NCBI GenBank assembly: GCA_964036045.1
Contig: OZ038384.1
Location: forward strand, 49,142,843 to 49,206,842
Direction: 5' to 3'
From: Eutreptiella sp. 'Long Island Sound 2002'
Taxonomy: Eukaryota; Euglenozoa; Euglenophyceae; Eutreptiales; Eutreptiaceae
Length of the DNA: 64,000 nucleotides
A program made the translations under genes and the position numbers. Shown one piece after another: positions 1 to 64,000 of this stretch. The notes beneath the pieces were generated by a model that saw only the letters and a list, made by a program, of their open reading frames with translations, was not told the DNA's origin and made no database searches. Numbering within the stretch: the stretch's first letter is position 1; every line of letters starts with the position of its first letter.

Positions 1-861
1 TGCATTCCGATTTGACCTGAGTTGCAGTTTCTGTGAATATCCAATCATCTTTCACTGTTTACACTGCAGCCCTTCATGCTTTGATCCTGATTCTCTTCTC
101 CTTGCACACCTCTGGCTTGGGTTATCCTGGGGTTACTGTATTTCAACAAACAAAAGCTTTTCATCTCCAAAAACAAGCAGCAGGAAACCCTACACCAGCA
201 GCAAGCAGCAGGAGAGACAAAAACACAGTGCTGAAACCACTATAAACTTTTCTTGCATATTCTAACCCTACGTGCGCGCTGCACGCTCCATTCGCATAGC
301 ATACCTTTCATTCCTGTGTTGACCTGTGCAGCGCAAAGGAGATTAGCGCCCGAACCCCCAACGAACACAGCGTTGACAACCTCAACATTTTAACGAAACA
401 ACCAACACGAACGCAATGCATGGGTGTGAGGTGACACTGGCATACCTGAGAGGTGTTTTGTCCACCTGCTCCGTGGTGTGAGTTGAATTTAAATACTTTT
501 CTCTGAATTTTGTAAAAATTTTGATGTAACTGTGCAAAACTTTCCTTTAGAACCTTAAAAATCTACGGCTCATACCTTCTTTTTCAAAAGCCGTTTACGC
601 TTGCGCAACCTTGTTTTTGAAGTCCGCTTCCTTTGCGCTTGTCTGCGACTTTGACTTTGCGATTTCCCGCGTGGTTTCGTCGATTTTTAACGATTTCACT
701 TGCTAAATCGCAACCCCTTCCGCTAAACCGCAGGAATCACTCCCTGTTGGTTACATTTTCTATTTTTTCCAGCTCCTGGAGATTTGTGTCCTCCATTGGG
801 AGTATTGCTCCGCCCTGGCCCTTGGTCAGGACGTTTACTAAAACGCTGTTTATACAGCGAT

Positions 862-957
862 AGCCATCCGCATTAGAGCGTTCGACTGTACCCTAGTGGG
901 CAAGCACATGTGCTCTAGGGAGGGAGTCCTGGGTTCAAACCCCACTACCCCCAAAAA
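862..957 (+). promoter_or_regulatory. tRNA-like Pol III promoter (A box/B box)
   Basis: TACCCTAGTGGG at 889-900 fits the A-box consensus TRGCNNAGYNGG with one mismatch. GGTTCAAACCC at 932-942 fits the B-box consensus GGTTCRANNCC exactly. The spacing is tRNA-like and a T run follows (ATTTT near 957). No acceptor stem can be formed, so this is not an intact tRNA gene. It is more likely a tRNA-derived (SINE-like) segment embedded in the 3' region of the retrotransposon. The same arrangement is present in the second copy near 57.85 kb. Confidence 0.5.
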
Positions 958-1185
958 TTTTCCAAAAGTTTTCGTCGCACGCCGGCGACTTTTGAGGAAT
1001 GCCCCATCCAAGGGACATCATTCACGGTACATTACACTGTTTTTCAAGGGTACCTACAGTGTGATAGGCTTCTATGAACTGATGAGGATGTTTTTGGTAA
1101 GTTTAATGCATTTTCTGAGGTAATTTCCGGAATATTTGAGCCTTTTTCCTTGGTCCTACTAGCTTAGCTAACTAGTACTCCAGGG

Positions 1186-1875
1186 GGGAGTAAGAAAACG
1201 TCACTGCCATGTCTTTCTTGGAGGGCTTGATCCAGGCCAAGCCCCCCTTAAAAGCCTTTTGTTGATGCTAAGACAAACTTAAGTGTTTTTATCTCTCTTT
1301 TGAAGCCTAAAGTACACTTTCTCAAAGTAACTAGGGTTGTGACCCTAGCCCCCCCATGAAGTTCACCCCTACCACTCAACTGAGCGGAGGTACCTTCCTT
1401 CATGGGCATTTCATGCTTTAGGCCTTGGAGGTTAAGCCTAGTGGTCTCCCACCCCAGGACCCCTATACTCAATTGTTTCTACCACTTATTGTGGTCCTAC
1501 TTTGTAACTGTTTCTGAATTCAGTTGCTTGGCCAAGTCATTTTCCGTGTTGGCCTGACATCTATGCCCCACATTCCTAACCAGCACCATTTCACCCAAAA
1601 GAGTGCACATGAAGTGCCTAATGCTATCTTGGAGGCCTGAGTCAGTCCAATTTTCATATAAAATGTTTTGTATTATCCATTTGTGATTGAATCTTTGTGT
1701 ATAAACCTGCATTGTCTATCTGCAGCCCTTCTGTGTTACACTGGATTCCAAAACCAATCATTGATTCGATCCACATCCTGTTCTTGCTCTACTTGCTGCT
1801 TTGGTTTGGGTTTACAACTTCAAAACCTGCAGGATTTCATCAAAATATCTAGGGCATAAATCAAGGACATCTTTC
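1186..1875 (+). repeat. LTR of G2 family (copy 1)
   Basis: It starts GGGAGTAAGAAAA directly after a purine-rich run (AGGGGG, a polypurine-tract candidate) and ends CATCTTTC. It aligns along its length with the LTRs at 47725-48378 and 58141-58853. It retains the ~60-bp segment (about 1405-1465) that is deleted from the 5' LTR at 47.7 kb, and lacks about 20 bp found in the other two copies. Confidence 0.8.
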
Positions 1876-2728
1876 TCGTACCTTCCCCTAGCCTCGGTAG
1901 CCGCCTTACCTGCACTAATTGGCCAGCGCCGTTTCCCAGGTCCCTTTTGACCTGTTTTTGAGGTCAGGAACAAGGTTCACGCCCACTTACAGCGTAGGTT
2001 GGGTCTGTATAATTCTCTCCAACCCATTTGGGTAAAAAATTCCAGTTCCCTTAACCACATCCAGCCAACCAAGAAGCCAACGACGCAAACGCACTGTAGC
2101 TGTGGTGTCTTTGTAGCCTGTATCAGCCATTACACTCAAGGTTAGACAAACGAAAAGGGTTCGGTCCGGTCAAACCAGTCAAATCAGACGAAATGGGGTA
2201 GATCTGAATAATACTCTTGAACCTAAAAAAAAGCGTGTTGTAACAACACCTGCGGTAACAGGAACCAGTACCTGTACCTGCAATCTGTCCCACCTGGTGA
2301 AACCAGATGGAAAGTAAGCAATGGGATCCGGTCAAGATCAGGTCAAATGAGACAAAATAGGGTGCCCTTTGGCTCCAAAAAATGAACAAACACCCCAATA
2401 GCGCCAAAGAGAAAGTCACAGGGCTAGACACACGCGTATCACGTAGGAGGTCAGTAGGAGGTCAAACAGAATTCACCGCGTAGAGAAAGGAACAGAATGC
2501 AATGGAGCCTGGCCTTTCAATATTATATCTGGGTCCAGGAACCGGTGTCAAGGGTAAAATTTGCCAAGCAAACAGCATTATGCTGACCCCCCCGCTGTAG
2601 AAGAAAACCGCGGAGCCTGCAATGCGTGGATTCAGATCTCAGTCTTGGTCCGGCGATGTGCTCTGCCACTACACACGCCATCATCTCACTGCCCAAACCA
2701 CTACACAATGCAAGCACTAGAAAAACTT
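1876..2728. other. No gene recognised
   Basis: Unique-looking sequence between the G2 LTR and the minus-strand SET-like gene. Only short ORFs occur and none has a recognisable motif. It may include the 3' flank of the minus-strand gene or the edge of the putative large transposon; I see no clear terminal inverted repeat. Confidence 0.4.
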
Positions 2729-3904
2729 CTAGCGCTTCCAATTAGGGTTACCGGAACCCTCGCGCGAGCCCCTCCACTGATCCTCCAACCCAATGGCGGT
2801 CTCATCAGGGAGATAGACCACCCATGCAACTTGGGTGGTTCCCCCCTTTTCGGTTTCCCGCTCCACCTGCCGAAGGTTCCTACCCCCTGCAAGCCGATTC
2901 TGATTGACGTCCGGGACCCGAAAGGCTTCAAAACTGCTGAGTCGGCCCTTGGAGTCGGGCCGACAGAAGGTGAAAGGGGGGGTGCACTGGTCGGAGTCGA
3001 CCAGAGCGAGGGGGAGATAGGGGACGGCCTTTTCTGGTGGCAGGAGGCACTGCGTCGGATTGCCCTTGCTGAGCATCTCCTCCACCTCAGCCTTCGCCTT
3101 CTGAACGGGGACAGACCTCTTCATCTGCCATTTCCCCCCCCAAACAACAAACTGGAACAGAGTTGTCCAACAAAAACTTGGATCCCGAACGTCAAACTGC
3201 TGCCTCAAACCTGCTCCCTGCACCGGCAACGACCCCCTACGAATGAACTCTTTAAAAACATTTGCAGTTGCAAACGTGCAACGGTACGGACCCCCATCGA
3301 CACGAGCCCTCTTTGCCTTGGGCTCGTCAGGCTCAACGCCGCAGGGGGGGCTGACAGTCGAGCTCTTTCCCCAATGCTCGATCCGCGACTGCAGATCAGG
3401 CATCTTAGCCAGCGTCCTGTCCACCAACACCTGACAGATCCGCCTGATCCTCGGCGAATCCAAGCCTCCAGGTTCCCAGACCAGCAGAAACCAGCTGGAC
3501 TTCCCCCTCAAATCCTTGCTGCACTCGGCAATGACCGAGATGCAGTGGCCCATCCCTCCCCCCGTCCCTCCACCGCCGTCGACGAGCTTAATGGGATGAC
3601 CATCAACCCTGCAAATGACATGCCCATACACCCTGTCCTTCACCCTCTCGTACACGGACCTGTCCTGGGTCTTGATGGTTTTTTTGCCAGGCGGAGCTAC
3701 CAGGTGCTCCGCCCGCCACTCAGCCCACTCCAGCGTCGCGCCCCAGCGGCTGTCGACACCCATAGCCCTCTCTGCCTGGACAAAAAATGTCTTCTTGCGG
3801 ATACCACGCGCTGCAGCTTGGTATTCCGCATCATACCCCCTGAGGTCGATTCCGACCTGCAGCCACTGACCCGTCTGGCCGTACATGTCCTTCCTATTCT
3901 GCAC
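2729..3904 (-). CDS. Continuation of SET-like protein after an in-frame TAG
   Basis: This is a 391-codon open frame that begins directly after the TAG at 3905-3907 and is in the same frame as the SET-like ORF upstream. There is no ATG at the junction; the first codon is GTG. The two stretches therefore look like one ~890-codon reading frame interrupted by a single stop. I recognise no domain. The sequence is globular-looking, Trp-rich and mixed in charge, with a basic cluster near residues 220-225 (PKAKRAR). It could be the C-terminal half of one protein, a pseudogenised segment, or a separate exon joined by an intron that I could not place. The opposite strand is also open here for 596 codons but shows only proline-rich, motif-free sequence and is treated as a shadow. 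Confidence 0.55.
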   Translation of the reverse strand: MQNRKDMYGQTGQWLQVGIDLRGYDAEYQAAARGIRKKTFFVQAERAMGVDSRWGATLEWAEWRAEHLVAPPGKKTIKTQDRSVYERVKDRVYGHVICRVDGHPIKLVDGGGGTGGGMGHCISVIAECSKDLRGKSSWFLLVWEPGGLDSPRIRRICQVLVDRTLAKMPDLQSRIEHWGKSSTVSPPCGVEPDEPKAKRARVDGGPYRCTFATANVFKEFIRRGSLPVQGAGLRQQFDVRDPSFCWTTLFQFVVWGGKWQMKRSVPVQKAKAEVEEMLSKGNPTQCLLPPEKAVPYLPLALVDSDQCTPPFTFCRPDSKGRLSSFEAFRVPDVNQNRLAGGRNLRQVERETEKGGTTQVAWVVYLPDETAIGLEDQWRGSREGSGNPNWKR

Positions 3905-5410
3905 CTAAATCACCTCCCACTTACCACCCACAAACACCATTTCTACGACATCCCCAGGAGCAGCCCCCTCGAACTCGTAACAAAACCAGGGAGGGTAAAC
4001 GCCTGCAAGTCGCGACCCAGCCGTGATGAAGTCGCCCCCGGAAGAATTCTGGTCACCCCAGACCGTGGTCAACGGCGTGACGAACCTCCCCTTCCGCCAG
4101 TTCCTCTTGAAAAAACAGGTCTTGCTTTCAACCTGTGTCAAGTGCGGCCCTACCATCTCGGACCACAGCAGACGCACCCTGTCCCCCTTCCTGACAATAA
4201 ACTGCCCCCCATCAACATGGGTCACGGTGGCCTGGCTGGGGTAGGGCACCTTCGAAGAAAAATACTGGCGAATCACCAGGGACCCGTCATGAGCATACAG
4301 TTGCCCTGCAGGCAGGGCAGAGGCGCTGGGAAGAATGTTCTGGGTGGTTAGAATTGGCTGGTTGAAACCTTCTGCAGCAGGTTCATCAGGGTCAGCAGCA
4401 TCAGCAGGTGGAGGCGAAGGGGGCAACGGGTAATCTACGCCATAGAACATGGCCAGCTCGGTACCCGCCTTCACCTCCTGCCGGGTGTAAACCCTGGGGG
4501 TACCGTCATCCAGGTGGATGATCACGTCGCAATCCTCCAGGCGAGGGCGAGCGTTGATACGGCTCAGAATATTCCCCCTTTTACCCCCGTCCACCCAAAC
4601 CCCCCTCCCAGTCTTTGAATCTGCCCCCCCGCCCTTGATGCACAAAACCTTATCCCCCCTAACCGTCAGGCAATCTGGTGCCGTCCCTTCAATCCTTTCC
4701 CCCTTGTACTCCCCCAGGCAGGTGTCCGCCTCAATGTCCACCTTCGCTTTCACCCCCCGGGCTTCCCCAATCGTGGACTCAACGATCTGGAGGTGCTTCC
4801 CCATAACAAAATGCGGCCGCTCCACCACCGCCCGTTGCCCCTCCTCCTCCCCCGCCCCGGTGTCCCTCACTCGGCGTTTCGCTGTGGCTCGGCTCCTCGT
4901 TGTGACCCCCTCCGGTTGCTTGGCAACCCCCCCGCCCCCCGCTTCTGCCCCCCTCCGCCCACCCTCCGCCTCCGCAGCCTCGGTGCCCTTCTCCTTCCCC
5001 TTCTCCTCCTCCGTTTCCTTTGCCTCCTCCTCCTCCTCCTCCTGCATCAACACGTCGGTCGGGGTTGGGGTGACCACCGGCGACTGGGGCTGGTAGCTGG
5101 GCGAGCCTTCTCCAAGAAGCTGGCGTTCAGGACTTGGGCTTGGGCTTCGCTCCTTCTCATGGGCCCACTTCTCCCTGGGCTCCTCTCCCCTTCCCCTCTT
5201 GCCGAGAACTGAATACAAACAGCAAGGATCAGAGTTAAATTCTGAAGAAGCACAGCAGCAGAAGAAAACACTTACGCATGCAATTGCATACCAAGGGCTC
5301 TCACATCCCCTCGGTACAGGTCCCAGGACGCCCTCCTCTTCTTCTCCCGCTGCGGCTTCTCCCTGTGCCCCGCCATCCTCCACCAATCCTCCCCCTCGTC
5401 CGACTCCCAC
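3905..5410 (-). CDS. SET-domain-like protein (putative lysine methyltransferase)
   Basis: The open frame has 501 codons. Residues 1-200 are acidic, Glu/Lys-rich low complexity. Residues about 207-327 resemble a SET domain: a GEYKGE turn (233-238), an SRINARP stretch (283-289) where the Asn/His substrate-loop motif normally lies, and the C-terminal ELAMFYGVDY block (318-327) with the catalytic-type tyrosine. SET domains transfer methyl groups from S-adenosylmethionine to protein lysines, usually histones. The canonical NHSC motif is not intact, so activity is uncertain. The first ~68 codons probably include intron sequence: a GTAAGT donor at about 5278 and a TTTGTATTCAG acceptor at about 5211 (minus strand) suggest the true start is the exon at 5273-5454. 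The frame ends with TAG, then continues open for another 391 codons. Confidence 0.6.
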   Translation of the reverse strand: MGVGRGGGLVEDGGAQGEAAAGEEEEGVLGPVPRGCESPWYAIACVSVFFCCCASSEFNSDPCCLYSVLGKRGRGEEPREKWAHEKERSPSPSPERQLLGEGSPSYQPQSPVVTPTPTDVLMQEEEEEEAKETEEEKGKEKGTEAAEAEGGRRGAEAGGGGVAKQPEGVTTRSRATAKRRVRDTGAGEEEGQRAVVERPHFVMGKHLQIVESTIGEARGVKAKVDIEADTCLGEYKGERIEGTAPDCLTVRGDKVLCIKGGGADSKTGRGVWVDGGKRGNILSRINARPRLEDCDVIIHLDDGTPRVYTRQEVKAGTELAMFYGVDYPLPPSPPPADAADPDEPAAEGFNQPILTTQNILPSASALPAGQLYAHDGSLVIRQYFSSKVPYPSQATVTHVDGGQFIVRKGDRVRLLWSEMVGPHLTQVESKTCFFKRNWRKGRFVTPLTTVWGDQNSSGGDFITAGSRLAGVYPPWFCYEFEGAAPGDVVEMVFVGGKWEVI

Positions 5411-5454
5411 CCGCGCAGCAGCTCGGCCGCCAGGTCCTTCGTCGTCTCCGACAC
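5273..5454 (-). CDS. Candidate first exon of the SET-like gene
   Basis: A short frame begins with ATG (MSETTKDLAAELLRG) and reaches the donor C|GTAAGT at about 5278. The acceptor ATTCAG follows about 65 bp downstream on the minus strand. Its acidic N-terminus and basic REKKRR stretch look like a nuclear regulatory protein. The reading-frame phase across this particular junction does not fit perfectly with the downstream SET frame, so another splice choice may be used or the start may lie inside the larger ORF. Confidence 0.35.
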
Positions 5455-5569
5455 TGGACTCGCAGGACCTATCGGTGCAGGGATATGGTTTCGTTTATGA
5501 GGCTCTTTGTGAATCAGTAATTATGGGGTAGCCTATCGAGGTTGATCATCAGTGGTGTTGTGCCATCAG

Positions 5570-5720
5570 TGGCAAACCTGCTTCTGCCCCTTCACCCCCG
5601 CGTCTGCTCCTTCTTCGCCCTCCTCCGCTGCTTCCTCCACTTCGGCTTCCGCTGCACCTGGATCAGAGGATGTGCGTTCTATTGCAAGGACCAGCCTAGC
5701 AATGTCGTGCATCAGGGGCG
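5570..5720 (-). pseudogene. Diverged duplicate of the Ulp1-gene 3' segment
   Basis: GCAAACCTGC near 5573 and the stretch GATGTGCGTT...CGTGCATC near 5669-5707 match, in the same order, 6938-7215 at the C-terminal coding end of the Ulp1-like gene. The intervening Ser/Ala-rich part is shorter here. This fragment runs directly into the first unit of the 53-bp minisatellite and looks like its seed. Confidence 0.55.
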
Positions 5721-6531
5721 GTGAATCAATAGTCAGGGGGTAGCCTATCTAGTTCGTGCATCAGAGGCCCCCGGTAAATCAATAATCAGGGGGTAGCGTA
5801 TCAAGTTCCTGCATCGGAGGCCCCTGGCAAACCAATAGTCACGGGGTAGCCTATCCAGTTTGTGCATCAGAGGCCCCCGGTAAGTCAATAGTCAGGGGGT
5901 AGCCTATCAAGTTCGTTCATCAGAGGCCCTGGGTAAACCAATAGTCAGGGGGTAGCCTATCAAGTTGGTGCATCAGAGGCCCCGGGTAAATCGATAGTCA
6001 GGGGGTAGCCTATCAAGTTCGTGCATCAGAGGCCTCTGGCAAATGAATAGTCAGGGGGTAGCCTATCAAGTTCGTGCCTCAGAGGCCCCTGGCAAATCAA
6101 TAGTCAGGGGGTAGCCTATCAAGTACGTGCATCAGAGGCCCCCGGTAAAACAATAGTCAGGGGGTAGCCTATCAAGTTCGTGCATCAGGGGCCCTGGGTA
6201 AACCAATAGTCAGGGGGTAGCCTATCAAGTTCGTGCATCAGAGGCCCCCGGTAAATCAATAGTTACGGGCAGGCCTATCAAGTTCGTGCATCAGAGGCCC
6301 TGGGTAAATTGATAGTCAGGGGGTAGCCTATCAAGTTCGTGCATCAGAGGCCCCTGGCAAATCAATAGTCAGGGGGTAGCCTATCAAATTCGTGCATCAG
6401 AGGCCGCTGGCAAATCAATGGTCAGGGGGTAGCTTATCAAGTTCGTGCATCAAAGGCCCCCGTTCATTCAATGGACGGAGGGTAGCCTATCAAGTTCGTG
6501 CATCAGAGGCCCTGGGTAAACCAATAATCAG
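5690..6531 (+). repeat. 53-bp minisatellite, forward block (~16 units)
   Basis: Units of 53 bp are recognised by ATAGTCAGGGGGTAGCC and CGTGCATCAGAGGCC. ATAGTCA recurs at 5941, 5994 and 6047, and so on. Units differ at a few positions, mainly after GAGGCC. No unique spacers are present, so this is a plain tandem repeat. The unit resembles part of the Ulp1-like gene (about 7188-7235). Confidence 0.92.
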
Positions 6532-6880
6532 GGCCTCTGATGCACGAACTTGATAGGCTACCCCCTGACTATTGAATTGCCAGCGGCCTCTGATGCACGA
6601 ACTTGATAGGCTACTCCCTGACTATTGATTTGCCAGTGGCCTCTGATGCACGAACTTGATAGGCTACCCCCTGACTATTGGTTTGCCAGGGGCCTCTGAT
6701 GCACGAACTTGATAGGCTACCCCTTGACTATCGATTTACCGGAGGCCTCTGATGCACGAACTTGATAGGCCACCCCCTGACTATTGACTTACCAAGGGCC
6801 TCTGATGCACGAACTTGATAGGCCACCCCCTGACTATTGATTTACTGGGGGCCTCTGATGCACGAACTTGATAGGCTGCA
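6532..6880 (-). repeat. 53-bp minisatellite, inverted block (~6.5 units)
   Basis: The same 53-bp unit appears here in reverse complement (GGCCTCTGATGCACG...CTGACTATTG). The orientation switches at about 6531, without a spacer. The two blocks can fold into a large hairpin. The array lies between the SET-like and Ulp1-like genes. Confidence 0.92.
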
Positions 6881-6904
6881 ATGGTGAGGCGTAGTAATGT
6901 AGTG

Positions 6905-8083
6905 TCACAATGTAGTGTCGTGCAAATTCTGGCAAACCTGCAGGGAGTTCTTCTGGCAATTACTGCTCCGTCTCTTCTCCTCTTGCTTCCTCTCCGGCTG
7001 GTGCTGGTGCTCCTTCTGCCGCTTCTCCTTCCGCCTCTTCCGCGGCGGCGAGTTCCTCCGCTGCTCCTGCTTTCGCTCCTTCTTCTGCGTCCGCTGCTGC
7101 CTCCGCCGCTGCTTGGCCCGCTTCCTCTGCGTCTTGCTCCGCTTGCCCCGCACCTGTATCAAGGGATGTGCGTTGTATTGTTGGGCCAAGCCTATCAGCC
7201 CCGTGCATCCGAGGTGTTTGAAATCAGTAGCACACCTTCCGGTGCTGCCTCCACACCTTCCACGTTGCCTGCTTCCGGCTCTTTTGTCTCCTCCGTCTTT
7301 GGCACTGTAGGCCACGATGGGAGGACTGCTGCTGGCATGCATCGGCGAGACGCTCGCCCAACAGTGATATATCATACCTTCCTCTTCTGCCATCTTCATC
7401 TGTTCCTCACGACTGGCAGGCATTGTGGATACTGAAGAAGGTGTTCGAGAATCCGGGAAGAGCGGATGATCGGGAACTACATCCGTATGCAGCAGACGTA
7501 CTGTTCTGTGCCAATTACGTAAAATATTCCTAAGGTCTAAGTCGCTTAGTTCCAGCGATAGAGGTGACAAATCAACCTCGCTACCGCCTAAAACAACGGA
7601 AACGACCCACTCTGCACCACAGCACGCAAACACTGCACACGACCAACCATCTGGCTGATGTACACAGTGAAATTTCCTAAGGTTCACGTCGGTAGAGAAT
7701 GGCCATGGCTGGTGCTGGTTATGCACCTGCCAATGCCGCTGAAATAGGTCCCACAGAACGGTTCCACGCTGTTGCCGTTGAGCAGAATCCGGACACAGAG
7801 AATCCAGAATCCACATTTCAGGGGACAAGAGCAGAAGAAGAAAAACTGCCACCCACCAGTGCCCCTGCTCGCCACAGACCAAAATAAACCAATCGAGGTC
7901 AAAGCAGTTTTCCTTCTGTGGCAAGCTCTTTTTCTGCCAAAGGGTAACAGGCCAGACCCTTCGCTGGAGGCCGAGTTTCCGATGGAGCAGCAAATTCATG
8001 AGTTGCACTCGAATTTCAATAAAACTATCCCCGATCCAACGATCACCCCCCCATTGTTCTGTTATTTCACGATTTGTCAACAA
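6905..8083 (-). CDS. Ulp1/C48-type cysteine protease (SUMO-protease-like)
   Basis: The open frame has 392 codons. The peptidase domain occupies residues ~8-170. RWIGDSFIEIRVQLMNLL corresponds to the N-terminal helix of Ulp1 folds. The catalytic His is in GHWWVAV (H75), the Asp in WILDSL (D94), and the oxyanion Gln and nucleophile Cys are in QPDGWSC (Q143, C149) with the usual Q-x5-C spacing. Residues ~300-392 are strongly basic, Arg/Lys/Gln-rich low complexity. Ulp1 proteases cleave SUMO or related conjugates; many eukaryotic DNA transposons (Mutator-, CACTA- and KDZ-like) carry one. The first codon is TTG rather than ATG, so the start is probably in an upstream exon. The J-like ORF ends only 13 bp upstream, so the two may be one spliced transcript. 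Confidence 0.75.
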   Translation of the reverse strand: MLTNREITEQWGGDRWIGDSFIEIRVQLMNLLLHRKLGLQRRVWPVTLWQKKSLPQKENCFDLDWFILVCGEQGHWWVAVFLLLLLSPEMWILDSLCPDSAQRQQRGTVLWDLFQRHWQVHNQHQPWPFSTDVNLRKFHCVHQPDGWSCAVFACCGAEWVVSVVLGGSEVDLSPLSLELSDLDLRNILRNWHRTVRLLHTDVVPDHPLFPDSRTPSSVSTMPASREEQMKMAEEEGMIYHCWASVSPMHASSSPPIVAYSAKDGGDKRAGSRQRGRCGGSTGRCATDFKHLGCTGLIGLAQQYNAHPLIQVRGKRSKTQRKRAKQRRRQQRTQKKERKQEQRRNSPPRKRRKEKRQKEHQHQPERKQEEKRRSSNCQKNSLQVCQNLHDTTL

Positions 8084-8095
8084 AATGCCTAGGAC

Positions 8096-8650
8096 TCAGA
8101 TGCCATCTACCCCAGATGCAGGGCCCTCGGCAGGAGATGGGGTGTCGCCGGCATCAATATATTCCGGGTGAACGGTTTGTGAGGAGGTGGAAGTTGGCTC
8201 AGGGCTAATGGGTCCGTGCAGCGCAGTGGTGCCGGGGTTAGCAGCTTGCATGGGCTCCGGAGATTCCACGTCGGCCATTGATGGCCACCAAACGTGTTCA
8301 CGCGGCCAAAGAGCAGGGTCATCCCCTAAATCTTCCCCCCGGGGTGCAACGAGGCCGTTCAATTGAGCCTCGTACAGCCGTCGGCTATCCCCACAAAGGA
8401 TGTCTTTCGCCCAACTGATTCTTTGAATGACACTGATGTCAAACCTCTGAGCCCACAGCACCAGTTTCCGATACCGTTTTTTAGCGACGGCCTCATCGGC
8501 CCCACGCGGCAGACCTAGCAGTTCATGAGCCCACGGACGGCTCATGTCAAGCTGCTCCAAAACGGGCTGGCGGGCATGGTGGGTATCCTCCCACCCAACT
8601 TGTGCCTGCACTTGGGCCCAAACATTGGCCTTGTTCAAGTCCCCCCCCAT
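8096..8650 (-). CDS. J-domain-like protein lacking HPD
   Basis: An ATG-started frame of 184 codons. Residues ~39-97 follow the DnaJ J-domain pattern: ELLGLPRGADEAVAKKRYRK (helices I-II), then a helix with ISWAKDIL, then RRLYEAQL. The HPD tripeptide that stimulates Hsp70 ATPase should lie after helix II, where the sequence reads WAQRFD, so it is absent. The C-terminal third is Pro/Ser/Thr-rich and probably disordered. It may be a degenerate J-domain or a chance helical match. It sits immediately upstream of the Ulp1-like frame on the same strand. Confidence 0.5.
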   Translation of the reverse strand: MGGDLNKANVWAQVQAQVGWEDTHHARQPVLEQLDMSRPWAHELLGLPRGADEAVAKKRYRKLVLWAQRFDISVIQRISWAKDILCGDSRRLYEAQLNGLVAPRGEDLGDDPALWPREHVWWPSMADVESPEPMQAANPGTTALHGPISPEPTSTSSQTVHPEYIDAGDTPSPAEGPASGVDGI

Positions 8651-9718
8651 GGGGGGCTTTTAATTGGGGGGCCGGGGAATGGGGCCCCGCCCCCCTCTAA
8701 AAGCAGTCCTTATGCCATTATATACAATCTGCAGGCCGAAATGAAACATGTCCCAAAAGTGTACGATGCAGCCCCTCTAAATGACCGCCTCAAAGAGGTG
8801 ATTCGCGCCGTTATATTTGTGTCGATCAAACATGGCTGTTTTGCAAAGTTAGGACCTTTACAAGAGTTTAACTTCTTTACCAGCATCCACTAATTCCATA
8901 TAAGCTAGAGATGCGATTTAAAGGTGCACTAGCAAAGTTGAGGTGCCTAACAATACTATATATAAGCCACTGGCCCCAAATCTCAAGAAATCTGTTTGCC
9001 ATATTATTTATTTGCTGTGCACGCGTGCATTTTGCAGTCGCCGGCCTTTGCGATCTTTCATTTTGACTGTCCAAAGTGAAATCGGGCTACAATGCACGAA
9101 ATTTCGATCTAAGACCAGATTTAGAAATGATTCTAAGAGCCTCGTCTTGCTGTTTAATTGAAAAACCGCCATCATTTTGTTTTAGCACCGCTTTTTGATT
9201 TGACGGTTTTCAGCGCACTCAGCCTCCTTTTCAAGCTCAAAAATGAAAAGAACACCCCCAAATAGACCGAAATTGCCCTTGGTTTCGTCAAAATTCGATA
9301 CAATAGGCCCGAGTTATGAATATGTCAATTGTATGCTATTTGCACCCTGTGTAGCTGATTTTGCCCAATGCACCCTCCCTGTCCTTCGGCTGCTAGCTTA
9401 AACACAAGGCAAAGCAGTGTTTTTGCGTTTGTTTTTCACAGCCCGGCTCCATTTCCGACATAGAAAGGTGACCCGAAAATGGCTAAAAACGTAATAAGGC
9501 TTTTCTTTTGATGGTGCTTCGCACCAGCAAAGGAAAAGCCAGACCAAGCACGAAAGACAAAGGATCCATTTAACCTTATTTTTCCACACCCTCCACAACA
9601 TATCATGTATCATTGCTTCATTGAAATTTCCTCAAGATGCTCATCGTTCTTTGTTATAAATACCTGATCATGCATGTGCAGATCGTGCAATCTGAATTCG
9701 TCGTACGACAGATACCCT
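8651..9718. other. No gene recognised
   Basis: AT-richer sequence between two minus-strand ORFs. Short ORFs only, no motif recognised, no obvious repeat within the window. It is probably intergenic, a large intron or 5' flank of the J-like gene. Confidence 0.4.
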
Positions 9719-10150
9719 TCAGAGGTGATCGCAGCCCGCACACTGCCCTTCCCCATCTTGTGGAGCCCCCCTCCGCTTGTTTCGCCAGGAGAGGAAAGAG
9801 ATTGCTGTCTGGGTGAGCTCGCCCCGCTCTTCGGCCTCCTGGAGGAAAAAATCCTGCACCTTTTTTCGAAAAGGAGAGTCCCCTAAGGATGCGACCCACG
9901 TTTCCAATTTTTGGATACAGTCATGGAGTTCCATTTTTTCCGTGCACTTGTGGATCTGTCTCTTTACCTCATCCCAATCTTGGGACAGATCTACATCACC
10001 AATACTACACGGCCCCGATGAAGCCGTCGAAGATTGAGAAGGTTGTGAGGTTTGTTGGCTTGAGGTAGGAGTCAAAGTAAGAGGGGTAGAAGGGGTGGTG
10101 AGCTCTGGTGAAGAGGGGGTTTGGGAGGTGAACTGGCCTAGATCCGGCAT
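9719..10150 (-). CDS. Downstream part of unknown Ser/Thr/Pro-rich protein
   Basis: The frame encodes a Ser/Thr/Pro/Gln-rich segment, then a helical, charged segment (about residues 50-115) with VKRQIHKCTEKMELHDC and FRKKVQDFFLQEAEE. It overlaps in another frame the end of the upstream ORF (10005-10553). The most economical reading is one gene with a frameshift or a tiny intron near 10150-10170, next to a C5/A4 homopolymer. I do not recognise a family. Confidence 0.4.
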   Translation of the reverse strand: MPDLGQFTSQTPSSPELTTPSTPLTLTPTSSQQTSQPSQSSTASSGPCSIGDVDLSQDWDEVKRQIHKCTEKMELHDCIQKLETWVASLGDSPFRKKVQDFFLQEAEERGELTQTAISFLSWRNKRRGAPQDGEGQCAGCDHL

Positions 10151-10553
10151 GTCCAGATTTTGGGGGTGTTTGGGAAATCCCTTCGTCTTCCGCGTCGTCC
10201 ACCATCACCTCTCCTTCTGGGTCAGGTATGGCCTCGGCTGCAACTGGTTGGTCTGACAGCTGGGATGGGTTAGGCTTCGGGTCAGGCTTTGGGTCAGGCT
10301 TCGCGCTTTGGGACTCATGTTTGGGTGTGGAGATGGGCGCAGAGGTTAGTACTTGGTGCCCACCCTCGGGCGTGAGTGTTTGTACCTCCGCTTGCGAGGC
10401 AAAGGAAACGCTCCGCTTCTTATGCTTTTGTGGGCCCGGCACGCTCCCCATTAATTCCATCAGCGATGGCCCTTCCGCTCCCATGGCTGCAGCATATGCC
10501 GTTGCCTTGGCCTTCTTTTCATCGGAGATTGGTGTCTTCGAATACGTGCTCAT
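10005..10553 (-). CDS. Upstream part of unknown low-complexity protein
   Basis: ATG at 10553 (MSTYSKTPISDEKKAK). The protein is rich in Lys, Pro and acidic residues and includes a DPKPDPKPNP stretch near residue 95. No domain is recognised. Upstream on the minus strand lies an acceptor-like TAATTCAAG and an intron-like region with GGTTCAACCG elements. A piece of this start region (about 23 bases ending in the ATG) recurs at 25583-25605, again beside such elements, so the gene belongs to a small local family. The coding sense continues in the 9719-10150 frame, implying a frameshift or missed splice. Confidence 0.4.
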   Translation of the reverse strand: MSTYSKTPISDEKKAKATAYAAAMGAEGPSLMELMGSVPGPQKHKKRSVSFASQAEVQTLTPEGGHQVLTSAPISTPKHESQSAKPDPKPDPKPNPSQLSDQPVAAEAIPDPEGEVMVDDAEDEGISQTPPKSGHAGSRPVHLPNPLFTRAHHPFYPSYFDSYLKPTNLTTFSIFDGFIGAV

Positions 10554-10570
10554 TTGGATCAGGTACCCTT

Positions 10571-10655
10571 GAATTACCCAATTGAAACCGTGGTTCAACC
10601 GAGTTCAACCGCGCACTTTCATTACGGCTCCCCACGGTTGAACCCCTATCGTGGT
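10571..10655. repeat. GGTTCAACCG mini-element, copy 1
   Basis: Contains GAAACCGTGGTTCAACCG, GTTCAACCGCG and, inverted, CGGTTGAACCC. It lies in an intron-like stretch just upstream (minus strand) of the 10005-10553 ORF. Confidence 0.55.
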
Positions 10656-11029
10656 ACAGCAACAAATTGCTAAGTAGCAACCTGAAAACCGCCATTTTTC
10701 AGCCCTGCAAGAGATGCCACACCCCCTAAAAAGAATGTTTTTGAAAACCTTCTTACCTCATTGGTGCAAAACACTGGAGACCTATTTCTCTTGGATCATA
10801 TTTCACGGCGGTGGTGGTGTAGGTGCCAGTGGCGGCGGCTGTATTGGTGAAACCGCACGGCTTCACCATCAACTTTTCGTTAGGCGTGGTGACATACACC
10901 CCTGCGCCTTGTTTGGATTCCCTTTAGGACTTTGGACCCTTATTAGTGAACAACAATCACATGCAAGCCTACACTTGATTGTCAGAAGCTTGTTTCCTCA
11001 TGGATTGCACTAAAATGTAACCGGCTTTC

Positions 11030-11097
11030 GAGGTGGTTCAACCGCTGGACAGGCGCGCGGTTGCACCGGCTTCACCGGTTCAACCGCTGTTGCATGA
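11030..11097. repeat. GGTTCAACCG mini-element, copy 2
   Basis: GGTTCAACCGC at both ends with GCGCGGTTGCACCGG between. It lies just downstream (minus strand) of the donor that ends the oxygenase-like frame. Confidence 0.55.
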
Positions 11098-11120
11098 AGC
11101 GCTACACAAAAAACACATCT

Positions 11121-11627
11121 TCACCTTGGGAAGCCAAACGTGACCAGTTCATTCCGCATCGCCACAGGCAGAGGTCCCCATGCAATGCCTGTGTACGGTA
11201 CGAGCACAATGCGCTGTCCAGACCACGCCAGAGGCATGTGGGGCCTAAGAGCGTTAAACATTACCCCATATCGAGGATCCACAATGTGTCCCCATAATAA
11301 ATCACGCCCCCAACGTATCCATGCAGGACGAGAAGGCCCATTTGCACGAAGTAGGGCACTGGTAAACAGTTCCCCCCCCACGAAATCACCCAGGGCTATT
11401 AACCCCGTAAGGGGACTGTCATCCTTTGGATGCGTATGTACAAGCATGGGATGATCGCCCACCCCATGGACCACTGCGACCGCAGTGTAGGTTAGTTGGG
11501 GGAGTACACTTCGGATGTGTGCGTTCACGCGCCGGACCAGGTCCGGATCTCTCCTCGTTTGCAATTCCAATTCTTCCCCCTTTTTGGGCCGGGGGGTCCC
11601 CTTCGTGGCTTTCCCCGGGGTACCCAC
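11121..11627 (-). CDS. Possible 2OG-Fe(II) oxygenase-like domain
   Basis: The frame has 168 codons and no ATG at its open end; it probably continues from an upstream exon or was shifted in frame (MANHVWPWVPRG lies in another frame just upstream). Residues 60-146 follow the double-stranded beta-helix pattern seen in TET/JBP-like and related 2OG-Fe(II) dioxygenases: VHTHPKDDS (possible metal H/D, 63-71), ALGDFVGGELF (78-88), then RPH (128-130, distal His) and SGQRIVLVPYT (136-146, with the Arg that would contact 2-oxoglutarate). The assignment rests on the pattern alone. The frame ends at FGFPR beside a good donor (CCAAG|GTGAAG, about 11120), so an intron may follow rather than a true C-terminus. 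Confidence 0.4.
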   Translation of the reverse strand: MGTPGKATKGTPRPKKGEELELQTRRDPDLVRRVNAHIRSVLPQLTYTAVAVVHGVGDHPMLVHTHPKDDSPLTGLIALGDFVGGELFTSALLRANGPSRPAWIRWGRDLLWGHIVDPRYGVMFNALRPHMPLAWSGQRIVLVPYTGIAWGPLPVAMRNELVTFGFPR

Positions 11628-11669
11628 GGCCAGACGTGGTTAGCCATCAGGAACGTCCACAGTGACCCA

Positions 11670-13840
11670 TCAAATCGGCGTGTTGGCCGCCCATCCGAAC
11701 CACTGTCGCAGCTGTTTGCGCGTGTCCTCAACCGCCAGTCGTCGTTGTTGGGCTTGATCCAGGTTCTGCAAAAAGGAAAAAATAGTGAAACCGTGGTTCA
11801 GGCGGTTCAAGCGTGCGGTTGAACTACACTTCACCGGTTCAACCGTGCACACCTCCAGAGCTGACGCATGCGCCCATTCTGCCCTGATCGCTTTCTCCTC
11901 GTCGCCATCCTTCGATCCCGCAGGCAACTCAGTTGCCAGGGCCTTCACATCCTGCACCGTGTCGCTGGGGAGCTTGCTGGAGTCACTCTTGGAACTGGGG
12001 GCCGGAACTACCTTCTTCTTCTTCTTCTTTGGGATATGCTTTGCGGCTGGGACCCATTCGTGCTCTTCAAAAAGGGGGTCTGACTCGTCCGTCTCACTGT
12101 TGTCCGGGGCGATTTTCCGCTTTTTCGAGGAAGCACCGCTGCCAGTTTTGGCTTTCTTTTTCGGCTTCTTGTCGCCAGAGACTTGGGCCTTTGCGGGCGG
12201 TGCTTCAGCCTTTGCACTTGTCCGCTTCTCCTTCCGGAGCTCCTTCCGGGCGGACTGAAACAGGGACTTCGGAACCACTTTGCTGCCGGGGGTGCTCGTC
12301 TCTTCTGGTGGCGGTGGTGCTGGAAGACGTGGAGGCTTGGGGGCGTTTCCACTGCTCTCGGATGCTGCACCTGCTCCAAGTGGGTGGTCCCACACACTCT
12401 TGTAGAACTCCTCAAAGCTCTCTCCCAGAGGACTTCGTTGGGGCGCGGTGTTGACGGCTGGACTGGACTCCAGGGGCGTTGACCTCTGCCGTTCTGGCGC
12501 AGGACTGCCTTGCCCGGCATTGCTCAATTCCCGCAAGCCCCGCTGCACGCCACGACTCATGCGGTCGACCACTTGAGCGGCGCCAGGGATCTGCCGATAC
12601 CACACGTCCCACCACTCCACGATGGGCATGGTTGGCCATCGCCCGCGAGCGACAATGCCAGGGACACGCCGATCCACCACAAACATGTGCTCAGGCACAT
12701 CACTGGCGGTCAACTGCAGAGAAAGCAAGGAGGCAGGTGAACCGCCGAAGTGGGGGAACGCGATTCAGTGTGTAGGAAGGTGATGCTCAACTGTGCACGG
12801 TTGAAGACGGTGAAGGCGGTTCAGCCGCACGTTTGAACGCGCTGAAACGACGGTTGAACCACTGCACACCTGTTGCACCCCTTGAATCGCTTGAACCGAA
12901 CTTGGCTGCACGAATGGCGATGGTGCCATTGCCGTTGGCGCCGCTGCTGCCGTCGCGGCGCTTGCCTTGGCCTTCCTGTGCTTTCCCCCACCTGAGATGG
13001 TGGTGCCCATAGCCAGCATGCTGCTCGGAGTCGCCGTGTACCGCTGGACCTCCGATTCGTTGAACCAACCTGGTGGCAACTCCACCGGGGCCTTGAAGAA
13101 GAAGCGTGGACCGTGTCCTGCGCTGTGACCACCGCCCCGGCCCACGGAATCCGCGCCAAACCAGGACGCGCTCCTGGCAACACCGCACCCCGCAGTGGCC
13201 CATATCCTGAACAGGGCATCCAGACCTGGTTCGTCCAGGGACATGTGGCCTTGGGGGTCGCTCGACAGGCCCGCACGAAGCACCTACAATCAGAAAACGC
13301 ACCACACAAATGCACATCAGAACATTCATAGACACAAAATCACACAGCAACGAAACGCAGCATGCGTCATATCAAAACATCTACCAAAAGACCAAAAAAC
13401 ACCAGCACAATCAACTAGCAAACAACAAGACAACAGCAGACCAACACAACAACCCCAAAACACAGTCACACACAGACCTTCCACTCCGAAAACTCCCCGG
13501 CGCCCAGGCACTTTGTTTCCCAGGGGTAGGACTGGACCGCATCCTTGTCTTCTTGGCGGTGCTTCTTCATCCACAGCGTCAGGGCACGGCGGAACCCGTA
13601 CTTCGGCGTCACGTCAGCCAGCCACCGCCACTGAGGCGTCTCGAGCGCCAGGGTGGTGTCGGGGTTGCAGGTGTTGTGGACCACCACTTCTTCCCTCAGC
13701 GGGAACTTGTCGGCGAGGTGGGGAGCTGGAGGCGCTGCAACTGCTTGTGGCGCTGGCGCGGCAGGTGGATCGGCACCTTGTCCCGTACCCAGTGCCCGCA
13801 GGCAGTCCTGCAAGGCCTTCCCCAAAGACTCGGGGTCCAT
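11670..13840 (-). CDS. Four-exon gene, 577-residue basic nuclear-type protein
   Basis: I can build a complete model: exons 13478-13840 (ATG), 12870-13283, 11853-12713 and 11670-11765 (stop). All introns (194, 156 and 87 bp) are GT-AG and in phase 0, and the spliced frame is open throughout (121+138+287+31 codons). The N-terminal ~200 residues look globular (motifs TPQWRWLADV, WMKKHRQEDKD, ALFRIWATAGCG). The middle is Pro/Ser-rich, and the C-terminal third holds Lys-rich nuclear-localisation-like clusters (KKPKKKAK, KKRK, KKKKKK). No catalytic motif is recognised. A further 86-bp intron-like segment lies just before the ATG (13854-13939), probably in the 5' UTR. Two of the introns and the 5' intron carry the GGTTCAACCG mini-element. 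Confidence 0.65.
11766..11852 (-). other. 87-bp intron with mini-element
   Basis: Donor GAG|GTGTGCACGG and acceptor TTTTTGCAG|AACC. It lies in phase 0 in the 577-residue gene, and most of its length is the GGTTCAACCG-rich mini-element. Confidence 0.65.
11785..11850. repeat. GGTTCAACCG mini-element, copy 3
   Basis: On the plus strand: CCGTGGTTCAGGCGGTTCA, GCGTGCGGTTGAAC and CACCGGTTCAACCGTGC. It fills most of the 87-bp intron of the 577-residue gene. Confidence 0.6.
12714..12869 (-). other. 156-bp intron with mini-element
   Basis: Donor CAACAG|GTGTGCAG and acceptor TTTCTCTGCAG|TTGACC. The first ~85 bp hold the GGTTCAACCG-type element; the remainder is ordinary pyrimidine-rich intron sequence. 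Confidence 0.65.
12787..12867. repeat. GGTTCAACCG mini-element, copy 4
   Basis: Plus strand: GTGCACGGTTGAAGACGG, GGCGGTTCAGCCGCACG and CGACGGTTGAACCACTGC. It lies inside the 156-bp intron. Confidence 0.55.
13284..13477 (-). other. 194-bp intron without mini-element
   Basis: Donor GGAAG|GTCTGTGTG and acceptor TTCTGATTGTAG|GTGCTTC. It is T/G-rich and lacks the GGTTCAACCG element, so it serves as an ordinary intron for comparison. Confidence 0.65.
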
Positions 13841-13853
13841 GGCGCAAGGGCAC

Positions 13854-13939
13854 CTGAGAGAAGCAGGGGTGAAATCGTGGGGAAGCCGGTTCAACCGCAC
13901 GGGTGAACCTCCTGAACCACGGTTGAACCACACACACAC
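13854..13939 (-). other. 86-bp 5' intron with mini-element in opposite orientation
   Basis: Donor CTAGGAG|GTGTGTG and acceptor TTCTCTCAG|GTGCCC. It lies 13 bp upstream of the ATG of the 577-residue gene and just downstream of the TAG of the transposase-like ORF. Its core matches the reverse complement of the 87-bp intron. Confidence 0.55.
13868..13932. repeat. GGTTCAACCG mini-element, copy 5 (opposite orientation)
   Basis: On the minus strand it reads CGTGGTTCAGGAGGTTCAC and CCGTGCGGTTGAACCGG, matching the plus-strand reading of copy 3. The element therefore sits in two introns of the same gene in opposite orientations. Confidence 0.6.
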
Positions 13940-13942
13940 CTC

Positions 13943-14410
13943 CTAGTTGCCAACTTCCAAATGAGCGTGCACTGCGCGCTCATCTTCCCGTCGCGGCCGC
14001 CCGTCCCATCGAGGCATCTCCTTGTAGAGGAAGGTGCGCTCGTGCGCATGTCGGAGCATTGCCTCATCCTTTTCCTCCTTGGTAGCCTTACGACCACCAC
14101 CCCGGGAACTTGTGGTTAGAAAGTTGTCTTTAAAGACATAGTTAAGCGACTCAACAATGTCGCCACACAACATGGCCCCCCCCCAAGGTTGCAAATTACC
14201 CAATACGAAGGCCCCCTCGTTGCGGAGCCAAAGCAAGTAGGGTGATCGTTTATGGGGACATATAGTGTTTTGAAACCTCTTTGCAATTTGTGCACACCCT
14301 TGGACGAATGGATCATATGTCCACCGATAGATAGCGGTTAGCAATTTCCCCATGTCCTCAACGGTAGTGGTGACATGTGGTGTTAGACGCAAACTCTTTG
14401 CAACGGGCAA
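13943..14410 (-). CDS. Possible transposase C-terminal fragment
   Basis: A frame of 155 codons. Residues 80-110 (LCGDIVESLNYVFKDNF, then SRGGGRK) resemble the C-terminal part of RNase-H-fold transposases of the KDZ/Zisupton type, in which a catalytic Glu lies before an Asn/Lys-rich helix and a Gly-rich turn; here E87 would be that Glu. The assignment is by pattern only. The remainder is basic (ATKEEKDEAMLRHAHER). The upstream catalytic Asp residues are not present, so it would be a fragment or one exon. It stops 3 bases before an intron donor, next to the 577-residue gene. Confidence 0.35.
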   Translation of the reverse strand: MPVAKSLRLTPHVTTTVEDMGKLLTAIYRWTYDPFVQGCAQIAKRFQNTICPHKRSPYLLWLRNEGAFVLGNLQPWGGAMLCGDIVESLNYVFKDNFLTTSSRGGGRKATKEEKDEAMLRHAHERTFLYKEMPRWDGRPRREDERAVHAHLEVGN

Positions 14411-14558
14411 TTAATTGGCAAACAAGTGCCGGTGGCATTCTAGAAGTGCACGTCATGATCCGGGCGATTGGGGTTGAAAGCCGGTGCGTGCATCTCAACT
14501 GAGGGCTTGGGTTGTCACACACGGAACGCAAAACGTGTCAACCTGTACCAACTCCTGA

Positions 14559-15295
14559 TGCATATGTGGCCATGTGCTCATATGCAGGTTCATTTTCATA
14601 GGTAAAAGTATCTCCATGGAGGCCAAGAAAGCTCCAGGAGTACGCTGACACTCTAGTACAGATGTCAGCTAGTCTGTAGTATCTGTAAATAGCTCCAGCT
14701 TGGCCTGGAAGTAGCTATTTTAGTCATTTTTTCAAAGGTTTTTGAAGTTTCTAAAACATTTGAAGGTTCATTGAAGCTTCAAAGTAATTAGAACCAACGG
14801 CGCGGCAGCAGGCGCCAGTCGTCGCCGTCATTTTTACCACATTATTTTCTTGACAGAAAATCTCGTGAAGTTGCGTAAAAGCTCCAAAAAAGCTGTTTTT
14901 ATATCAATTTTTAATGAATTATGATGGATTTTTAGTTTATTTGATTGCATTTTTCATGAAAATGCACTACCTTGCCAATTTTCTACAGACGGCCTGCTGC
15001 GACGGCCGTTCCCTCCCTTATGGGGGATATTAAGTATAAGACCGTAGGTTTTCAGAAAAAATATCATATGGCGCCAGAATGCCCTAAGGCCTCTAGGCTG
15101 GCTCTTGGGGGGGGACCCATGTTTCAGGTTTTAACCATGTTTTCAACATGTTCATGACATTGTTTGACTTGTTTGACCTTGGTTTGACCCAGAACTGACT
15201 TTGACATGTTGACCTCAGTACAGTTCTTGTGGACGACAGTCGTTGACGACCTGTATCTCAGGTCACAGGGCCTGTGGTGCCCTGACTTACTGTGA
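14559..15295 (+). repeat. 5' LTR of the small element
   Basis: 737 bp from TGCATATGTG to TTACTGTGA. It is closely similar to 16677-17281 and 24841-25577. I could not find a convincing primer-binding site directly after it. Confidence 0.7.
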
Positions 15296-16676
15296 TTTTT
15301 CCTAAAAATTTAACCTTAGCACATGGTTTGGTACTTAGGTATGTTTACATGTTTATTAACCTAAGTTGTTGCCTTGTTTGCCCTCTCTTCCTTCTTCAGG
15401 ACACCAGATTGTGTCATGGGGCGAGCAAAGCTCCTAGAACAATTTGTATTTGCGTGGTATTACAGAATCTCTTGTGCCTACTTGCTCTTTTAATGTGCCT
15501 TGAAGAGTGCTCACATAGCCTACAAAATGAGTGCTCCATATGCCTCAAAAAAGACTATAAAAATGGGTTTGAAAGACCTCAAGCTCTTCCCCATGGAGCA
15601 GATTTCAGTAACCAAGATCTAGGGGCGTACCAATACACGTCAAAATTGTTCTAGAGTCGATGCACCTCTGAAGGAGAACTTGGAGTTCTTTGTGTTCTTC
15701 AAGGTTTGTGGACCCTTGGCACAAGCAACAAGAAGGAGCCAGTCCAAGGAGCTCAAGTTCTTCACCAAAGCAAAGATTGGACTGCAGCTGAACCAGTCGA
15801 CGCCCTGGTGTGGCCTGGGAAGGCCTGGAGCGACAATACATCCAGGTATGTCCTCCACAACCTCCAATTCCACCTCAAGTACTTGGACTGGGTGGTACCA
15901 TCAAGAGCTTCAAGAAAATCAAGAAGTTGATCATGACCAAGACAAGGAGCCTTGGTGGGCTACTTACTCTGTCTTCAGAAGCGGCGGAGATCGCCGAATA
16001 TTTTACGACAAATTCATCAGCGACGCCCTGCGACGACAATGGGCCAGAAAGCAGCCCAATAAAATGGTATGACCATGCTCCCCATGAGTTTCACCAAGCC
16101 ATGGATTGTTATGAAGCACAACAACAAGACCATCAAGAATTTGACATGTGGGACGGCTCCAGCGAAGGTAGCTGTCGCCAGACGACGACGTCAAGACGAA
16201 ACGAGCGTCGTCCACTCACAGCCAAGGAGCTGGAGATCTTTGACAAGGAGATGGAGAAGTTCTTCAAGAACTATAAGAGCCCCATTGCCTCCGAGAGTGG
16301 CTAACCCTCTCTAATCATATTTATTTGATTTTTCCAAGCCCTTTGTCATTTCCTGCCAGTCCTGCCAGAGTCCCAGTGATATATATTCCGGAATATAGGT
16401 GGTAAATACTTCTATTTTCTGGCGATTCTTGCCATTGTTTGGTTGTACTATACTTATTTTTCAGGTTGTTTGAACCACACGTTTTACTTGCACCACAGTT
16501 TTTTATACTTGTTTCTTTTGCTTATGTCTTCTTGCCCAAGGACTCTGTTTTTTCAGGATCGGTGTTTTTCGAAACACTGAAGCAGGAAAAACATATAGGG
16601 CAAGGCATGAGTTACTTTTACCCCTTTGAGGTTTCTCTAAACAAAGCTCATCGAAACCTTTTAAGGAGGGGGTCGA
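15296..16676 (+). other. Interior of the small LTR element
   Basis: Short overlapping ORFs (for example 15810-16304, 164 codons, with ELEIFDKEMEKFFKNYKSP near its end) do not show gag or pol motifs. They may be remnants of a gag gene or simply noncoding packaging sequence. The right end contains AAAAACATATAGGGCAAGGC and the polypurine tract. Confidence 0.45.
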
Positions 16677-17281
16677 TGCATATGTGGCCATGTACTCATA
16701 TGCAATGTTCATTTTCATGGGTAAAAGTATCTCCATGGAGGCCAGGAAAGCTCCAGGAGTACGTTGACACTCTAGTGCAGATGTCAGCTAGTCTATAGTA
16801 TCGGTAAATAGCTCCAGCTTGGCCTGGAAGTAGCTATTTTAGTCATTTTTTTTAAGGTTTTTGAAGTTTCTAAAACATTTGAAGGTTCATTGAAGCTTCA
16901 AAGTAATTAGAACCAACGGCGCGGCAGCGGGCGCCGGTCGTTGCCGTCATTTTTACCACATTATTTTCGTGACGGAAAATGTCGTGAAGTTGCGTCAAAG
17001 CTCCAGAAAAGCTGTTTTTATATCAATTTTTAATGAATTATGATGGATTTTTAGTGTATTTTATGGCATTTTTAATGAAAATGCACTATCTTGCCAATTT
17101 TCTACAGACGGCCTGCTGCGACGGCCGTTCCCTCCCCTATGGGGGATATTAAGTATAAGACCATAGGTTTTCAGAAAAAATATCACATGGCGCCAGAATG
17201 CCCTAAGGCCTCTAGGCTGGCGCTTGGAGGGAGACCCATGTTTCAAGTTTGAACCATGTTTTCAACATGTTCATGACATTG
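16543..17281 (+). repeat. Left copy of a ~739-bp direct duplication
   Basis: From CTCTGTTTTTTCAGG to CATGACATTG. It is nearly identical to 24707-25444. The left copy ends exactly where the foreign block begins and the right copy starts exactly where it ends, as a target-site duplication would. It contains part of the small element's interior plus most of its right LTR. Confidence 0.8.
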
Positions 17282-17939
17282 ACTGATGCGGTGATCGCGC
17301 GCGCTGGGGCCCTGTCCCAGAACGAAATAAAAAGATAGATAAAACACGACGAAAAATTTTTCTGAATAGCTGAAAATAAAGCTAGATAGCATAAAAAGCG
17401 CTTGGGCCAAAAAGCGCGCTGCGAAACGCGTAAAAACGCGACGAAAAATTTTTCGACGTGAAATAGGTGAATAGTTAACGCCGTAAGCACCGTAACGCAA
17501 GTAGGACCCCAACGCCGTCCCTGCCGTCGTCTAACTCGCTATAGGCGCAAAGAAAAACGCGCCGCGAGCAGCGCGTAAAACTCGTAAAATTTTTCATAAC
17601 TCGCCACGACCCCTCACGTCGCGCCCAGCCGCCTTTTTCTTCTTCTTCTCCATGCACCTCCCTTCCCACCCTCGTGCCCATCACTCCCCTTGCCCTGCAG
17701 CTCAGGCGGCGGCCCTGGGGGAACGCGGTCAACCCTTAGCAATGGACAACAACACGCTCCACGACGCCACGCACAAGTACAAGGCCAAGAACATCAAGAA
17801 CGACGGGTAACACGTAAGGCACGGCATCGTACATGGTCTTGCTGCACGCGAGTGTGTTCTGTCGTGTATAATTTTATTTAATTTTCAAAAAAAAAAAAAA
17901 TTTACGAAATTTTGCAGCGGTTTTTCAAGTAGGTACAAC
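17282..17939. other. Left part of the insertion
   Basis: It contains two copies of CGACGAAAAATTTTTC (about 17347 and 17439), each holding the palindrome GAAAAATTTTTC, many GCGCG/AACGCG motifs and an A14 run near 17888. No convincing gene is seen; short minus-strand ORFs lack motifs. Confidence 0.4.
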
Positions 17940-19700
17940 CACACCCACGCAAAGGAAAAGAGGACAAAAGGAAAAACAAATACCAGCAGCGCAGACAACC
18001 GCACAGCACAGCAAACCAGCACAGCACCGCAGGGCAGCACGGCACCGCAGGACACGGCATAGGGCGCAGGACACCACAGGACAACGCGCAGCACAGCAAG
18101 ACACCACGACACACCAGAGCAGTACCACCACACCGCAGAACGCCCAGGGAGACACCACAACGCACAGGGACACGCCACAGCACGAGGCACCAACAACAGC
18201 GCGGACGACACTGGCGCCGCACGACGGGCCGCAGGAGGGCAAAGCAAACACAAGCAGCACCGCAAAACGACAGCAGAGCACGACAGCACAGCACCACACG
18301 ACAGCACAGCGCCACAGCACACGACACAGGGAAGCGGGGCACCACAGCCAGCACAACAAGGCACCGCAGCGCACAGAGCGGAGAAGACAGGGAACGCACA
18401 GCACGAGGAAAAGAGCACCACAGCACGCAGACACCACCACCGGGCAAAAAACAGCAGAGCCAACCAACAGCACAACACAGCACAGCACGACAGCCCACAG
18501 GAGGGCAAAGCAAGCCCCAACAGCACCGCAACACGACAGCAGAGCACAACAGCACAGCACCACGCGACAGCACAGCACCACAGAACACGACACAGGAAAG
18601 CAGGGCACCACACCAACCACAGGGCAACAGACCACGCGGCCAGACAGGGACACCGACACCGAAACACGCCACCAGCAGACAACCACGGGCCACCAGACCC
18701 AGCACCGCACCACGGCACACCACAGCACCAGGCACCAGCAACAGCACGCACCACACGAACAGCACAACGCAAGCGCACCAGCACGGTGAAGCACAGCACC
18801 ACACAGAGCGGAGAGGACAGGGAACGCACAGCACAGCACCCCGGGACACACACAGCACAAAGCAGAGCGGCGAACAACAGCAAGCACCACCGCGCCACGA
18901 CAAAACACACACAGCACGGGGGAGCACCGCAAAACGCAACGCCGCAGAGCACAGGGCCCCAGGGCAACGGGCAGCGCCAGAGGGCACGGCGCAACAAGCA
19001 GCGGCACCCAACGAGCACAACACAGCACAGGACAGCACAACACCGGAGGACACAACGCGCAGCAGCGCGGCGCAGCACCGCACCCAGGGACGCACAGCAC
19101 AACACAGCACACCACAGCGCCGAGCGGCAGCGACGAAAACCGCGAGACAAAAAGGGGGGGCGGGGGGGGGGGCAGCAACCGACGGGGAGCAACCACCAGC
19201 CAGGCGGAAAGCACGAAAGAGGGACAAGCGCACGGAGAGCCGAGAGGCGGAAGGCCAACAAAGCAAACAACGCACAGCGCCGAGGTCCAGGGCACCCGGG
19301 GCCGGAAACCAGAGAAAGCCGGAGACAACGGGGGCGCACAAGGGAAGAAGGGGAAGACAAAAAAAAAAAAAAAAAACACCACCAAGGCACCAAGCAGGAG
19401 CGCCAGAAACCGCGAGACACAAAAAGGGAGGGGGGGGGGAGACACCACCAAAGAGCAGCCAACGGCCAAGCGGGAGACACAAACGAGGCGCGAGCGAACG
19501 AAGTGCCAGGCAGCGGGAGGCCGAGAAAAACAACCAAAGCACAGCGCCAAGGCAACGAGGAACGGCAAGGGCAGCGAAGAGAGGGGGGCAACCCCAGCCC
19601 GGAGGGGGCCGAGCAAAGCAGAAAGACAAAGCGGCCAAAGGAAAAGGTGAGGCGCACCACAACGCGCCCGGGAGGCCGGCCCGCCCGACCCGGCCACAAA
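17940..19700. repeat. Thymine-poor (A/C/G) low-complexity tract
   Basis: The plus strand is almost free of T (about one T per 60 bases in several lines) and dominated by CAGCAC/ACGACAGCAC words. Degenerate internal repeats are visible: about 18235-18355 resembles 18492-18620, and the words around 18372-18410 recur at about 18795-18830. Because the minus strand lacks A, stop codons are rare there, and all minus frames stay open for hundreds of codons. I regard those ORFs as composition artefacts. Confidence 0.7.
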
Positions 19701-19718
19701 GAGCAAGCACACGCACGC

Positions 19719-19862
19719 CAGCCGCCGTCCGGATGGACGAGTGCGCGCCCGGAGGGTACCCAGCCCCTGCCGGCTACGAACAGCCGCCGTCCGGATGGAC
19801 GTGTGTGCGCCCGGAGGGTACCCAGCCCCTGCCGGCTACGCCAGCCGCCGTCCGGATGGACG
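19719..19862. repeat. ~62-bp direct repeat (2.3 copies)
   Basis: CAGCCGCCGTCCGGATGGAC recurs at about 19720, 19783 and 19846, separated by GGAGGGTACCCAGCCCCTGC. This short array abuts the 65-bp minisatellite. Confidence 0.85.
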
Positions 19863-19904
19863 AGTGAGCGCCCCGCAGCGACGCCCCGCACAGCAACACA
19901 ACAC

Positions 19905-22900
19905 ACCGAGCGTGCACACCGGTGAACAGGAGCCAGGAGGCCCAGGACGCCGCACACGCAACACAACACACCGGACGGGCACACCGGTGAACAGGAGCCA
20001 GGAGGCCCAGGACGCCGCACACGCAACACAACACACCGAGCGGGCACACCGGTGAACAGGAGCCAGGAGGCCCAGGACGCCGCACACGCAACACAACACA
20101 CCGAGCGGGCACATCGGTGAACAGGAGCCGGGAGGCCCAGGACACCGCACACGCAACGCAACACACCGAGCGGGCACACGGGTGAACAGGAGCCAGGAGG
20201 CCCAGGACACCGCACACGCAACACAACACACCGAGCGGGCACACCGGTGAACAGGAGCCAGGAGGCCGAGGACACCGCACACGCAACACAACACACCGAG
20301 CGGGCACACCGGTGAACAGGAGCCAGGAGGCCCAGGACGCCGCACACGCAACACAACACAACGAGCGGGCACACCGGTGAACAGGAGCCAGGAGGCCCAG
20401 GACGCCGCACACGCAACACAACACACCGAGCGGGCACAGCGGTGAACAGGAGCCGGGAGGCCCAGGACACCGCACACGCAACGCAACACACCGAGCGGGC
20501 ACACCGGTGAACAGGAGCCAGGAGGCCCAGGACGCCGCACACGCAACACAACACACCGAGCGGGCACACCGGTGAACAGGAGCCAGGAGGCCCAGGACAC
20601 CGCACACGCAACACAACACACCGAGCGGGCACACCGGTGAACAGGAGCCAGGAGGCCCAGGACGCCACACACGCAACACAACACAACGAGCAGGCACACC
20701 GGTGAACAGGAGCCAGGAGGCCCAGGACACCGCACACGCAACACAACACACCGAGCGTGCACACCGGTGAACAGGAGCCAGGAGGCCCAGGACGCCGCAC
20801 ACGCAACACAACACACCGAGCGGGCACACCGGTGAACAGGAGCCAGGAGGCCCAGGACGCCGCACACGCAACACAACACACCGAGCGGGCACACCGGTGA
20901 ACAGGAGCCAGGAGGCCCAGGACGCCGCACACGCAACACAACACACCGAGCGGGCACATCGGTGAACAGGAGCCGGGAGGCCCAGGACACCGCACACGCA
21001 ACGCAACACACCGAGCGGGCACACCGGTGAACAGGAGCCAGGAGGCCCAGGACGCCGCACACGCAACACAACACACCGAGCGGGCACACCGGTGAACAGG
21101 AGCCAGGAGGCCGAGGACACCGCACACGCAACACAACACACCGAGCGGGCACACCGGTGAACAGGAGCCAGGAGGCCCAGGACGCCGCACACGCAACACA
21201 ACACAACGAGCGGGCACACCGGTGAACAGGAGCCAGGAGGCCCAGGACGCCGCACACGCAACACAACACACCGAGCGGGCACAGCGGTGAACAGGAGCCG
21301 GGAGGCCCAGGACACCGCACACGCAACGCAACACACCGAGCGGGCACACCGGTGAACAGGAGCCAGGAGGCCCAGGACGCCGCACACGCAACACAACACA
21401 CCGAGCGGGCACACCGGTGAACAGGAGCCAGGAGGCCCAGGACACCGCACACGCAACACAACACACCGAGCGGGCACACCGGTGAACAGGAGCCAGGAGG
21501 CCCAGGACGCCACACACGCAACACAACACAACGAGCAGGCACACCGGTGAACAGGAGCCAGGAGGCCCAGGACACCGCACACGCAACACAACACACCGAG
21601 CGGGCACACAGGTGAACAGGAGCCAGGAGGCCCAGGACGCCGCACACGCAACACAACACACCGAGCGGGCACACCGGTGAACAGGAGCCAGGAGGCCCAG
21701 GACGCCGCACACGCAACACAACACACCGAGCGGGCACACCGGTGAACAGGAGCCAGGAGGCCCAGGACGCCGCACACGCAACACAACACACCGAGCGGGC
21801 ACATCGGTGAACAGGAGCCGGGAGGCCCAGGACACCGCACACGCAACGCAACACACCGAGCGGGCACACCGGTGAACAGGAGCCAGGAGGCCCAGGACGC
21901 CGCACACGCAACACAACACACCGAGCGGGCACACCGGTGAACAGGAGCCAGGAGGCCCAGGACACCGCACACGCAACACAACACACCGAGCGGGCACACC
22001 GGTGAACAGGAGCCAGGAGGCCTAGGACGCCGCACACGCAACACAACACAACGAGCGGGCACACCGGTGAACAGGAGCCAGGAGGCCCAGGACGCCGCAC
22101 ACGCAACACAACACACCGAGCAGGCACACCGGTGAACAGGAGCCGGGAGGCCCAGGACGCCGCACACGCAACGCAACACACCGAGCGGGCACACCGGTGA
22201 ACAGGAGCCAGGAGGCCCAGGACGCCGCACACGCAACACAACACACCGAGCGGGCACACCGGTGAACAGGAGCCAGGAGGCCCAGGACACCGCACACGCA
22301 ACACAACACACCGAGCGGGCACACCGGTGAACAGGAGCCAGGAGGCCCAGGACGCCACACACGCAACACAACACAACGAGCAGGCACACCGGTGAACAGG
22401 AGCCAGGAGGCCCAGGACACCGCACACGCAACACAACACAACGAGCGGGCACACCGGTGAACAGGAGCCAGGAGGCCCAGGACGCCGCACACGCAACACA
22501 ACACACCGAGCGGGCACACCGGTGAACAGGAGCCAGGAGGCCCAGGACACCGCACACGCAACACAACACACCGGGCGGGCACACCGGTGAACAGGAGCCA
22601 GGAGGCCCAGGACGCCGCACACGCAGCACAACACACCGAGCGGGCACACCGGTGAACAGGAGCCGGGAGGCCCATAACAACGCACACGCAAAAAAAAAAA
22701 AAAAAAAAAAACACACCGAGCGGGCACACCGGTGAACAGGAGCCGGGAGGCCCAGGACAGCGCACACGCAACGCAACACACCGAGCGGGCACACCGGTGA
22801 ACAGGAGCCGGGAGGCCCAGGACACCGCACACGCAACACAACACACCGAGCGGGCACACCGGTGAACAGGAGCCAGAAGGCCCAGGAAACCGCACACGCA

Positions 22901-24133
22901 ACACAACACAACGAGCGGGCACACCGGTGAACAGGAGCCAGGAGGCCCAGGACGCCACACACGCAACACAACACACCGAGCGGGCACACCGGTGAACAGG
23001 AGCCAGGAGGCCCAGGACACCGCACACGCAACACAACACAACGAGCGGGCACACCGGTGAACAGGAGCCAGGAGGCCCAGGACGCCGCACACGCAACACA
23101 ACACGACGAGCGGGCACAACGGTGAACAGAAGCCAGGAGGCCCAGGACACCGCACACCCAACACAACACACCGAGCGGGCACACCGGTGAACAGAAGCCG
23201 GGAGGCCCAGGACACCGCACACGCAACACAACACACCGAGCGGGCGCACCGGTGGACAGGAGCCGGGAGGCCCAGTACACCGCACACGCAACACAACACA
23301 CCGAGCGGGCACACCGGTGAACAGGAGCCAGGAGACCCAGGACACCGCACACCCAACACAACACACCGAGCGGGCACACAGGTGAACAGGAGCCGGGAGG
23401 CCCAGGACACCGCACACGCAACACAACACAACGAGCAGGCGCACCGGTGAACAGGAGCCTGGAGGCCGAGGACACCGCACACGCAACACAACACACCGAG
23501 CAGGCACACCGGTGAACAGGAGCCGGGAGGCCCAGGACACCGCACACGCAAAACAACACACCGAGCGGGCACACCGGTGAACAGGAGCCGGGAGGCCCAG
23601 GACACCGCACACACAACACAACACACCGAGCGGGCACACCGGTGAACAGGAGCCAGGAGGCCCAGGACACCGCACACGCAACACAACACACCGAGCGGGC
23701 ACACCGGTGAACAGGAGCCAGGAGGCCCAGGACGCCACACACGCAACACAACACACCGAGCGGGCACACCGGTGAACAGAAGCCGGGAGGCCCAGGACAC
23801 CGCACACGCAACACAACACACCGAGCGGGCGCACCGGTGAACACAAGTCGGGAGGCCCAGGACACCGCACACGCAACACAACACAGCGAGCGGGCACACC
23901 GGTGAACAGGAGCCTGGAGGCCCAGGACACCGCACACGCAACACAACACACCGAGCGGGCACACCGCCGAACAGGAGCCGGGAGGCCCAGGACACCGCAC
24001 ACGCAACACAACACACCGAGCGGGCGCACCGGTGAACAGGAGCCGGGAGGCCCAGGACACCGCACACGCAACACACCAAACCGAGCGGGCACACCGGTGA
24101 ACAGGAGCCGGGAGGCCCAGGACACCGCACACA
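19905..24133. repeat. 65-bp minisatellite with 845-bp higher-order repeat
   Basis: About 65 units of 65 bp, recognised by CACCGGTGAACAGGAGCC and CGCACACGCAACACAACAC. Variant units recur every 845 bp (13 units): CACATCGG at 20110, 20955 and 21800; CACAGCGG at 20435 and 21280; CAGGCACACC at 20691, 21536 and 22381; CGTGCACACC at 19911 and 20756. The regular pattern holds to about 22640, after which units are more irregular and an A22 run interrupts one unit (22690-22711). Since 65 is not a multiple of 3 and the minus strand is A-poor, all three minus frames are open across the array. Confidence 0.95.
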
Positions 24134-24706
24134 CGTAGGGCGGTCGGGGGACAGGAAAGAACCAACACCCCATGGGTCGGACACACTGGGGCGACCCAGC
24201 CGACCCACCGGGCCAGTGGCAGGAGCGGTACTCCAAGGCTGCTGGTCCGAGCCCGGCCAGGCTGCATCGGGGACCATGGCAAACGTCACCCGGAGCCATG
24301 GATGCAACCGGTGACAGGCGAGCCGGTACACAGTCCAGGAGGGGGTCGCCTGCCAAGCGGAGCGGCCCCGCAACTCAAGCCACAAGGGTGAGGCGGTCGT
24401 ACCGTAGACAAGCGGGAGCAATACCCCTTGTGGTGAGAGATACTCCACACGGCTGGGCAGCCCCCAGAGCTGCCGCCCGAAGGAGGGGGCATGTGGCCCT
24501 ACTCATGGACACATGTGGGGACACCCTCCCACCTGGGACACATGGACCGGGTGGCCGCGACAATGCCTTCCCAAGCACATGCGGGAGCGGCTCAAGAGGC
24601 ACCTAACATAGGGCAGTGGGAGGGACAGGACGTCCCCTTGGTAAGACCTTCTTCCTGCACCATCAAGGGAGGCATCCCGAGCTCCCGAAGATACCTACCT
24701 ACCTAC
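24134..24706. other. GC-rich unique end of the insertion
   Basis: Sequence between the minisatellite and the (ACCT)n tail. An open plus frame (24172-24606, 144 codons) is Arg/Gly/Pro-rich with no motif I recognise. The final ~45 bp are shared in reverse complement with 63749-63795. Confidence 0.45.
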
Positions 24707-25444
24707 CTCTGTTTTTTCAGGATCGGTGTTTTTCGAAACACTGAAGCAGGAAAAACATATAGGGCAAGGCATGAGTTACTTTTACCCCTTTGAGGTTTCT
24801 CTAAACAAAGCTCATCGAAACCTTTTAAGGAGGGGGTCGATGCATATGTGGCCATGTGCTCATATGCAATGTTCATATTCATGGGTAAAAGTATCTCCAT
24901 GGAGGCCAGGAAAGCTCCAGGAGTACGCTGACACTCTAGTGCAGATGTCAGCTAGTCTATAGTATCGGTAAATAGCTCCAGCTTGGCCTGGAAGTAGCTA
25001 TTTTAGTCATTTTTTTAAGGTTTTTGAAGTTTCTAAAACATTTGAAGGTTCATTGAAGCTTCAAAGTAATTAGAACCAACGGCGCGGCAGCGGGCGCCGG
25101 TCGTCGCCGTCATTTTTACCACATTATTTTCGTGACGGAAAATGTCGTGAAGTTGCGTCAAAGCTCCAGAAAAGCTGTTTTCATATCAATTTTTAATGAA
25201 TTATGATGGATTTTTAGTGTATTTTATGGCATTTTTCATGAAAATGCACTATCTTGCCAATTTTCTACAGACGTCCTGCTGCGACGGCCGTTCCCTCCCC
25301 TATGGGGGATATTAAGTATAAGACCATAGGTTTTCAGAAAAAATATCACATGGCGCCAGAATGCCCTAAGGCCTCTAGGCTGGCGCTTGGGGGGAGACCC
25401 ATGTTTCAAGTTTTAACCATGTTTTCAACATGTTCATGACATTG
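24707..25444 (+). repeat. Right copy of the ~739-bp direct duplication
   Basis: It begins directly after the (ACCT)n end of the inserted block and continues without a break into the remainder of the LTR (to 25577), which is missing from the left copy. Confidence 0.8.
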
Positions 25445-25577
25445 TTTGACTTCTTTCACCTTTGTTTGACCCAGAAATGACTTTGACATGTTGACCGCAG
25501 TACAGTTCCTGTCCACGACAGTCGTTGACGACCTGTATCTCAGGTCACAGGGCCTGTGGTGCCCTGATTTACTGTGA
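24841..25577 (+). repeat. LTR of the small element (copy 3, complete)
   Basis: Starts TGCATATGTGG after the polypurine tract AAGGAGGGGG and ends TTACTGTGA. It is more similar to the 16677-17281 copy than to the 14559 copy by eye, which fits duplication of the former by the insertion event. Confidence 0.75.
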
Positions 25578-26059
25578 GTTCCCTACGTGCTCATTTGGAT
25601 CAGGTACTTCACACAGTGGTTTTACCCGGTTTAACCCGGTTGAACTCAGAAGGGGCGCGGTTAAACCGCTGAACCGCGGTTGAACCGCTGTTGAACCACC
25701 GCCAGCGCTGGCGGCGGCGGCTGCGCCAGCGGCGCGCGCTTTTCTGAACAAAATATTTGCATAAACACCTGAAACTGACGCGTGACAAAGCTTTTTTAAA
25801 AAATGTCCCACCACTGGCTGCAAGTGGTGAACGACCACTACAGCGGGTGGGGGGACCAACAGCTGATGGACGACGTGTTCACCTTTTTTTGCACAAACGG
25901 CACGACCAAACGCCTATGGAAACAACTTGCTGACCGAATGGGTAACACACAGAGGGCTTCCAAACAGACAAAAAGGGCTACAAAAAAAGCTTTCACAGAA
26001 TCCGACGCTGTGCGCCTCATTTTGGACCTTGGGATGCCGAAGCGAAGTTATGTGGCAGA

Positions 26060-26060
<1 letters not shown>
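25578..26060. pseudogene. Fragment related to the 10-kb minus-strand gene, plus unknown ORF
   Basis: ACGTGCTCATTTGGATCAGG at 25585 repeats the region of the ATG at 10553, and the adjacent GGTTCAACCG-type element mirrors copy 1. A plus-strand frame from 25803 (MSHHWLQVVNDHYSGWG) runs into the (TA)n at 26062 and is cut there; its acidic/aromatic start and basic middle are not recognised. This looks like a truncated relative of the 10-kb locus. Confidence 0.35.
25612..25698. repeat. GGTTCAACCG mini-element, copy 6
   Basis: A variant with TTTAACCCGGTTGAACTC, CGCGGTTAAACCGC and GCGGTTGAACCGC. It lies next to a duplicated piece of the start of the 10-kb gene, as copy 1 does. Confidence 0.5.
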
Positions 26061-26099
<39 letters not shown>

Positions 26100-26101
<2 letters not shown>

Positions 26102-27794
26102 TCTAATCTACACCCCTCTCCTAAAAGACACGCGGGTTCTTTATGTGGGAGTTGTGCATAAGGTGGAGGGGAAGGCTAATGGGAATTTATATCCGCTCAG
26201 AAAGAGCCCGTCCGTACGTATGTCCATGGAACCGCAATCTACCGTAACCGCGTGGCAGTGTTGGAGGAACGAAGCACAGTTGGCAAAACACATGAAGGAA
26301 TTACTTGCGAGTCTCGTGGTAATCATTGCAAGAAACAGTTGTAACCCTTGCACCCAAGGTTTAGACATGGCATGAAGGTGATGGTAATTCTGTTAGCAGT
26401 ACACCAGTACATTGGGAACTCCCACGGATGGCAACCTGAACTGGTTGAAACACTTGGCCACTAGAAAAGTTTGGAAATGAAGGGAACTGGCTTTAAATTG
26501 CATAGAATTGCCGACGAAGGACCTAGTCGTCGTCGCTGTACAAATGGGGTGAATCGAATGCATCACATGAAATTGTTGTATGCACGTCAACGGCAAAGTG
26601 GTCTACTAGCACTTGCAATGCACAAACCCCCGCCATATCAATATTATAATTGTAGAGAAGATTTAGCGAAAGCAGTGCGGATGTGTTGCTTTGTTGCAAC
26701 ACTTTGCGGATTCCATTTGTTAACCAAGGTGTTGACGAGGTCAATCACACTATGGTCAACAAGACCAATGCCTTGGAAATCCAGTTGAATGGAACACAAA
26801 GTGGTTGCAAGTTCTCGGATGTAAAAGGGTTTGGCCAATTCATTTTGGGATTTTCCGTGGGCCAAAACGCGGCAGCACGGGCTCAAAATGGGTCCAAACC
26901 ACTTGTTTGAGCATCCCGAATGGTCCTGGATCACTTTTGGGAAAACGCGTTTGTCACCCATTTTTGACGCATATTTGGGTCCAAAACGGCCCATTTTTAA
27001 GGCATTTTGGGATTTTCCATGGCCCAAAACGCGTCACCACGGGCTCAAAACGGCCTAAAAACACATGTTTGAGCATCCCAAGTGGTCTAGGAACAACTTT
27101 GGAAAAAATGATTTTTTTCGCCCCGGGGACCCTGGTGGACCCACCGTTGGCCCCCACCATGCGCGGGCCGGGCTGCCCACCGGCTGCACCAAGTGACCAC
27201 TGGTTCGACGGTCTGCGTGTCTCGTTGGGCGATTGTGAGGCTTGGAAACCACAAAAAGTGGGGGATTGCGGGTGGACTAGGTGCCCTCGGAATCGGATTT
27301 TGAGCCACAGAGCCCAAGATACGGCCCCTGCTTGGTTTCGGGGGGTTGGTGCACATTGCGCAGATTTTGGGGCTTTTTGGCGCATTTTTGGGCCGTTTCT
27401 CGGACATATCATGGAGTTGAAGGGCACTAGAGGGCTCTTTGACACGGTGAAGTCAAGCCGCACGTGCAGTGACTCACCGTATCCCTTCGTTTGGGCGTTT
27501 CGCCCGGGTTTTGGGGCTGTTTTGGGCGAAAAATGGCTCTTTTTGGCCCAAAACTGCGCAGATTTGGGAGGGCACCTCCCGACTTGGCGCCCCCGCCCCG
27601 GGCCGCCACCGGTGAGTTTTTGGCGCAAAACTTGGATTTGGCAAATCCACCACCTAGGCTCCAACATGGCTAGAGTAGAGTAGAGCCCGGAGCGATGAGG
27701 CGGAGCAATGGCCAAAACAGTGAGGAGAAGTGCTTGTTGCTTGCTTGTTGTTGCTTGTTGCTTGTTAGCTAGATTTAAGGAGAGAGGGGTGTAG

Positions 27795-27797
<3 letters not shown>
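26100..27797 (+). mobile_element. TA-associated element A (left palindrome arm)
   Basis: A 1.7-kb element with short terminal inverted repeats CTACACCCCTCTCC / GGAGAGGGGTGTAG, bounded on both sides by (TA)n. It contains internal ~150-bp partial repeats built around GGGATTTTCC, CCAAAACGCG and TTTGAGCATCCC. No credible ORF with a domain. It is the near-exact reverse complement of 27843-29541. Confidence 0.8.

Positions 27798-27842
<45 letters not shown>
27798..27842. repeat. (TA)n at palindrome centre
   Basis: About 22 TA units between the two inverted arms; the symmetry axis is near 27820. Confidence 0.95.
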
Positions 27843-27846
<4 letters not shown>

Positions 27847-29539
27847 CTACACCCCTCTCCCCTTAAATCTAGCTAACAAGCAACAAGCAACAACAAGCAA
27901 GCAACAAGCACTTCTCCTCACTGTTTTGGCCATTGCTCCGCCTCATCGCTCCGGGCTCTACTCTACTCTGGCAATGTTAGAGCCTAGGTGGTGGATTTGC
28001 CAAATCCAAGTTTTGAGCCAAAAACTCACTCGTGGCGGCCCGGGGCGGGGGCGCCAAGTCGGGAGGTGCCCTCCCAAATCTGCGCAGTTTTGGGCCAAAA
28101 AGAGCCATTTTTCGCCCAAAACAGCCCCAAATCCCGGGCGAAACGCCCAAACGAAGGGATACGGTGAGTACACTGCACGTGCGGCTTGACTTCACCGTGT
28201 CAAAGAGCTCTCTAGTGCCCTTCAACTCCATGATATGTCCGAGAAACGGCCCAAAAATGCGCCAAAAAGCCCCAAAATCTGCGCAATGTGCACCAACCCC
28301 CCGAAACCAAGCAGGGGCCGTATCTTGGGCTCTGTGGCTCAAAATCCGATTCCGAGGGCACCTAGTCCACCCGCAATCCCCCACTTTTTGTGGTTTCCAA
28401 GCCTCACAATCGCCCAACGAGACACGCAGACCGTCGAACCAGTGGTCACTTGGTGCAGCCGGTGGGCAGCCCGGCCCGCGCATGGCGGGGGCCAACGGTG
28501 GGTCCACCAGGGTCCCCGGGGCGAAAAAAATCATTTTTTCCAAAGTTGTTCCTAGACCACTTGGGATGCTCAAACATGTGTTTTTAGGCCGTTTTGAGCC
28601 CATGGTGACGCGTTTTGGGCCATGGAAAATCCCAAAATGCCTTGAAAATGGGCCGTTTTGGACCCAAATATGCGTCAAAAATGGGTGAAAAACGCGTTTT
28701 CCCAAAAGTGATCCAGGACCATTCGGGATGCTCAAACAAGTGGTTTGGACCCATTTTGAGCCCGTGCTGCCGCGTTTTGGCCCACGGAAAATCCCAAAAT
28801 GAATTGGCCAAACCCTTTTACATCCGAGAACTTGCAACCACTTTGTGTTCCATTCAACTGGATTTCCAAGACATTGGTCTTGTTGACCATAGTGTGATTG
28901 ACCTCGTCAACACCTTGGTTAACAAATGGAATCCGCAAGTGTTGCAACAAAGCAACACATCCGCACTGCTTTCGCTAAATCTTCTCTACAATTATAATAT
29001 TGATATGGCGGGGGTTTGTGCATTGCAAGTGCTAGTAGACCACTTTGCCGTTGACGTGCATACAACAATTTCATGTGATGCATTCGATTCACCCCATTTG
29101 TACAGCGACGACGACTAGGTCCTTCGTCGGCAATTCTATGCAATTTAAAGCCAGTTCCCTTCAATTCCAAACTTTTCTAGTAGCCAAGTGTTCCAACCAG
29201 TTCAGGTTGCCATCCGTGGGAGTTCCCAATGTACTGGTGTACTGCTAACAGAATTACCATCACCTTCATGCCATGTCTAAACCTTGGGTGCAAGGGTTAC
29301 AACTGTTTCTTGCAATGATTACCACGAGACTCGCAAGTAATTCCTTCATGTGTTTTGCCAACTGTGCTTCGTTCCTCCAACACTGCCACGCGGTTACGGT
29401 AGATTGCGGTTTGATGGACATACGTACGGACGGGCTCTTTCTGAGCGGATATAAATTCCCATTAGCCTTCCCCTCCACCTTATGCACAACTCCCACATAA
29501 AGAACCCGCGTGTCTTTTAGGAGAGGGGTGTAGATTAGA

Positions 29540-29541
<2 letters not shown>
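27843..29541 (-). mobile_element. TA-associated element B (right palindrome arm)
   Basis: Reverse complement of element A with few differences (for example AAACACTTGCGG-type indels around 28935 compared with 26700). It shares its first ~900 bp with elements C (61628) and D (62679), so it is a member of a dispersed family. Flanked by (TA)n on both sides. Confidence 0.8.
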
Positions 29542-29579
<38 letters not shown>

Positions 29580-29580
29580 G

Positions 29581-30193
29581 GCATAACTACTGCAGTGTAT
29601 CTACCAGGGTATAGGGGCAAGAGGTGGGCTTGGGGTGGGGTGTAGGGACCCCCCCCCCCCTATTTTGAGGTCGGGAAACACAAAAAAACATGTTTTAGAA
29701 GTGAATTGGATGGTTATTAGTGGGTATTAGCCCCCTATAAAGGTCTAAAATGGCTAAAATTAGGGTATGACATCACTGTTGGTAGGATCCTAACCAGAGT
29801 ACTAAAAATAACCACTAAATCCTAAAAATAACCCACACCACCCCTATATACACCCAATGACATAGTAATTCGGCATTTGTAACATACCCTTTTCCATTTT
29901 CATGTCCTTCAAACTATTATTGGGGGTATTTAGTGCTAGTATTAGGGGTTTGGACCACAATTGTACCTATGTTTAGTACTCTGGTTAGGATCCTACCAAC
30001 AGTGATGTCATACCCTAATTTTAGCCATCTTAGACCTTTATAGGGGGCTAATACCCACTAATAACCATCCAATTCACTTCTAAAAATTTTTTTTGTGTTT
30101 CCCGACCTCAAAATAGGGGGGGGGGTCCCTACACCCCACCCCAAGCCCACCTCTTGCCCCTATACCCTGGTAGATACACTGCAGTAGTTATGC
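29581..30193. mobile_element. Foldback MITE with ~225-bp terminal inverted repeats
   Basis: GCATAACTACTGCAGTGTAT at the left is matched by its reverse complement at the right end. Arms are 29581-29806 and 29972-30193, with a ~165-bp non-palindromic centre. It sits in (TA)n on both sides. No coding capacity. Confidence 0.85.
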
Positions 30194-30198
30194 CATAC

Positions 30199-30265
<67 letters not shown>
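30194..30265. repeat. (TA)n tract
   Basis: Interrupted TA/TATG dinucleotide repeat separating the MITE from the left end of the G1 element. Confidence 0.9.
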
Positions 30266-30272
30266 GGGGAGA

Positions 30273-33146
30273 TGGCATACCAGAATTTCTGGGATTCTTG
30301 ATTTCCCTGCAAGGCGAGAAAGAAAGAGAGAAAGGGTTAGGGTTAGGGTTAGGACAAGGAAAGGGGACAGCGTGTAAGCATGGAATGCAACGAATGCATG
30401 AAGATGTGAACACATGCACACCCTTTCCCCTTTTTCCTTTGGGGTTTTGGCATCTAATTGTGTCCTAACCTCCTATAGGTGGGGCCCTCCGCTATGCATG
30501 AATTTGTTTGCTCTAGGGGGAAGTGGAGTGGGCCCACGGAGCAAGGGAAGGGGGCAAGGGAAAAAAGCAAAGCCACATGCTCATGTGGCACCAAAGTGTT
30601 TTCAACACCCCCAAGTTGTTTAGGGGAAGAGAGGCCCCCACCCTGAACTTTCCGAGGTCCCTTCTATATATGGTTTGGTCTAGCTTTGTTTGTATGCTTT
30701 GAGATTTCTGATAGTGGGCCAAGGGCCAACTACATTTCTCGTGGAACCGGGGGAGGGAACCCACGAACACAAAGCGAAGCAAGCAAGGGAAGGGAAGGCA
30801 ACACTTTTTTGATTAGGGAATTCATTGAGTTTCTGGAAATTCCACTGGGGGTTACCTGCAGAGGGAAGGAAAGGGAAGCAGGGTGAGAAGGGCAAGGGAG
30901 GTGTGGGCACTTGTAGTGCGCATACCGGAAGAATATATTCTTGGGCGCTCCTCCGCCAAGTCCATTACTCCCAAACTTCCCAGACTCTGCACAGAAAGGC
31001 AAGGGGAGGCCACAACATGCAGAAAGGGAGCACGGACAGAGAAGCAGGAGAGACAGCAGAAGAGAGAGGCTCACAAAGGGTGGAAAATAGGCCTCATGAG
31101 TCAAAATGACAAAAATGGGGATTTTCCCCCAATTTGACCCCCCTGGGTGAAATGAGAGTGAAAATGAGGGACAAGCAAGCGTGAAGGCCTGAGAGGGCAA
31201 GCAAGCCAAGCCAACAGGCACTGCCAAACCGCCGGAAGGCTCCGGCTGCACTACAAAAGTCGAAAATGGCCAAAATGGCAATTTCATGAAAATTTAACCC
31301 CATGTGGGGAAATGAAGCTCAAAATGAGCAGAATGCAAGCAAGGAGAGAGGAGAGAGGAGCAGAAGGGAGCTGACGCGTGCTGTCGCGCTGCCGGCCGGC
31401 GCGAACGACGCCAAATGCACGCGGATGCACGCGAATGGGGGGAAATCAGTACCTGGAGGGAGTTGTTGCTCAAATTGAACCCATACCTGCAAAGAGGAGG
31501 CAAATGAAGGGGATTGAGGACACGGAGAGCAGCAAGGCAAGGGGAACCGACACGGACGACGGGCAGGCGAGGCGAAGCAACACCACGAGCGCTGGCAAGG
31601 CCGAGATTGTCGCCGAACACAACACTGACGATTCTGGGGGGGGGGATCAAATGGACGCCATGCCTAAGGCCTACAGGGTGTGTTTGTACCCCACCGGGCT
31701 GCCGGCAACCCTGCGGCGCGGGCCCGAAGGACTGTTTCGTGTCTCGTGCACGGGTTGCTCCTACAAGGCCTCAGCAGCACGGCGGCAAGAGCAATGAGGG
31801 CCAGCAAGCAGCTACAATCAGCCAAGTGAAGAGACACTCTCTTGCGCGGCCACAATTGACGAACACGACGAAGACACTACTCAACAAAACTCAGCGCAAC
31901 ACACCAACAAGTTGCCAGAGGCTGCCTGCTTCCTCATGTACAACAAACAGAGTGAAAACTGCAAAAGGCAAGGGCACAGGGGTGTGAAGGTGGGGGAGGT
32001 TGAAGCTGTTGAAATGAAGGAAATGGGAGGGCAACATGAGGTCAGGTGAGATAGGGAAGGGGGTGTCACTGTTCTGACAGAGCAGGACAGTCACTGGTGG
32101 TGTTTGATGCCTTTTATCTAACCTTGGGTTTTGGAAAAGGGGACTTTTGGAATCAAAAGATTTTGTATATATTTTATTGTTTGCACTATTAAAACATTTC
32201 CAGATTCCCTGTGAATCTGGCACATCACGTCAGATGTGCCGAGACTTGCTCCTGCAAGTCAGTTCAACCAATCCCGGCAGCAGGAAAGGATTGCCGGATT
32301 TCACTCAACTATAAATCTCCGGATTAATTACATTTCCTTTGGATTCCATTTCCAAATCCATTCCCATTTGTCAAATCCATAAAAAGAAAATGAATGGAGG
32401 AAGAGCATGTGTGCAGGCGACAAAGCAAAAAAATCTTGAACGCATTGGAATGCATTAGCATGATCATGCCCCCATTCCCATTCTTCAACCCCAAGCATCC
32501 AAGGGAGCCCAAGGGAGGAAAGGAATGCACCAATATGTACAATAGAAGATATATATGACATATGTACATAGAAATTGTGGTGTATGTGCCCTGGCCAATG
32601 GCCAGAAGCCCCAACAGTGGACAGGAAAAATGTTGGTGGATGTGGTGGTGAATTCAGGATGTATTTTCATTGAAAATGTCATAAGAATGACATTTCGGGG
32701 AGTTAAACAAAAATCTAATTTGCTCCAGAAAGCCCAGAGAAATGCAGAGCTTCTGGCGCAGATATTGCCCTGCGTGCGCATGTTGCGCGTGCGCAACGGC
32801 GGTTGCAACGCCACCCAATGGTTGGCAGTAACTGCCCAACCAATTAACTGCCTGACATACCCTAACTCACCACCTACCCAAGGCAACAAATCCAACAAGT
32901 GCACATCAAACACCAAAATTCCTAAACACCAAGAGAGTGTTGAAGGAACATGAAAAACATTTAAACATCAAACAAAAAATGTTTTTCAAGTGTTTTTTGA
33001 AGCATAAACCAAGGAACTACTTTGTACTTCCTAGATGATTGTCTCTACTTTGTTTTTGGTTTGAACGTCTTGTGTATCTACTTCAATTGTCAACAAGAGT
33101 GAACCTATTACTCACCTGAAGTGAGGCCTTGCCTTGAGAACTAAGG
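30273..33146 (+). repeat. 5' LTR of G1 (~2.9 kb)
   Basis: Begins TGGCATACCAG and ends just before TTGGCGCCAACTC. The left boundary is supported by the shared start at 47055, where a purine-rich run (AGAGGGCAGCCAGGGGAGA) precedes it. The right boundary is uncertain, because the second copy continues into gag. It contains three tandem TTAGGG-like hexamers at 30333-30353 and a TATAAATC-type box near 32310. Confidence 0.6.
31378..31797 (+). CDS. 139-codon ORF conserved in both G1 LTR copies
   Basis: The frame starts ATG and encodes a basic N-terminus, an acidic Ser/Thr/Asp-rich middle and a C-terminal block with VCLYPTG and SCTGCSYKA. The copy at 59292-59711 is also intact, with about ten amino-acid differences. 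That may simply reflect overall LTR similarity. No family is recognised. Confidence 0.25.
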   Translation: MLSRCRPARTTPNARGCTRMGGNQYLEGVVAQIEPIPAKRRQMKGIEDTESSKARGTDTDDGQARRSNTTSAGKAEIVAEHNTDDSGGGDQMDAMPKAYRVCLYPTGLPATLRRGPEGLFRVSCTGCSYKASAARRQEQ

Positions 33147-33160
33147 TTGGCGCCAACTCA
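33147..33160 (+). promoter_or_regulatory. Candidate primer-binding site of G1
   Basis: TTGGCGCCAACTCA resembles the TTGGCGCC-type primer-binding sites common in plant gypsy elements, but the match beyond the first eight bases is unproven. It abuts the gag ATG at 33160, which is unusually close. Confidence 0.35.
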
Positions 33161-35721
33161 TGCAAGTGGACGCAAGTTCTACCTACTTTGGTCCAGTGCC
33201 GTGCCCGTGCGACCTTGTGCCTATGGGAGAAAAGCAGCAGAAGGAAGTTTTTCATGAAAAACATTTGATGGAGTTGGATGAAAACTATGAAGAACCTTTG
33301 GAGAGCAAGGACCTCAAAAGTCCGGAGTTTTCAATGGAGAAAGCGGACCTCAAAAGTCCGAAGGTTTTCTCTGAGGACTTGGACCTCAATAGTCCAAGCT
33401 TTTCAATGGAACCAAGCATGAAAAGGCGTAAGAAACATGGTAGCCCGACGCACCGGGCTACACTGGACTACCCGCAGCACCCTGACCAAGAGTTTGGGAG
33501 GGGTGAGCCTTCTCTGACTGGACCTACGTCAGAAGAGGACAAGTGTAACAACAAGCTGGACTTGTTGGACAGCAAGTCCAAACCTTCAGGCCACACTGAG
33601 GTGGCCTCAGTGATCTATGAGCCTGAGAACACGCTAGCTGGGCCACTAGTGCCTATGGAACCTATGAACATGGAGGAGAACATGAATTCCATGGCACCAC
33701 AAGCGGATCTCTACAATAACATGGCGGTCAACAACCAACAAGCGAGCTCACCACCTGATTCTATGCTAGCTGGTGCCCTTGTTCCAGTACACACCAACAT
33801 GGAAGAGGAGATCTCTCCTATTGAGCGCCAGGAAGCGTTCCTAGTGGATCCAAGCCAATATGGAGCGGACTACTCCTACCCACGTCTAGTTTGCAACAGT
33901 CAAGCTAGGCCTGTCCAGCGTGAACATGGTCTCCTAGTAGACCACGGCCCGAGCTTTCCATCTAGAGTGCACCTACTGGGAATCATGGGGGCAAGGGAAG
34001 CAGGCACCCTTATTTGCAACCCCACTGAGGCCGAACAAGCTCTAGTTCCCATGGAACCACAAGCCCCGAGCTGCGAAGAGGATGCACCCCCACCTCCTTA
34101 CAGTCTCCTAGATCCCATGGCAATCACCGAAGACTCACTTTTACCCCAAGCCTGTGGGGAGGAAGAGAGTCCTGAGGGGAGGAGCTTCCTTCCTAGTGGG
34201 ATGGACACTCATGAGCCTGATTGGGTGCAATCTAGTGAGACTATCCATGCCGAGCAAGCATTACCCATGGAAATTCAACTTCTACCTAGCCCTATGCCCT
34301 CTCACCTATCATCTCAGGAGCATACGCGTGATGAGGAGGAAAGTATTGGACAAGAAATGGGAGCTCTACCGGCCCCTCACTACCAACTCCATCATGGAAA
34401 GGGTCAATCATGGCCCCTACAATCTGCTGGCCTCCAGGGGGACGCCCTTGTGACGGAGGTGGACACCATGATGGAGGTAGATGACGAGGACACCGAGAAA
34501 GAAGCCCTATGGAGAGAGATGGAAAATCTATACCAACAAGTGCTGAACTTCGGTCAAGACCTGAGGCAGGAAGTGGGTGAACGCCATCAGGTGTGCCTAC
34601 GACTAGAGGGAAGGCATATGGAAGAAGTGCATAAAATGGAAAGACATCTCATGAGGTTGGAGGACCTAGTTGGAGCGTTGGAGGAGTCAAGGGAAGCCAA
34701 GGGTGGTGGAAAGGCCCTCCTTGAGGTGCAAAGAGAAAAAGAGAAATGGGATGTTACCTTGCAAGAAAATTGGCAAAGAATGCAAGAGTGGGTAATGCAA
34801 AGACAAGAAGAGTGGGAGAGTGGGGCTGCAAGAATGAGAGAACAAGACATGCAGCTCCGTGTACAAGTGATGAATGAAAAGTGCCAAACCATGATGCGAA
34901 GAGTGGAGGAAGACCTCCTGAAGCCTACCCAAGAGATGCTGATGAAGAAAATCCTGGATGTGGCAAGACCTATCGTGACGTATGTGGAAGGAGATTCCGG
35001 AGGAAACCCAGGTGTGGAAAAAAGGTTGCATTCTACCCAATCCCGCTTCGAGGAGATACAAAACCTGGTCGAGAGCCAGACCCACGCACTCTCCGAAGTG
35101 GAAAAGGCCACTGAGGACCTAATGTCCCGGGTGACATTGCAAGACAAGAGAATGGCTATCCTGAGTGGTCAAATGGGAGATGAAGGACGGACGTTGCAAC
35201 AATTTGGTTTGAAACAAGCATGCTTGGGTGGCGCCATACAAACCACCCGTACCGAAGGCAGAGAATTGTCCCAGACGGTGGGGAAGCTACAAGGGGTGGT
35301 AGACCAGATGCGGCAAGAAATGGAGGAGGGGATGGCCCCAAGGGGTGAGAATTCTGAGGTAGAGGGCCTACAAAAGCAAATCCACATACTCACAGGTGTG
35401 GTCCAGCGGCAAGGGCATGTGCTAATGGCCCTCAACCGCCAACCTTCCGGGGGCCAAACCCCTCAGGATAAACAGGAGAGAGGACCTTGCCGACCAAGTG
35501 TGGTACAAACCCCAATGGGCAAGCAAGAAGGGGTGGGTGCCACCCCTGGCCCTAGTGGCAGTGGACAAAGGACTCTATCCACAAGTATGGCAGAGAAAAC
35601 TGAGCCCGGGACCAAGAAGGAGGGCCAGGACCATCGTCAAGATGGGGAGAGCTCCTCAGGGGATGAGTCGAGGAGGAGCAAGAGAAGAGAAAAGGCTACA
35701 AGCCCCCTCATACCCAAGTAG
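33160..35721 (+). CDS. gag: G1 gag N-terminal ORF
   Basis: 853 codons from ATG to TAG (35719-35721). Residues 51-83 contain three tandem variants of DLKSPxFSME. Residues ~90-420 are acidic, Met/Pro-rich low complexity with repeated LVPME. Residues ~440-760 are predicted coiled coil (heptad-like, Gln/Glu/Arg-rich, for example MENLYQQVLNFGQDLRQEV). The last 90 residues are Gly/Pro/Lys-rich. Such a long N-terminal extension before the capsid part is typical of large plant-type gypsy gag. The frame continues open after the stop into capsid-like sequence, so TAG is probably a nonsense mutation or a recoded stop. The same start (33160-33440) recurs at 61074-61354. Confidence 0.65.
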   Translation: MQVDASSTYFGPVPCPCDLVPMGEKQQKEVFHEKHLMELDENYEEPLESKDLKSPEFSMEKADLKSPKVFSEDLDLNSPSFSMEPSMKRRKKHGSPTHRATLDYPQHPDQEFGRGEPSLTGPTSEEDKCNNKLDLLDSKSKPSGHTEVASVIYEPENTLAGPLVPMEPMNMEENMNSMAPQADLYNNMAVNNQQASSPPDSMLAGALVPVHTNMEEEISPIERQEAFLVDPSQYGADYSYPRLVCNSQARPVQREHGLLVDHGPSFPSRVHLLGIMGAREAGTLICNPTEAEQALVPMEPQAPSCEEDAPPPPYSLLDPMAITEDSLLPQACGEEESPEGRSFLPSGMDTHEPDWVQSSETIHAEQALPMEIQLLPSPMPSHLSSQEHTRDEEESIGQEMGALPAPHYQLHHGKGQSWPLQSAGLQGDALVTEVDTMMEVDDEDTEKEALWREMENLYQQVLNFGQDLRQEVGERHQVCLRLEGRHMEEVHKMERHLMRLEDLVGALEESREAKGGGKALLEVQREKEKWDVTLQENWQRMQEWVMQRQEEWESGAARMREQDMQLRVQVMNEKCQTMMRRVEEDLLKPTQEMLMKKILDVARPIVTYVEGDSGGNPGVEKRLHSTQSRFEEIQNLVESQTHALSEVEKATEDLMSRVTLQDKRMAILSGQMGDEGRTLQQFGLKQACLGGAIQTTRTEGRELSQTVGKLQGVVDQMRQEMEEGMAPRGENSEVEGLQKQIHILTGVVQRQGHVLMALNRQPSGGQTPQDKQERGPCRPSVVQTPMGKQEGVGATPGPSGSGQRTLSTSMAEKTEPGTKKEGQDHRQDGESSSGDESRRSKRREKATSPLIPK

Positions 35722-37080
35722 AAGCGTCAAGCCCTAGGGGATGGACCACCTGAAGACCCATCGTCAAGTTCTAGTGAAGATTCAGACTCCTCCCGGAGTG
35801 AGGGAGGGAGGAGACATCCTGGGCCTGACCCAGGGGATGAGGGGGGGGGCAACCACGAGGAAGAGTCATGGGACAAGAGCATCAACCGCCTTACGGGCAG
35901 GAGATTTCAATTTCCTGAGCCCAATGCCCTCCTATACCGCCGCAAGAAGATACAAGATGCGGGAGACCCACTCAACGGGAGTAGTGTTGAAGTGCTGGCC
36001 TTTCAAGCTATGGCATTCCAACACCATCCTATGGAGAAGCTCCTTGCCCAAAGTGTGGAGATGCCCGTCCCCTTGCAGTTGTCTAGGTCCGGATGGGCAT
36101 ACTTCAAACCCCGGTTTGTGGAGTATATCGAGAAGGTGGAGGACCGGTATGTCCACAAGCTGGGTGATGCTTTGTTCTGCCTACACCCTACTCCTCGTCA
36201 GGACGAGATGACCCGAACTCTCAAGGAGATGCCTGGGCCTACAACACCTACGTTCAAGGAAATGTGGGACTATCTCATGATCAACTTTGACCATACCCCG
36301 GATGGCAAGCTACTTACCAATCGGTGAAGGGTGGTGCCTAATAAGAGGGCCAACGGGGAAGTCTCTCATGCGGATTGGTTGTGCTTCATTGAGAAGCTCA
36401 AGGTGGCTCTACTAGATTGTGGCAAGCATGTGGGAGATGTGGATGTATCGGATCACCTATTGGTATTGGTTACCCAGAAAATCAAGGACCGTGTGGACCG
36501 AGCCCAATCAAGGTATGCCCAAGACCATCACTGTGCCCGGATCTACAAAATGACCTCGGGGGATGTCTCTAAGGCCACCTTGGTGACCGCTTTGAAAAAC
36601 CATGGTATTTCCCATCCTATGGTCATGGATTTTGATGGTAGTGCCGCTACCGTGGCTACTACCTCCGAACGCCGGCACCAAAGAGTCCTAGGCCTACACA
36701 ATGAGGTGATCCTAGGCAACAAGGTGGCAGTGCAACATGTGAAAACTCGGATGCCTTGGCGAGAGGTGAGCAAGCTTATTGCTCAAGAATGCCGGAGAAG
36801 TGACTACCCGGAGGGACGAGAGAGCCGAGGGCACCGATGGAGTGGGAACCCCAATGACTCAGGCACTCGCCTGAGGCTTATTCACATTCGTTCCGTGACC
36901 CGAGCCCCCTCTTGTGGACCAGAAAAGCGTGAGAGCCCCTCTAAGGGAAATGGGGGAAGAAGGGGCTCTAGCGTGCCACCCCCCCTCCGCAAGGTGAGTG
37001 TGAGGGTGCCATCCAAGCCCAGACCTAAGCTCCATGTCGCACAAGTGCAGAAGGGAGGGTTTGGCAAGGGCACACCCTGA
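35722..37080 (+). CDS. gag: G1 gag capsid-like region (two in-frame TGA)
   Basis: This continues the gag frame without an ATG. Residues from about 35880 (GRRFQFPEPNALLYRRKK) to about 36600 resemble a retrotransposon capsid: helical, with WAYFKPRFVEYIEKV and TFKEMWDYLMINFDH, then SHADWLCFIEKLKVAL. TGA codons at 36325 and 37078 break it; each differs by one base from an Arg CGA. The C-terminal part is basic and Ser/Pro-rich. Confidence 0.6.
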
Positions 37081-37350
37081 TTCAGGGGAGTAGGGGAGCA
37101 TGAGGGCAAGGGCCACGAAAAAGGAAGGAATGGTCCCCTTGGGGAGATGGGTGGAAAGGGGGGGCGTGGAAGGCCCCCTCTTGAGTGCTACACCTGCAAG
37201 AATCGGGGATTGCCCTGTGACCATTGGCACCAAGAGTGTGCTTTGGTCAGGAGATTGCCCAAGGAGAGGCACCAGAACCCACAAGGCAAAGGAAAGGGAA
37301 AGGGAAAGGGAAAAGAATGTGGAAAGGGGGGAGCCATGAGGGGGCATTGA
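37081..37350 (+). CDS. G1 nucleocapsid-like zinc knuckle
   Basis: Same frame. CYTCKNRGLPCDHWHQEC (near 37187) is a variant knuckle, C-x2-C-x8-H-x4-C instead of C-x2-C-x4-H-x4-C, followed by a Lys/Gly tract (KGKGKGKGK). It would bind RNA or DNA in a Gag particle. A TGA at 37348 closes the frame before pol. Confidence 0.45.
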   Translation, partial: FRGVGEHEGKGHEKGRNGPLGEMGGKGGRGRPPLECYTCKNRGLPCDHWHQECALVRRLPKERHQNPQGKGKGKGKGKECGKGGAMRGH

Positions 37351-37365
37351 CAAAGCCCTGGGGAT

Positions 37366-40299
37366 GTGGGGGTCGGCATCTCCGGGCAGGCAAGAAGTGG
37401 GGAGGAGACTCCCGCAAGGGTACTCCTGCCCGCAAGAGTGAGATTCAATCGAATCTTGGACCCTGAGGCCCAGACAGAGGTCCAAGTGCAACCAAAATGG
37501 GGAGATGGAAGCAAGCAACCCGCAAGAGTACTCGTGGATACCGGATCTCAGAGTGCCCTAATCCGAAGAGGGCTGATCAGGGAGAAATTCCGGTACAAGA
37601 GTACTGAACCCAAGGCCTTCTATATGGCGGATGATGCCACCAAACTAAGTGGAGGTGACTACCAAGCAAATGCAATGTGTGTAATGGCGGGCAAGAAGAA
37701 GGGTGGTGGTGGGGGTTGGGAGGTGATCCAGTTTGGGGTGATTCCCTACCAGGCTGAGATCAGCTATGACCTGGTACTGGGCCATCCCGAACTGTGGAAC
37801 CTGGCGGTGGGATTTGCCCCTCGCATGGAAAAGGGGAAGCTCTTCACCCATGCCCCCCAGCCTGAGTACTACCTGATAGATTTTGACGCTAGTTTGGTCA
37901 GTGACCCCATCACCTTGAAGAAGCTCCCGCGGGGACACAAGGTATGCCCCCCTGAGCTTGGGAATGTGCCAACATTGGTGGCAGATGAACGGTTGTATTT
38001 TGAGGAGCAGGAAGAAGCCCATGAGGAAGGGAGTGCCCACGAAGTGGATGAAGCTGGAAGCGAGAAGGATGCACCCCAAATCAGGGGTGGCATAGCACCT
38101 CGATGGAGAGCACCAAAACCTAAACCGCAAAACTATGAGCCCATTGCGCAAGAACCATCGAGGCCCACAAGGAGATCACAAGCAAGACCCGACTTCTGCC
38201 AAGCAGGGATACCCCTTCCCAAAAGGGCAATCAGACCTATAGAGATGGTGGACAGACTGGGCAGGGGAACGTTGCCCACCTACGTGGCCATGCGACAAAT
38301 TTCGTCGGCCACAAAAGCGGCCCCATGCTGCAAAAATGAGCATTGGGGGCTGACACGGGAACAATTTGAAGTGGCTGTACGTACAGCCAGGGTACGGCCT
38401 GACTTTGATGTCTTTGACCGTTCTCTAAGCTTGGCTAAAGCCCCTTTGGGTTTCCTACCTTCACAAGATGCCTTCAAAGAACCCTGGTCAGGCAGGGGAG
38501 TCCTCTGGATATGCGGGCCCTATGAGCAAATGGGCCGCATTGTGAAGAAGATGAAGGAGGAACCCGTGCGAGCCCTAGTGGTTGCCCCGGCCTGGGAGTG
38601 GAAGCCCTGGTGGGCTGAGCTATGTGCTGTCACCCTGAATATGTGGGAGTTTCCAGACCCAAGTACGGGCACAAGGCTATATCAGGACGATGAGGGGAGG
38701 CAAGTCCCTCAACGGGCTTGGAAAAGCGTACTATGCCTAGTGGATACCCTGAACGTGACCATGGACCAAGGCAAGAGAACAAGAGACACCCTCACCATCC
38801 GGATGCTACGTGCCGTGGAAATGGAGGAGACGCATGAGCTTCGGGAGGCCATCTGGGAGATCAAGCACCAAGAGGCCAAGAGAACACAAGTGAGGTCTGT
38901 CATTGGGGCAGAAGGTGAATACCGAGACCCGGAAGCACTCAAGCTCAAGAACAAGCTATTGGAAGAATATGGCAAGGATGTATTGTCAGGAGACGTATCC
39001 CTTGGAGTTGGGTTACCCTCAGACTTCCGTGGTCCCTATGGAGAGGCGCATATACAGTTGGCCAAAGACCATAAACCTAAATGGCAGAAGCCCTTTCACC
39101 TGACCGGTGAACGAGAAGAGGTGATGAAGGCTCTGGTGGATGACCTTATCCAAGAGCACTTCATTGAGGAGTGCCATTCGGGCTTATGGGCCAACAACGC
39201 CTTCCCGGTGCCTAAGCCTGGCTCTAAAGCCAAGATCCCGTGGAGATTGGTGGATGACTATCGCTATTTGAATGAACAAACTGTATTGGATGAACACCCA
39301 CTACCACTGATAGAGAAGGTGATCCAGGACCAAGGCCTGAACCGGATCTTCACCATCATTGACCCAAACCAAGGTTTTCATCAGAAACCCCTAGCACCTG
39401 AGTCCCGACCTTGTACCGCCTTCTGGGTGGGAAGGAAGCGGTATCAATGGAAGGTTATGCCCATGGGCATAAAGAATGCTGGGGCATTCTTCCAGCAGAT
39501 GATGGATGAGATCCTGGGTGACTTGGAGGGGATACATTGCTATATTGACGATATGCTGGTGGGATCCCGTGGGAAGAGTGACAAGGAGATGTTCACCAAG
39601 CACTACAATGACGTACGGAGAGTCCTAGAGCAACTACGCAAGTTCAAGATCATCGCTGAGACAAGCAAGGTGGACTTCTTCACCCGTAGTGTCCAATTCT
39701 GTGGACACATCTTGGAAGGCGGGACCCGCAAGCCGGCCCCAGGGAGGTTGATGGCAGTGGAAAGGTGGGAGAAGCCCACCAACATCCGAGGCTTACGAGG
39801 ATTCCTGGGACTATGCAATTTCTATTCCCACTATGTCAAGGACTACGCCAAGATTGCAGGCCCACTCATGGATTGCCTTAAGGAAATATCCAAGGATAAG
39901 AACCGCAGCTCTCGAGTACGGGTCCGATGGACCCTGGAAGCGGATAAAAGTTTTGGAGAACTAAAGAAAGCGATCCTCACCGTGGTACCTCTGCAGATTA
40001 TTGACTATTCAAAGAGTTTTCATATGGATACTGATGCAAGCAAGTACGCGGTTGGGGCTGTGCTACAACAAGTGGGAGAAGATGGCAACCGGAGGCCTAT
40101 TGCCTTCCACAGCCGCAAGCTGACTGGATCTCAAATCAATTGGAGCACCCGGGAGAAGGAATGCTATGCCATCATTAGTGCCCTGGAGAAATGGGGTTCC
40201 TACATTGGCCGGGCTAGAGTGGATGTGAGAACGGACCACCTCACCCTGAAGGCATGGAACCACGAGAACATCCGCAGTGCCCAGGGACCCTCCCCGTGA
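37366..40299 (+). CDS. pol: G1 pol: protease, Dam-like module, RT, RNase H
   Basis: 977 codons in the gag frame. The first codon is GTG, so it relies on the upstream frame. Aspartic protease: VLVDTGSQSALI (D58). Residues ~330-420 hold a module matching the Dam-like region of DIRS-type elements: FDVFDRSLSLA, DAFKEPW, LWICGPYEQM (CGPY at 383-386 in place of NPPF/NPPY), then ALVVAPAWEWKPWW. Reverse transcriptase: FTIIDPNQGFHQ and CYIDDMLVGS (YIDD at 726-729), preceded by PWRLVDDYRYLN. RNase H: HMDTDASKYAVGA (from ~887), REKECYAI and VRTDHLTLK. The frame ends in TGA exactly where related elements have Arg (GPSP-stop-QAGW), and coding sense resumes immediately after it. Confidence 0.85.
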   Translation: MGVGISGQARSGEETPARVLLPARVRFNRILDPEAQTEVQVQPKWGDGSKQPARVLVDTGSQSALIRRGLIREKFRYKSTEPKAFYMADDATKLSGGDYQANAMCVMAGKKKGGGGGWEVIQFGVIPYQAEISYDLVLGHPELWNLAVGFAPRMEKGKLFTHAPQPEYYLIDFDASLVSDPITLKKLPRGHKVCPPELGNVPTLVADERLYFEEQEEAHEEGSAHEVDEAGSEKDAPQIRGGIAPRWRAPKPKPQNYEPIAQEPSRPTRRSQARPDFCQAGIPLPKRAIRPIEMVDRLGRGTLPTYVAMRQISSATKAAPCCKNEHWGLTREQFEVAVRTARVRPDFDVFDRSLSLAKAPLGFLPSQDAFKEPWSGRGVLWICGPYEQMGRIVKKMKEEPVRALVVAPAWEWKPWWAELCAVTLNMWEFPDPSTGTRLYQDDEGRQVPQRAWKSVLCLVDTLNVTMDQGKRTRDTLTIRMLRAVEMEETHELREAIWEIKHQEAKRTQVRSVIGAEGEYRDPEALKLKNKLLEEYGKDVLSGDVSLGVGLPSDFRGPYGEAHIQLAKDHKPKWQKPFHLTGEREEVMKALVDDLIQEHFIEECHSGLWANNAFPVPKPGSKAKIPWRLVDDYRYLNEQTVLDEHPLPLIEKVIQDQGLNRIFTIIDPNQGFHQKPLAPESRPCTAFWVGRKRYQWKVMPMGIKNAGAFFQQMMDEILGDLEGIHCYIDDMLVGSRGKSDKEMFTKHYNDVRRVLEQLRKFKIIAETSKVDFFTRSVQFCGHILEGGTRKPAPGRLMAVERWEKPTNIRGLRGFLGLCNFYSHYVKDYAKIAGPLMDCLKEISKDKNRSSRVRVRWTLEADKSFGELKKAILTVVPLQIIDYSKSFHMDTDASKYAVGAVLQQVGEDGNRRPIAFHSRKLTGSQINWSTREKECYAIISALEKWGSYIGRARVDVRTDHLTLKAWNHENIRSAQGPSP

Positions 40300-41734
40300 C
40301 AAGCAGGGTGGCATGAATTCCGTTCCAGGTTTGACTTGCATTTGCACTACCTCAAGGGAAGCGCTAACTCAGTGGCAGACCCCCTGTCTCGCCTAGGAGA
40401 GGAGGATGAGAGCCTAGACAAGGGTAGGTGCCACTGGGTATACCCGTCAGATCCCTCTCTATTTGATGTGGGGATTCATGGAAGTGAGGGATCAACCCTT
40501 GAAGTGCCAAAGATGAAGGAGAAAGAAATGGAGGCGGAGAAGACATGCGTGTACCAATTGGGGGTTGGGCCTGTTACAAGCCTCAGCAAGGGGATATTTG
40601 CGGGAGACTGGAGCCAAGAATACCCCCGTTGCCCCCAATTTGGGAAGCTCTGGTGGAGATGTCAAAATGGGAACTTCCCAGAAGACACAAGGATAGTGGG
40701 GGGTAAGCTTGTGCAAGGGGGGCGCTACCTAGTTCCTAGGTCACTTGCTAGTAAGGCGGTCCAATATCTCCATGACCTTCTAGATGTGGGGTCCAGTGGC
40801 AAGGCAAAATTGCGACAAGCAATCAAGGATCGCATGGTGAGCAACCTCATTGAGCCCCTTAGTGACGCCGCAGTGGAGGGGTGTTCCCACTGCCAAATGC
40901 ACAAGGTACCTACCCGTGCCCCACCTGGTGGTTGCATTCCCGGGCCTATGCCACACCGAGCTGGGCACCACATCTCTGTTGATGTTTTCAAATTTCCTCT
41001 TGTGGAGAGAGATGGACAGACCTATGACCAGCTCTACGTGGTAACGGATGTGTTATCCAACTTTGCCATTGCGGCACCCACTCTTAGTGTGGGGTTTGAT
41101 AGTCAACGGGCTGTGGAAGTCCTATGGGATAGTTGGATATACCCATTTGGGATCCCAGCCCAGATCCGGACTGATCGTGGGGCAAGAATTTGTGGCAGAA
41201 TGGTTCAAGGCCTTTTGCAAGAGGGCTGGAGCTATCCATGCCCTATCGCAAGCGGGCCGACACCAATCGAATGGCAAGGTGGAGATCATGGGGAAACTTA
41301 TCCGTAAGGCCATCAATGTGGCAACCACCCTAGATCCGGAACGGACATGGGTGGAGGTCGTGAAGGAGTGCTTGCATGCACTCCACTGCCTCCCAGGTCC
41401 TACAGGGTACTCCCCGTATCAATTGATGACGGGAAGACAACCGACCCCTTTGGGGGAACCACCCCAAGGTGGGGTAGAGGAGGCTCCTGACATCGCTTCC
41501 TTCTTCCAAAAACGGAAGGAAATGGGGCGGCTAGCTATGGAGGCCGCCCGCAAGGTGCATGAGGAACAAGAGGACAAGTACAACCGACGAAGAGGAGCCA
41601 CCATGGAGTATGCCAAAGGGCAGCTAGTATGGGTGAAGCGGTTACGACCGGCTGTAGGAGGCAAGGACCATCCCTATTGGCTGGGACCTTTCACAGTGGT
41701 GTGCCAAGTGAGCCAAAACTCCTACTCCGTCTAA
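40300..41734 (+). pseudogene. G1 RNase H tail and integrase (frameshifted)
   Basis: After the TGA the frame continues with FDLHLHYLKGSANSVADPLSR, the conserved end of the RNase H/connection region. The integrase follows: zinc-binding HH-CC (CSHCQMHK), first catalytic Asp in HISVDVFKF (~40980), second in IRTDRG (~41170), then a one-base shift within GGGGCAAG at about 41178. Coding sense continues one frame over with EFVAEWFKAF and NGKVEIMGKL (catalytic Glu ~41282), followed by GYSPYQLMTGRQPTPLG. TAA at 41732 ends it just before the chromodomain. The sequence indicates a once-active DDE integrase now broken. Confidence 0.75.
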
Positions 41735-42112
41735 TCGGGTGAAGAAGGAGTGAAGGACTTCCATGTGGATCATTTGTGCCCATACGTATCTCTAGTTGGG
41801 AGGACTATCCCGCTAGAGTATACCCGTGACCTCGAAAACGTGCGTGCCAAGGCCATAGAGACTCCATCGTACCCGGTGCGAGAGATCCTTGGGCACCGGA
41901 CACGAGAAGATGGGAGCCTTGAGTTCTGTACGCGCTGGCAAGGGTTCACGAAAGATTGGGATACTTGGGAACCCGTTGAGAGCTTTGTGCCTGCGTACAA
42001 TGTGAGGTGGAGGGACTATGTCAATCAACAAGGGTTGAAGATCGACGTCGCCAAGCAACTACCGCCTCCGAAGAACCCGAAGCCTAGAGGGGTTGCCGGA
42101 GAGGAGCAATAG
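41735..42112 (+). CDS. G1 chromodomain
   Basis: Same frame as the distal integrase. It contains DFHVDHLCPY and then a chromodomain, YPVREILGHRTREDGSLEF, continuing CTRWQGFTKDWDTWEPVESF. The aromatic cage positions (W, W, E) are present. Chromodomains on chromovirus integrases bias integration toward marked heterochromatin. The frame ends in TAG at 42110. Confidence 0.8.
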   Translation, partial: SGEEGVKDFHVDHLCPYVSLVGRTIPLEYTRDLENVRAKAIETPSYPVREILGHRTREDGSLEFCTRWQGFTKDWDTWEPVESFVPAYNVRWRDYVNQQGLKIDVAKQLPPPKNPKPRGVAGEEQ

Positions 42113-42173
42113 GTGCTGTGTCACTCCACTATGTGTGGCCCCTTTGTACAGATACCACCTCTCCTGCCACATC

Positions 42174-42518
42174 ATGAGCGCCATGACCACCACAGCTAGT
42201 GGCAACACGTGCTCAATGATGCCACCCATCACCTTGGCCGCCGAGGGTAGCACCCTGGCCGAGAACCTAGCCGTCTACTTCCGCGCCCAGGATGCAGAAC
42301 TCCCAACTGTGAAGCAGATAGCCCTGGACATCTGCCAAGCCCCCTCCAGGCATGAGAGAGGCAAACCCTGCAGCTATTGCAGGTGCCTAGCAGTGGCCAT
42401 ACAACACTACCACATCACCCAGCAACCCTGCGCATGTGGGCAATGTTGCAACTTTTCCAAGCTGCCATACTCGTGCAGGGGGAGGATGGTTGCGGACATG
42501 GAGATGGATGAGGCCTAA
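42174..42518 (+). CDS. Small Cys-rich ORF downstream of G1 pol
   Basis: ATG at 42174, about 114 codons. The C-terminal half has a dense Cys/His pattern (PCSYCRCLAVAIQHYH and PCACGQCCNFSKLPYSC) that could bind zinc. The N-terminus is Thr/Met/Ala-rich. No family is recognised. It may be an accessory gene of the element or noncoding. Confidence 0.35.
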   Translation: MSAMTTTASGNTCSMMPPITLAAEGSTLAENLAVYFRAQDAELPTVKQIALDICQAPSRHERGKPCSYCRCLAVAIQHYHITQQPCACGQCCNFSKLPYSCRGRMVADMEMDEA

Positions 42519-42581
42519 TCCCCACACCCGTTGCACCCATGACTATGCCCTCCTACCTACAGCCCAGTGTTGAATTTTGTC

Positions 42582-43935
42582 ATGTCCTATATCTGTGTGA
42601 CCCCTCTCACTATGAACCTCAACAACCCTGAGTTGGCGGTGGCACAAGAGCCTGTGCTCGAGGCCCTGCGAGCCCTCCACACTGGGGTGACCCGCAAGCC
42701 CCAGCGTATTGCGGCGTTTTGGGCACAAGCCCGCGCCGATCCCTCCATCCGGGCAGCCCTGGTCACAGAGGCTGCACCTATCACTCTACTGGAGCCCCTG
42801 CAGCACCCCAAATCTCCCGAGGGCGGTCATGTGACTGCACCACGCTTTGCCGACTTGGCCAGCGTGGAGCGGCGTGCACACTCCCCATCCCCGGTGCCAA
42901 AAGGACCTATCATTAGCCACCTACGTCCTCGCAGCTCCCTCAAGCCCCCAATCAGCTGGTTTGGACACCCCAGGGGCTGCCCTGCGTGCCCCCTCAGCCC
43001 TACAGTGAAGGAGGAGAGTACCCCCTCTGGATCCCCTCTCTACAATCCCGGGGACGCCGCTATCAAGGCAGAGGAGCAGTGGCTGGACTCCTCCCAACTG
43101 GAGTCCAGGCCCGACTTCGAGCTGTAGGAAGCGCCGGCCTACGAACCCTCAGGGCCTAGTATGAAGAAAGAGGAGGAGGAGGTCGAACCCCCAGCATCCC
43201 CACTCTACGATCCCACCGATGATGAGGAGATTAAAAGTGAAAGACAACCCGTGAGGGACTATTGCCCTTCCTCACCAGCCCCAGTCAAAATGGAGGAGAC
43301 GGTGGTGAAGACAGAGCCCATGGCTACCATCAAAGTGGAGGAGGAGTGGCTGGACTCCTCGCAGCTGGAACTCCGCCCTAGCCCACCACCATACCCCTCC
43401 CAGGCTGAGCTACGCCGGTTGGCTGGAGAACTCCTGAACCGGATCGGGGAGATGGGGGAATCGGAGTCTCCACAGCCCTACCCACCCTCCACACAGGTCA
43501 CACCACCAAAGGGGGGGGATGACGCTGCACTTGCCCTAATGTAGGAGCCCCACACCCCCGCAGCAGAAAGCTCTGCGAACCCCTGGGAGCCCCCGACGTG
43601 GACCTCCCTGCTATCACTTCTCGATGACTTCACGAGGCCCTCGCTGAAGTGGCTCACGGAGGTGGATGACATGGAGTGGCTGGAGCAATATGCTCCCATT
43701 GACTTGCATGCCCCCCCGGCTAATGTGAACGGAACCCCCTCCCCGGCTATGGGTGACGTCTATGGGGAGGGGGACCAACGGGAAGGGGGAACCCCAGGGT
43801 GGACGGTAGATAAGCAAGAAGGACAGGACAGTGAACACCCGACCACCCTGGGTGGCGAGAAGGAAAGGGGGGAGAAGAGGGAGAGGGAAGAGACTGAGAA
43901 CCCCCACCCTGAGGAACACCTCTGGGCTTACTCCA
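42582..43935 (+). pseudogene. G1 extra ORF with SUMO-consensus motifs (left part)
   Basis: A single frame, broken by TAG at 43125 and 43542, runs from ATG 42582 to the insertion at 43936. It carries six psi-K-x-E motifs: TVKEES, AIKAEE, EIKSER, PVKMEE, VVKTEP and TIKVEE. A repeated unit is seen (SPLYNPGD...IKAEEQWLDSSQLE and again IKVEEEWLDSSQLE). The rest is acidic, Pro/Ser-rich and probably disordered, followed by WLTEVDDMEWLEQYAP. The sense resumes after the insertion at 44576-44948. Additional ORFs downstream of pol occur in several large plant gypsy lineages; I do not recognise this one. Confidence 0.5.
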
Positions 43936-44575
43936 GTAGGTAGGTAGGTAGGTGCACTCGGTCGTGGAGAGGCGCCCCATGGTTCCCCCTGGCGTCGCCC
44001 CTGTGACGAACAGGAAGAGGCTCCGCGCGTGAAGAGGGGAGGCGGCTTACTTCCCGCTAGACCTGACTGTTGGCCCCCAACAAAGCGGCCCCGGGCAACA
44101 CCGGGAGGGCTGATCGCTGCCAGCGTGACGTGCTTGTCTCGCCGGGAGGGTGTGCCCCCGTGCTTGCGCACGTCCCCTCCTTTGGGCGGAACCCTAGAGG
44201 TTCACCAGACTTCCTGGCGTATCCCGTTCCCAAGGCATGCATGCACATTCTTGGTACTAGGGTTCCGAGGCGCTTGGGTGTCGCACGCTCCACCTCGAGT
44301 CCCAAAGCAGCGCAGGCCTTAGGATGCAGCCTTACCCCCGGTCTCCGGATCTCGTTTGGCCGGGTCACCTGCATGGCACGGGCTGCCTCAGTGCCAGGGC
44401 TGTGGGCACTGGGTTTCCTACTGTTGTGCGGCGTTTGTGTTTGGGTCCGGTTGGCGGTTGGGTGTGGGTTTTGTTAACCCCGCCAGTCCTGGCTGGGGTC
44501 TTGGGTGGGTGTGTTTGGACACGGTTTGTGGTGTTGTCCCTCTAGTGTCGGCTGTTTGTGGTGTTCGTGGTTGGG
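43936..44575. mobile_element. 640-bp (TAGG)n-bordered insertion with 161-bp target duplication
   Basis: It begins GTAGGTAGGTAGGTAGGTGC and ends TTCGTGGTTGGG. The preceding 161 bp (43775-43935) are repeated directly after it (44576-44736), with one substitution seen. Read on the minus strand it ends in (ACCT)n, just like the 17282-24706 insertion. GC-rich; no domain is recognised in its ORFs. Confidence 0.7.
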
Positions 44576-44948
44576 CCAACGGGAAGGGGGAACCCCAGGG
44601 TGGACGGTAGATAAGCAAGAAGGACAGGACAGTGAACACCCGACCACCCTGGGTGGCGAGAAGAAAAGGGGGGAGAAGAGGGAGAGGGAAGAGACTGAGA
44701 ACCCCCACCCTGAGGAACACCTCTGGGCTTACTCCATTGAAGAGGAAAACAAGAAGAAGGTCAAGATCCAAGTCACCTTTGAAGTGAGCCGGGAGCTATG
44801 GGAGACGGGGGACACCGAGGCAAGAGTGATTGTGGGGCAAGGTATCTATGATGGGCTCCTCGACTTTTGGAGGAGTAGCCAAGCCAAGAGGAGACACGAT
44901 GATTTCGTGGAGTTTCTGGGACAAGGCTTAGAGAAGGAGAGTGAGTGA
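44576..44948 (+). pseudogene. G1 extra ORF (right part)
   Basis: The first 161 bp duplicate 43775-43935; the reading then continues HLWAYSIEEENKKKVKIQV to GLLDFWRSSQAKRRHDDF and a TGA at 44946. Joined to the left part, it gives the C-terminus of the extra protein, a compact charged segment. Confidence 0.5.
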
Positions 44949-47044
44949 CAATTAGGGAAGGGGGTGGGGGCCCTAGAGGAGCAAACCCCCACCCCAACTC
45001 TAACCGCTTGGCATAAGAGATGTATGAAGTGAAGGGGAAGAGACAAGCAAGAGAGTGAGGTTGAGGGACGAACTGCCTAAGGGCACAAGCTTCATATTTC
45101 CCTTACCGCACCTCTAACCATGCCCTCGTGCCTATGCTTTCCCTTCCGGGATATTTCAATTCCATGCCGGACAGTGGCATCCTCCGCCACCGGTGCTCTA
45201 CTATCATGTCAAGCCTATATGAAGCCATGCGAAAATGAGCGAGCCAAAGTGTAACCTATGTCTTCGACGATGCAAGGGATGAACAAGGGAGCAAGGGAAG
45301 GGTCAAGCAGCATGTACAAGGGCTGGAGGTCAAGGGACAACGTGCCTAAGGGCCTATGCTTCTTATTTCCCTTACCTCATCGCCATCAATCAGCCCAAGT
45401 GGGTGCATGTACCTTAAGGGCCCTAACCCGGTCTCCCGGACCATTGTGCAACCCAAGAGTATGTATGAGTGTGATTGGTGTGTGTATGCACAAGCAAGAG
45501 GTGCGTGGCCAAGGAGTGCATGCCAAGGTGTTGTATGTGTAGCGCGTGTGTGCCTAGACCCAAACTACCTAGAGCCTTTGGGAGAAGGGAGGAGAGATGT
45601 GCTAACCGCGTGGAACGCACCGCTTATCGAACAGGTCAATCTGTGATCAGCGCCCCTTTTTGCCTGGCATGGGGACTTTGCGCCAATCACCCTACCTTCC
45701 CACCTGCAAGCAGATCCCACCTGCAGTTAACGGAGGGCTAAATCTCCGCGATGGCAAAGATGACGGACCCCTCGCAAAGCAAGGGCTGTGTGTTGTTTGC
45801 TGTGCGTAGTGTGTTGTATGTGTGGTATGTCTGGTGTATGTGTGGCATGCGTGGACAAGTAAAGGCCTGATTGACGAGGACCGTTACTCACCCCTAATCG
45901 AATACCTTCAACCTGTGCGAAGTGAAAAGAGGGTGAGCGGATGTGGGGAGAGGAAGAAAGATATATATACCCCATATATATATTTATACATGTCTATGCC
46001 CGTGCAACACATGACGAGATGCATTGTGCGACACTCACGGCGAATGCATTCAAGAGTGACATGCCATGAACGAATGCATACACAAATGGAATGCCATGCG
46101 CTTGGGTTTGTGCTATTCTATTTGATGAGTTTACCTTGGTGATTGAGGGTGTGAACCCTCGGGAAAAGAAGAAAAAGGGGGGGGGGCAGCGTCCCTCACC
46201 CCCAGGCACGAGAGCCTTTACCTCCCAGGGGTGAGGAAGGCTGAGAGAGGAAAACAGGGGGTAGGGGAGGGAAACTAGGGTCCAAGGATGAAAAACAAAA
46301 GGGGGAGAACCCGATTGGACGGCCCCACAACATGGGGACAGACAGGGTGAACCTGCCCCTCCACGCTAGCTATGAGCCAACCCAATCAAGTCCAAAAAGG
46401 GAAAGAGAGGGGTCCCGGGGATCTCCTTGTTTGTTTGTTAAAGTGAGAGACCGAAGGTGGGGAATGGTTTAACTCACGGTCGCATGGAGGGGGGGTGGAC
46501 CCAAGAAAACAAAAACCGGGGGGGGGGTTTACATACCTCACCGAGCTCATCGGGAAACCTGAAGAGAGAAGGGTGAGGAGATGAAGAGAAGGAGGAGAGG
46601 GAACACACGAGCGAGTTCAACTTAGTCGCGAGTCACATGCCCCACTCCCATCTAGCTCAGTGGCGGTCCGTTGATTTGTCGAGCTATATATTTGTTGTTA
46701 ATGCAACGATCATTTTAGTTACCTACACGAATACTCCATGCCATGTGCAAATACTCACCGACATTTTTCTGAGCGAGTGCACTATGCCATGAAGAAATAG
46801 GTGTGGACCGTTTTCTAAGCGAACACATCATGCCATGAGCAGAGCAGAGCAAAAGCGGAAGGAAGCATATTATTTTTCTTTGTCGTTGTTGTTGTTTTTT
46901 GAAATCTGATTTGAGGCTTGGGCTTGCTTAAGTCCCTGATGAAACCCCGCATGGCCATGCCCAAGTTTATCCATTTTGATCCTCCTGGCTCCGGCCTGCG
47001 AGGAGAGAGGCGAGAAGATGACAGGGGGGCAGCGGAGAGGGCAG
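44949..47044 (+). other. 3' noncoding region of G1
   Basis: Purine-rich sequence with short ORFs only, several G runs and AAGGGAAGAGA-type tracts. A purine-rich candidate polypurine tract (GACAGGGGGGCAGCGGAGAG) precedes the right LTR. A stretch near 45640 (GTGATCAGCGCCCCTTTT) resembles 56578 in the 3' region of G2. Confidence 0.5.
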
Positions 47045-47054
47045 CCAGGGGAGA

Positions 47055-47724
47055 TGGCATACCAGAATTTCTGGGATTCTTGATTTCCCTGCAAGGCGAG
47101 AAAGAGAGAGAGAAAGGGTTAGGGTTAGGGTTAGGACAAGGAAAGGGGACAGCGTGTAAGCATGGAATGCAACGAATGCATGAAGATGTGAACACATGCA
47201 CACCCCTTCCCCTTTTTCCTTTGGGGTTTTGGCATCTAATTGTGTCCTAACCTCCTATAGGTGGGGCCCACCGCTATGTATGAATTTGTTTGCTCTAGGG
47301 GGAAGTGGAGTGGGCCCACCGAGCAAGGGAAGGGGGCAAGGGAAAAAAGCAAAGCCACATGCTCATGTGGCACCAAACTGTTTTCAACACCCCCAAGTTG
47401 TTTAGGGGAAGAGAGGCCCCCACCCTGAACTTTCCGAGGTCCCTTCTATATATGGTTTGGTCTACCTTTGTTTGTACGCTTTGAGATTTCTGATAGTGGG
47501 CCAAGGGCCAACTACTTTTCTCGTGGAACCGGGGGAGGGAACCCACGAACACAAAGCGAAGCAAGCAAGGGAAGGGAAGGCAACACTGTTTTGATTAGGG
47601 AATTCATTGAGTTTCTGGAAATTCCACTGGGGGTGACCTGCAGAGGGAAGGAAAGGGAAGCAGGGTGAGAAGGGCAAGGGAGGTGTGGGCACTTGTAGTG
47701 CGCATACCGGAAGAATATATTTTT
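47055..47724 (+). repeat. 3' LTR of G1, first segment
   Basis: Matches 30273-30940 almost base for base, including the TTAGGG-like repeat at 47115-47135. It is cut at 47724 by the G2 insertion. Confidence 0.85.
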
Positions 47725-48378
47725 GGGAGTAAGAAAAAGTCACTGCCATGTCTTTCTTGGAGGGCTTGATCCAGGCTAAGCCCCCCTTAAAACCCTTTGT
47801 TGATGCTCAGACAAACTTAAGTGTTTTTATCTCTCTTTTGTTGCCTAAAGTGCACTTTCTCAAAGTAACTAGGGTTGTGACCCTAGCCCCCCCCATGAAG
47901 TTCACCCCTACCACTCAACTGAGCGGAGGTACCTTCCTTCATGGAGGACATACCAAAATAAACCCCTATACTCAATTGTTTCTACCACTTATTGTGGTCC
48001 TACTTTGTAACTGTTTCTGAATTCAGTTGCTTGGCCAAGTCATTTTCTGTGTGGTCCTGACATCCATGCCCCTCAGTCCTAACCAGCACCATTTCACCCA
48101 AAAGAGTGCACATGAAGTGCCTATTGCAACCTCTGAGGCAAGAGTCAGACCAATTTTCATATAAAACCTTTTTCCTTATCCATTTGTGATTGAATCTATG
48201 TGCATAAACCTGCTTTGTCTATCTGCAGCCCTTCTGTGTTACACTGGATTCCAAAACCAATCATTGATTCGATCCACATCCTGTCCTTGCTCTACTTGCT
48301 GCTTTGTTTGGGGTCTTCAACTACAAAACCTGCAGGACTACATCAAAATATCTAGGGCATAATTCAAGGACATCTTTC
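47725..48378 (+). repeat. 5' LTR of G2
   Basis: GGGAGTAAGAAAAAG to CATCTTTC. It lacks ~60 bp (after ACCAAAATAAA, about 47960) that are present in the 3' LTR and in copy 1, so it carries a private deletion. Confidence 0.85.
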
Positions 48379-48393
48379 CGGTAGCAGAGACAG
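48379..48393 (+). promoter_or_regulatory. Primer-binding site of G2 (initiator tRNA-Met-like)
   Basis: CGGTAGCAGAGACAG immediately follows the LTR and resembles the TGGTATCAGAGC start of initiator-tRNA-Met primer-binding sites at 9 of 12 positions. This supports the LTR boundary. Confidence 0.55.
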
Positions 48394-48460
48394 TCCCTTG
48401 TGACCTTTTGAACCGACCCTGAGAAGAAGTGCAGAACAAAAGCTCAACAACAAGTTCATC

Positions 48461-50638
48461 ATGTCCACGCCAAGCGTCAGGACCTGGCCTATCCGAACTG
48501 TCCAAGTACAAATGGGCAGCATGGCCCACCCAATGAGTGAACCACCTCACCGAGCTCCACATCATCTCAGTGGCGCATCTGGGTCCCAAGGAGATCCAGA
48601 ACGCAGAAGGGCGGAAGAGAATAAAGGCCTTACCACCGAGGCCTTAGCAGCACACGGTGGAGACAGCTTCAGTCACCTCCACAGACGTGTGGCTGCTTCA
48701 GTATCAAGATCCAATTGTCCAGCTTCATCCTCAACTGCCATTGAAGGACCTGAGGAGTATGAGAAGCTGAAGAAAAAGATGGATGAGTACATCATGCATG
48801 AGGAGTACTATAAATCCATCCGTGGGGAAGATGGAGAGGAGCCATTGGCTGTACATGGATCCAGACCACGTACAGATCTAGGGTCCTACGCACACTCTGG
48901 TCCTCCGTCCACTGCATCCCTGCCAAGACGACTAAGACCTGAGTATCCAACCCCAAGGGCTCCCGAAGTGGGCCCGACACGAGTCGAAGAACAACATCAT
49001 CCAAGGCCAACCTACGGTGCCCTGGATCACACGGCCGAACTGTTGGCCAAACTCCTGTCTGGATCAGAAGATCCAGATGTGACGGCCCTATCAGAGGCCA
49101 TTAAGGCAAAGCTGGGTATTGCAGAACCCTTACCCAAGCCTGAGTTGCCCTCTCTCTCTCCAGGGCTGAGTACCCTGACCGAAGATCTCAAGAGATCAAG
49201 GGTCTCAAGGCTGTTGCCCAAGGTCACCTGCCCCAGCCCCTTTCACCCCCGTGCCAGGACTGTGCCTATGGCTGATCTACAGGACGTGCCTGTCACAGAG
49301 AGTGAGAGAAGAGGGCTGTCAGCCCTGGCCCCTCTTGCCGGCGTGTTGCCTTCAGGCCTAACTCCGGGGGGTGGGAAGACGGGCAGACCAATTGCCCAGG
49401 CGAACATCCAGCTGGAACTGCCGGAGTTCGACCCCAAAAATCTGCCTGAATGGGCAGAAGAATTTGCAGAGTTCCTTTTGTTGACTGGCCAATCCCATGT
49501 GGATGTGGCCACCAAATGTTCACTGCTAAAACGCTCATGCAAAAAGAAATTTTTGCAAAAACAGGTCAAACAGATTGTGAAAACCTGTTCCACCTGGGCA
49601 GAGGTACTCCTGAGGTTAGAGAAAACATTCCCAGTCTATGAGACTGACCTCAGCGTACGCACACAGATCGAGGAGCTACCTATGCTCCCGGAGTTTCCAT
49701 CCGCTGCGGGAATTTCTGAGTATGTGTGCGACTTGGAGTACTTATTTTCGAGGATGAACGTAGGCTCCTACGGAGCCACTGAGCCCCACCTGTGGCTCAT
49801 GAGTAAGATCCCCCAGCGTACGTGGGATGATTGCCGCTCCACCTCTGAGAGGAAGAGCAGGACCCACTCGTACGATACACTGGTGGATCTCTTGATTGAG
49901 CTAGCTCTTGAGAGAGAGAACGACTCCCACATGGAGAAGTTCCTCAAGAAGCATTTGGGACGAGGTGGTACCCCTACCCCCGAACGTGGCGAGGGGAAGG
50001 GGCATAAAAATCCCACAAACACCAACCAGGGAGGTGGTAAAGGGAGGGGCAACCTACGTGCCATGAACAAGGTACAACCTGATGCAGGCACACCCCCCCT
50101 GTTCTACTGCCGACCTGTCAATGACAAGGGGGGACCTTGTCATGCCTCTGACTGCGATCTCCGCAGTGGCTGTATGCTGCAGATGAGACGTCAGCAGCAC
50201 ACCAAAGATGGGAAACAAGTGACCCATCAGGACCACTTCAGGTGTACCATCACCTGTGGTTACTGTGGCAAACGTCGTCACTACGAGGACGAATGCCACA
50301 TGAAGAAACGCGAGAGTGACAAACTCAAGCGTCAGGAGGCGGAGCGCCAGAAGACCCAGACGCCCGCCAGAAATCCCCCGAATGGGGATAAAGGTAAAGG
50401 AGGTGGCAAGGGGGGTGGCAAAACTGGACCCCCTAACCCCCAGAGGCGCTCATCAGCGCCCGTTGCTACACCAACTCCTGCTGCTACACCCGCTCCTGCC
50501 GCAGGTGTCCCCCAGAAGCGCCCCAAAGGGGATAACGCCACCCCTGAGGGGAATAATTCTAAGAAGAGGCGCTTGGCCTGGATGGCCAAGTCCCTCATGG
50601 CTGCAGGGGTGGATGTGAAATTCCCTGATGAGGAATAG
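48461..50638 (+). CDS. gag: G2 Gag polyprotein
   Basis: 725 codons from ATG to TAG. Residues ~1-320 are low complexity. The capsid-like region spans ~320-500, with LPEWAEEFAEFLLLTGQ, KCSLLKRSCKKKFLQKQV and TWAEVLLRLEKTFP. A perfect CCHC zinc knuckle, CGYCGKRRHYEDEC (C-x2-C-x4-H-x4-C), is at ~598-611. The C-terminus is Lys/Pro/Ala-rich. Gag forms the particle and packages the element RNA. The TAG is followed by GGGGGCGGC and an open frame encoding the protease, so readthrough could make Gag-Pol. Confidence 0.85.
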   Translation: MSTPSVRTWPIRTVQVQMGSMAHPMSEPPHRAPHHLSGASGSQGDPERRRAEENKGLTTEALAAHGGDSFSHLHRRVAASVSRSNCPASSSTAIEGPEEYEKLKKKMDEYIMHEEYYKSIRGEDGEEPLAVHGSRPRTDLGSYAHSGPPSTASLPRRLRPEYPTPRAPEVGPTRVEEQHHPRPTYGALDHTAELLAKLLSGSEDPDVTALSEAIKAKLGIAEPLPKPELPSLSPGLSTLTEDLKRSRVSRLLPKVTCPSPFHPRARTVPMADLQDVPVTESERRGLSALAPLAGVLPSGLTPGGGKTGRPIAQANIQLELPEFDPKNLPEWAEEFAEFLLLTGQSHVDVATKCSLLKRSCKKKFLQKQVKQIVKTCSTWAEVLLRLEKTFPVYETDLSVRTQIEELPMLPEFPSAAGISEYVCDLEYLFSRMNVGSYGATEPHLWLMSKIPQRTWDDCRSTSERKSRTHSYDTLVDLLIELALERENDSHMEKFLKKHLGRGGTPTPERGEGKGHKNPTNTNQGGGKGRGNLRAMNKVQPDAGTPPLFYCRPVNDKGGPCHASDCDLRSGCMLQMRRQQHTKDGKQVTHQDHFRCTITCGYCGKRRHYEDECHMKKRESDKLKRQEAERQKTQTPARNPPNGDKGKGGGKGGGKTGPPNPQRRSSAPVATPTPAATPAPAAGVPQKRPKGDNATPEGNNSKKRRLAWMAKSLMAAGVDVKFPDEE

Positions 50639-50779
50639 GGGGGCGGCTCCGAAGAGGAGGACTTGGTTTTCTGGATCCTCGTGAAAATCGGGGATCAGGT
50701 TTTTCGAGCAGTGCTTGATACCGGTGCAACACTTTCCATAGTGGCCCGGCGCCTGCTTAAAACTCTTCAGGAAAACTAA
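50639..50779 (+). CDS. G2 protease, N-terminal half
   Basis: In the gag frame after TAG: EEEDLVFWILVKIGDQVF, then VLDTGATLSIVARRLLKTL. DTGA is the aspartic-protease active site. The frame stops at TAA (50777), while the rest of the protease (GVDVTICLG, FDIVIGTDFLRR) is one base over, so a +1 shift around AAC-TAA is needed. Confidence 0.7.
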   Translation, partial: GGGSEEEDLVFWILVKIGDQVFRAVLDTGATLSIVARRLLKTLQEN

Positions 50780-50783
50780 GACC

Positions 50784-53297
50784 GTGGCCATAAGAGTAGG
50801 GGATGGGCGTACCATCCATTCCTTGGGGGGGGTCGATGTGACCATATGTCTGGGCGACGAAACCGTGACCCAACACTGCAGAGTGTTGGACACTGACGCC
50901 TTTGACATCGTCATTGGCACCGACTTTCTAAGAAGAAACCCCCAGGTAAAAATGCTGTCCCTACAGCGTCCTTACTCTTTGCACTGCGACTTTGGCAGTG
51001 GGCTATTCTCCGTTCCTTTGGAGCTGTCAGGACGAAAAGAGTCTGGGCTGCGCTACGCAGCCAAGACGAACTATCGTACTGAAAACTACCAACTGGCCCG
51101 TCATGTTCTCGAAAATGGACTGGCGGCCCTTCAGGTAAACCTGGATGAGATCCAGGTGGAATTGTTTGCGAGCCAACAACAGCACATCATGCAGTTGTAC
51201 TGCTCGAAACAAATGAACAATGCTTTCCGTTTCTTCTGGAAAGCAATGGGCCTAGCGTATGCTAACCCTCCCTTCTCCCTGCTCGCGAAGGTTCTAACCA
51301 AGATCGCTTATGAGGGAGGAAGGGTTGTTATGTGCACCCCTGACTGGGGTTGCTCTGGTGAACATGCTTACTGGCGCCGTATGCTTGACCGAATGACCGT
51401 GGGAAGAGTGCAACTCCCCGACGGCCCCATCTATGTGCCTGAGGACTCAGACACAGCTATGCAGGCCCCTGAGTGGGCCAGTTTCCTGTCCATCATCGAT
51501 GGATCTCTCAATCCTGTACCCCTGTGTGACCTGGACCAGGTGCTACTAAAAGAGGTCATGGCCGAAAATCGTGGCCTGACCCTTTATGATCTCAAAAATC
51601 GATCTCCTGAGCACCTATCTGCCGTACTTACAGGGTGTGAGTCTCCTGATGACTATCTGGAACCTGCAGCTGTAAAGGAGGATGCTGACGACCAACTGTC
51701 TGAGATCGCCAGCACTATTCCTTCTGTTGATCCCAGCTGTGTTGACCTAAAACATAGTGCTTTCCTGGCCCAGCTGTTGCTAGAGGAGGTAGATCTAGAG
51801 TCAACCTCTGAACCCGCTTCCTCTGTTGGGAGACCAGTGCTACACATGCAGCCTGTGCACACAGGTGAACCCGTGGCCCGGAGTGCTGATGCTCTGGCAC
51901 GGCCTGCTGCTAATAACATGCCATTGTCTGAGCATGACACTCAAGAACTCCGACGGCTGTTGTACCTGAAGGCCGAAGGTATTGAGCGCCAAGAGCGGCT
52001 GCAATACCTCAGACAGACCTGGAAATACTCCATCTGGTCTGAGGAGGACGATGAGTCCTATACGCTGCCTGATCCTGAGATACCTCTAGTGTATTCTCTA
52101 CACTATGGGCAGCAAAGTCCCCCTGAGTGGGACGATGGTACTGTACCTGCCGAAACTGCTGATCGGCATAAAAAGAAAGAACATGGAAAAAGCAACCTCC
52201 ATGCTGAGGAGGATTTCCTTCAGAAACTCGAGAGTCTTAACCTTGACCCCCGCCTGAAGAAACTGCTGATAACCTATGAGGAGGTGTTCGGCGCCTTGCC
52301 GCCTCCCCTTTCTTGTAAAAAACTGGTCCAGATGGACCTGAAATTGAAACCGGAATTTGAAAAGACGCGAGTGAGGCGTCGTCCCTACCCCAATCCACAG
52401 GAACAGGTCCAAGAAATCGAGCGCCAGATCCAAGAATGCATTGATGCTGGCCTCGTTGAGGAGTATAAACACGGGGACTATCCCCATCACTGCAGCCCCT
52501 GTTTCCTTGTTGCTAAACCAGGGTCGACTGCCCTACGTCTTGTTGTAGACTATGGTGAGGTCAACAAGAAAACCCAAAACCACTCAGGGAGTATTCCTAA
52601 CATGGAAAACACCCTGGAGCGTATTGCCAAATGCAGGTATAAGACCAAAATGGACAAACGCTCTGGTTTCTGGCAGGTTGACCTAACCACCGCAGCTCAG
52701 GAGCTGCTGGCCTTTATAACCCCTAAGGGTCGTGTCTTCAAGTGGAAGGTTATGCCTTTCGGGGTGGCAAATGCCCCAGCGCTCTTCCAGGAGCTTATGA
52801 ACAAAATTTTGTACATACTGAGGCGCAGGCCTCTAGTACAAGAGTTGATTTCTCGGGGTGCAGAAATGGAGGCTCACATCGACGACGTGAGTTTGGGTAC
52901 TAATACCAAAGAGGACCATGTCCTTCTCCTCCGTGAATTTTGCACTGTCTGTCAAGAAAACCATCTCCGAATCAAACTCGAAAAATGTGAGTTTATGAAA
53001 GAGGAGATGGAGTATTTGGGTTTCGACGTGGGGTATGGCATGTGGAAACCAGCCGCGTCTAAGATGCAGCCCCTACAGGACATGCAGATTCGCGATGACC
53101 CTAAGAAGGGTCTACACGATGTGAGGAGTTTTGTGGGCGCCTGTAATTTCTATCGGCGTCACATCAACAATTTTACTTACTCCTCTGCACCCCTCACTGA
53201 CCTGATCAAGAAAACTACTCCCTGGAGGTGGACCTCCAGAGAGGAAGAGTGTTTCCAGGAGTTGAAGAAGAAGATTGCCTCCTCCAACTGCCTTTGA
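50784..53297 (+). CDS. pol: G2 pol: protease end, Dam-like module, RT
   Basis: 837 codons. The first codon is GTG, so it depends on the upstream frame. Residues 1-55 finish the aspartic protease (FDIVIGTDFLRRNP). Residues ~122-225 are a Dam-like module: IQVELFASQQQHIM, then AYANPPFSLLAKVLTKI (NPPF at 161-164), GRVVMCTPDW and RVQLPDGPIYVPE. DIRS-type elements have a comparable module downstream of RT/RNase H; here it precedes RT. Residues ~230-500 are an acidic linker. RT: RLVVDYGEVNKKT, KMDKRSGFWQVDL and VMPFGVANAPALFQELM; the catalytic box reads AHIDDVSLG, with His in place of the usual Tyr/Phe of YxDD. The frame ends in TGA at 53295, and RNase H continues in the same frame. Confidence 0.85.
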   Translation: MAIRVGDGRTIHSLGGVDVTICLGDETVTQHCRVLDTDAFDIVIGTDFLRRNPQVKMLSLQRPYSLHCDFGSGLFSVPLELSGRKESGLRYAAKTNYRTENYQLARHVLENGLAALQVNLDEIQVELFASQQQHIMQLYCSKQMNNAFRFFWKAMGLAYANPPFSLLAKVLTKIAYEGGRVVMCTPDWGCSGEHAYWRRMLDRMTVGRVQLPDGPIYVPEDSDTAMQAPEWASFLSIIDGSLNPVPLCDLDQVLLKEVMAENRGLTLYDLKNRSPEHLSAVLTGCESPDDYLEPAAVKEDADDQLSEIASTIPSVDPSCVDLKHSAFLAQLLLEEVDLESTSEPASSVGRPVLHMQPVHTGEPVARSADALARPAANNMPLSEHDTQELRRLLYLKAEGIERQERLQYLRQTWKYSIWSEEDDESYTLPDPEIPLVYSLHYGQQSPPEWDDGTVPAETADRHKKKEHGKSNLHAEEDFLQKLESLNLDPRLKKLLITYEEVFGALPPPLSCKKLVQMDLKLKPEFEKTRVRRRPYPNPQEQVQEIERQIQECIDAGLVEEYKHGDYPHHCSPCFLVAKPGSTALRLVVDYGEVNKKTQNHSGSIPNMENTLERIAKCRYKTKMDKRSGFWQVDLTTAAQELLAFITPKGRVFKWKVMPFGVANAPALFQELMNKILYILRRRPLVQELISRGAEMEAHIDDVSLGTNTKEDHVLLLREFCTVCQENHLRIKLEKCEFMKEEMEYLGFDVGYGMWKPAASKMQPLQDMQIRDDPKKGLHDVRSFVGACNFYRRHINNFTYSSAPLTDLIKKTTPWRWTSREEECFQELKKKIASSNCL

Positions 53298-55442
53298 GTG
53301 CCCCGCCCTGAGGGCGAGATAGTCCTGATCACTGATGCCAGTGATGTAGGGGGGGGAGGTACGATCTATCAATGGCAGGAGCTTAACCCCGCTGAACTAA
53401 CCCACTGCCATTATCGTACTACTGGACTGAACCGTGATGGTTCTTTGAAACATGACTATCCTACCAGTGAGTGGCGACTGGTGCCACTGGGACACTGGAA
53501 TTGGAAATGGAACCAAGCGCGTTCCAACTACAGCACCTATGACCAGGAACTCCTGGCCGGTATGTTGGTGCTATCGTCACAATCTCGACTCCTGGGATCT
53601 AACCCTATTGTCTGGCTGTGTGACCAGGAGCCTGTGAATTTTTTTCAGAAGGGCCCACCACCAGAAAAAGCAAAGCTAAAACGGTGGTGGACTTACCTGA
53701 GCCAGTTCAGGCTGACAGTGCATCATATCCCGGGTATTAAGAATGAACTGTCTGACTATATATCGCGCAACAACTTCGATGCGCTTATTGGTGAGAGCTC
53801 TGAGGCGCTCGCCAAAGAGGCTTTCCAGCGTATGGATGTCCAGCTTGACCTGTCCATGCGCACTGCTGGAATCCTGGAGGGTTGGAGTCTAACCGACTAT
53901 CAGTCAGAGTATGAAGAAATACTCCAAATCCTCAGGACTGGTCTCGAACCCCGTGTGATTGACGGGCACCAGTGGTATAAAAACAATCAGTACCTCTTCT
54001 ACGAGGACCGAATTGTTGTGCCTGAGGCACGACCGGATGGGTGCCTACAGTGGTCCCATCTCAGTTCTGGTCACACTGGCGCTAATTGCTCAGTGGACTT
54101 CTTCCGTGAGTGTTTCTACTCTAGTCTAACCCTGACTGAACTGAGGTCCCGTATGCAGACCATTGTGGATGCTTGTGGCTGTCATGCCAGCAAGCAGAGC
54201 GACAGTAGGGATAGGGGCCTGATCTCCAGCTTACCCATACCCTATTGTGCTAACTCTCTTCTCTACGTGGATTACATCCACGGCCTACCACGCTTTGGCG
54301 GCTATGATAATTGCCTCGTGGTCACCTGTGGTCTATCGCGCTTCACCCGTGTGTTCCCTTGCAATAAGAAAATCACAGGTGAGCAGACTGTAAAAATGTT
54401 GGTCGAACAATGGTTCGAACCCTATGGAGCACCTAAGCAGGTGCACTCTGATGAAGATGTACGCATCCGCAGTGACACTGGGTGGTACAAACGAGTGCTG
54501 AATGCCCTCAACGTGGAGGTAACCACAGGTGTGCCCTATACTCACACGTCTAACCCTCTCTGTGAGAGACAGAATCGTGTGGTGGAGCAAAACTTAAGAA
54601 TCCTGATGAAACAGGAGCGCACCAAGGACTGGGTACGCCTAGTGCCCTGGGCAGTTCTGTCCATGAACTCACAGCGGAGTTCTTCTACGGGTTTCACCCC
54701 CCACGAACTGTTCCATGGAGGACGACCTGCTTGGTTCTTCAAAACCCCCTTTCCTGAGGACTTCAAGAGCCCTGTGGGAGATTGGCTGGAACACAAGCAG
54801 TCTCTGGCTAACCAGGCTGGTACTAACCTGAGGCACATTCGTGACCGTGAACAGAGCCGACGGAACCGCCTACGGCGACCTGCCAGCTTCAAGGTTGGTG
54901 ACCTTGTTTTGGTGCACCATTCACGCCTACCCTCCTGGCCACGTAACTGCCTACAGGACCCTTACTTTGGACCCTATCGTATCATCAGGATAGATGGATC
55001 CAGGATCCATGTCAGGTGCAGTCCACGTCTAGGTGGTGAACTGCTGTGTGCACCTAAGCAGTTGAGGCACTATCACTCCCCTGACGACTTGTCTTGGGAT
55101 GAGTGGCGCCTCAGCGACAGTGAGATTGAACGTATAGACCTAGAGAACGCTGCCAGTCCAGAGGAGGCAGACGAACTCCAAGAGATGACCGCCGATGAGA
55201 TGGCAGTCGACGGTTACTACGTGGTTGCAGGTATTGCTCGCCACGAGTATAAACAGGGCTGGAAATTCCTTACCCTGTGGGATGGCTATGGGTTGTCTGA
55301 GGCGACCTGGGAACCTATGTCAGCCTTCATACAACCCGATGGGAGTATCAACCCCATCTTCCGCACTTACCTCGTTGAGAACAACGAGGGGCAGCTCCTA
55401 ACCCGTGCTGAGACTATGTCCCAGCGTAAGAAGCGAAACTAA
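53298..55442 (+). CDS. pol: G2 RNase H, integrase and chromodomain
   Basis: 714 codons in frame with RT across one TGA. RNase H: VLITDASDVGGGG, YDQELLAGMLVL, WLCDQEPVNF and LSDYISRN. Integrase: zinc region SSGHTGANC to DACGCHASK, first catalytic Asp in LLYVDYIHGL (D325), second in QVHSDEDVR (D385), Glu in NPLCERQNRV (E423), 37 residues apart. The GPY-like area reads LQDPYFGPYRIIRIDG. The C-terminal chromodomain is at ~637-695 (YYVVAGIARHEYKQGW, FLTLWDGYGLSEATWEPM). All catalytic residues are present, so only the stop and shift separate this copy from a complete frame. It ends at TAA 55440. Confidence 0.88.
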   Translation: MPRPEGEIVLITDASDVGGGGTIYQWQELNPAELTHCHYRTTGLNRDGSLKHDYPTSEWRLVPLGHWNWKWNQARSNYSTYDQELLAGMLVLSSQSRLLGSNPIVWLCDQEPVNFFQKGPPPEKAKLKRWWTYLSQFRLTVHHIPGIKNELSDYISRNNFDALIGESSEALAKEAFQRMDVQLDLSMRTAGILEGWSLTDYQSEYEEILQILRTGLEPRVIDGHQWYKNNQYLFYEDRIVVPEARPDGCLQWSHLSSGHTGANCSVDFFRECFYSSLTLTELRSRMQTIVDACGCHASKQSDSRDRGLISSLPIPYCANSLLYVDYIHGLPRFGGYDNCLVVTCGLSRFTRVFPCNKKITGEQTVKMLVEQWFEPYGAPKQVHSDEDVRIRSDTGWYKRVLNALNVEVTTGVPYTHTSNPLCERQNRVVEQNLRILMKQERTKDWVRLVPWAVLSMNSQRSSSTGFTPHELFHGGRPAWFFKTPFPEDFKSPVGDWLEHKQSLANQAGTNLRHIRDREQSRRNRLRRPASFKVGDLVLVHHSRLPSWPRNCLQDPYFGPYRIIRIDGSRIHVRCSPRLGGELLCAPKQLRHYHSPDDLSWDEWRLSDSEIERIDLENAASPEEADELQEMTADEMAVDGYYVVAGIARHEYKQGWKFLTLWDGYGLSEATWEPMSAFIQPDGSINPIFRTYLVENNEGQLLTRAETMSQRKKRN

Positions 55443-58140
55443 TTGCCCTGTGTCAGTCTACTGACAGGTTCAGTGAGCACTCTTCTGCAGACGTGCCTGT
55501 GTATGGGTGTAAGAGCAGTTGTCACAGTTGCCCCGCATTGCATCGCAGGACAGGACCGTTAGCCCCCCGTGACAACCACTCCCTGGCCGAAGGCCATTGG
55601 TTTTTTCACAGACTACTGCTTACTGAGCACTGCACTGACCCTGTCTGTGTCCTGCAGACCCATGCCTCTGGTTTCCAGCGTGAGCCAGGTGGCCGCTTAT
55701 CATGATTGCAGCCACCCAGCGAGTGTGTTCCTTGTTGACCATGTGTTGCATGGGTACTGCCCTAATGTAATGACCTTGGAGAGCCAACGAGAACGGTGGC
55801 TTACTACACCAGGGGGGAATGACAAGCAAGGTGTTATGAGGCAAGGTGTGTCTTCCCTCCTTGGGGACAAGCGAGCCCACAGTTAGGACCCCTGACTGGT
55901 CCAGACCCATGGGGTTGTACCCTTCCTTACAGGGTTTACCATACCCCTAAGTGTGCTACGTATGTCTGTATGTGTCTCACTTCTCTCCCCAGCGTGGCTC
56001 CCGGAGACCGGGCTTCGCTGACGTCGGACCGAAGGTCCTAATCAGGTACTATTACCACTCCTATGGCGCCCAATTTTTGTGCTGGCGCCTATCCTTGGGG
56101 TAAGACGGCAAAAGCCCTACCTACTAAGAGGGGAGGGGTGGCCAAGTGTGCTAAGGGCATACAAAACGCCCATTTTTGCTACAGGCCAAAAGCTAACGCA
56201 CTCCCCTGCCCACGAGGAAAAGCACGCGGGACAGGAGACACCACTACACTACACTCACTAACGCCAGCACCGGTTTTAGAAGGCAGGGTGAGCACTCACC
56301 ACTTGCACTCACCTCCTGCCAGGCCTGCTGACCCTAACCCCTACACACGCTACTGGGTGCTGCTGTCGAAGTTCACTCAGTCCCTAATGGCCCTCCTGTG
56401 AAGAAGACAAGAGAACACAGCGCTCCTAAGCAGCTGTCGCCTAACAGGGGACGCCACAACGCGTTTCCCCTGCTAGGGCTTGGAGGGAAGGGGTGCTCTC
56501 GTTGCGTGCACAGCGCAGATGTCGTTGAGGTCGAACTGCCCTCGCCAGTACTGGCTGAGGCACAGTGATTTGATTTGTGATCAGCGCCCCTGTTTTGCTG
56601 GGGCAGAAAAATGGTAGCCGCCGAAGGCAGCTGCTGCGTGCACCAATCACTCTTAACCTCTCCCACCTGTACAAAAGAGGCAAATGAAGGGGTGTTTGCG
56701 ACGGAGGAACCAAGCCACACACCAGGTATTATACCCTTCTCAGTGTGACCTATAATACACTGTTCGCAAACACACTGACGGATCAGCTCCCCTGTCAAGC
56801 AAGCAAGCTTTAAGAAACTCCTCGGGTTCTCTGAAAGAACGTACCGAGGAGCCTCTGGGTAACCTAAACAAGGTTTACCGTGCGCAATTCGCGTGGCCTA
56901 CCCTTTAATGCATCATGTGCACGCAGGGAAGGGAGGCTGAACCACTGACTCAACCAGGAGGGGAGCTCCTCCTGGGCTAACCTACCTTACTCACCATGCA
57001 TACTGTGAATGCCGAAATGAAACGAACACAAAACAAACCTAAGCGTTTTAAGCAACTCAACTTTAACGCCACGGCCGCACACGAACAAACGCTTTCTGAA
57101 CTTACCTGTGAAGAAGAAAACAAGGGTGAAGTTCGGATACAGGTAAAGCGTCACAGCGTGTGGATGCCTCGATTAGGCACATGCATCGCGAGCACAGCGC
57201 ATATTCTAACCCTACGTGCGCGCTGCGCGCTCCATTCGCATCACATACCTTTCATTCCTGCTTTTACCTGTGCAGAGCACGAGAGAAGAACACCCGACCC
57301 CCAAACGGGCACAGCGTTGACAACCCTAACGTTTTGACGAAACAACCAACACGAACGCAATGCGTGAGTGTGAGGTGACACTGACATACCTGAGAGATGG
57401 GTTGTTGACCTGCTCTGTGGTGTGGGCTGAATTTGAATACTTGAGTCTGAAGTTTATAAACATTTTGATGCAACTATGCAGAAATTTCCTTTAAAACTTT
57501 GAAAACTACGGCCCAAACCTTCTTTTCCAAAAGCCGTTTACGCTTGCGCAACCCTTTTCTTGGAGGGCGCTTCCTTTGCGATTGACTGCCACTTTGAGTT
57601 ATGTGTAAAAATGACGATTTCCCGCCTGGTTTCGTCGACTTTTAACGATTTCACTTGCTAAATCGCAACCCCTTCCGCTAAACCGCAGAAATCACTCCCT
57701 GCTGGTTCCATTTTCTATTTTTTCCAGCTCCTGGGGGTTTGTGTTCTCCATTGGGAGTATTGCTCCGCCCTGGCCCTTGGTCAGGACGTATACTAAAACG
57801 CTGTTTATACAGCGATAGCCGTCCGCATTAGAGCGTTCGACTGTACCCTAGTGGGCAAGCACATTGGCTCTAGGGAGGGAGTCCTGGGTTCAATTCCCAC
57901 TACCCCCAAACTTTTTCCAAAAGTTTTCGTCGCACACCGGCGACTTTTGAGGAATCTCCCATCGAAGGGACATCATTCACGGTACATTACACTGTTTTTC
58001 AAGGGTACCTAAAGTGTGATAGGCTTCTATGAAGTGATGCGGATGTTTTTGGTAAGTTGAATGCATTTTTTGAGGTAATGTTGGGAATATTTGAGCCTTT
58101 TTCCTTGGTCCTACTAGCTTCATGAACTAGTACTCCAGGG
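55443..58140 (+). other. Long 3' noncoding region of G2
   Basis: 2.7 kb between pol and the 3' LTR. A short ORF (56996-57337) starts MHTVNAEMKRTQNKPKRF and is Lys/Thr-rich, but has no motif. 57196-58140 matches 254-1185. The region ends in the polypurine-like TCCAGGGGGG before the LTR. Confidence 0.6.
57812..57916 (+). promoter_or_regulatory. tRNA-like Pol III promoter in the G2 3' region
   Basis: A box TACCCTAGTGGG (57844-57855), B box GGTTCAATTCC (57887-57897) and a TTTTT terminator-like run shortly after (~57912). This is the second copy of the 862-957 arrangement. The acceptor stem does not pair, so it is tRNA-derived rather than a tRNA gene. Confidence 0.5.
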
Positions 58141-58853
58141 GGGAGTAAGAAAAAGTCACTGCCATGTCTTTCTTGGAGGGCTTGATCCAGGCTAAGCCCC
58201 CCTTAAAACCCTTTGTTGATGCTCAGACAAACTTAAGTCTTTTTATCTCTCTTTTGTTGCCTAAAGTACACTTTCTCAAAGTAACTAGGGTTGTGACCCT
58301 AGCCCCCCCCATGAAGTTCACCCCTACCACTCAACTGAGCGGAGGTGCCTTCCTTCATGGAGGACATACCAAAAGAAATCAGGCATTTCATGCTTGTTGG
58401 CCTTGGAGGTTAAGCCTAGTGGTCTCCCACCCCAAGACCCCTATACTCAATTGTTTCTACCACTTATTGTGGTCCTACTTTGTAACTGTTTCTGAATTCA
58501 GTTGCTTGGCCAAGTCATTTTCTGTGTGGTCCTGACATCCATGCCCCTCAGTCCTAACCAGCACCATTTCACCCAAAAGAGTGCACATGAAGTGCCTATT
58601 GCAACCTCTGAGGCAAGAGTCAGGCCAATTTTCATATAAAACCTTTTGTATTATCCATTTGTGATTGAATCTATGTGCATAAACCTGCTTTGTCTATCTG
58701 CAGCCCTTCTGTGTTACACTGGATTCCAAAACCAATCATTGATTCGATCCACATCCTGTCCTTGCTCTACTTGCTGCTTTGTTTGGGGTTTTCAACCACA
58801 AAACCTGCAGTACTACATCAAAATATCTAGGGCATAATTCAAGGACATCTTTC
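58141..58853 (+). repeat. 3' LTR of G2
   Basis: Complete 713-bp LTR, GGGAGTAAGAAAAAG to CATCTTTC. It matches the 5' LTR apart from the 60-bp deletion there and scattered substitutions. Confidence 0.85.
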
Positions 58854-61060
58854 TTTGGGCGCTCCTCCGCCAAGTCCATTACTCCCAAACTTCCCAGACT
58901 CTGCACAGAAAGGCAAGGGGAGGCCATAACATGCAGAAAGGGAGCACGGACAGAGAAGCAGGAGAGACAGCAGAAGAGAGAGGCTCACAAAGGGTGGAAA
59001 ATGGGCCTCATGAGTCAGAGTGACAAAAATGGGGATTTTCCCCCAATTTGACCCCCCAGGGTGAAATGAGAGTGAAAATGAGGGACAAGCAGGCTTGAAG
59101 GCCTGAGAGGGCAAGCAAGCCAAGCCAACAGGCACTGCCGAACCGCCGGAAGGCTCCGGCTGCACTACAAAAGCCGAAAATGGCCAAAATGGCTATTTCA
59201 TGAAATTTTAACCCCATGTGGGGAAATGAAGCTCAAAATGAGCAGAATGCAAGCAAGGAGAGAGGAGAGAGGAGCAGAAGGGAGCTGACGCGTGCTGTCG
59301 CTCTGCCGGCCGGCGCGAACGACGCCAAATGCACGCGGATGCACGCGAATGGGGGGAAATCAGTACCTGGAGGGAGTTGTTGCTCAAATTGAACCCATAC
59401 CTGCAAAGAGGAGGCAAATGAAGGGGAATGAGGACACGGAGAGCAGCAAGGCAAGGGGAACCGACACAGACGACAGGCAGGCGAGGCGAAGCAACACCAC
59501 GAGCGCTGGCAAGGCCGAGATTGTCGCCGAACACAACACTGACAGTTCTGGGGGGAGGAATTTAATGGACGCCATGCCTAAGGCCTACAGGGTGTGTTTG
59601 TACCCCACCGGGCCGCCAGCAACCCTGCGGCGCGGGCCCGAAGGACCGTTTCGTGCCTCGTGCACGGGTTGCTCCTACAAGGCCTCAGCAGCACGGCGGC
59701 GAGAGCAATGAGGGCCAGCAAGCAGCTACAATCAGCGAAGTGAAGAGACACTCTCTTGGGCGGCTACAATTTACCAACACGACGAAGGCACTACTCAACA
59801 AAACTCAGCGCAACACACCAACAAGTTGCCAGAGGCTGCCTGCTTCCTCATGTGCAACAAACAGAGTGAAAACCCCAAAGAGCAGGGGAACAGGGGTGTG
59901 AAGGTGGGGGAGGTTGAAGCTGTTGAAATGAAGGAAATGGGAGGGCAACATGAGGTCAGGTGAGATAGGGAAGGGGGTGTGACTGTTCTGACAGAGCAGG
60001 ACAGTCACTGGTGGTGTTTGATGCCTTTTATCTAACCTTGGGTTTTGGAAGAGGGGACTTTTGGAATCAAAAGATTTTGTATATATCTTTTTGTTTGCAC
60101 TATTAGAACATTCCCAGATTCCCTGTGAATCTGGCACATCACGTCAGATGTGCCGAGACTTGCTCCTGCAAGTCAGTTCAACCAATCCCGGCAGCAGGAA
60201 AGGATTGCCGGATTTGACTCAACTATAAATCTCCGGATTAATTACATTTCCTTTGGATTCCATTTCCAAATCGGTTCCCATTTGTCAAATCCATAAAAAG
60301 AAAATGAATGGAGGAAGAGCATGTGTGCAGGCGACAAAGCAAAAAAATTCTGAACGCATTGGAATGCATTAGCATGATCATGCCACCATTCCCATTCTTC
60401 AACCCCAAGCATCCAAGGGAGCCCAAGGGAGGAAAGGAATGCACCAATATGTACAATAGAAGATATATATGACATATGTACATAGAAATTGTGGTGAATG
60501 TGCCCTAGCCAATGGCCAGAAGCCGCAACAGTGGACAGGAAAAATGTTGGTGGATGTGGTGGTGAATGCAGGATGTATTTTCATTGAAAATGTCATAAAA
60601 ATGACATTTCGGGGAGTTAAAGAAACATCTAAGTTGCTCCAGAAAGCCCAGAGAAATGCAAAGCTTCTGGCGCAGATATTGCCCTGCGTGCGCATGTTGC
60701 GCGTGCGCAACGGCGGTTCGAACGCAACCCAATGGTTGGCAGTAACTGCCCAACCAATTAACTGCCTGACATACCCTAAATCACCACCTACCCAAGGCAA
60801 CAAATCCAACAAGTGCACATCAAACACCAAAATTCCTAAACACCAAGAGAGTGTTGAAGGAACATGAAAAACATTTAAACATCAAACAAAAAATGTTTTT
60901 CAAGTGTTTTTTGAAGCATAAACCAAGGAACTACTTTGTACTTCCTAGGTGATTGTCTCTACTTTGTTTTTGGTTTGAACTTCTTGTGTATCTACTTCAA
61001 TTGTCAACAAGAGTGAACCTATTACTCACCTGAACTGAGGCCTTGCCTTGAGAACTAAGG
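58854..61060 (+). repeat. 3' LTR of G1, second segment
   Basis: Resumes at TTTGGGCGCTCC and matches 30941-33146 to GAGAACTAAGG with scattered differences. With 47055-47724 it makes a full-length LTR. Confidence 0.85.
59292..59711 (+). CDS. 139-codon LTR ORF, second copy
   Basis: Intact counterpart of 31378-31797, with substitutions mostly in the acidic middle and SSGGRN in place of DSGGGD. Coding status is uncertain, because the whole LTR is similar. Confidence 0.25.
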   Translation: MLSLCRPARTTPNARGCTRMGGNQYLEGVVAQIEPIPAKRRQMKGNEDTESSKARGTDTDDRQARRSNTTSAGKAEIVAEHNTDSSGGRNLMDAMPKAYRVCLYPTGPPATLRRGPEGPFRASCTGCSYKASAARRREQ

Positions 61061-61352
61061 TTGGCGCCAACTCATGCAAGTGGACGCAAGTTCTACCTAC
61101 TTTGGTCCAGTGCCGTGCCCGTGCGACCTTGTGCCTATGGGAGAAAAGCAGGAGAAGGAAGTTTTTCATGAAAAAGATTTGATGGAGTTGGATCAAAACT
61201 ATGAAGAACCTTTGGAGAGCAAGGACCTGAAAAGTCCGGAGTTTTCAATGGAGAAAGCGGACCTCAAAAGTCCCAAGGTTTTCTCTGAGGATTTGGACCT
61301 CAATAGTCCAAGCTTTTCAATGGAACCAAGCATGAAAAGGCGTAAGAAACAT

Positions 61353-61354
<2 letters not shown>
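61061..61354 (+). pseudogene. Truncated second G1 interior: PBS and gag start
   Basis: TTGGCGCCAACTC and the gag ATG (61074) with the DLKSPxFSME triplet are repeated here after the 3' LTR, then cut off within KRRKKHG by (TA)n. A normal single insertion would not have interior sequence after its 3' LTR. Confidence 0.85.
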
Positions 61355-62667
<1,313 letters not shown>

Positions 62668-62678
62668 TATATATATAT

Positions 62679-63697
62679 TACTACACCCCTCTCCCCTTAA
62701 ATTTAGCTAACAAGCAACAAGCAACAACAACAACAACACGTCACCATTCTGTTTTGCCCACTGCACCTTCCCATCGCCTCGAGCTTGACTCTACCTCGGC
62801 CTTCTCAGAGCCTACGTCATGGGCTTGCCAAATCCGAGGTTTGAGCTAACAGCTCACCGCTGGCGGCCCGGGGCGCAGGCGCCAAGTCAGTAGGTGCCCT
62901 CCCAAATCTGCGCAGTTTTGGGCCAAAAACAGCCATTTATCGCCCAAAACGGCCCTAGTAAGGGTTCAAAAGAGCCAAACGAAGGCAAACGGCTGCTACC
63001 ATCCACGTGCAGCTTGCCTTTCCCGTGACCAAGGGACCTTTGGTGCCCTCCAACTCCACGATATGTCCGAGAAACGGCCCAAAAAGGCGCCAAAAAGCCC
63101 CGAAAATTGCGCAATGTGCACCACCACCCCGAAACCAAGAACGGGCCGTATCTTGGGCTACGTTGCACAAAAACGAATTCCGAGGGCACCTAGTCCACCC
63201 GCAACCCCCAAGGTTTTATGGTTTCCAAGCCCCAGAATCGCCCAACGAGACACGTAGACCCCCGTACCAGTGGACACTTGGTGCAGCCGGAGGGCCGGGT
63301 AGCCCACGCACAGTGGGGGCTAACGGTGGGTCCACCAGGGTCCCCGGGGCGGAAAAAATCTTTTTTTCCGAAGTTGTTCCTAGACCACTTGGGATGCTCA
63401 AACAAGTGTTTTTAGGCCGTTTTGAGGCCGTGGTGGCGCGTTTTGGGCCATGGAAAATCCCAAAATGCCTTGAAAATGGGCCATTTTGGGACCAAAAATT
63501 GATCAAAAATGGGTCAAAAACGCGTTTTTCCAAAAGTGATCCTGGACCATTTGGGATGCTCAAACAAGTGGTTTTAGCCCATTTTGAGCCCGTTTTGACC
63601 AAGTTTAGCCCCTTCCACCACATGTATGCACCTGTTTGTGCCCTTCGCACGTACCTTAGAGCCGTGTGGTGGAGCCACCTAGAGTTGGGAGAGGGGC
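62679..63697 (+). mobile_element. TA-associated element D
   Basis: Same family and orientation as C, starting TTACTACACCCCTCTCC; the right terminal repeat is degraded (GGGAGAGGGGCTAAATATAT). It follows C after only a short (TA)n. Confidence 0.75.
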
Positions 63698-63740
63698 TAA
63701 ATATATATATATAATAATAAACATATATATATATATATAT

Positions 63741-64000
<260 letters not shown>

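Follow-up and report, generated by a model that had tools for sequence, protein, structure and literature searches.

In the sections of the literature cited here, Dam domains (PF05869) are described from DIRS retrotransposons, their role there being given as unknown (PMC3266345), and DIRS elements are described as encoding a tyrosine recombinase while lacking both aspartic protease and DDE integrase (PMC3783388, PMC3266345). The cited part of another account reports a Dnmt3 within the Gypsy pol of Klebsormidium nitens (KnitGypsy-Dnmt3) under purifying selection, and calls this cytosine-C5 enzyme structurally unrelated to Dam (PMC5890265). Similarly, the algal DNA transposon Sola1-1 is described, in the portion cited, as carrying ParB plus a DNA methyltransferase protein predicted to form N4-methylcytosine or N6-methyladenine (PMC12477816). 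Outside mobile elements, the cap-specific adenosine N6-methyltransferase PCIF1, a cellular RNA enzyme, carries an NPPF motif (PMC8868631).

The window, that is the whole stretch of 64,000 nucleotides analysed here, contains two distantly related LTR retrotransposons of Ty3/gypsy type, G1 and G2, whose pol includes a Dam-like domain between protease and reverse transcriptase (RT). The DIRS1-like methyltransferase is likewise a Dam-family domain in a retrotransposon pol, and its order behind RT and RNase H is that of gypsy relatives with Dam behind RNase H. Unlike DIRS elements, which were compared by description only, G1 and G2 possess a protease, an integrase and the domain before RT, with LTRs shown in G2; no tyrosine recombinase was listed for the G1 and G2 ORFs scanned and rve was matched in both, so that neither is assigned to DIRS. 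KnitGypsy-Dnmt3 shares with them a DNA methyltransferase within a Gypsy pol, but of cytosine-C5 and not of Dam type, whereas the Sola1-1 methyltransferase, although carried by a transposon too, is a separate DNA-transposon gene and not a part of a retrotransposon pol. Our literature searches did not turn up a clear description of a Ty3/gypsy Dam; what appears new beside the Dam of DIRS and the cytosine methyltransferase of Klebsormidium Gypsy is a Dam module in Ty3/gypsy LTR elements, in three positions. It raises the question of what leads jumping genes to retain a fold that methylates DNA or RNA.

Architecture of the two elements

G2 is a Ty3/gypsy LTR retrotransposon with protease, RT, RNase H and integrase in that order, direct-repeat LTRs of 98.3% identity and a short target duplication (Table 1). 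It has inserted into a G1-type 5' region and splits that copy; the repeats of this region are 98.2% and 97.1% identical. The Pfam scan gave no domain over cut-off in the G2 gag-like ORF; gag-asp_proteas was matched by 25 of the 41 rows of alignment A1. Further downstream, RT_RNaseH (E 4.4e-10) and rve (E 4.1e-6; 27.4 bits, under the cut-off of 32.6) were matched. G1 is of Ty3/gypsy type by domain order, namely protease, RT, RNase H, a weak integrase (rve 6e-6 at residues 207-295 of its ORF; Integrase_H2C2 0.032) and chromodomain.

The preliminary description had placed a Dam-like segment between protease and RT in both pols, and the segments do lie there, between the protease DTG and RVT_1. 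It had also given both elements a chromodomain, which holds for G1, whereas the G2 match (Chromo E 0.025, 14.9 bits) is below the Pfam cut-off. Elsewhere, a Ulp1-type protease guessed by eye at 6905-8083 found no Pfam support and was dropped, and Rfam at gathering thresholds gave no match over the whole window. A search of the window for the dinoflagellate spliced leader gave 0 matches.

Table 1. Positions in the window of the features of G1 and G2
Feature	Positions	Strand	Remarks
G1-type 5' region	30265-30945	+	second copy at 47047-47727; match resumes from 30941 at 58855
G1 pol ORF	37366-40299	+	protease DTG, Dam-like domain, RT, RNase H
G1 protease DTG	37537-37545	+	
G1 Dam-like domain	38323-38775	+	pol residues 320-470
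G1 CGPY, replacing NPP[YF]	38512-38523	+	
G1 reverse transcriptase RVT_1	39208-39714	+	Pfam E 1.7e-25
G1 integrase ORF	40336-41307	+	H2C2 and rve, each under Pfam cut-off
G1 chromodomain	41750-42112	+	Chromo 1.2e-7, 32.0 bits, over cut-off 25.1
G2 target duplication TTGGG, 5 bp	47723-47727 and 58855-58859	+	
G2 LTR retrotransposon	47728-58854	+	LTRs 47728-48378 and about 58144-58854
G2 gag-like ORF, 725 aa	48461-50638	+	from ORF list; named by position
G2 aspartic-protease DTG	50717-50725	+	other frame than pol ORF; frameshift in window copy
G2 Dam-like methyltransferase domain	51054-51542	+	pol ORF residues 91-253
G2 NPPF	51264-51275	+	pol ORF residues 161-164
G2 reverse transcriptase RVT_1	52512-53027	+	Pfam E 6.1e-29
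In-frame stop of G2 window copy	53295-53297	+	where RNase H begins
RNase H and integrase of G2, with a weak chromodomain-like end	53298-55442	+	Pfam

Homology and predicted fold of the domain

The pol domain of G1 and G2 is almost certainly homologous to the phage-type Dam (N6-adenine) methyltransferases, and the profile and hhalign evidence supports the Dam-like module first proposed from the sequence alone. A test profile built from 15 relatives, with G1 and G2 excluded, matches G2 (E 5.8e-31), G1 (E 6.9e-27) and nine of nine phage Dams; when the window was searched as 695 stop-to-stop segments of at least 50 residues each, the G1 and G2 pol frames alone matched. The two segments detect each other in a pairwise blastp search (E 5e-7) and by hhalign, with a score of 40.9 against a column-shuffle maximum of 25.9. 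Against the nine phage Dams, the hhalign scores are 35.0 for G2 (shuffle maximum 20.8), 34.2 for G1 (23.9) and 99.3 for the 15 retro-element Dams (19.2; probability 98.4%, E 4.3e-15), with 40 shuffles in every comparison. Phage Dams (phage T1 Dam, phrog_111, TIGR01712) have the same core motifs lD..AS..N, W and NPP[YF]S; they differ in being free-standing enzymes, and the nine phage rows form a group of their own on the tree (support 100/99).

Pfam Dam is matched at E <= 1 by 19 of 20 alignment rows (best 1.6e-11) and TIGR01712 by 16 of the 20 (best 1.9e-11), and 29 of the 41 rows of A1 match Pfam Dam. The G2 piece reaches E 0.0016 with Pfam Dam (18.6-18.7 bits, under the cut-off of 28.1) and 14.6 bits with TIGR01712 (cut-off 97.05), and the G1 piece E 0.13 and 12.4 bits with Pfam Dam, far under the same cut-off. 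Being below these cut-offs, both are termed Dam-homologous and not members of PF05869 by Pfam's own rule. Pfam scans of the entire G1 pol ORF and of the pol of a further family, G3, gave no Dam match, and the assignment of G1 and G3 therefore rests on the relatives' profile. The G1 domain matches phrog_111 (E 0.007) and the relative P0114 (phmmer E 2.7e-17), which is itself above the Pfam Dam cut-off, as are 7 of the 15 relatives in all. Neither a single sequence nor the A3 profile found a relevant match among PDB sequences. Viral-contig scans with A1, G1 RT, G2 RT and A4 yielded no confirmed relatives; they were weak because the two patterns of the A1 scan lie mostly outside the Dam core and the scan with A4 relied on one pattern.

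The predicted structure of the G2 domain (pLDDT 88.4, with a 20-row alignment as input) matches the Rossmann-type methyltransferase fold; in the PDB its closest solved fold is PCIF1, and in BFVD phage N6-adenine methyltransferases are among its best viral matches. The structural check suggested in the preliminary description thus agrees, for G2, with a Rossmann-type N6-adenine methyltransferase, whereas its alternative of an RNase-H-like segment was rejected, no such family or fold being among the profile and fold matches listed. The good model depends on the 20-row alignment, which we count against the explanation preferred below; a model from G2-family rows alone was discarded (pLDDT 41).

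The nearest solved structure being an RNA cap methyltransferase and not a DNA enzyme also counts against that explanation, and brings in an RNA substrate: PCIF1-like methylation of element transcript adenosines, cap-adjacent or internal, which would help the transcript to be translated or packaged, or to evade RNA sensing. We consider this unlikely, as the sequence profiles group the domain with phage DNA N6-adenine methyltransferases, and the fold search against viral proteins gave 22 matches at E <= 0.001, 8 of them named N-6-adenine-methyltransferase against 3 named PCIF1 WW domain. PCIF1_WW was listed for none of the 22 full relatives scanned, the Pfam profile PF12237 for PCIF1 matched 2 of 20 rows weakly (best E 0.036), and the PDB profile search returned no PCIF1 chain. 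To our knowledge no T1-type Dam structure has been solved, and the ranking of PDB matches may be biased for that reason. If the domain is active, its main substrate would more probably be DNA than RNA.

Active-site states and selection

The motif IV sequences define two predicted active-site states: NPP[FY], which G2 has among others, and C[GP]PY, as in G1, G1b and G3. As read in the window, the NPPF of G2 is intact and G1 has CGPY in place of a catalytic-type motif, both as described earlier. The conservation of NPP[FY], named there as a check, is borne out in 12 of 18 retro-element segments, G2 included, and NPPF is exact in 58 of 77 G2-family rows. Among 42 non-G2 loci of the same genome, 22 have CGPY, 14 CPPY and none NPP[FY]: CGPY occurs in 22 of the 28 G1/G1b-like loci, the other 6 being changed in other ways, and CPPY in 14 of 14 G3 loci. 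CGPY is common to G1 and a family only 45% identical to it, CPPY occurs in another family, and these families include copies with long open frames. Both states are thus present in multi-copy families of one genome, a variety which makes it testable whether the element needs methylation or only the fold.

Selection was assessed from dN/dS in 13 pairs of Dam-domain loci from this genome. A value of 0.18 was obtained for L049/L052 and for L019/L036; among the unsaturated pairs these two have the highest dS, at 0.31 and 0.44, and their Fisher p values are 1.9e-8 and 2.8e-10. In L049/L052 part of the constraint may be old, as L052 no longer has an RT. Five of the 13 pairs lie between 0.28 and 1.2 (L055/L049 0.28; L049/L061 0.37; L019/L034 0.48; and two very close G1 pairs, L019/L024 at 0.60 with 6 differences and L019/L026 at 1.2 with 5), and another five give no value (L049/L059, L061/L059, L055/L059 and L042/L019 being saturated, and L042/L044 having zero synonymous change); both groups are counted against the preferred explanation. 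L052/L059 gives 0.14 at a dS of 2.7, which is unsafe. As judged from these substitutions, the C[GP]PY state is under purifying selection where measurable. The view of the G1 segment as a structural remnant accordingly looks too weak, and a remnant private to G1 was rejected, with the motif shared across families and two comparisons under constraint.

These data also bear on a rival view in which every family uses the domain as a structural or nucleic-acid-binding spacer within pol, with catalysis lost or irrelevant and the NPPF of G2 merely ancestral. Six of the 18 segments depart from NPP[FY], for which the RT tree of 17 labelled rows requires at least four changes, and the open frames of CGPY/CPPY families, with the low dN/dS of two pairs, fit such a spacer. 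The retention of NPP[FY] in the 12 diverse segments speaks against it, as does the invariance of the four NPPF columns and of several D, F and W columns in nine segments, albeit chosen for intactness, and we regard it as rather improbable.

The eight G2 loci, all top hits, have an identical domain protein, so their 0 nonsynonymous differences are no evidence of selection. Between the G2 subfamilies (G2 and P0068), the Dam core (76% identity) is less conserved than protease (90%) and RT (87%), although the linkers, at 51% and 65%, are less conserved still; this observation is likewise counted against the preferred explanation.

Distribution, history and proposed role

Related Ty3/gypsy pols carry Dam before the protease, between protease and RT, or behind RNase H. 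The upstream position, which had been called unexpected, is present in G1 and G2 but is found beyond these two families too. Four of the eight relatives with both flanks long have no Dam domain, so it is not essential to such elements. The trees show a domain history that differs from the RT history. Against this, with groups named after the trees were seen and p values uncorrected, the AU test on Dam did not reject a clade of six without G2 (p 0.145), and on RT did not clearly reject G2 with the six (p 0.056); one RT tree joined G2 to another long branch. Patchy presence, changing position and incongruent trees, together with the dN/dS of 0.6 and 1.2 in close G1 pairs, would suit a passenger domain that was picked up by chance, passed around through module exchange and is now decaying, of no use to the element. 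This appears very unlikely given the constraint in the two largest-dS unsaturated pairs and the CGPY retained between families 45% identical.

The explanation we favour, with fair but not full confidence, is a Dam-homologous pol domain that would assist reverse transcription by methylating or by binding nucleic acid. Being a part of pol, the domain would be produced and packaged together with RT, and would act on the element's own nucleic acid. The G2-type domain is somewhat more probably catalytically active than not, most likely transferring a methyl group to adenine N6 in new cDNA or an RNA/DNA hybrid. An incoming G2 copy would so carry a mark, giving protection or permissive chromatin, to which the cited part of one account links 6mA in eukaryotes (PMC12695648). 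In G1 and G3, the domain is somewhat more probably non-catalytic but functional than otherwise, and what it retains beside RT is most likely just binding or scaffolding.

More tentatively, and with the odds rather against it, the methyltransferase module (Dam, C5-type or both) may long have been an interchangeable component of a single Ty3/gypsy lineage, beside protease, RT or integrase, and in several families it would have turned into a conserved pseudoenzyme, with Asn replaced by Cys in motif IV, that is still needed by reverse transcription. The DIRS Dam would then have been inherited from such a gypsy pol and not taken afresh from phage; the order RT-RNase H-Dam already exists in gypsy relatives. 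The presence of the module in Ty3/gypsy LTR elements in three positions, with an intact or an altered active site and sometimes beside a cytosine-type domain, makes the origin of the DIRS methyltransferase testable. The C5-methyltransferase family PF00145 was matched in 7 of 22 scanned G1 relatives, in 4 over cut-off; 3 of the 7 have both Dam and PF00145, P0128 alone passing both cut-offs.

Dam-like domain in the pol of G1 and G2

G1 and G2, two distantly related Ty3/gypsy-type elements, had been described in a preliminary account as carrying a Dam-like segment between protease and reverse transcriptase (RT), with NPPF intact in G2 and CGPY in G1. This description was borne out: both segments are present (residues 320-470 of G1 pol, 91-253 of G2 pol), each flanked by the protease motif DTG and by RVT_1, with NPPF at residues 161-164 of the G2 ORF and CGPY at the matching position of G1. 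In Pfam, Dam (PF05869) was detected under the curated cut-off in the whole G2 pol ORF (E 0.016) and in its Dam piece alone (E 0.0016); in the G2 alignment it was matched by 29 of the 41 rows, including full-length relatives (best 1.1e-4), and was the sole family listed for the G1 piece (E 0.13). The sole PHROG family listed for each piece (G2 0.085, G1 0.007) was phrog_111, which is also the best-matching PHROG family of phage T1 Dam. When G1 and G2 were each compared, as profiles, with nine phage Dams and G1 with G2, the real score exceeded all 40 column shuffles every time. Homology to Dam is shown, and a fold model of the G2 domain is available.

Distribution, placement and probable exchange among relatives

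Using G1 residues 312-830 as query, 83 pol proteins at E <= 1e-10, a limit set by us, were retained as relatives from 7994 scored, P0109 being G1 itself. Among 52 of them (P0109-P0160), the G1 Dam piece alone matched 15 further proteins (E 2.7e-17 to 5.3e-6), seven of which passed the Pfam cut-off for Dam. A profile of these 15, leaving out G1 and G2, recognised G2 pol (5.8e-31), G1 pol (6.9e-27), nine of nine phage Dams (4.8e-12 to 2.2e-4) and 98 of 106 G2-family proteins, and additionally P0109, P0155, P0127 and P0136; it listed none of P0160-P0191 and, among 695 window segments, none except the G1 and G2 pol frames. Together, these matches therefore give a Dam signal in 19 of the 83 relatives, 15 of the 19 being rows of the profile itself and many of the other relatives being fragments unable to show it. 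Eight relatives extended 350 or more residues upstream of RT and 500 or more downstream; four of them had Dam and four lacked it.

The place of the domain within pol is likewise established and varies. It lies between DTG and RT in G1, G2, P0116, P0121, P0122 and P0131, upstream of RT in ORFs where DTG was not found in P0112, P0114 and P0120, upstream of DTG in P0124, P0130 and P0133, and behind RNase H in P0115, P0117, P0118, P0128 and P0158. In this last group integrase follows Dam in P0115 and P0158 and was not seen in the ORFs of P0117, P0118 and P0128. In P0122 one ORF combines a weak protease match with Dam, RT, RNase H, integrase and, at 24.9 bits against a cut-off of 25.1, a chromodomain. 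In P0155, also a gypsy pol, a dUTPase occupies the N-terminal end and a weakly Dam-like stretch precedes RT. Among 22 relatives searched with Pfam, C-5 cytosine methyltransferase (PF00145) scored over cut-off in P0128, P0151, P0152 and P0153 and under it in P0124, P0130 and P0139; Dam and the C5-type domain thus share one gypsy pol in P0124, P0128 and P0130, with both cut-offs passed by P0128 only.

Passages of earlier papers describe Dam in DIRS elements, where its role is unknown (PMC3783388, PMC3266345), and KnitGypsy-Dnmt3 (PMC5890265); PMC9289625, PMC12695648, PMC12477816 and PMC6681497 were also drawn on. In the open-licence literature searched, Dam was not clearly reported from any Ty3/gypsy element; a report may exist in subscription papers, Repbase entries or preprints, which lie outside this scope. 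One published passage is taken with some doubt as a summary rather than a report of Dam in gypsy.

RT trees place G1 inside a well-supported group of relatives (100/99) and G2 outside the group of G1 and relatives, on a long branch. Dam trees join G2 to P0115, P0117, P0118, P0124, P0130 and P0133 (96/97 in one tree, 96/99 in another). Exchange of the Dam module between elements is likely, as three RT-tree arrangements imposed on Dam were rejected (AU p 0.007, 0.012 and 0.002); of two G2-specific tests, the clade of six without G2 was not rejected for Dam (p 0.145) and the placing of G2 with the six was not clearly rejected for RT (p 0.056). On the RT tree of 17 labelled rows, at least four changes of motif IV and at least three of domain position are needed.

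Two active-site states and their possible roles

In N6-adenine methyltransferases the sequence NPP[YF] forms motif IV, the catalytic motif. Passages of PMC8868631 agree with this assignment. Exact NPPF occurs in 58 of 77 G2-family rows spanning the Dam piece, the window's row counted. In the 2.28-Gb assembly containing the window, 136 of 150 scored places for the G2 piece (of 29,886 first-look candidates) were 100% identical, and many lay within long open reading frames; the 150 scored for the G1 piece (of 17,292) fell at 73-100% (27), 42-47% (8) and 33-38% (115). From 54 loci read, chosen non-randomly by rank or by our own choice, 42 were counted, including the window's G1, after leaving out eight G2 loci, two with no domain found (L046, L047) and two repeating others (L045, L064). 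NPP[FY] occurred in none of these 42 non-G2 loci. Two active-site states are shown. The G1/G1b-like type (28 loci) reads CGPY in 22 and CGHY, CAPY, FRLY, WGAY, GGPY and CGQY once each, CGPY being kept in the family G1b despite 45% identity to G1 across the domain; the family G3 reads CPPY in 14 of 14. A single open frame of the G3 locus L049 spans Dam, RT, RNase H and integrase; this Dam is not picked up by Pfam alone.

Two of 13 pairs, L049/L052 (synonymous 27.5, nonsynonymous 19.5; Fisher p 1.9e-8) and L019/L036 (35.2 and 26.8; p 2.8e-10), each gave dN/dS of 0.18, which indicates that the altered motif is a property of families maintained by selection for at least part of their history. L052-L054 (contigs C22, C26 and C23) are G3-type derivatives with the Dam domain, RT not being seen in the 6 kb read; the L052 frame enters a 127-bp tandem array near the expected RT start, and further such places cluster on these contigs.

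The domain would be packaged together with RT and would act on the element's own nucleic acid. For the NPPF type, adenine marking of new cDNA is favoured, the main rival being a PCIF1-like RNA methylase; for the C[GP]PY type, we favour a nucleic-acid-binding role without catalysis.

Element anatomy and other features of the window

The window's G2 copy is broken, its protease being out of frame and a stop lying at 53295; G2 copies with longer open frames were found elsewhere in the genome. It is inserted in a second G1-type copy, which starts behind the first, and the two successive copies might represent a tandem G1 array formed via LTR recombination.

Coordinates of features in the window
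Feature	Position	Remarks
ORF, minus strand	3905-5410	SET-domain match barely under cut-off (21.7 of 22.4 bits)
53-bp tandem repeat	5719-6877	two oppositely oriented blocks (15.4 and 6.5 copies)
65-bp satellite	19886-24132	about 65 copies
Part of the first G1-type copy	30265-33442	matched by both parts of the second copy; 5' region at 30265
gag-like start, first	33160-35721	
G1 pol ORF	37366-40299	
Second G1-type copy	47047-61356	hosts G2; 5' region again at 47047
its start	47047-47727	
its continuation	58855-61356	
G2 element	47728-58854	LTRs 98.3% identical except one gap of about 59 bases; TTGGG duplication
G2 pol ORF	50784-53297	
gag-like start, second	61074-61649	same start as the first; enters TA repeat

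Across 18-24 kb the AT skew is 0.9, with long open frames running across the 65-bp satellite.
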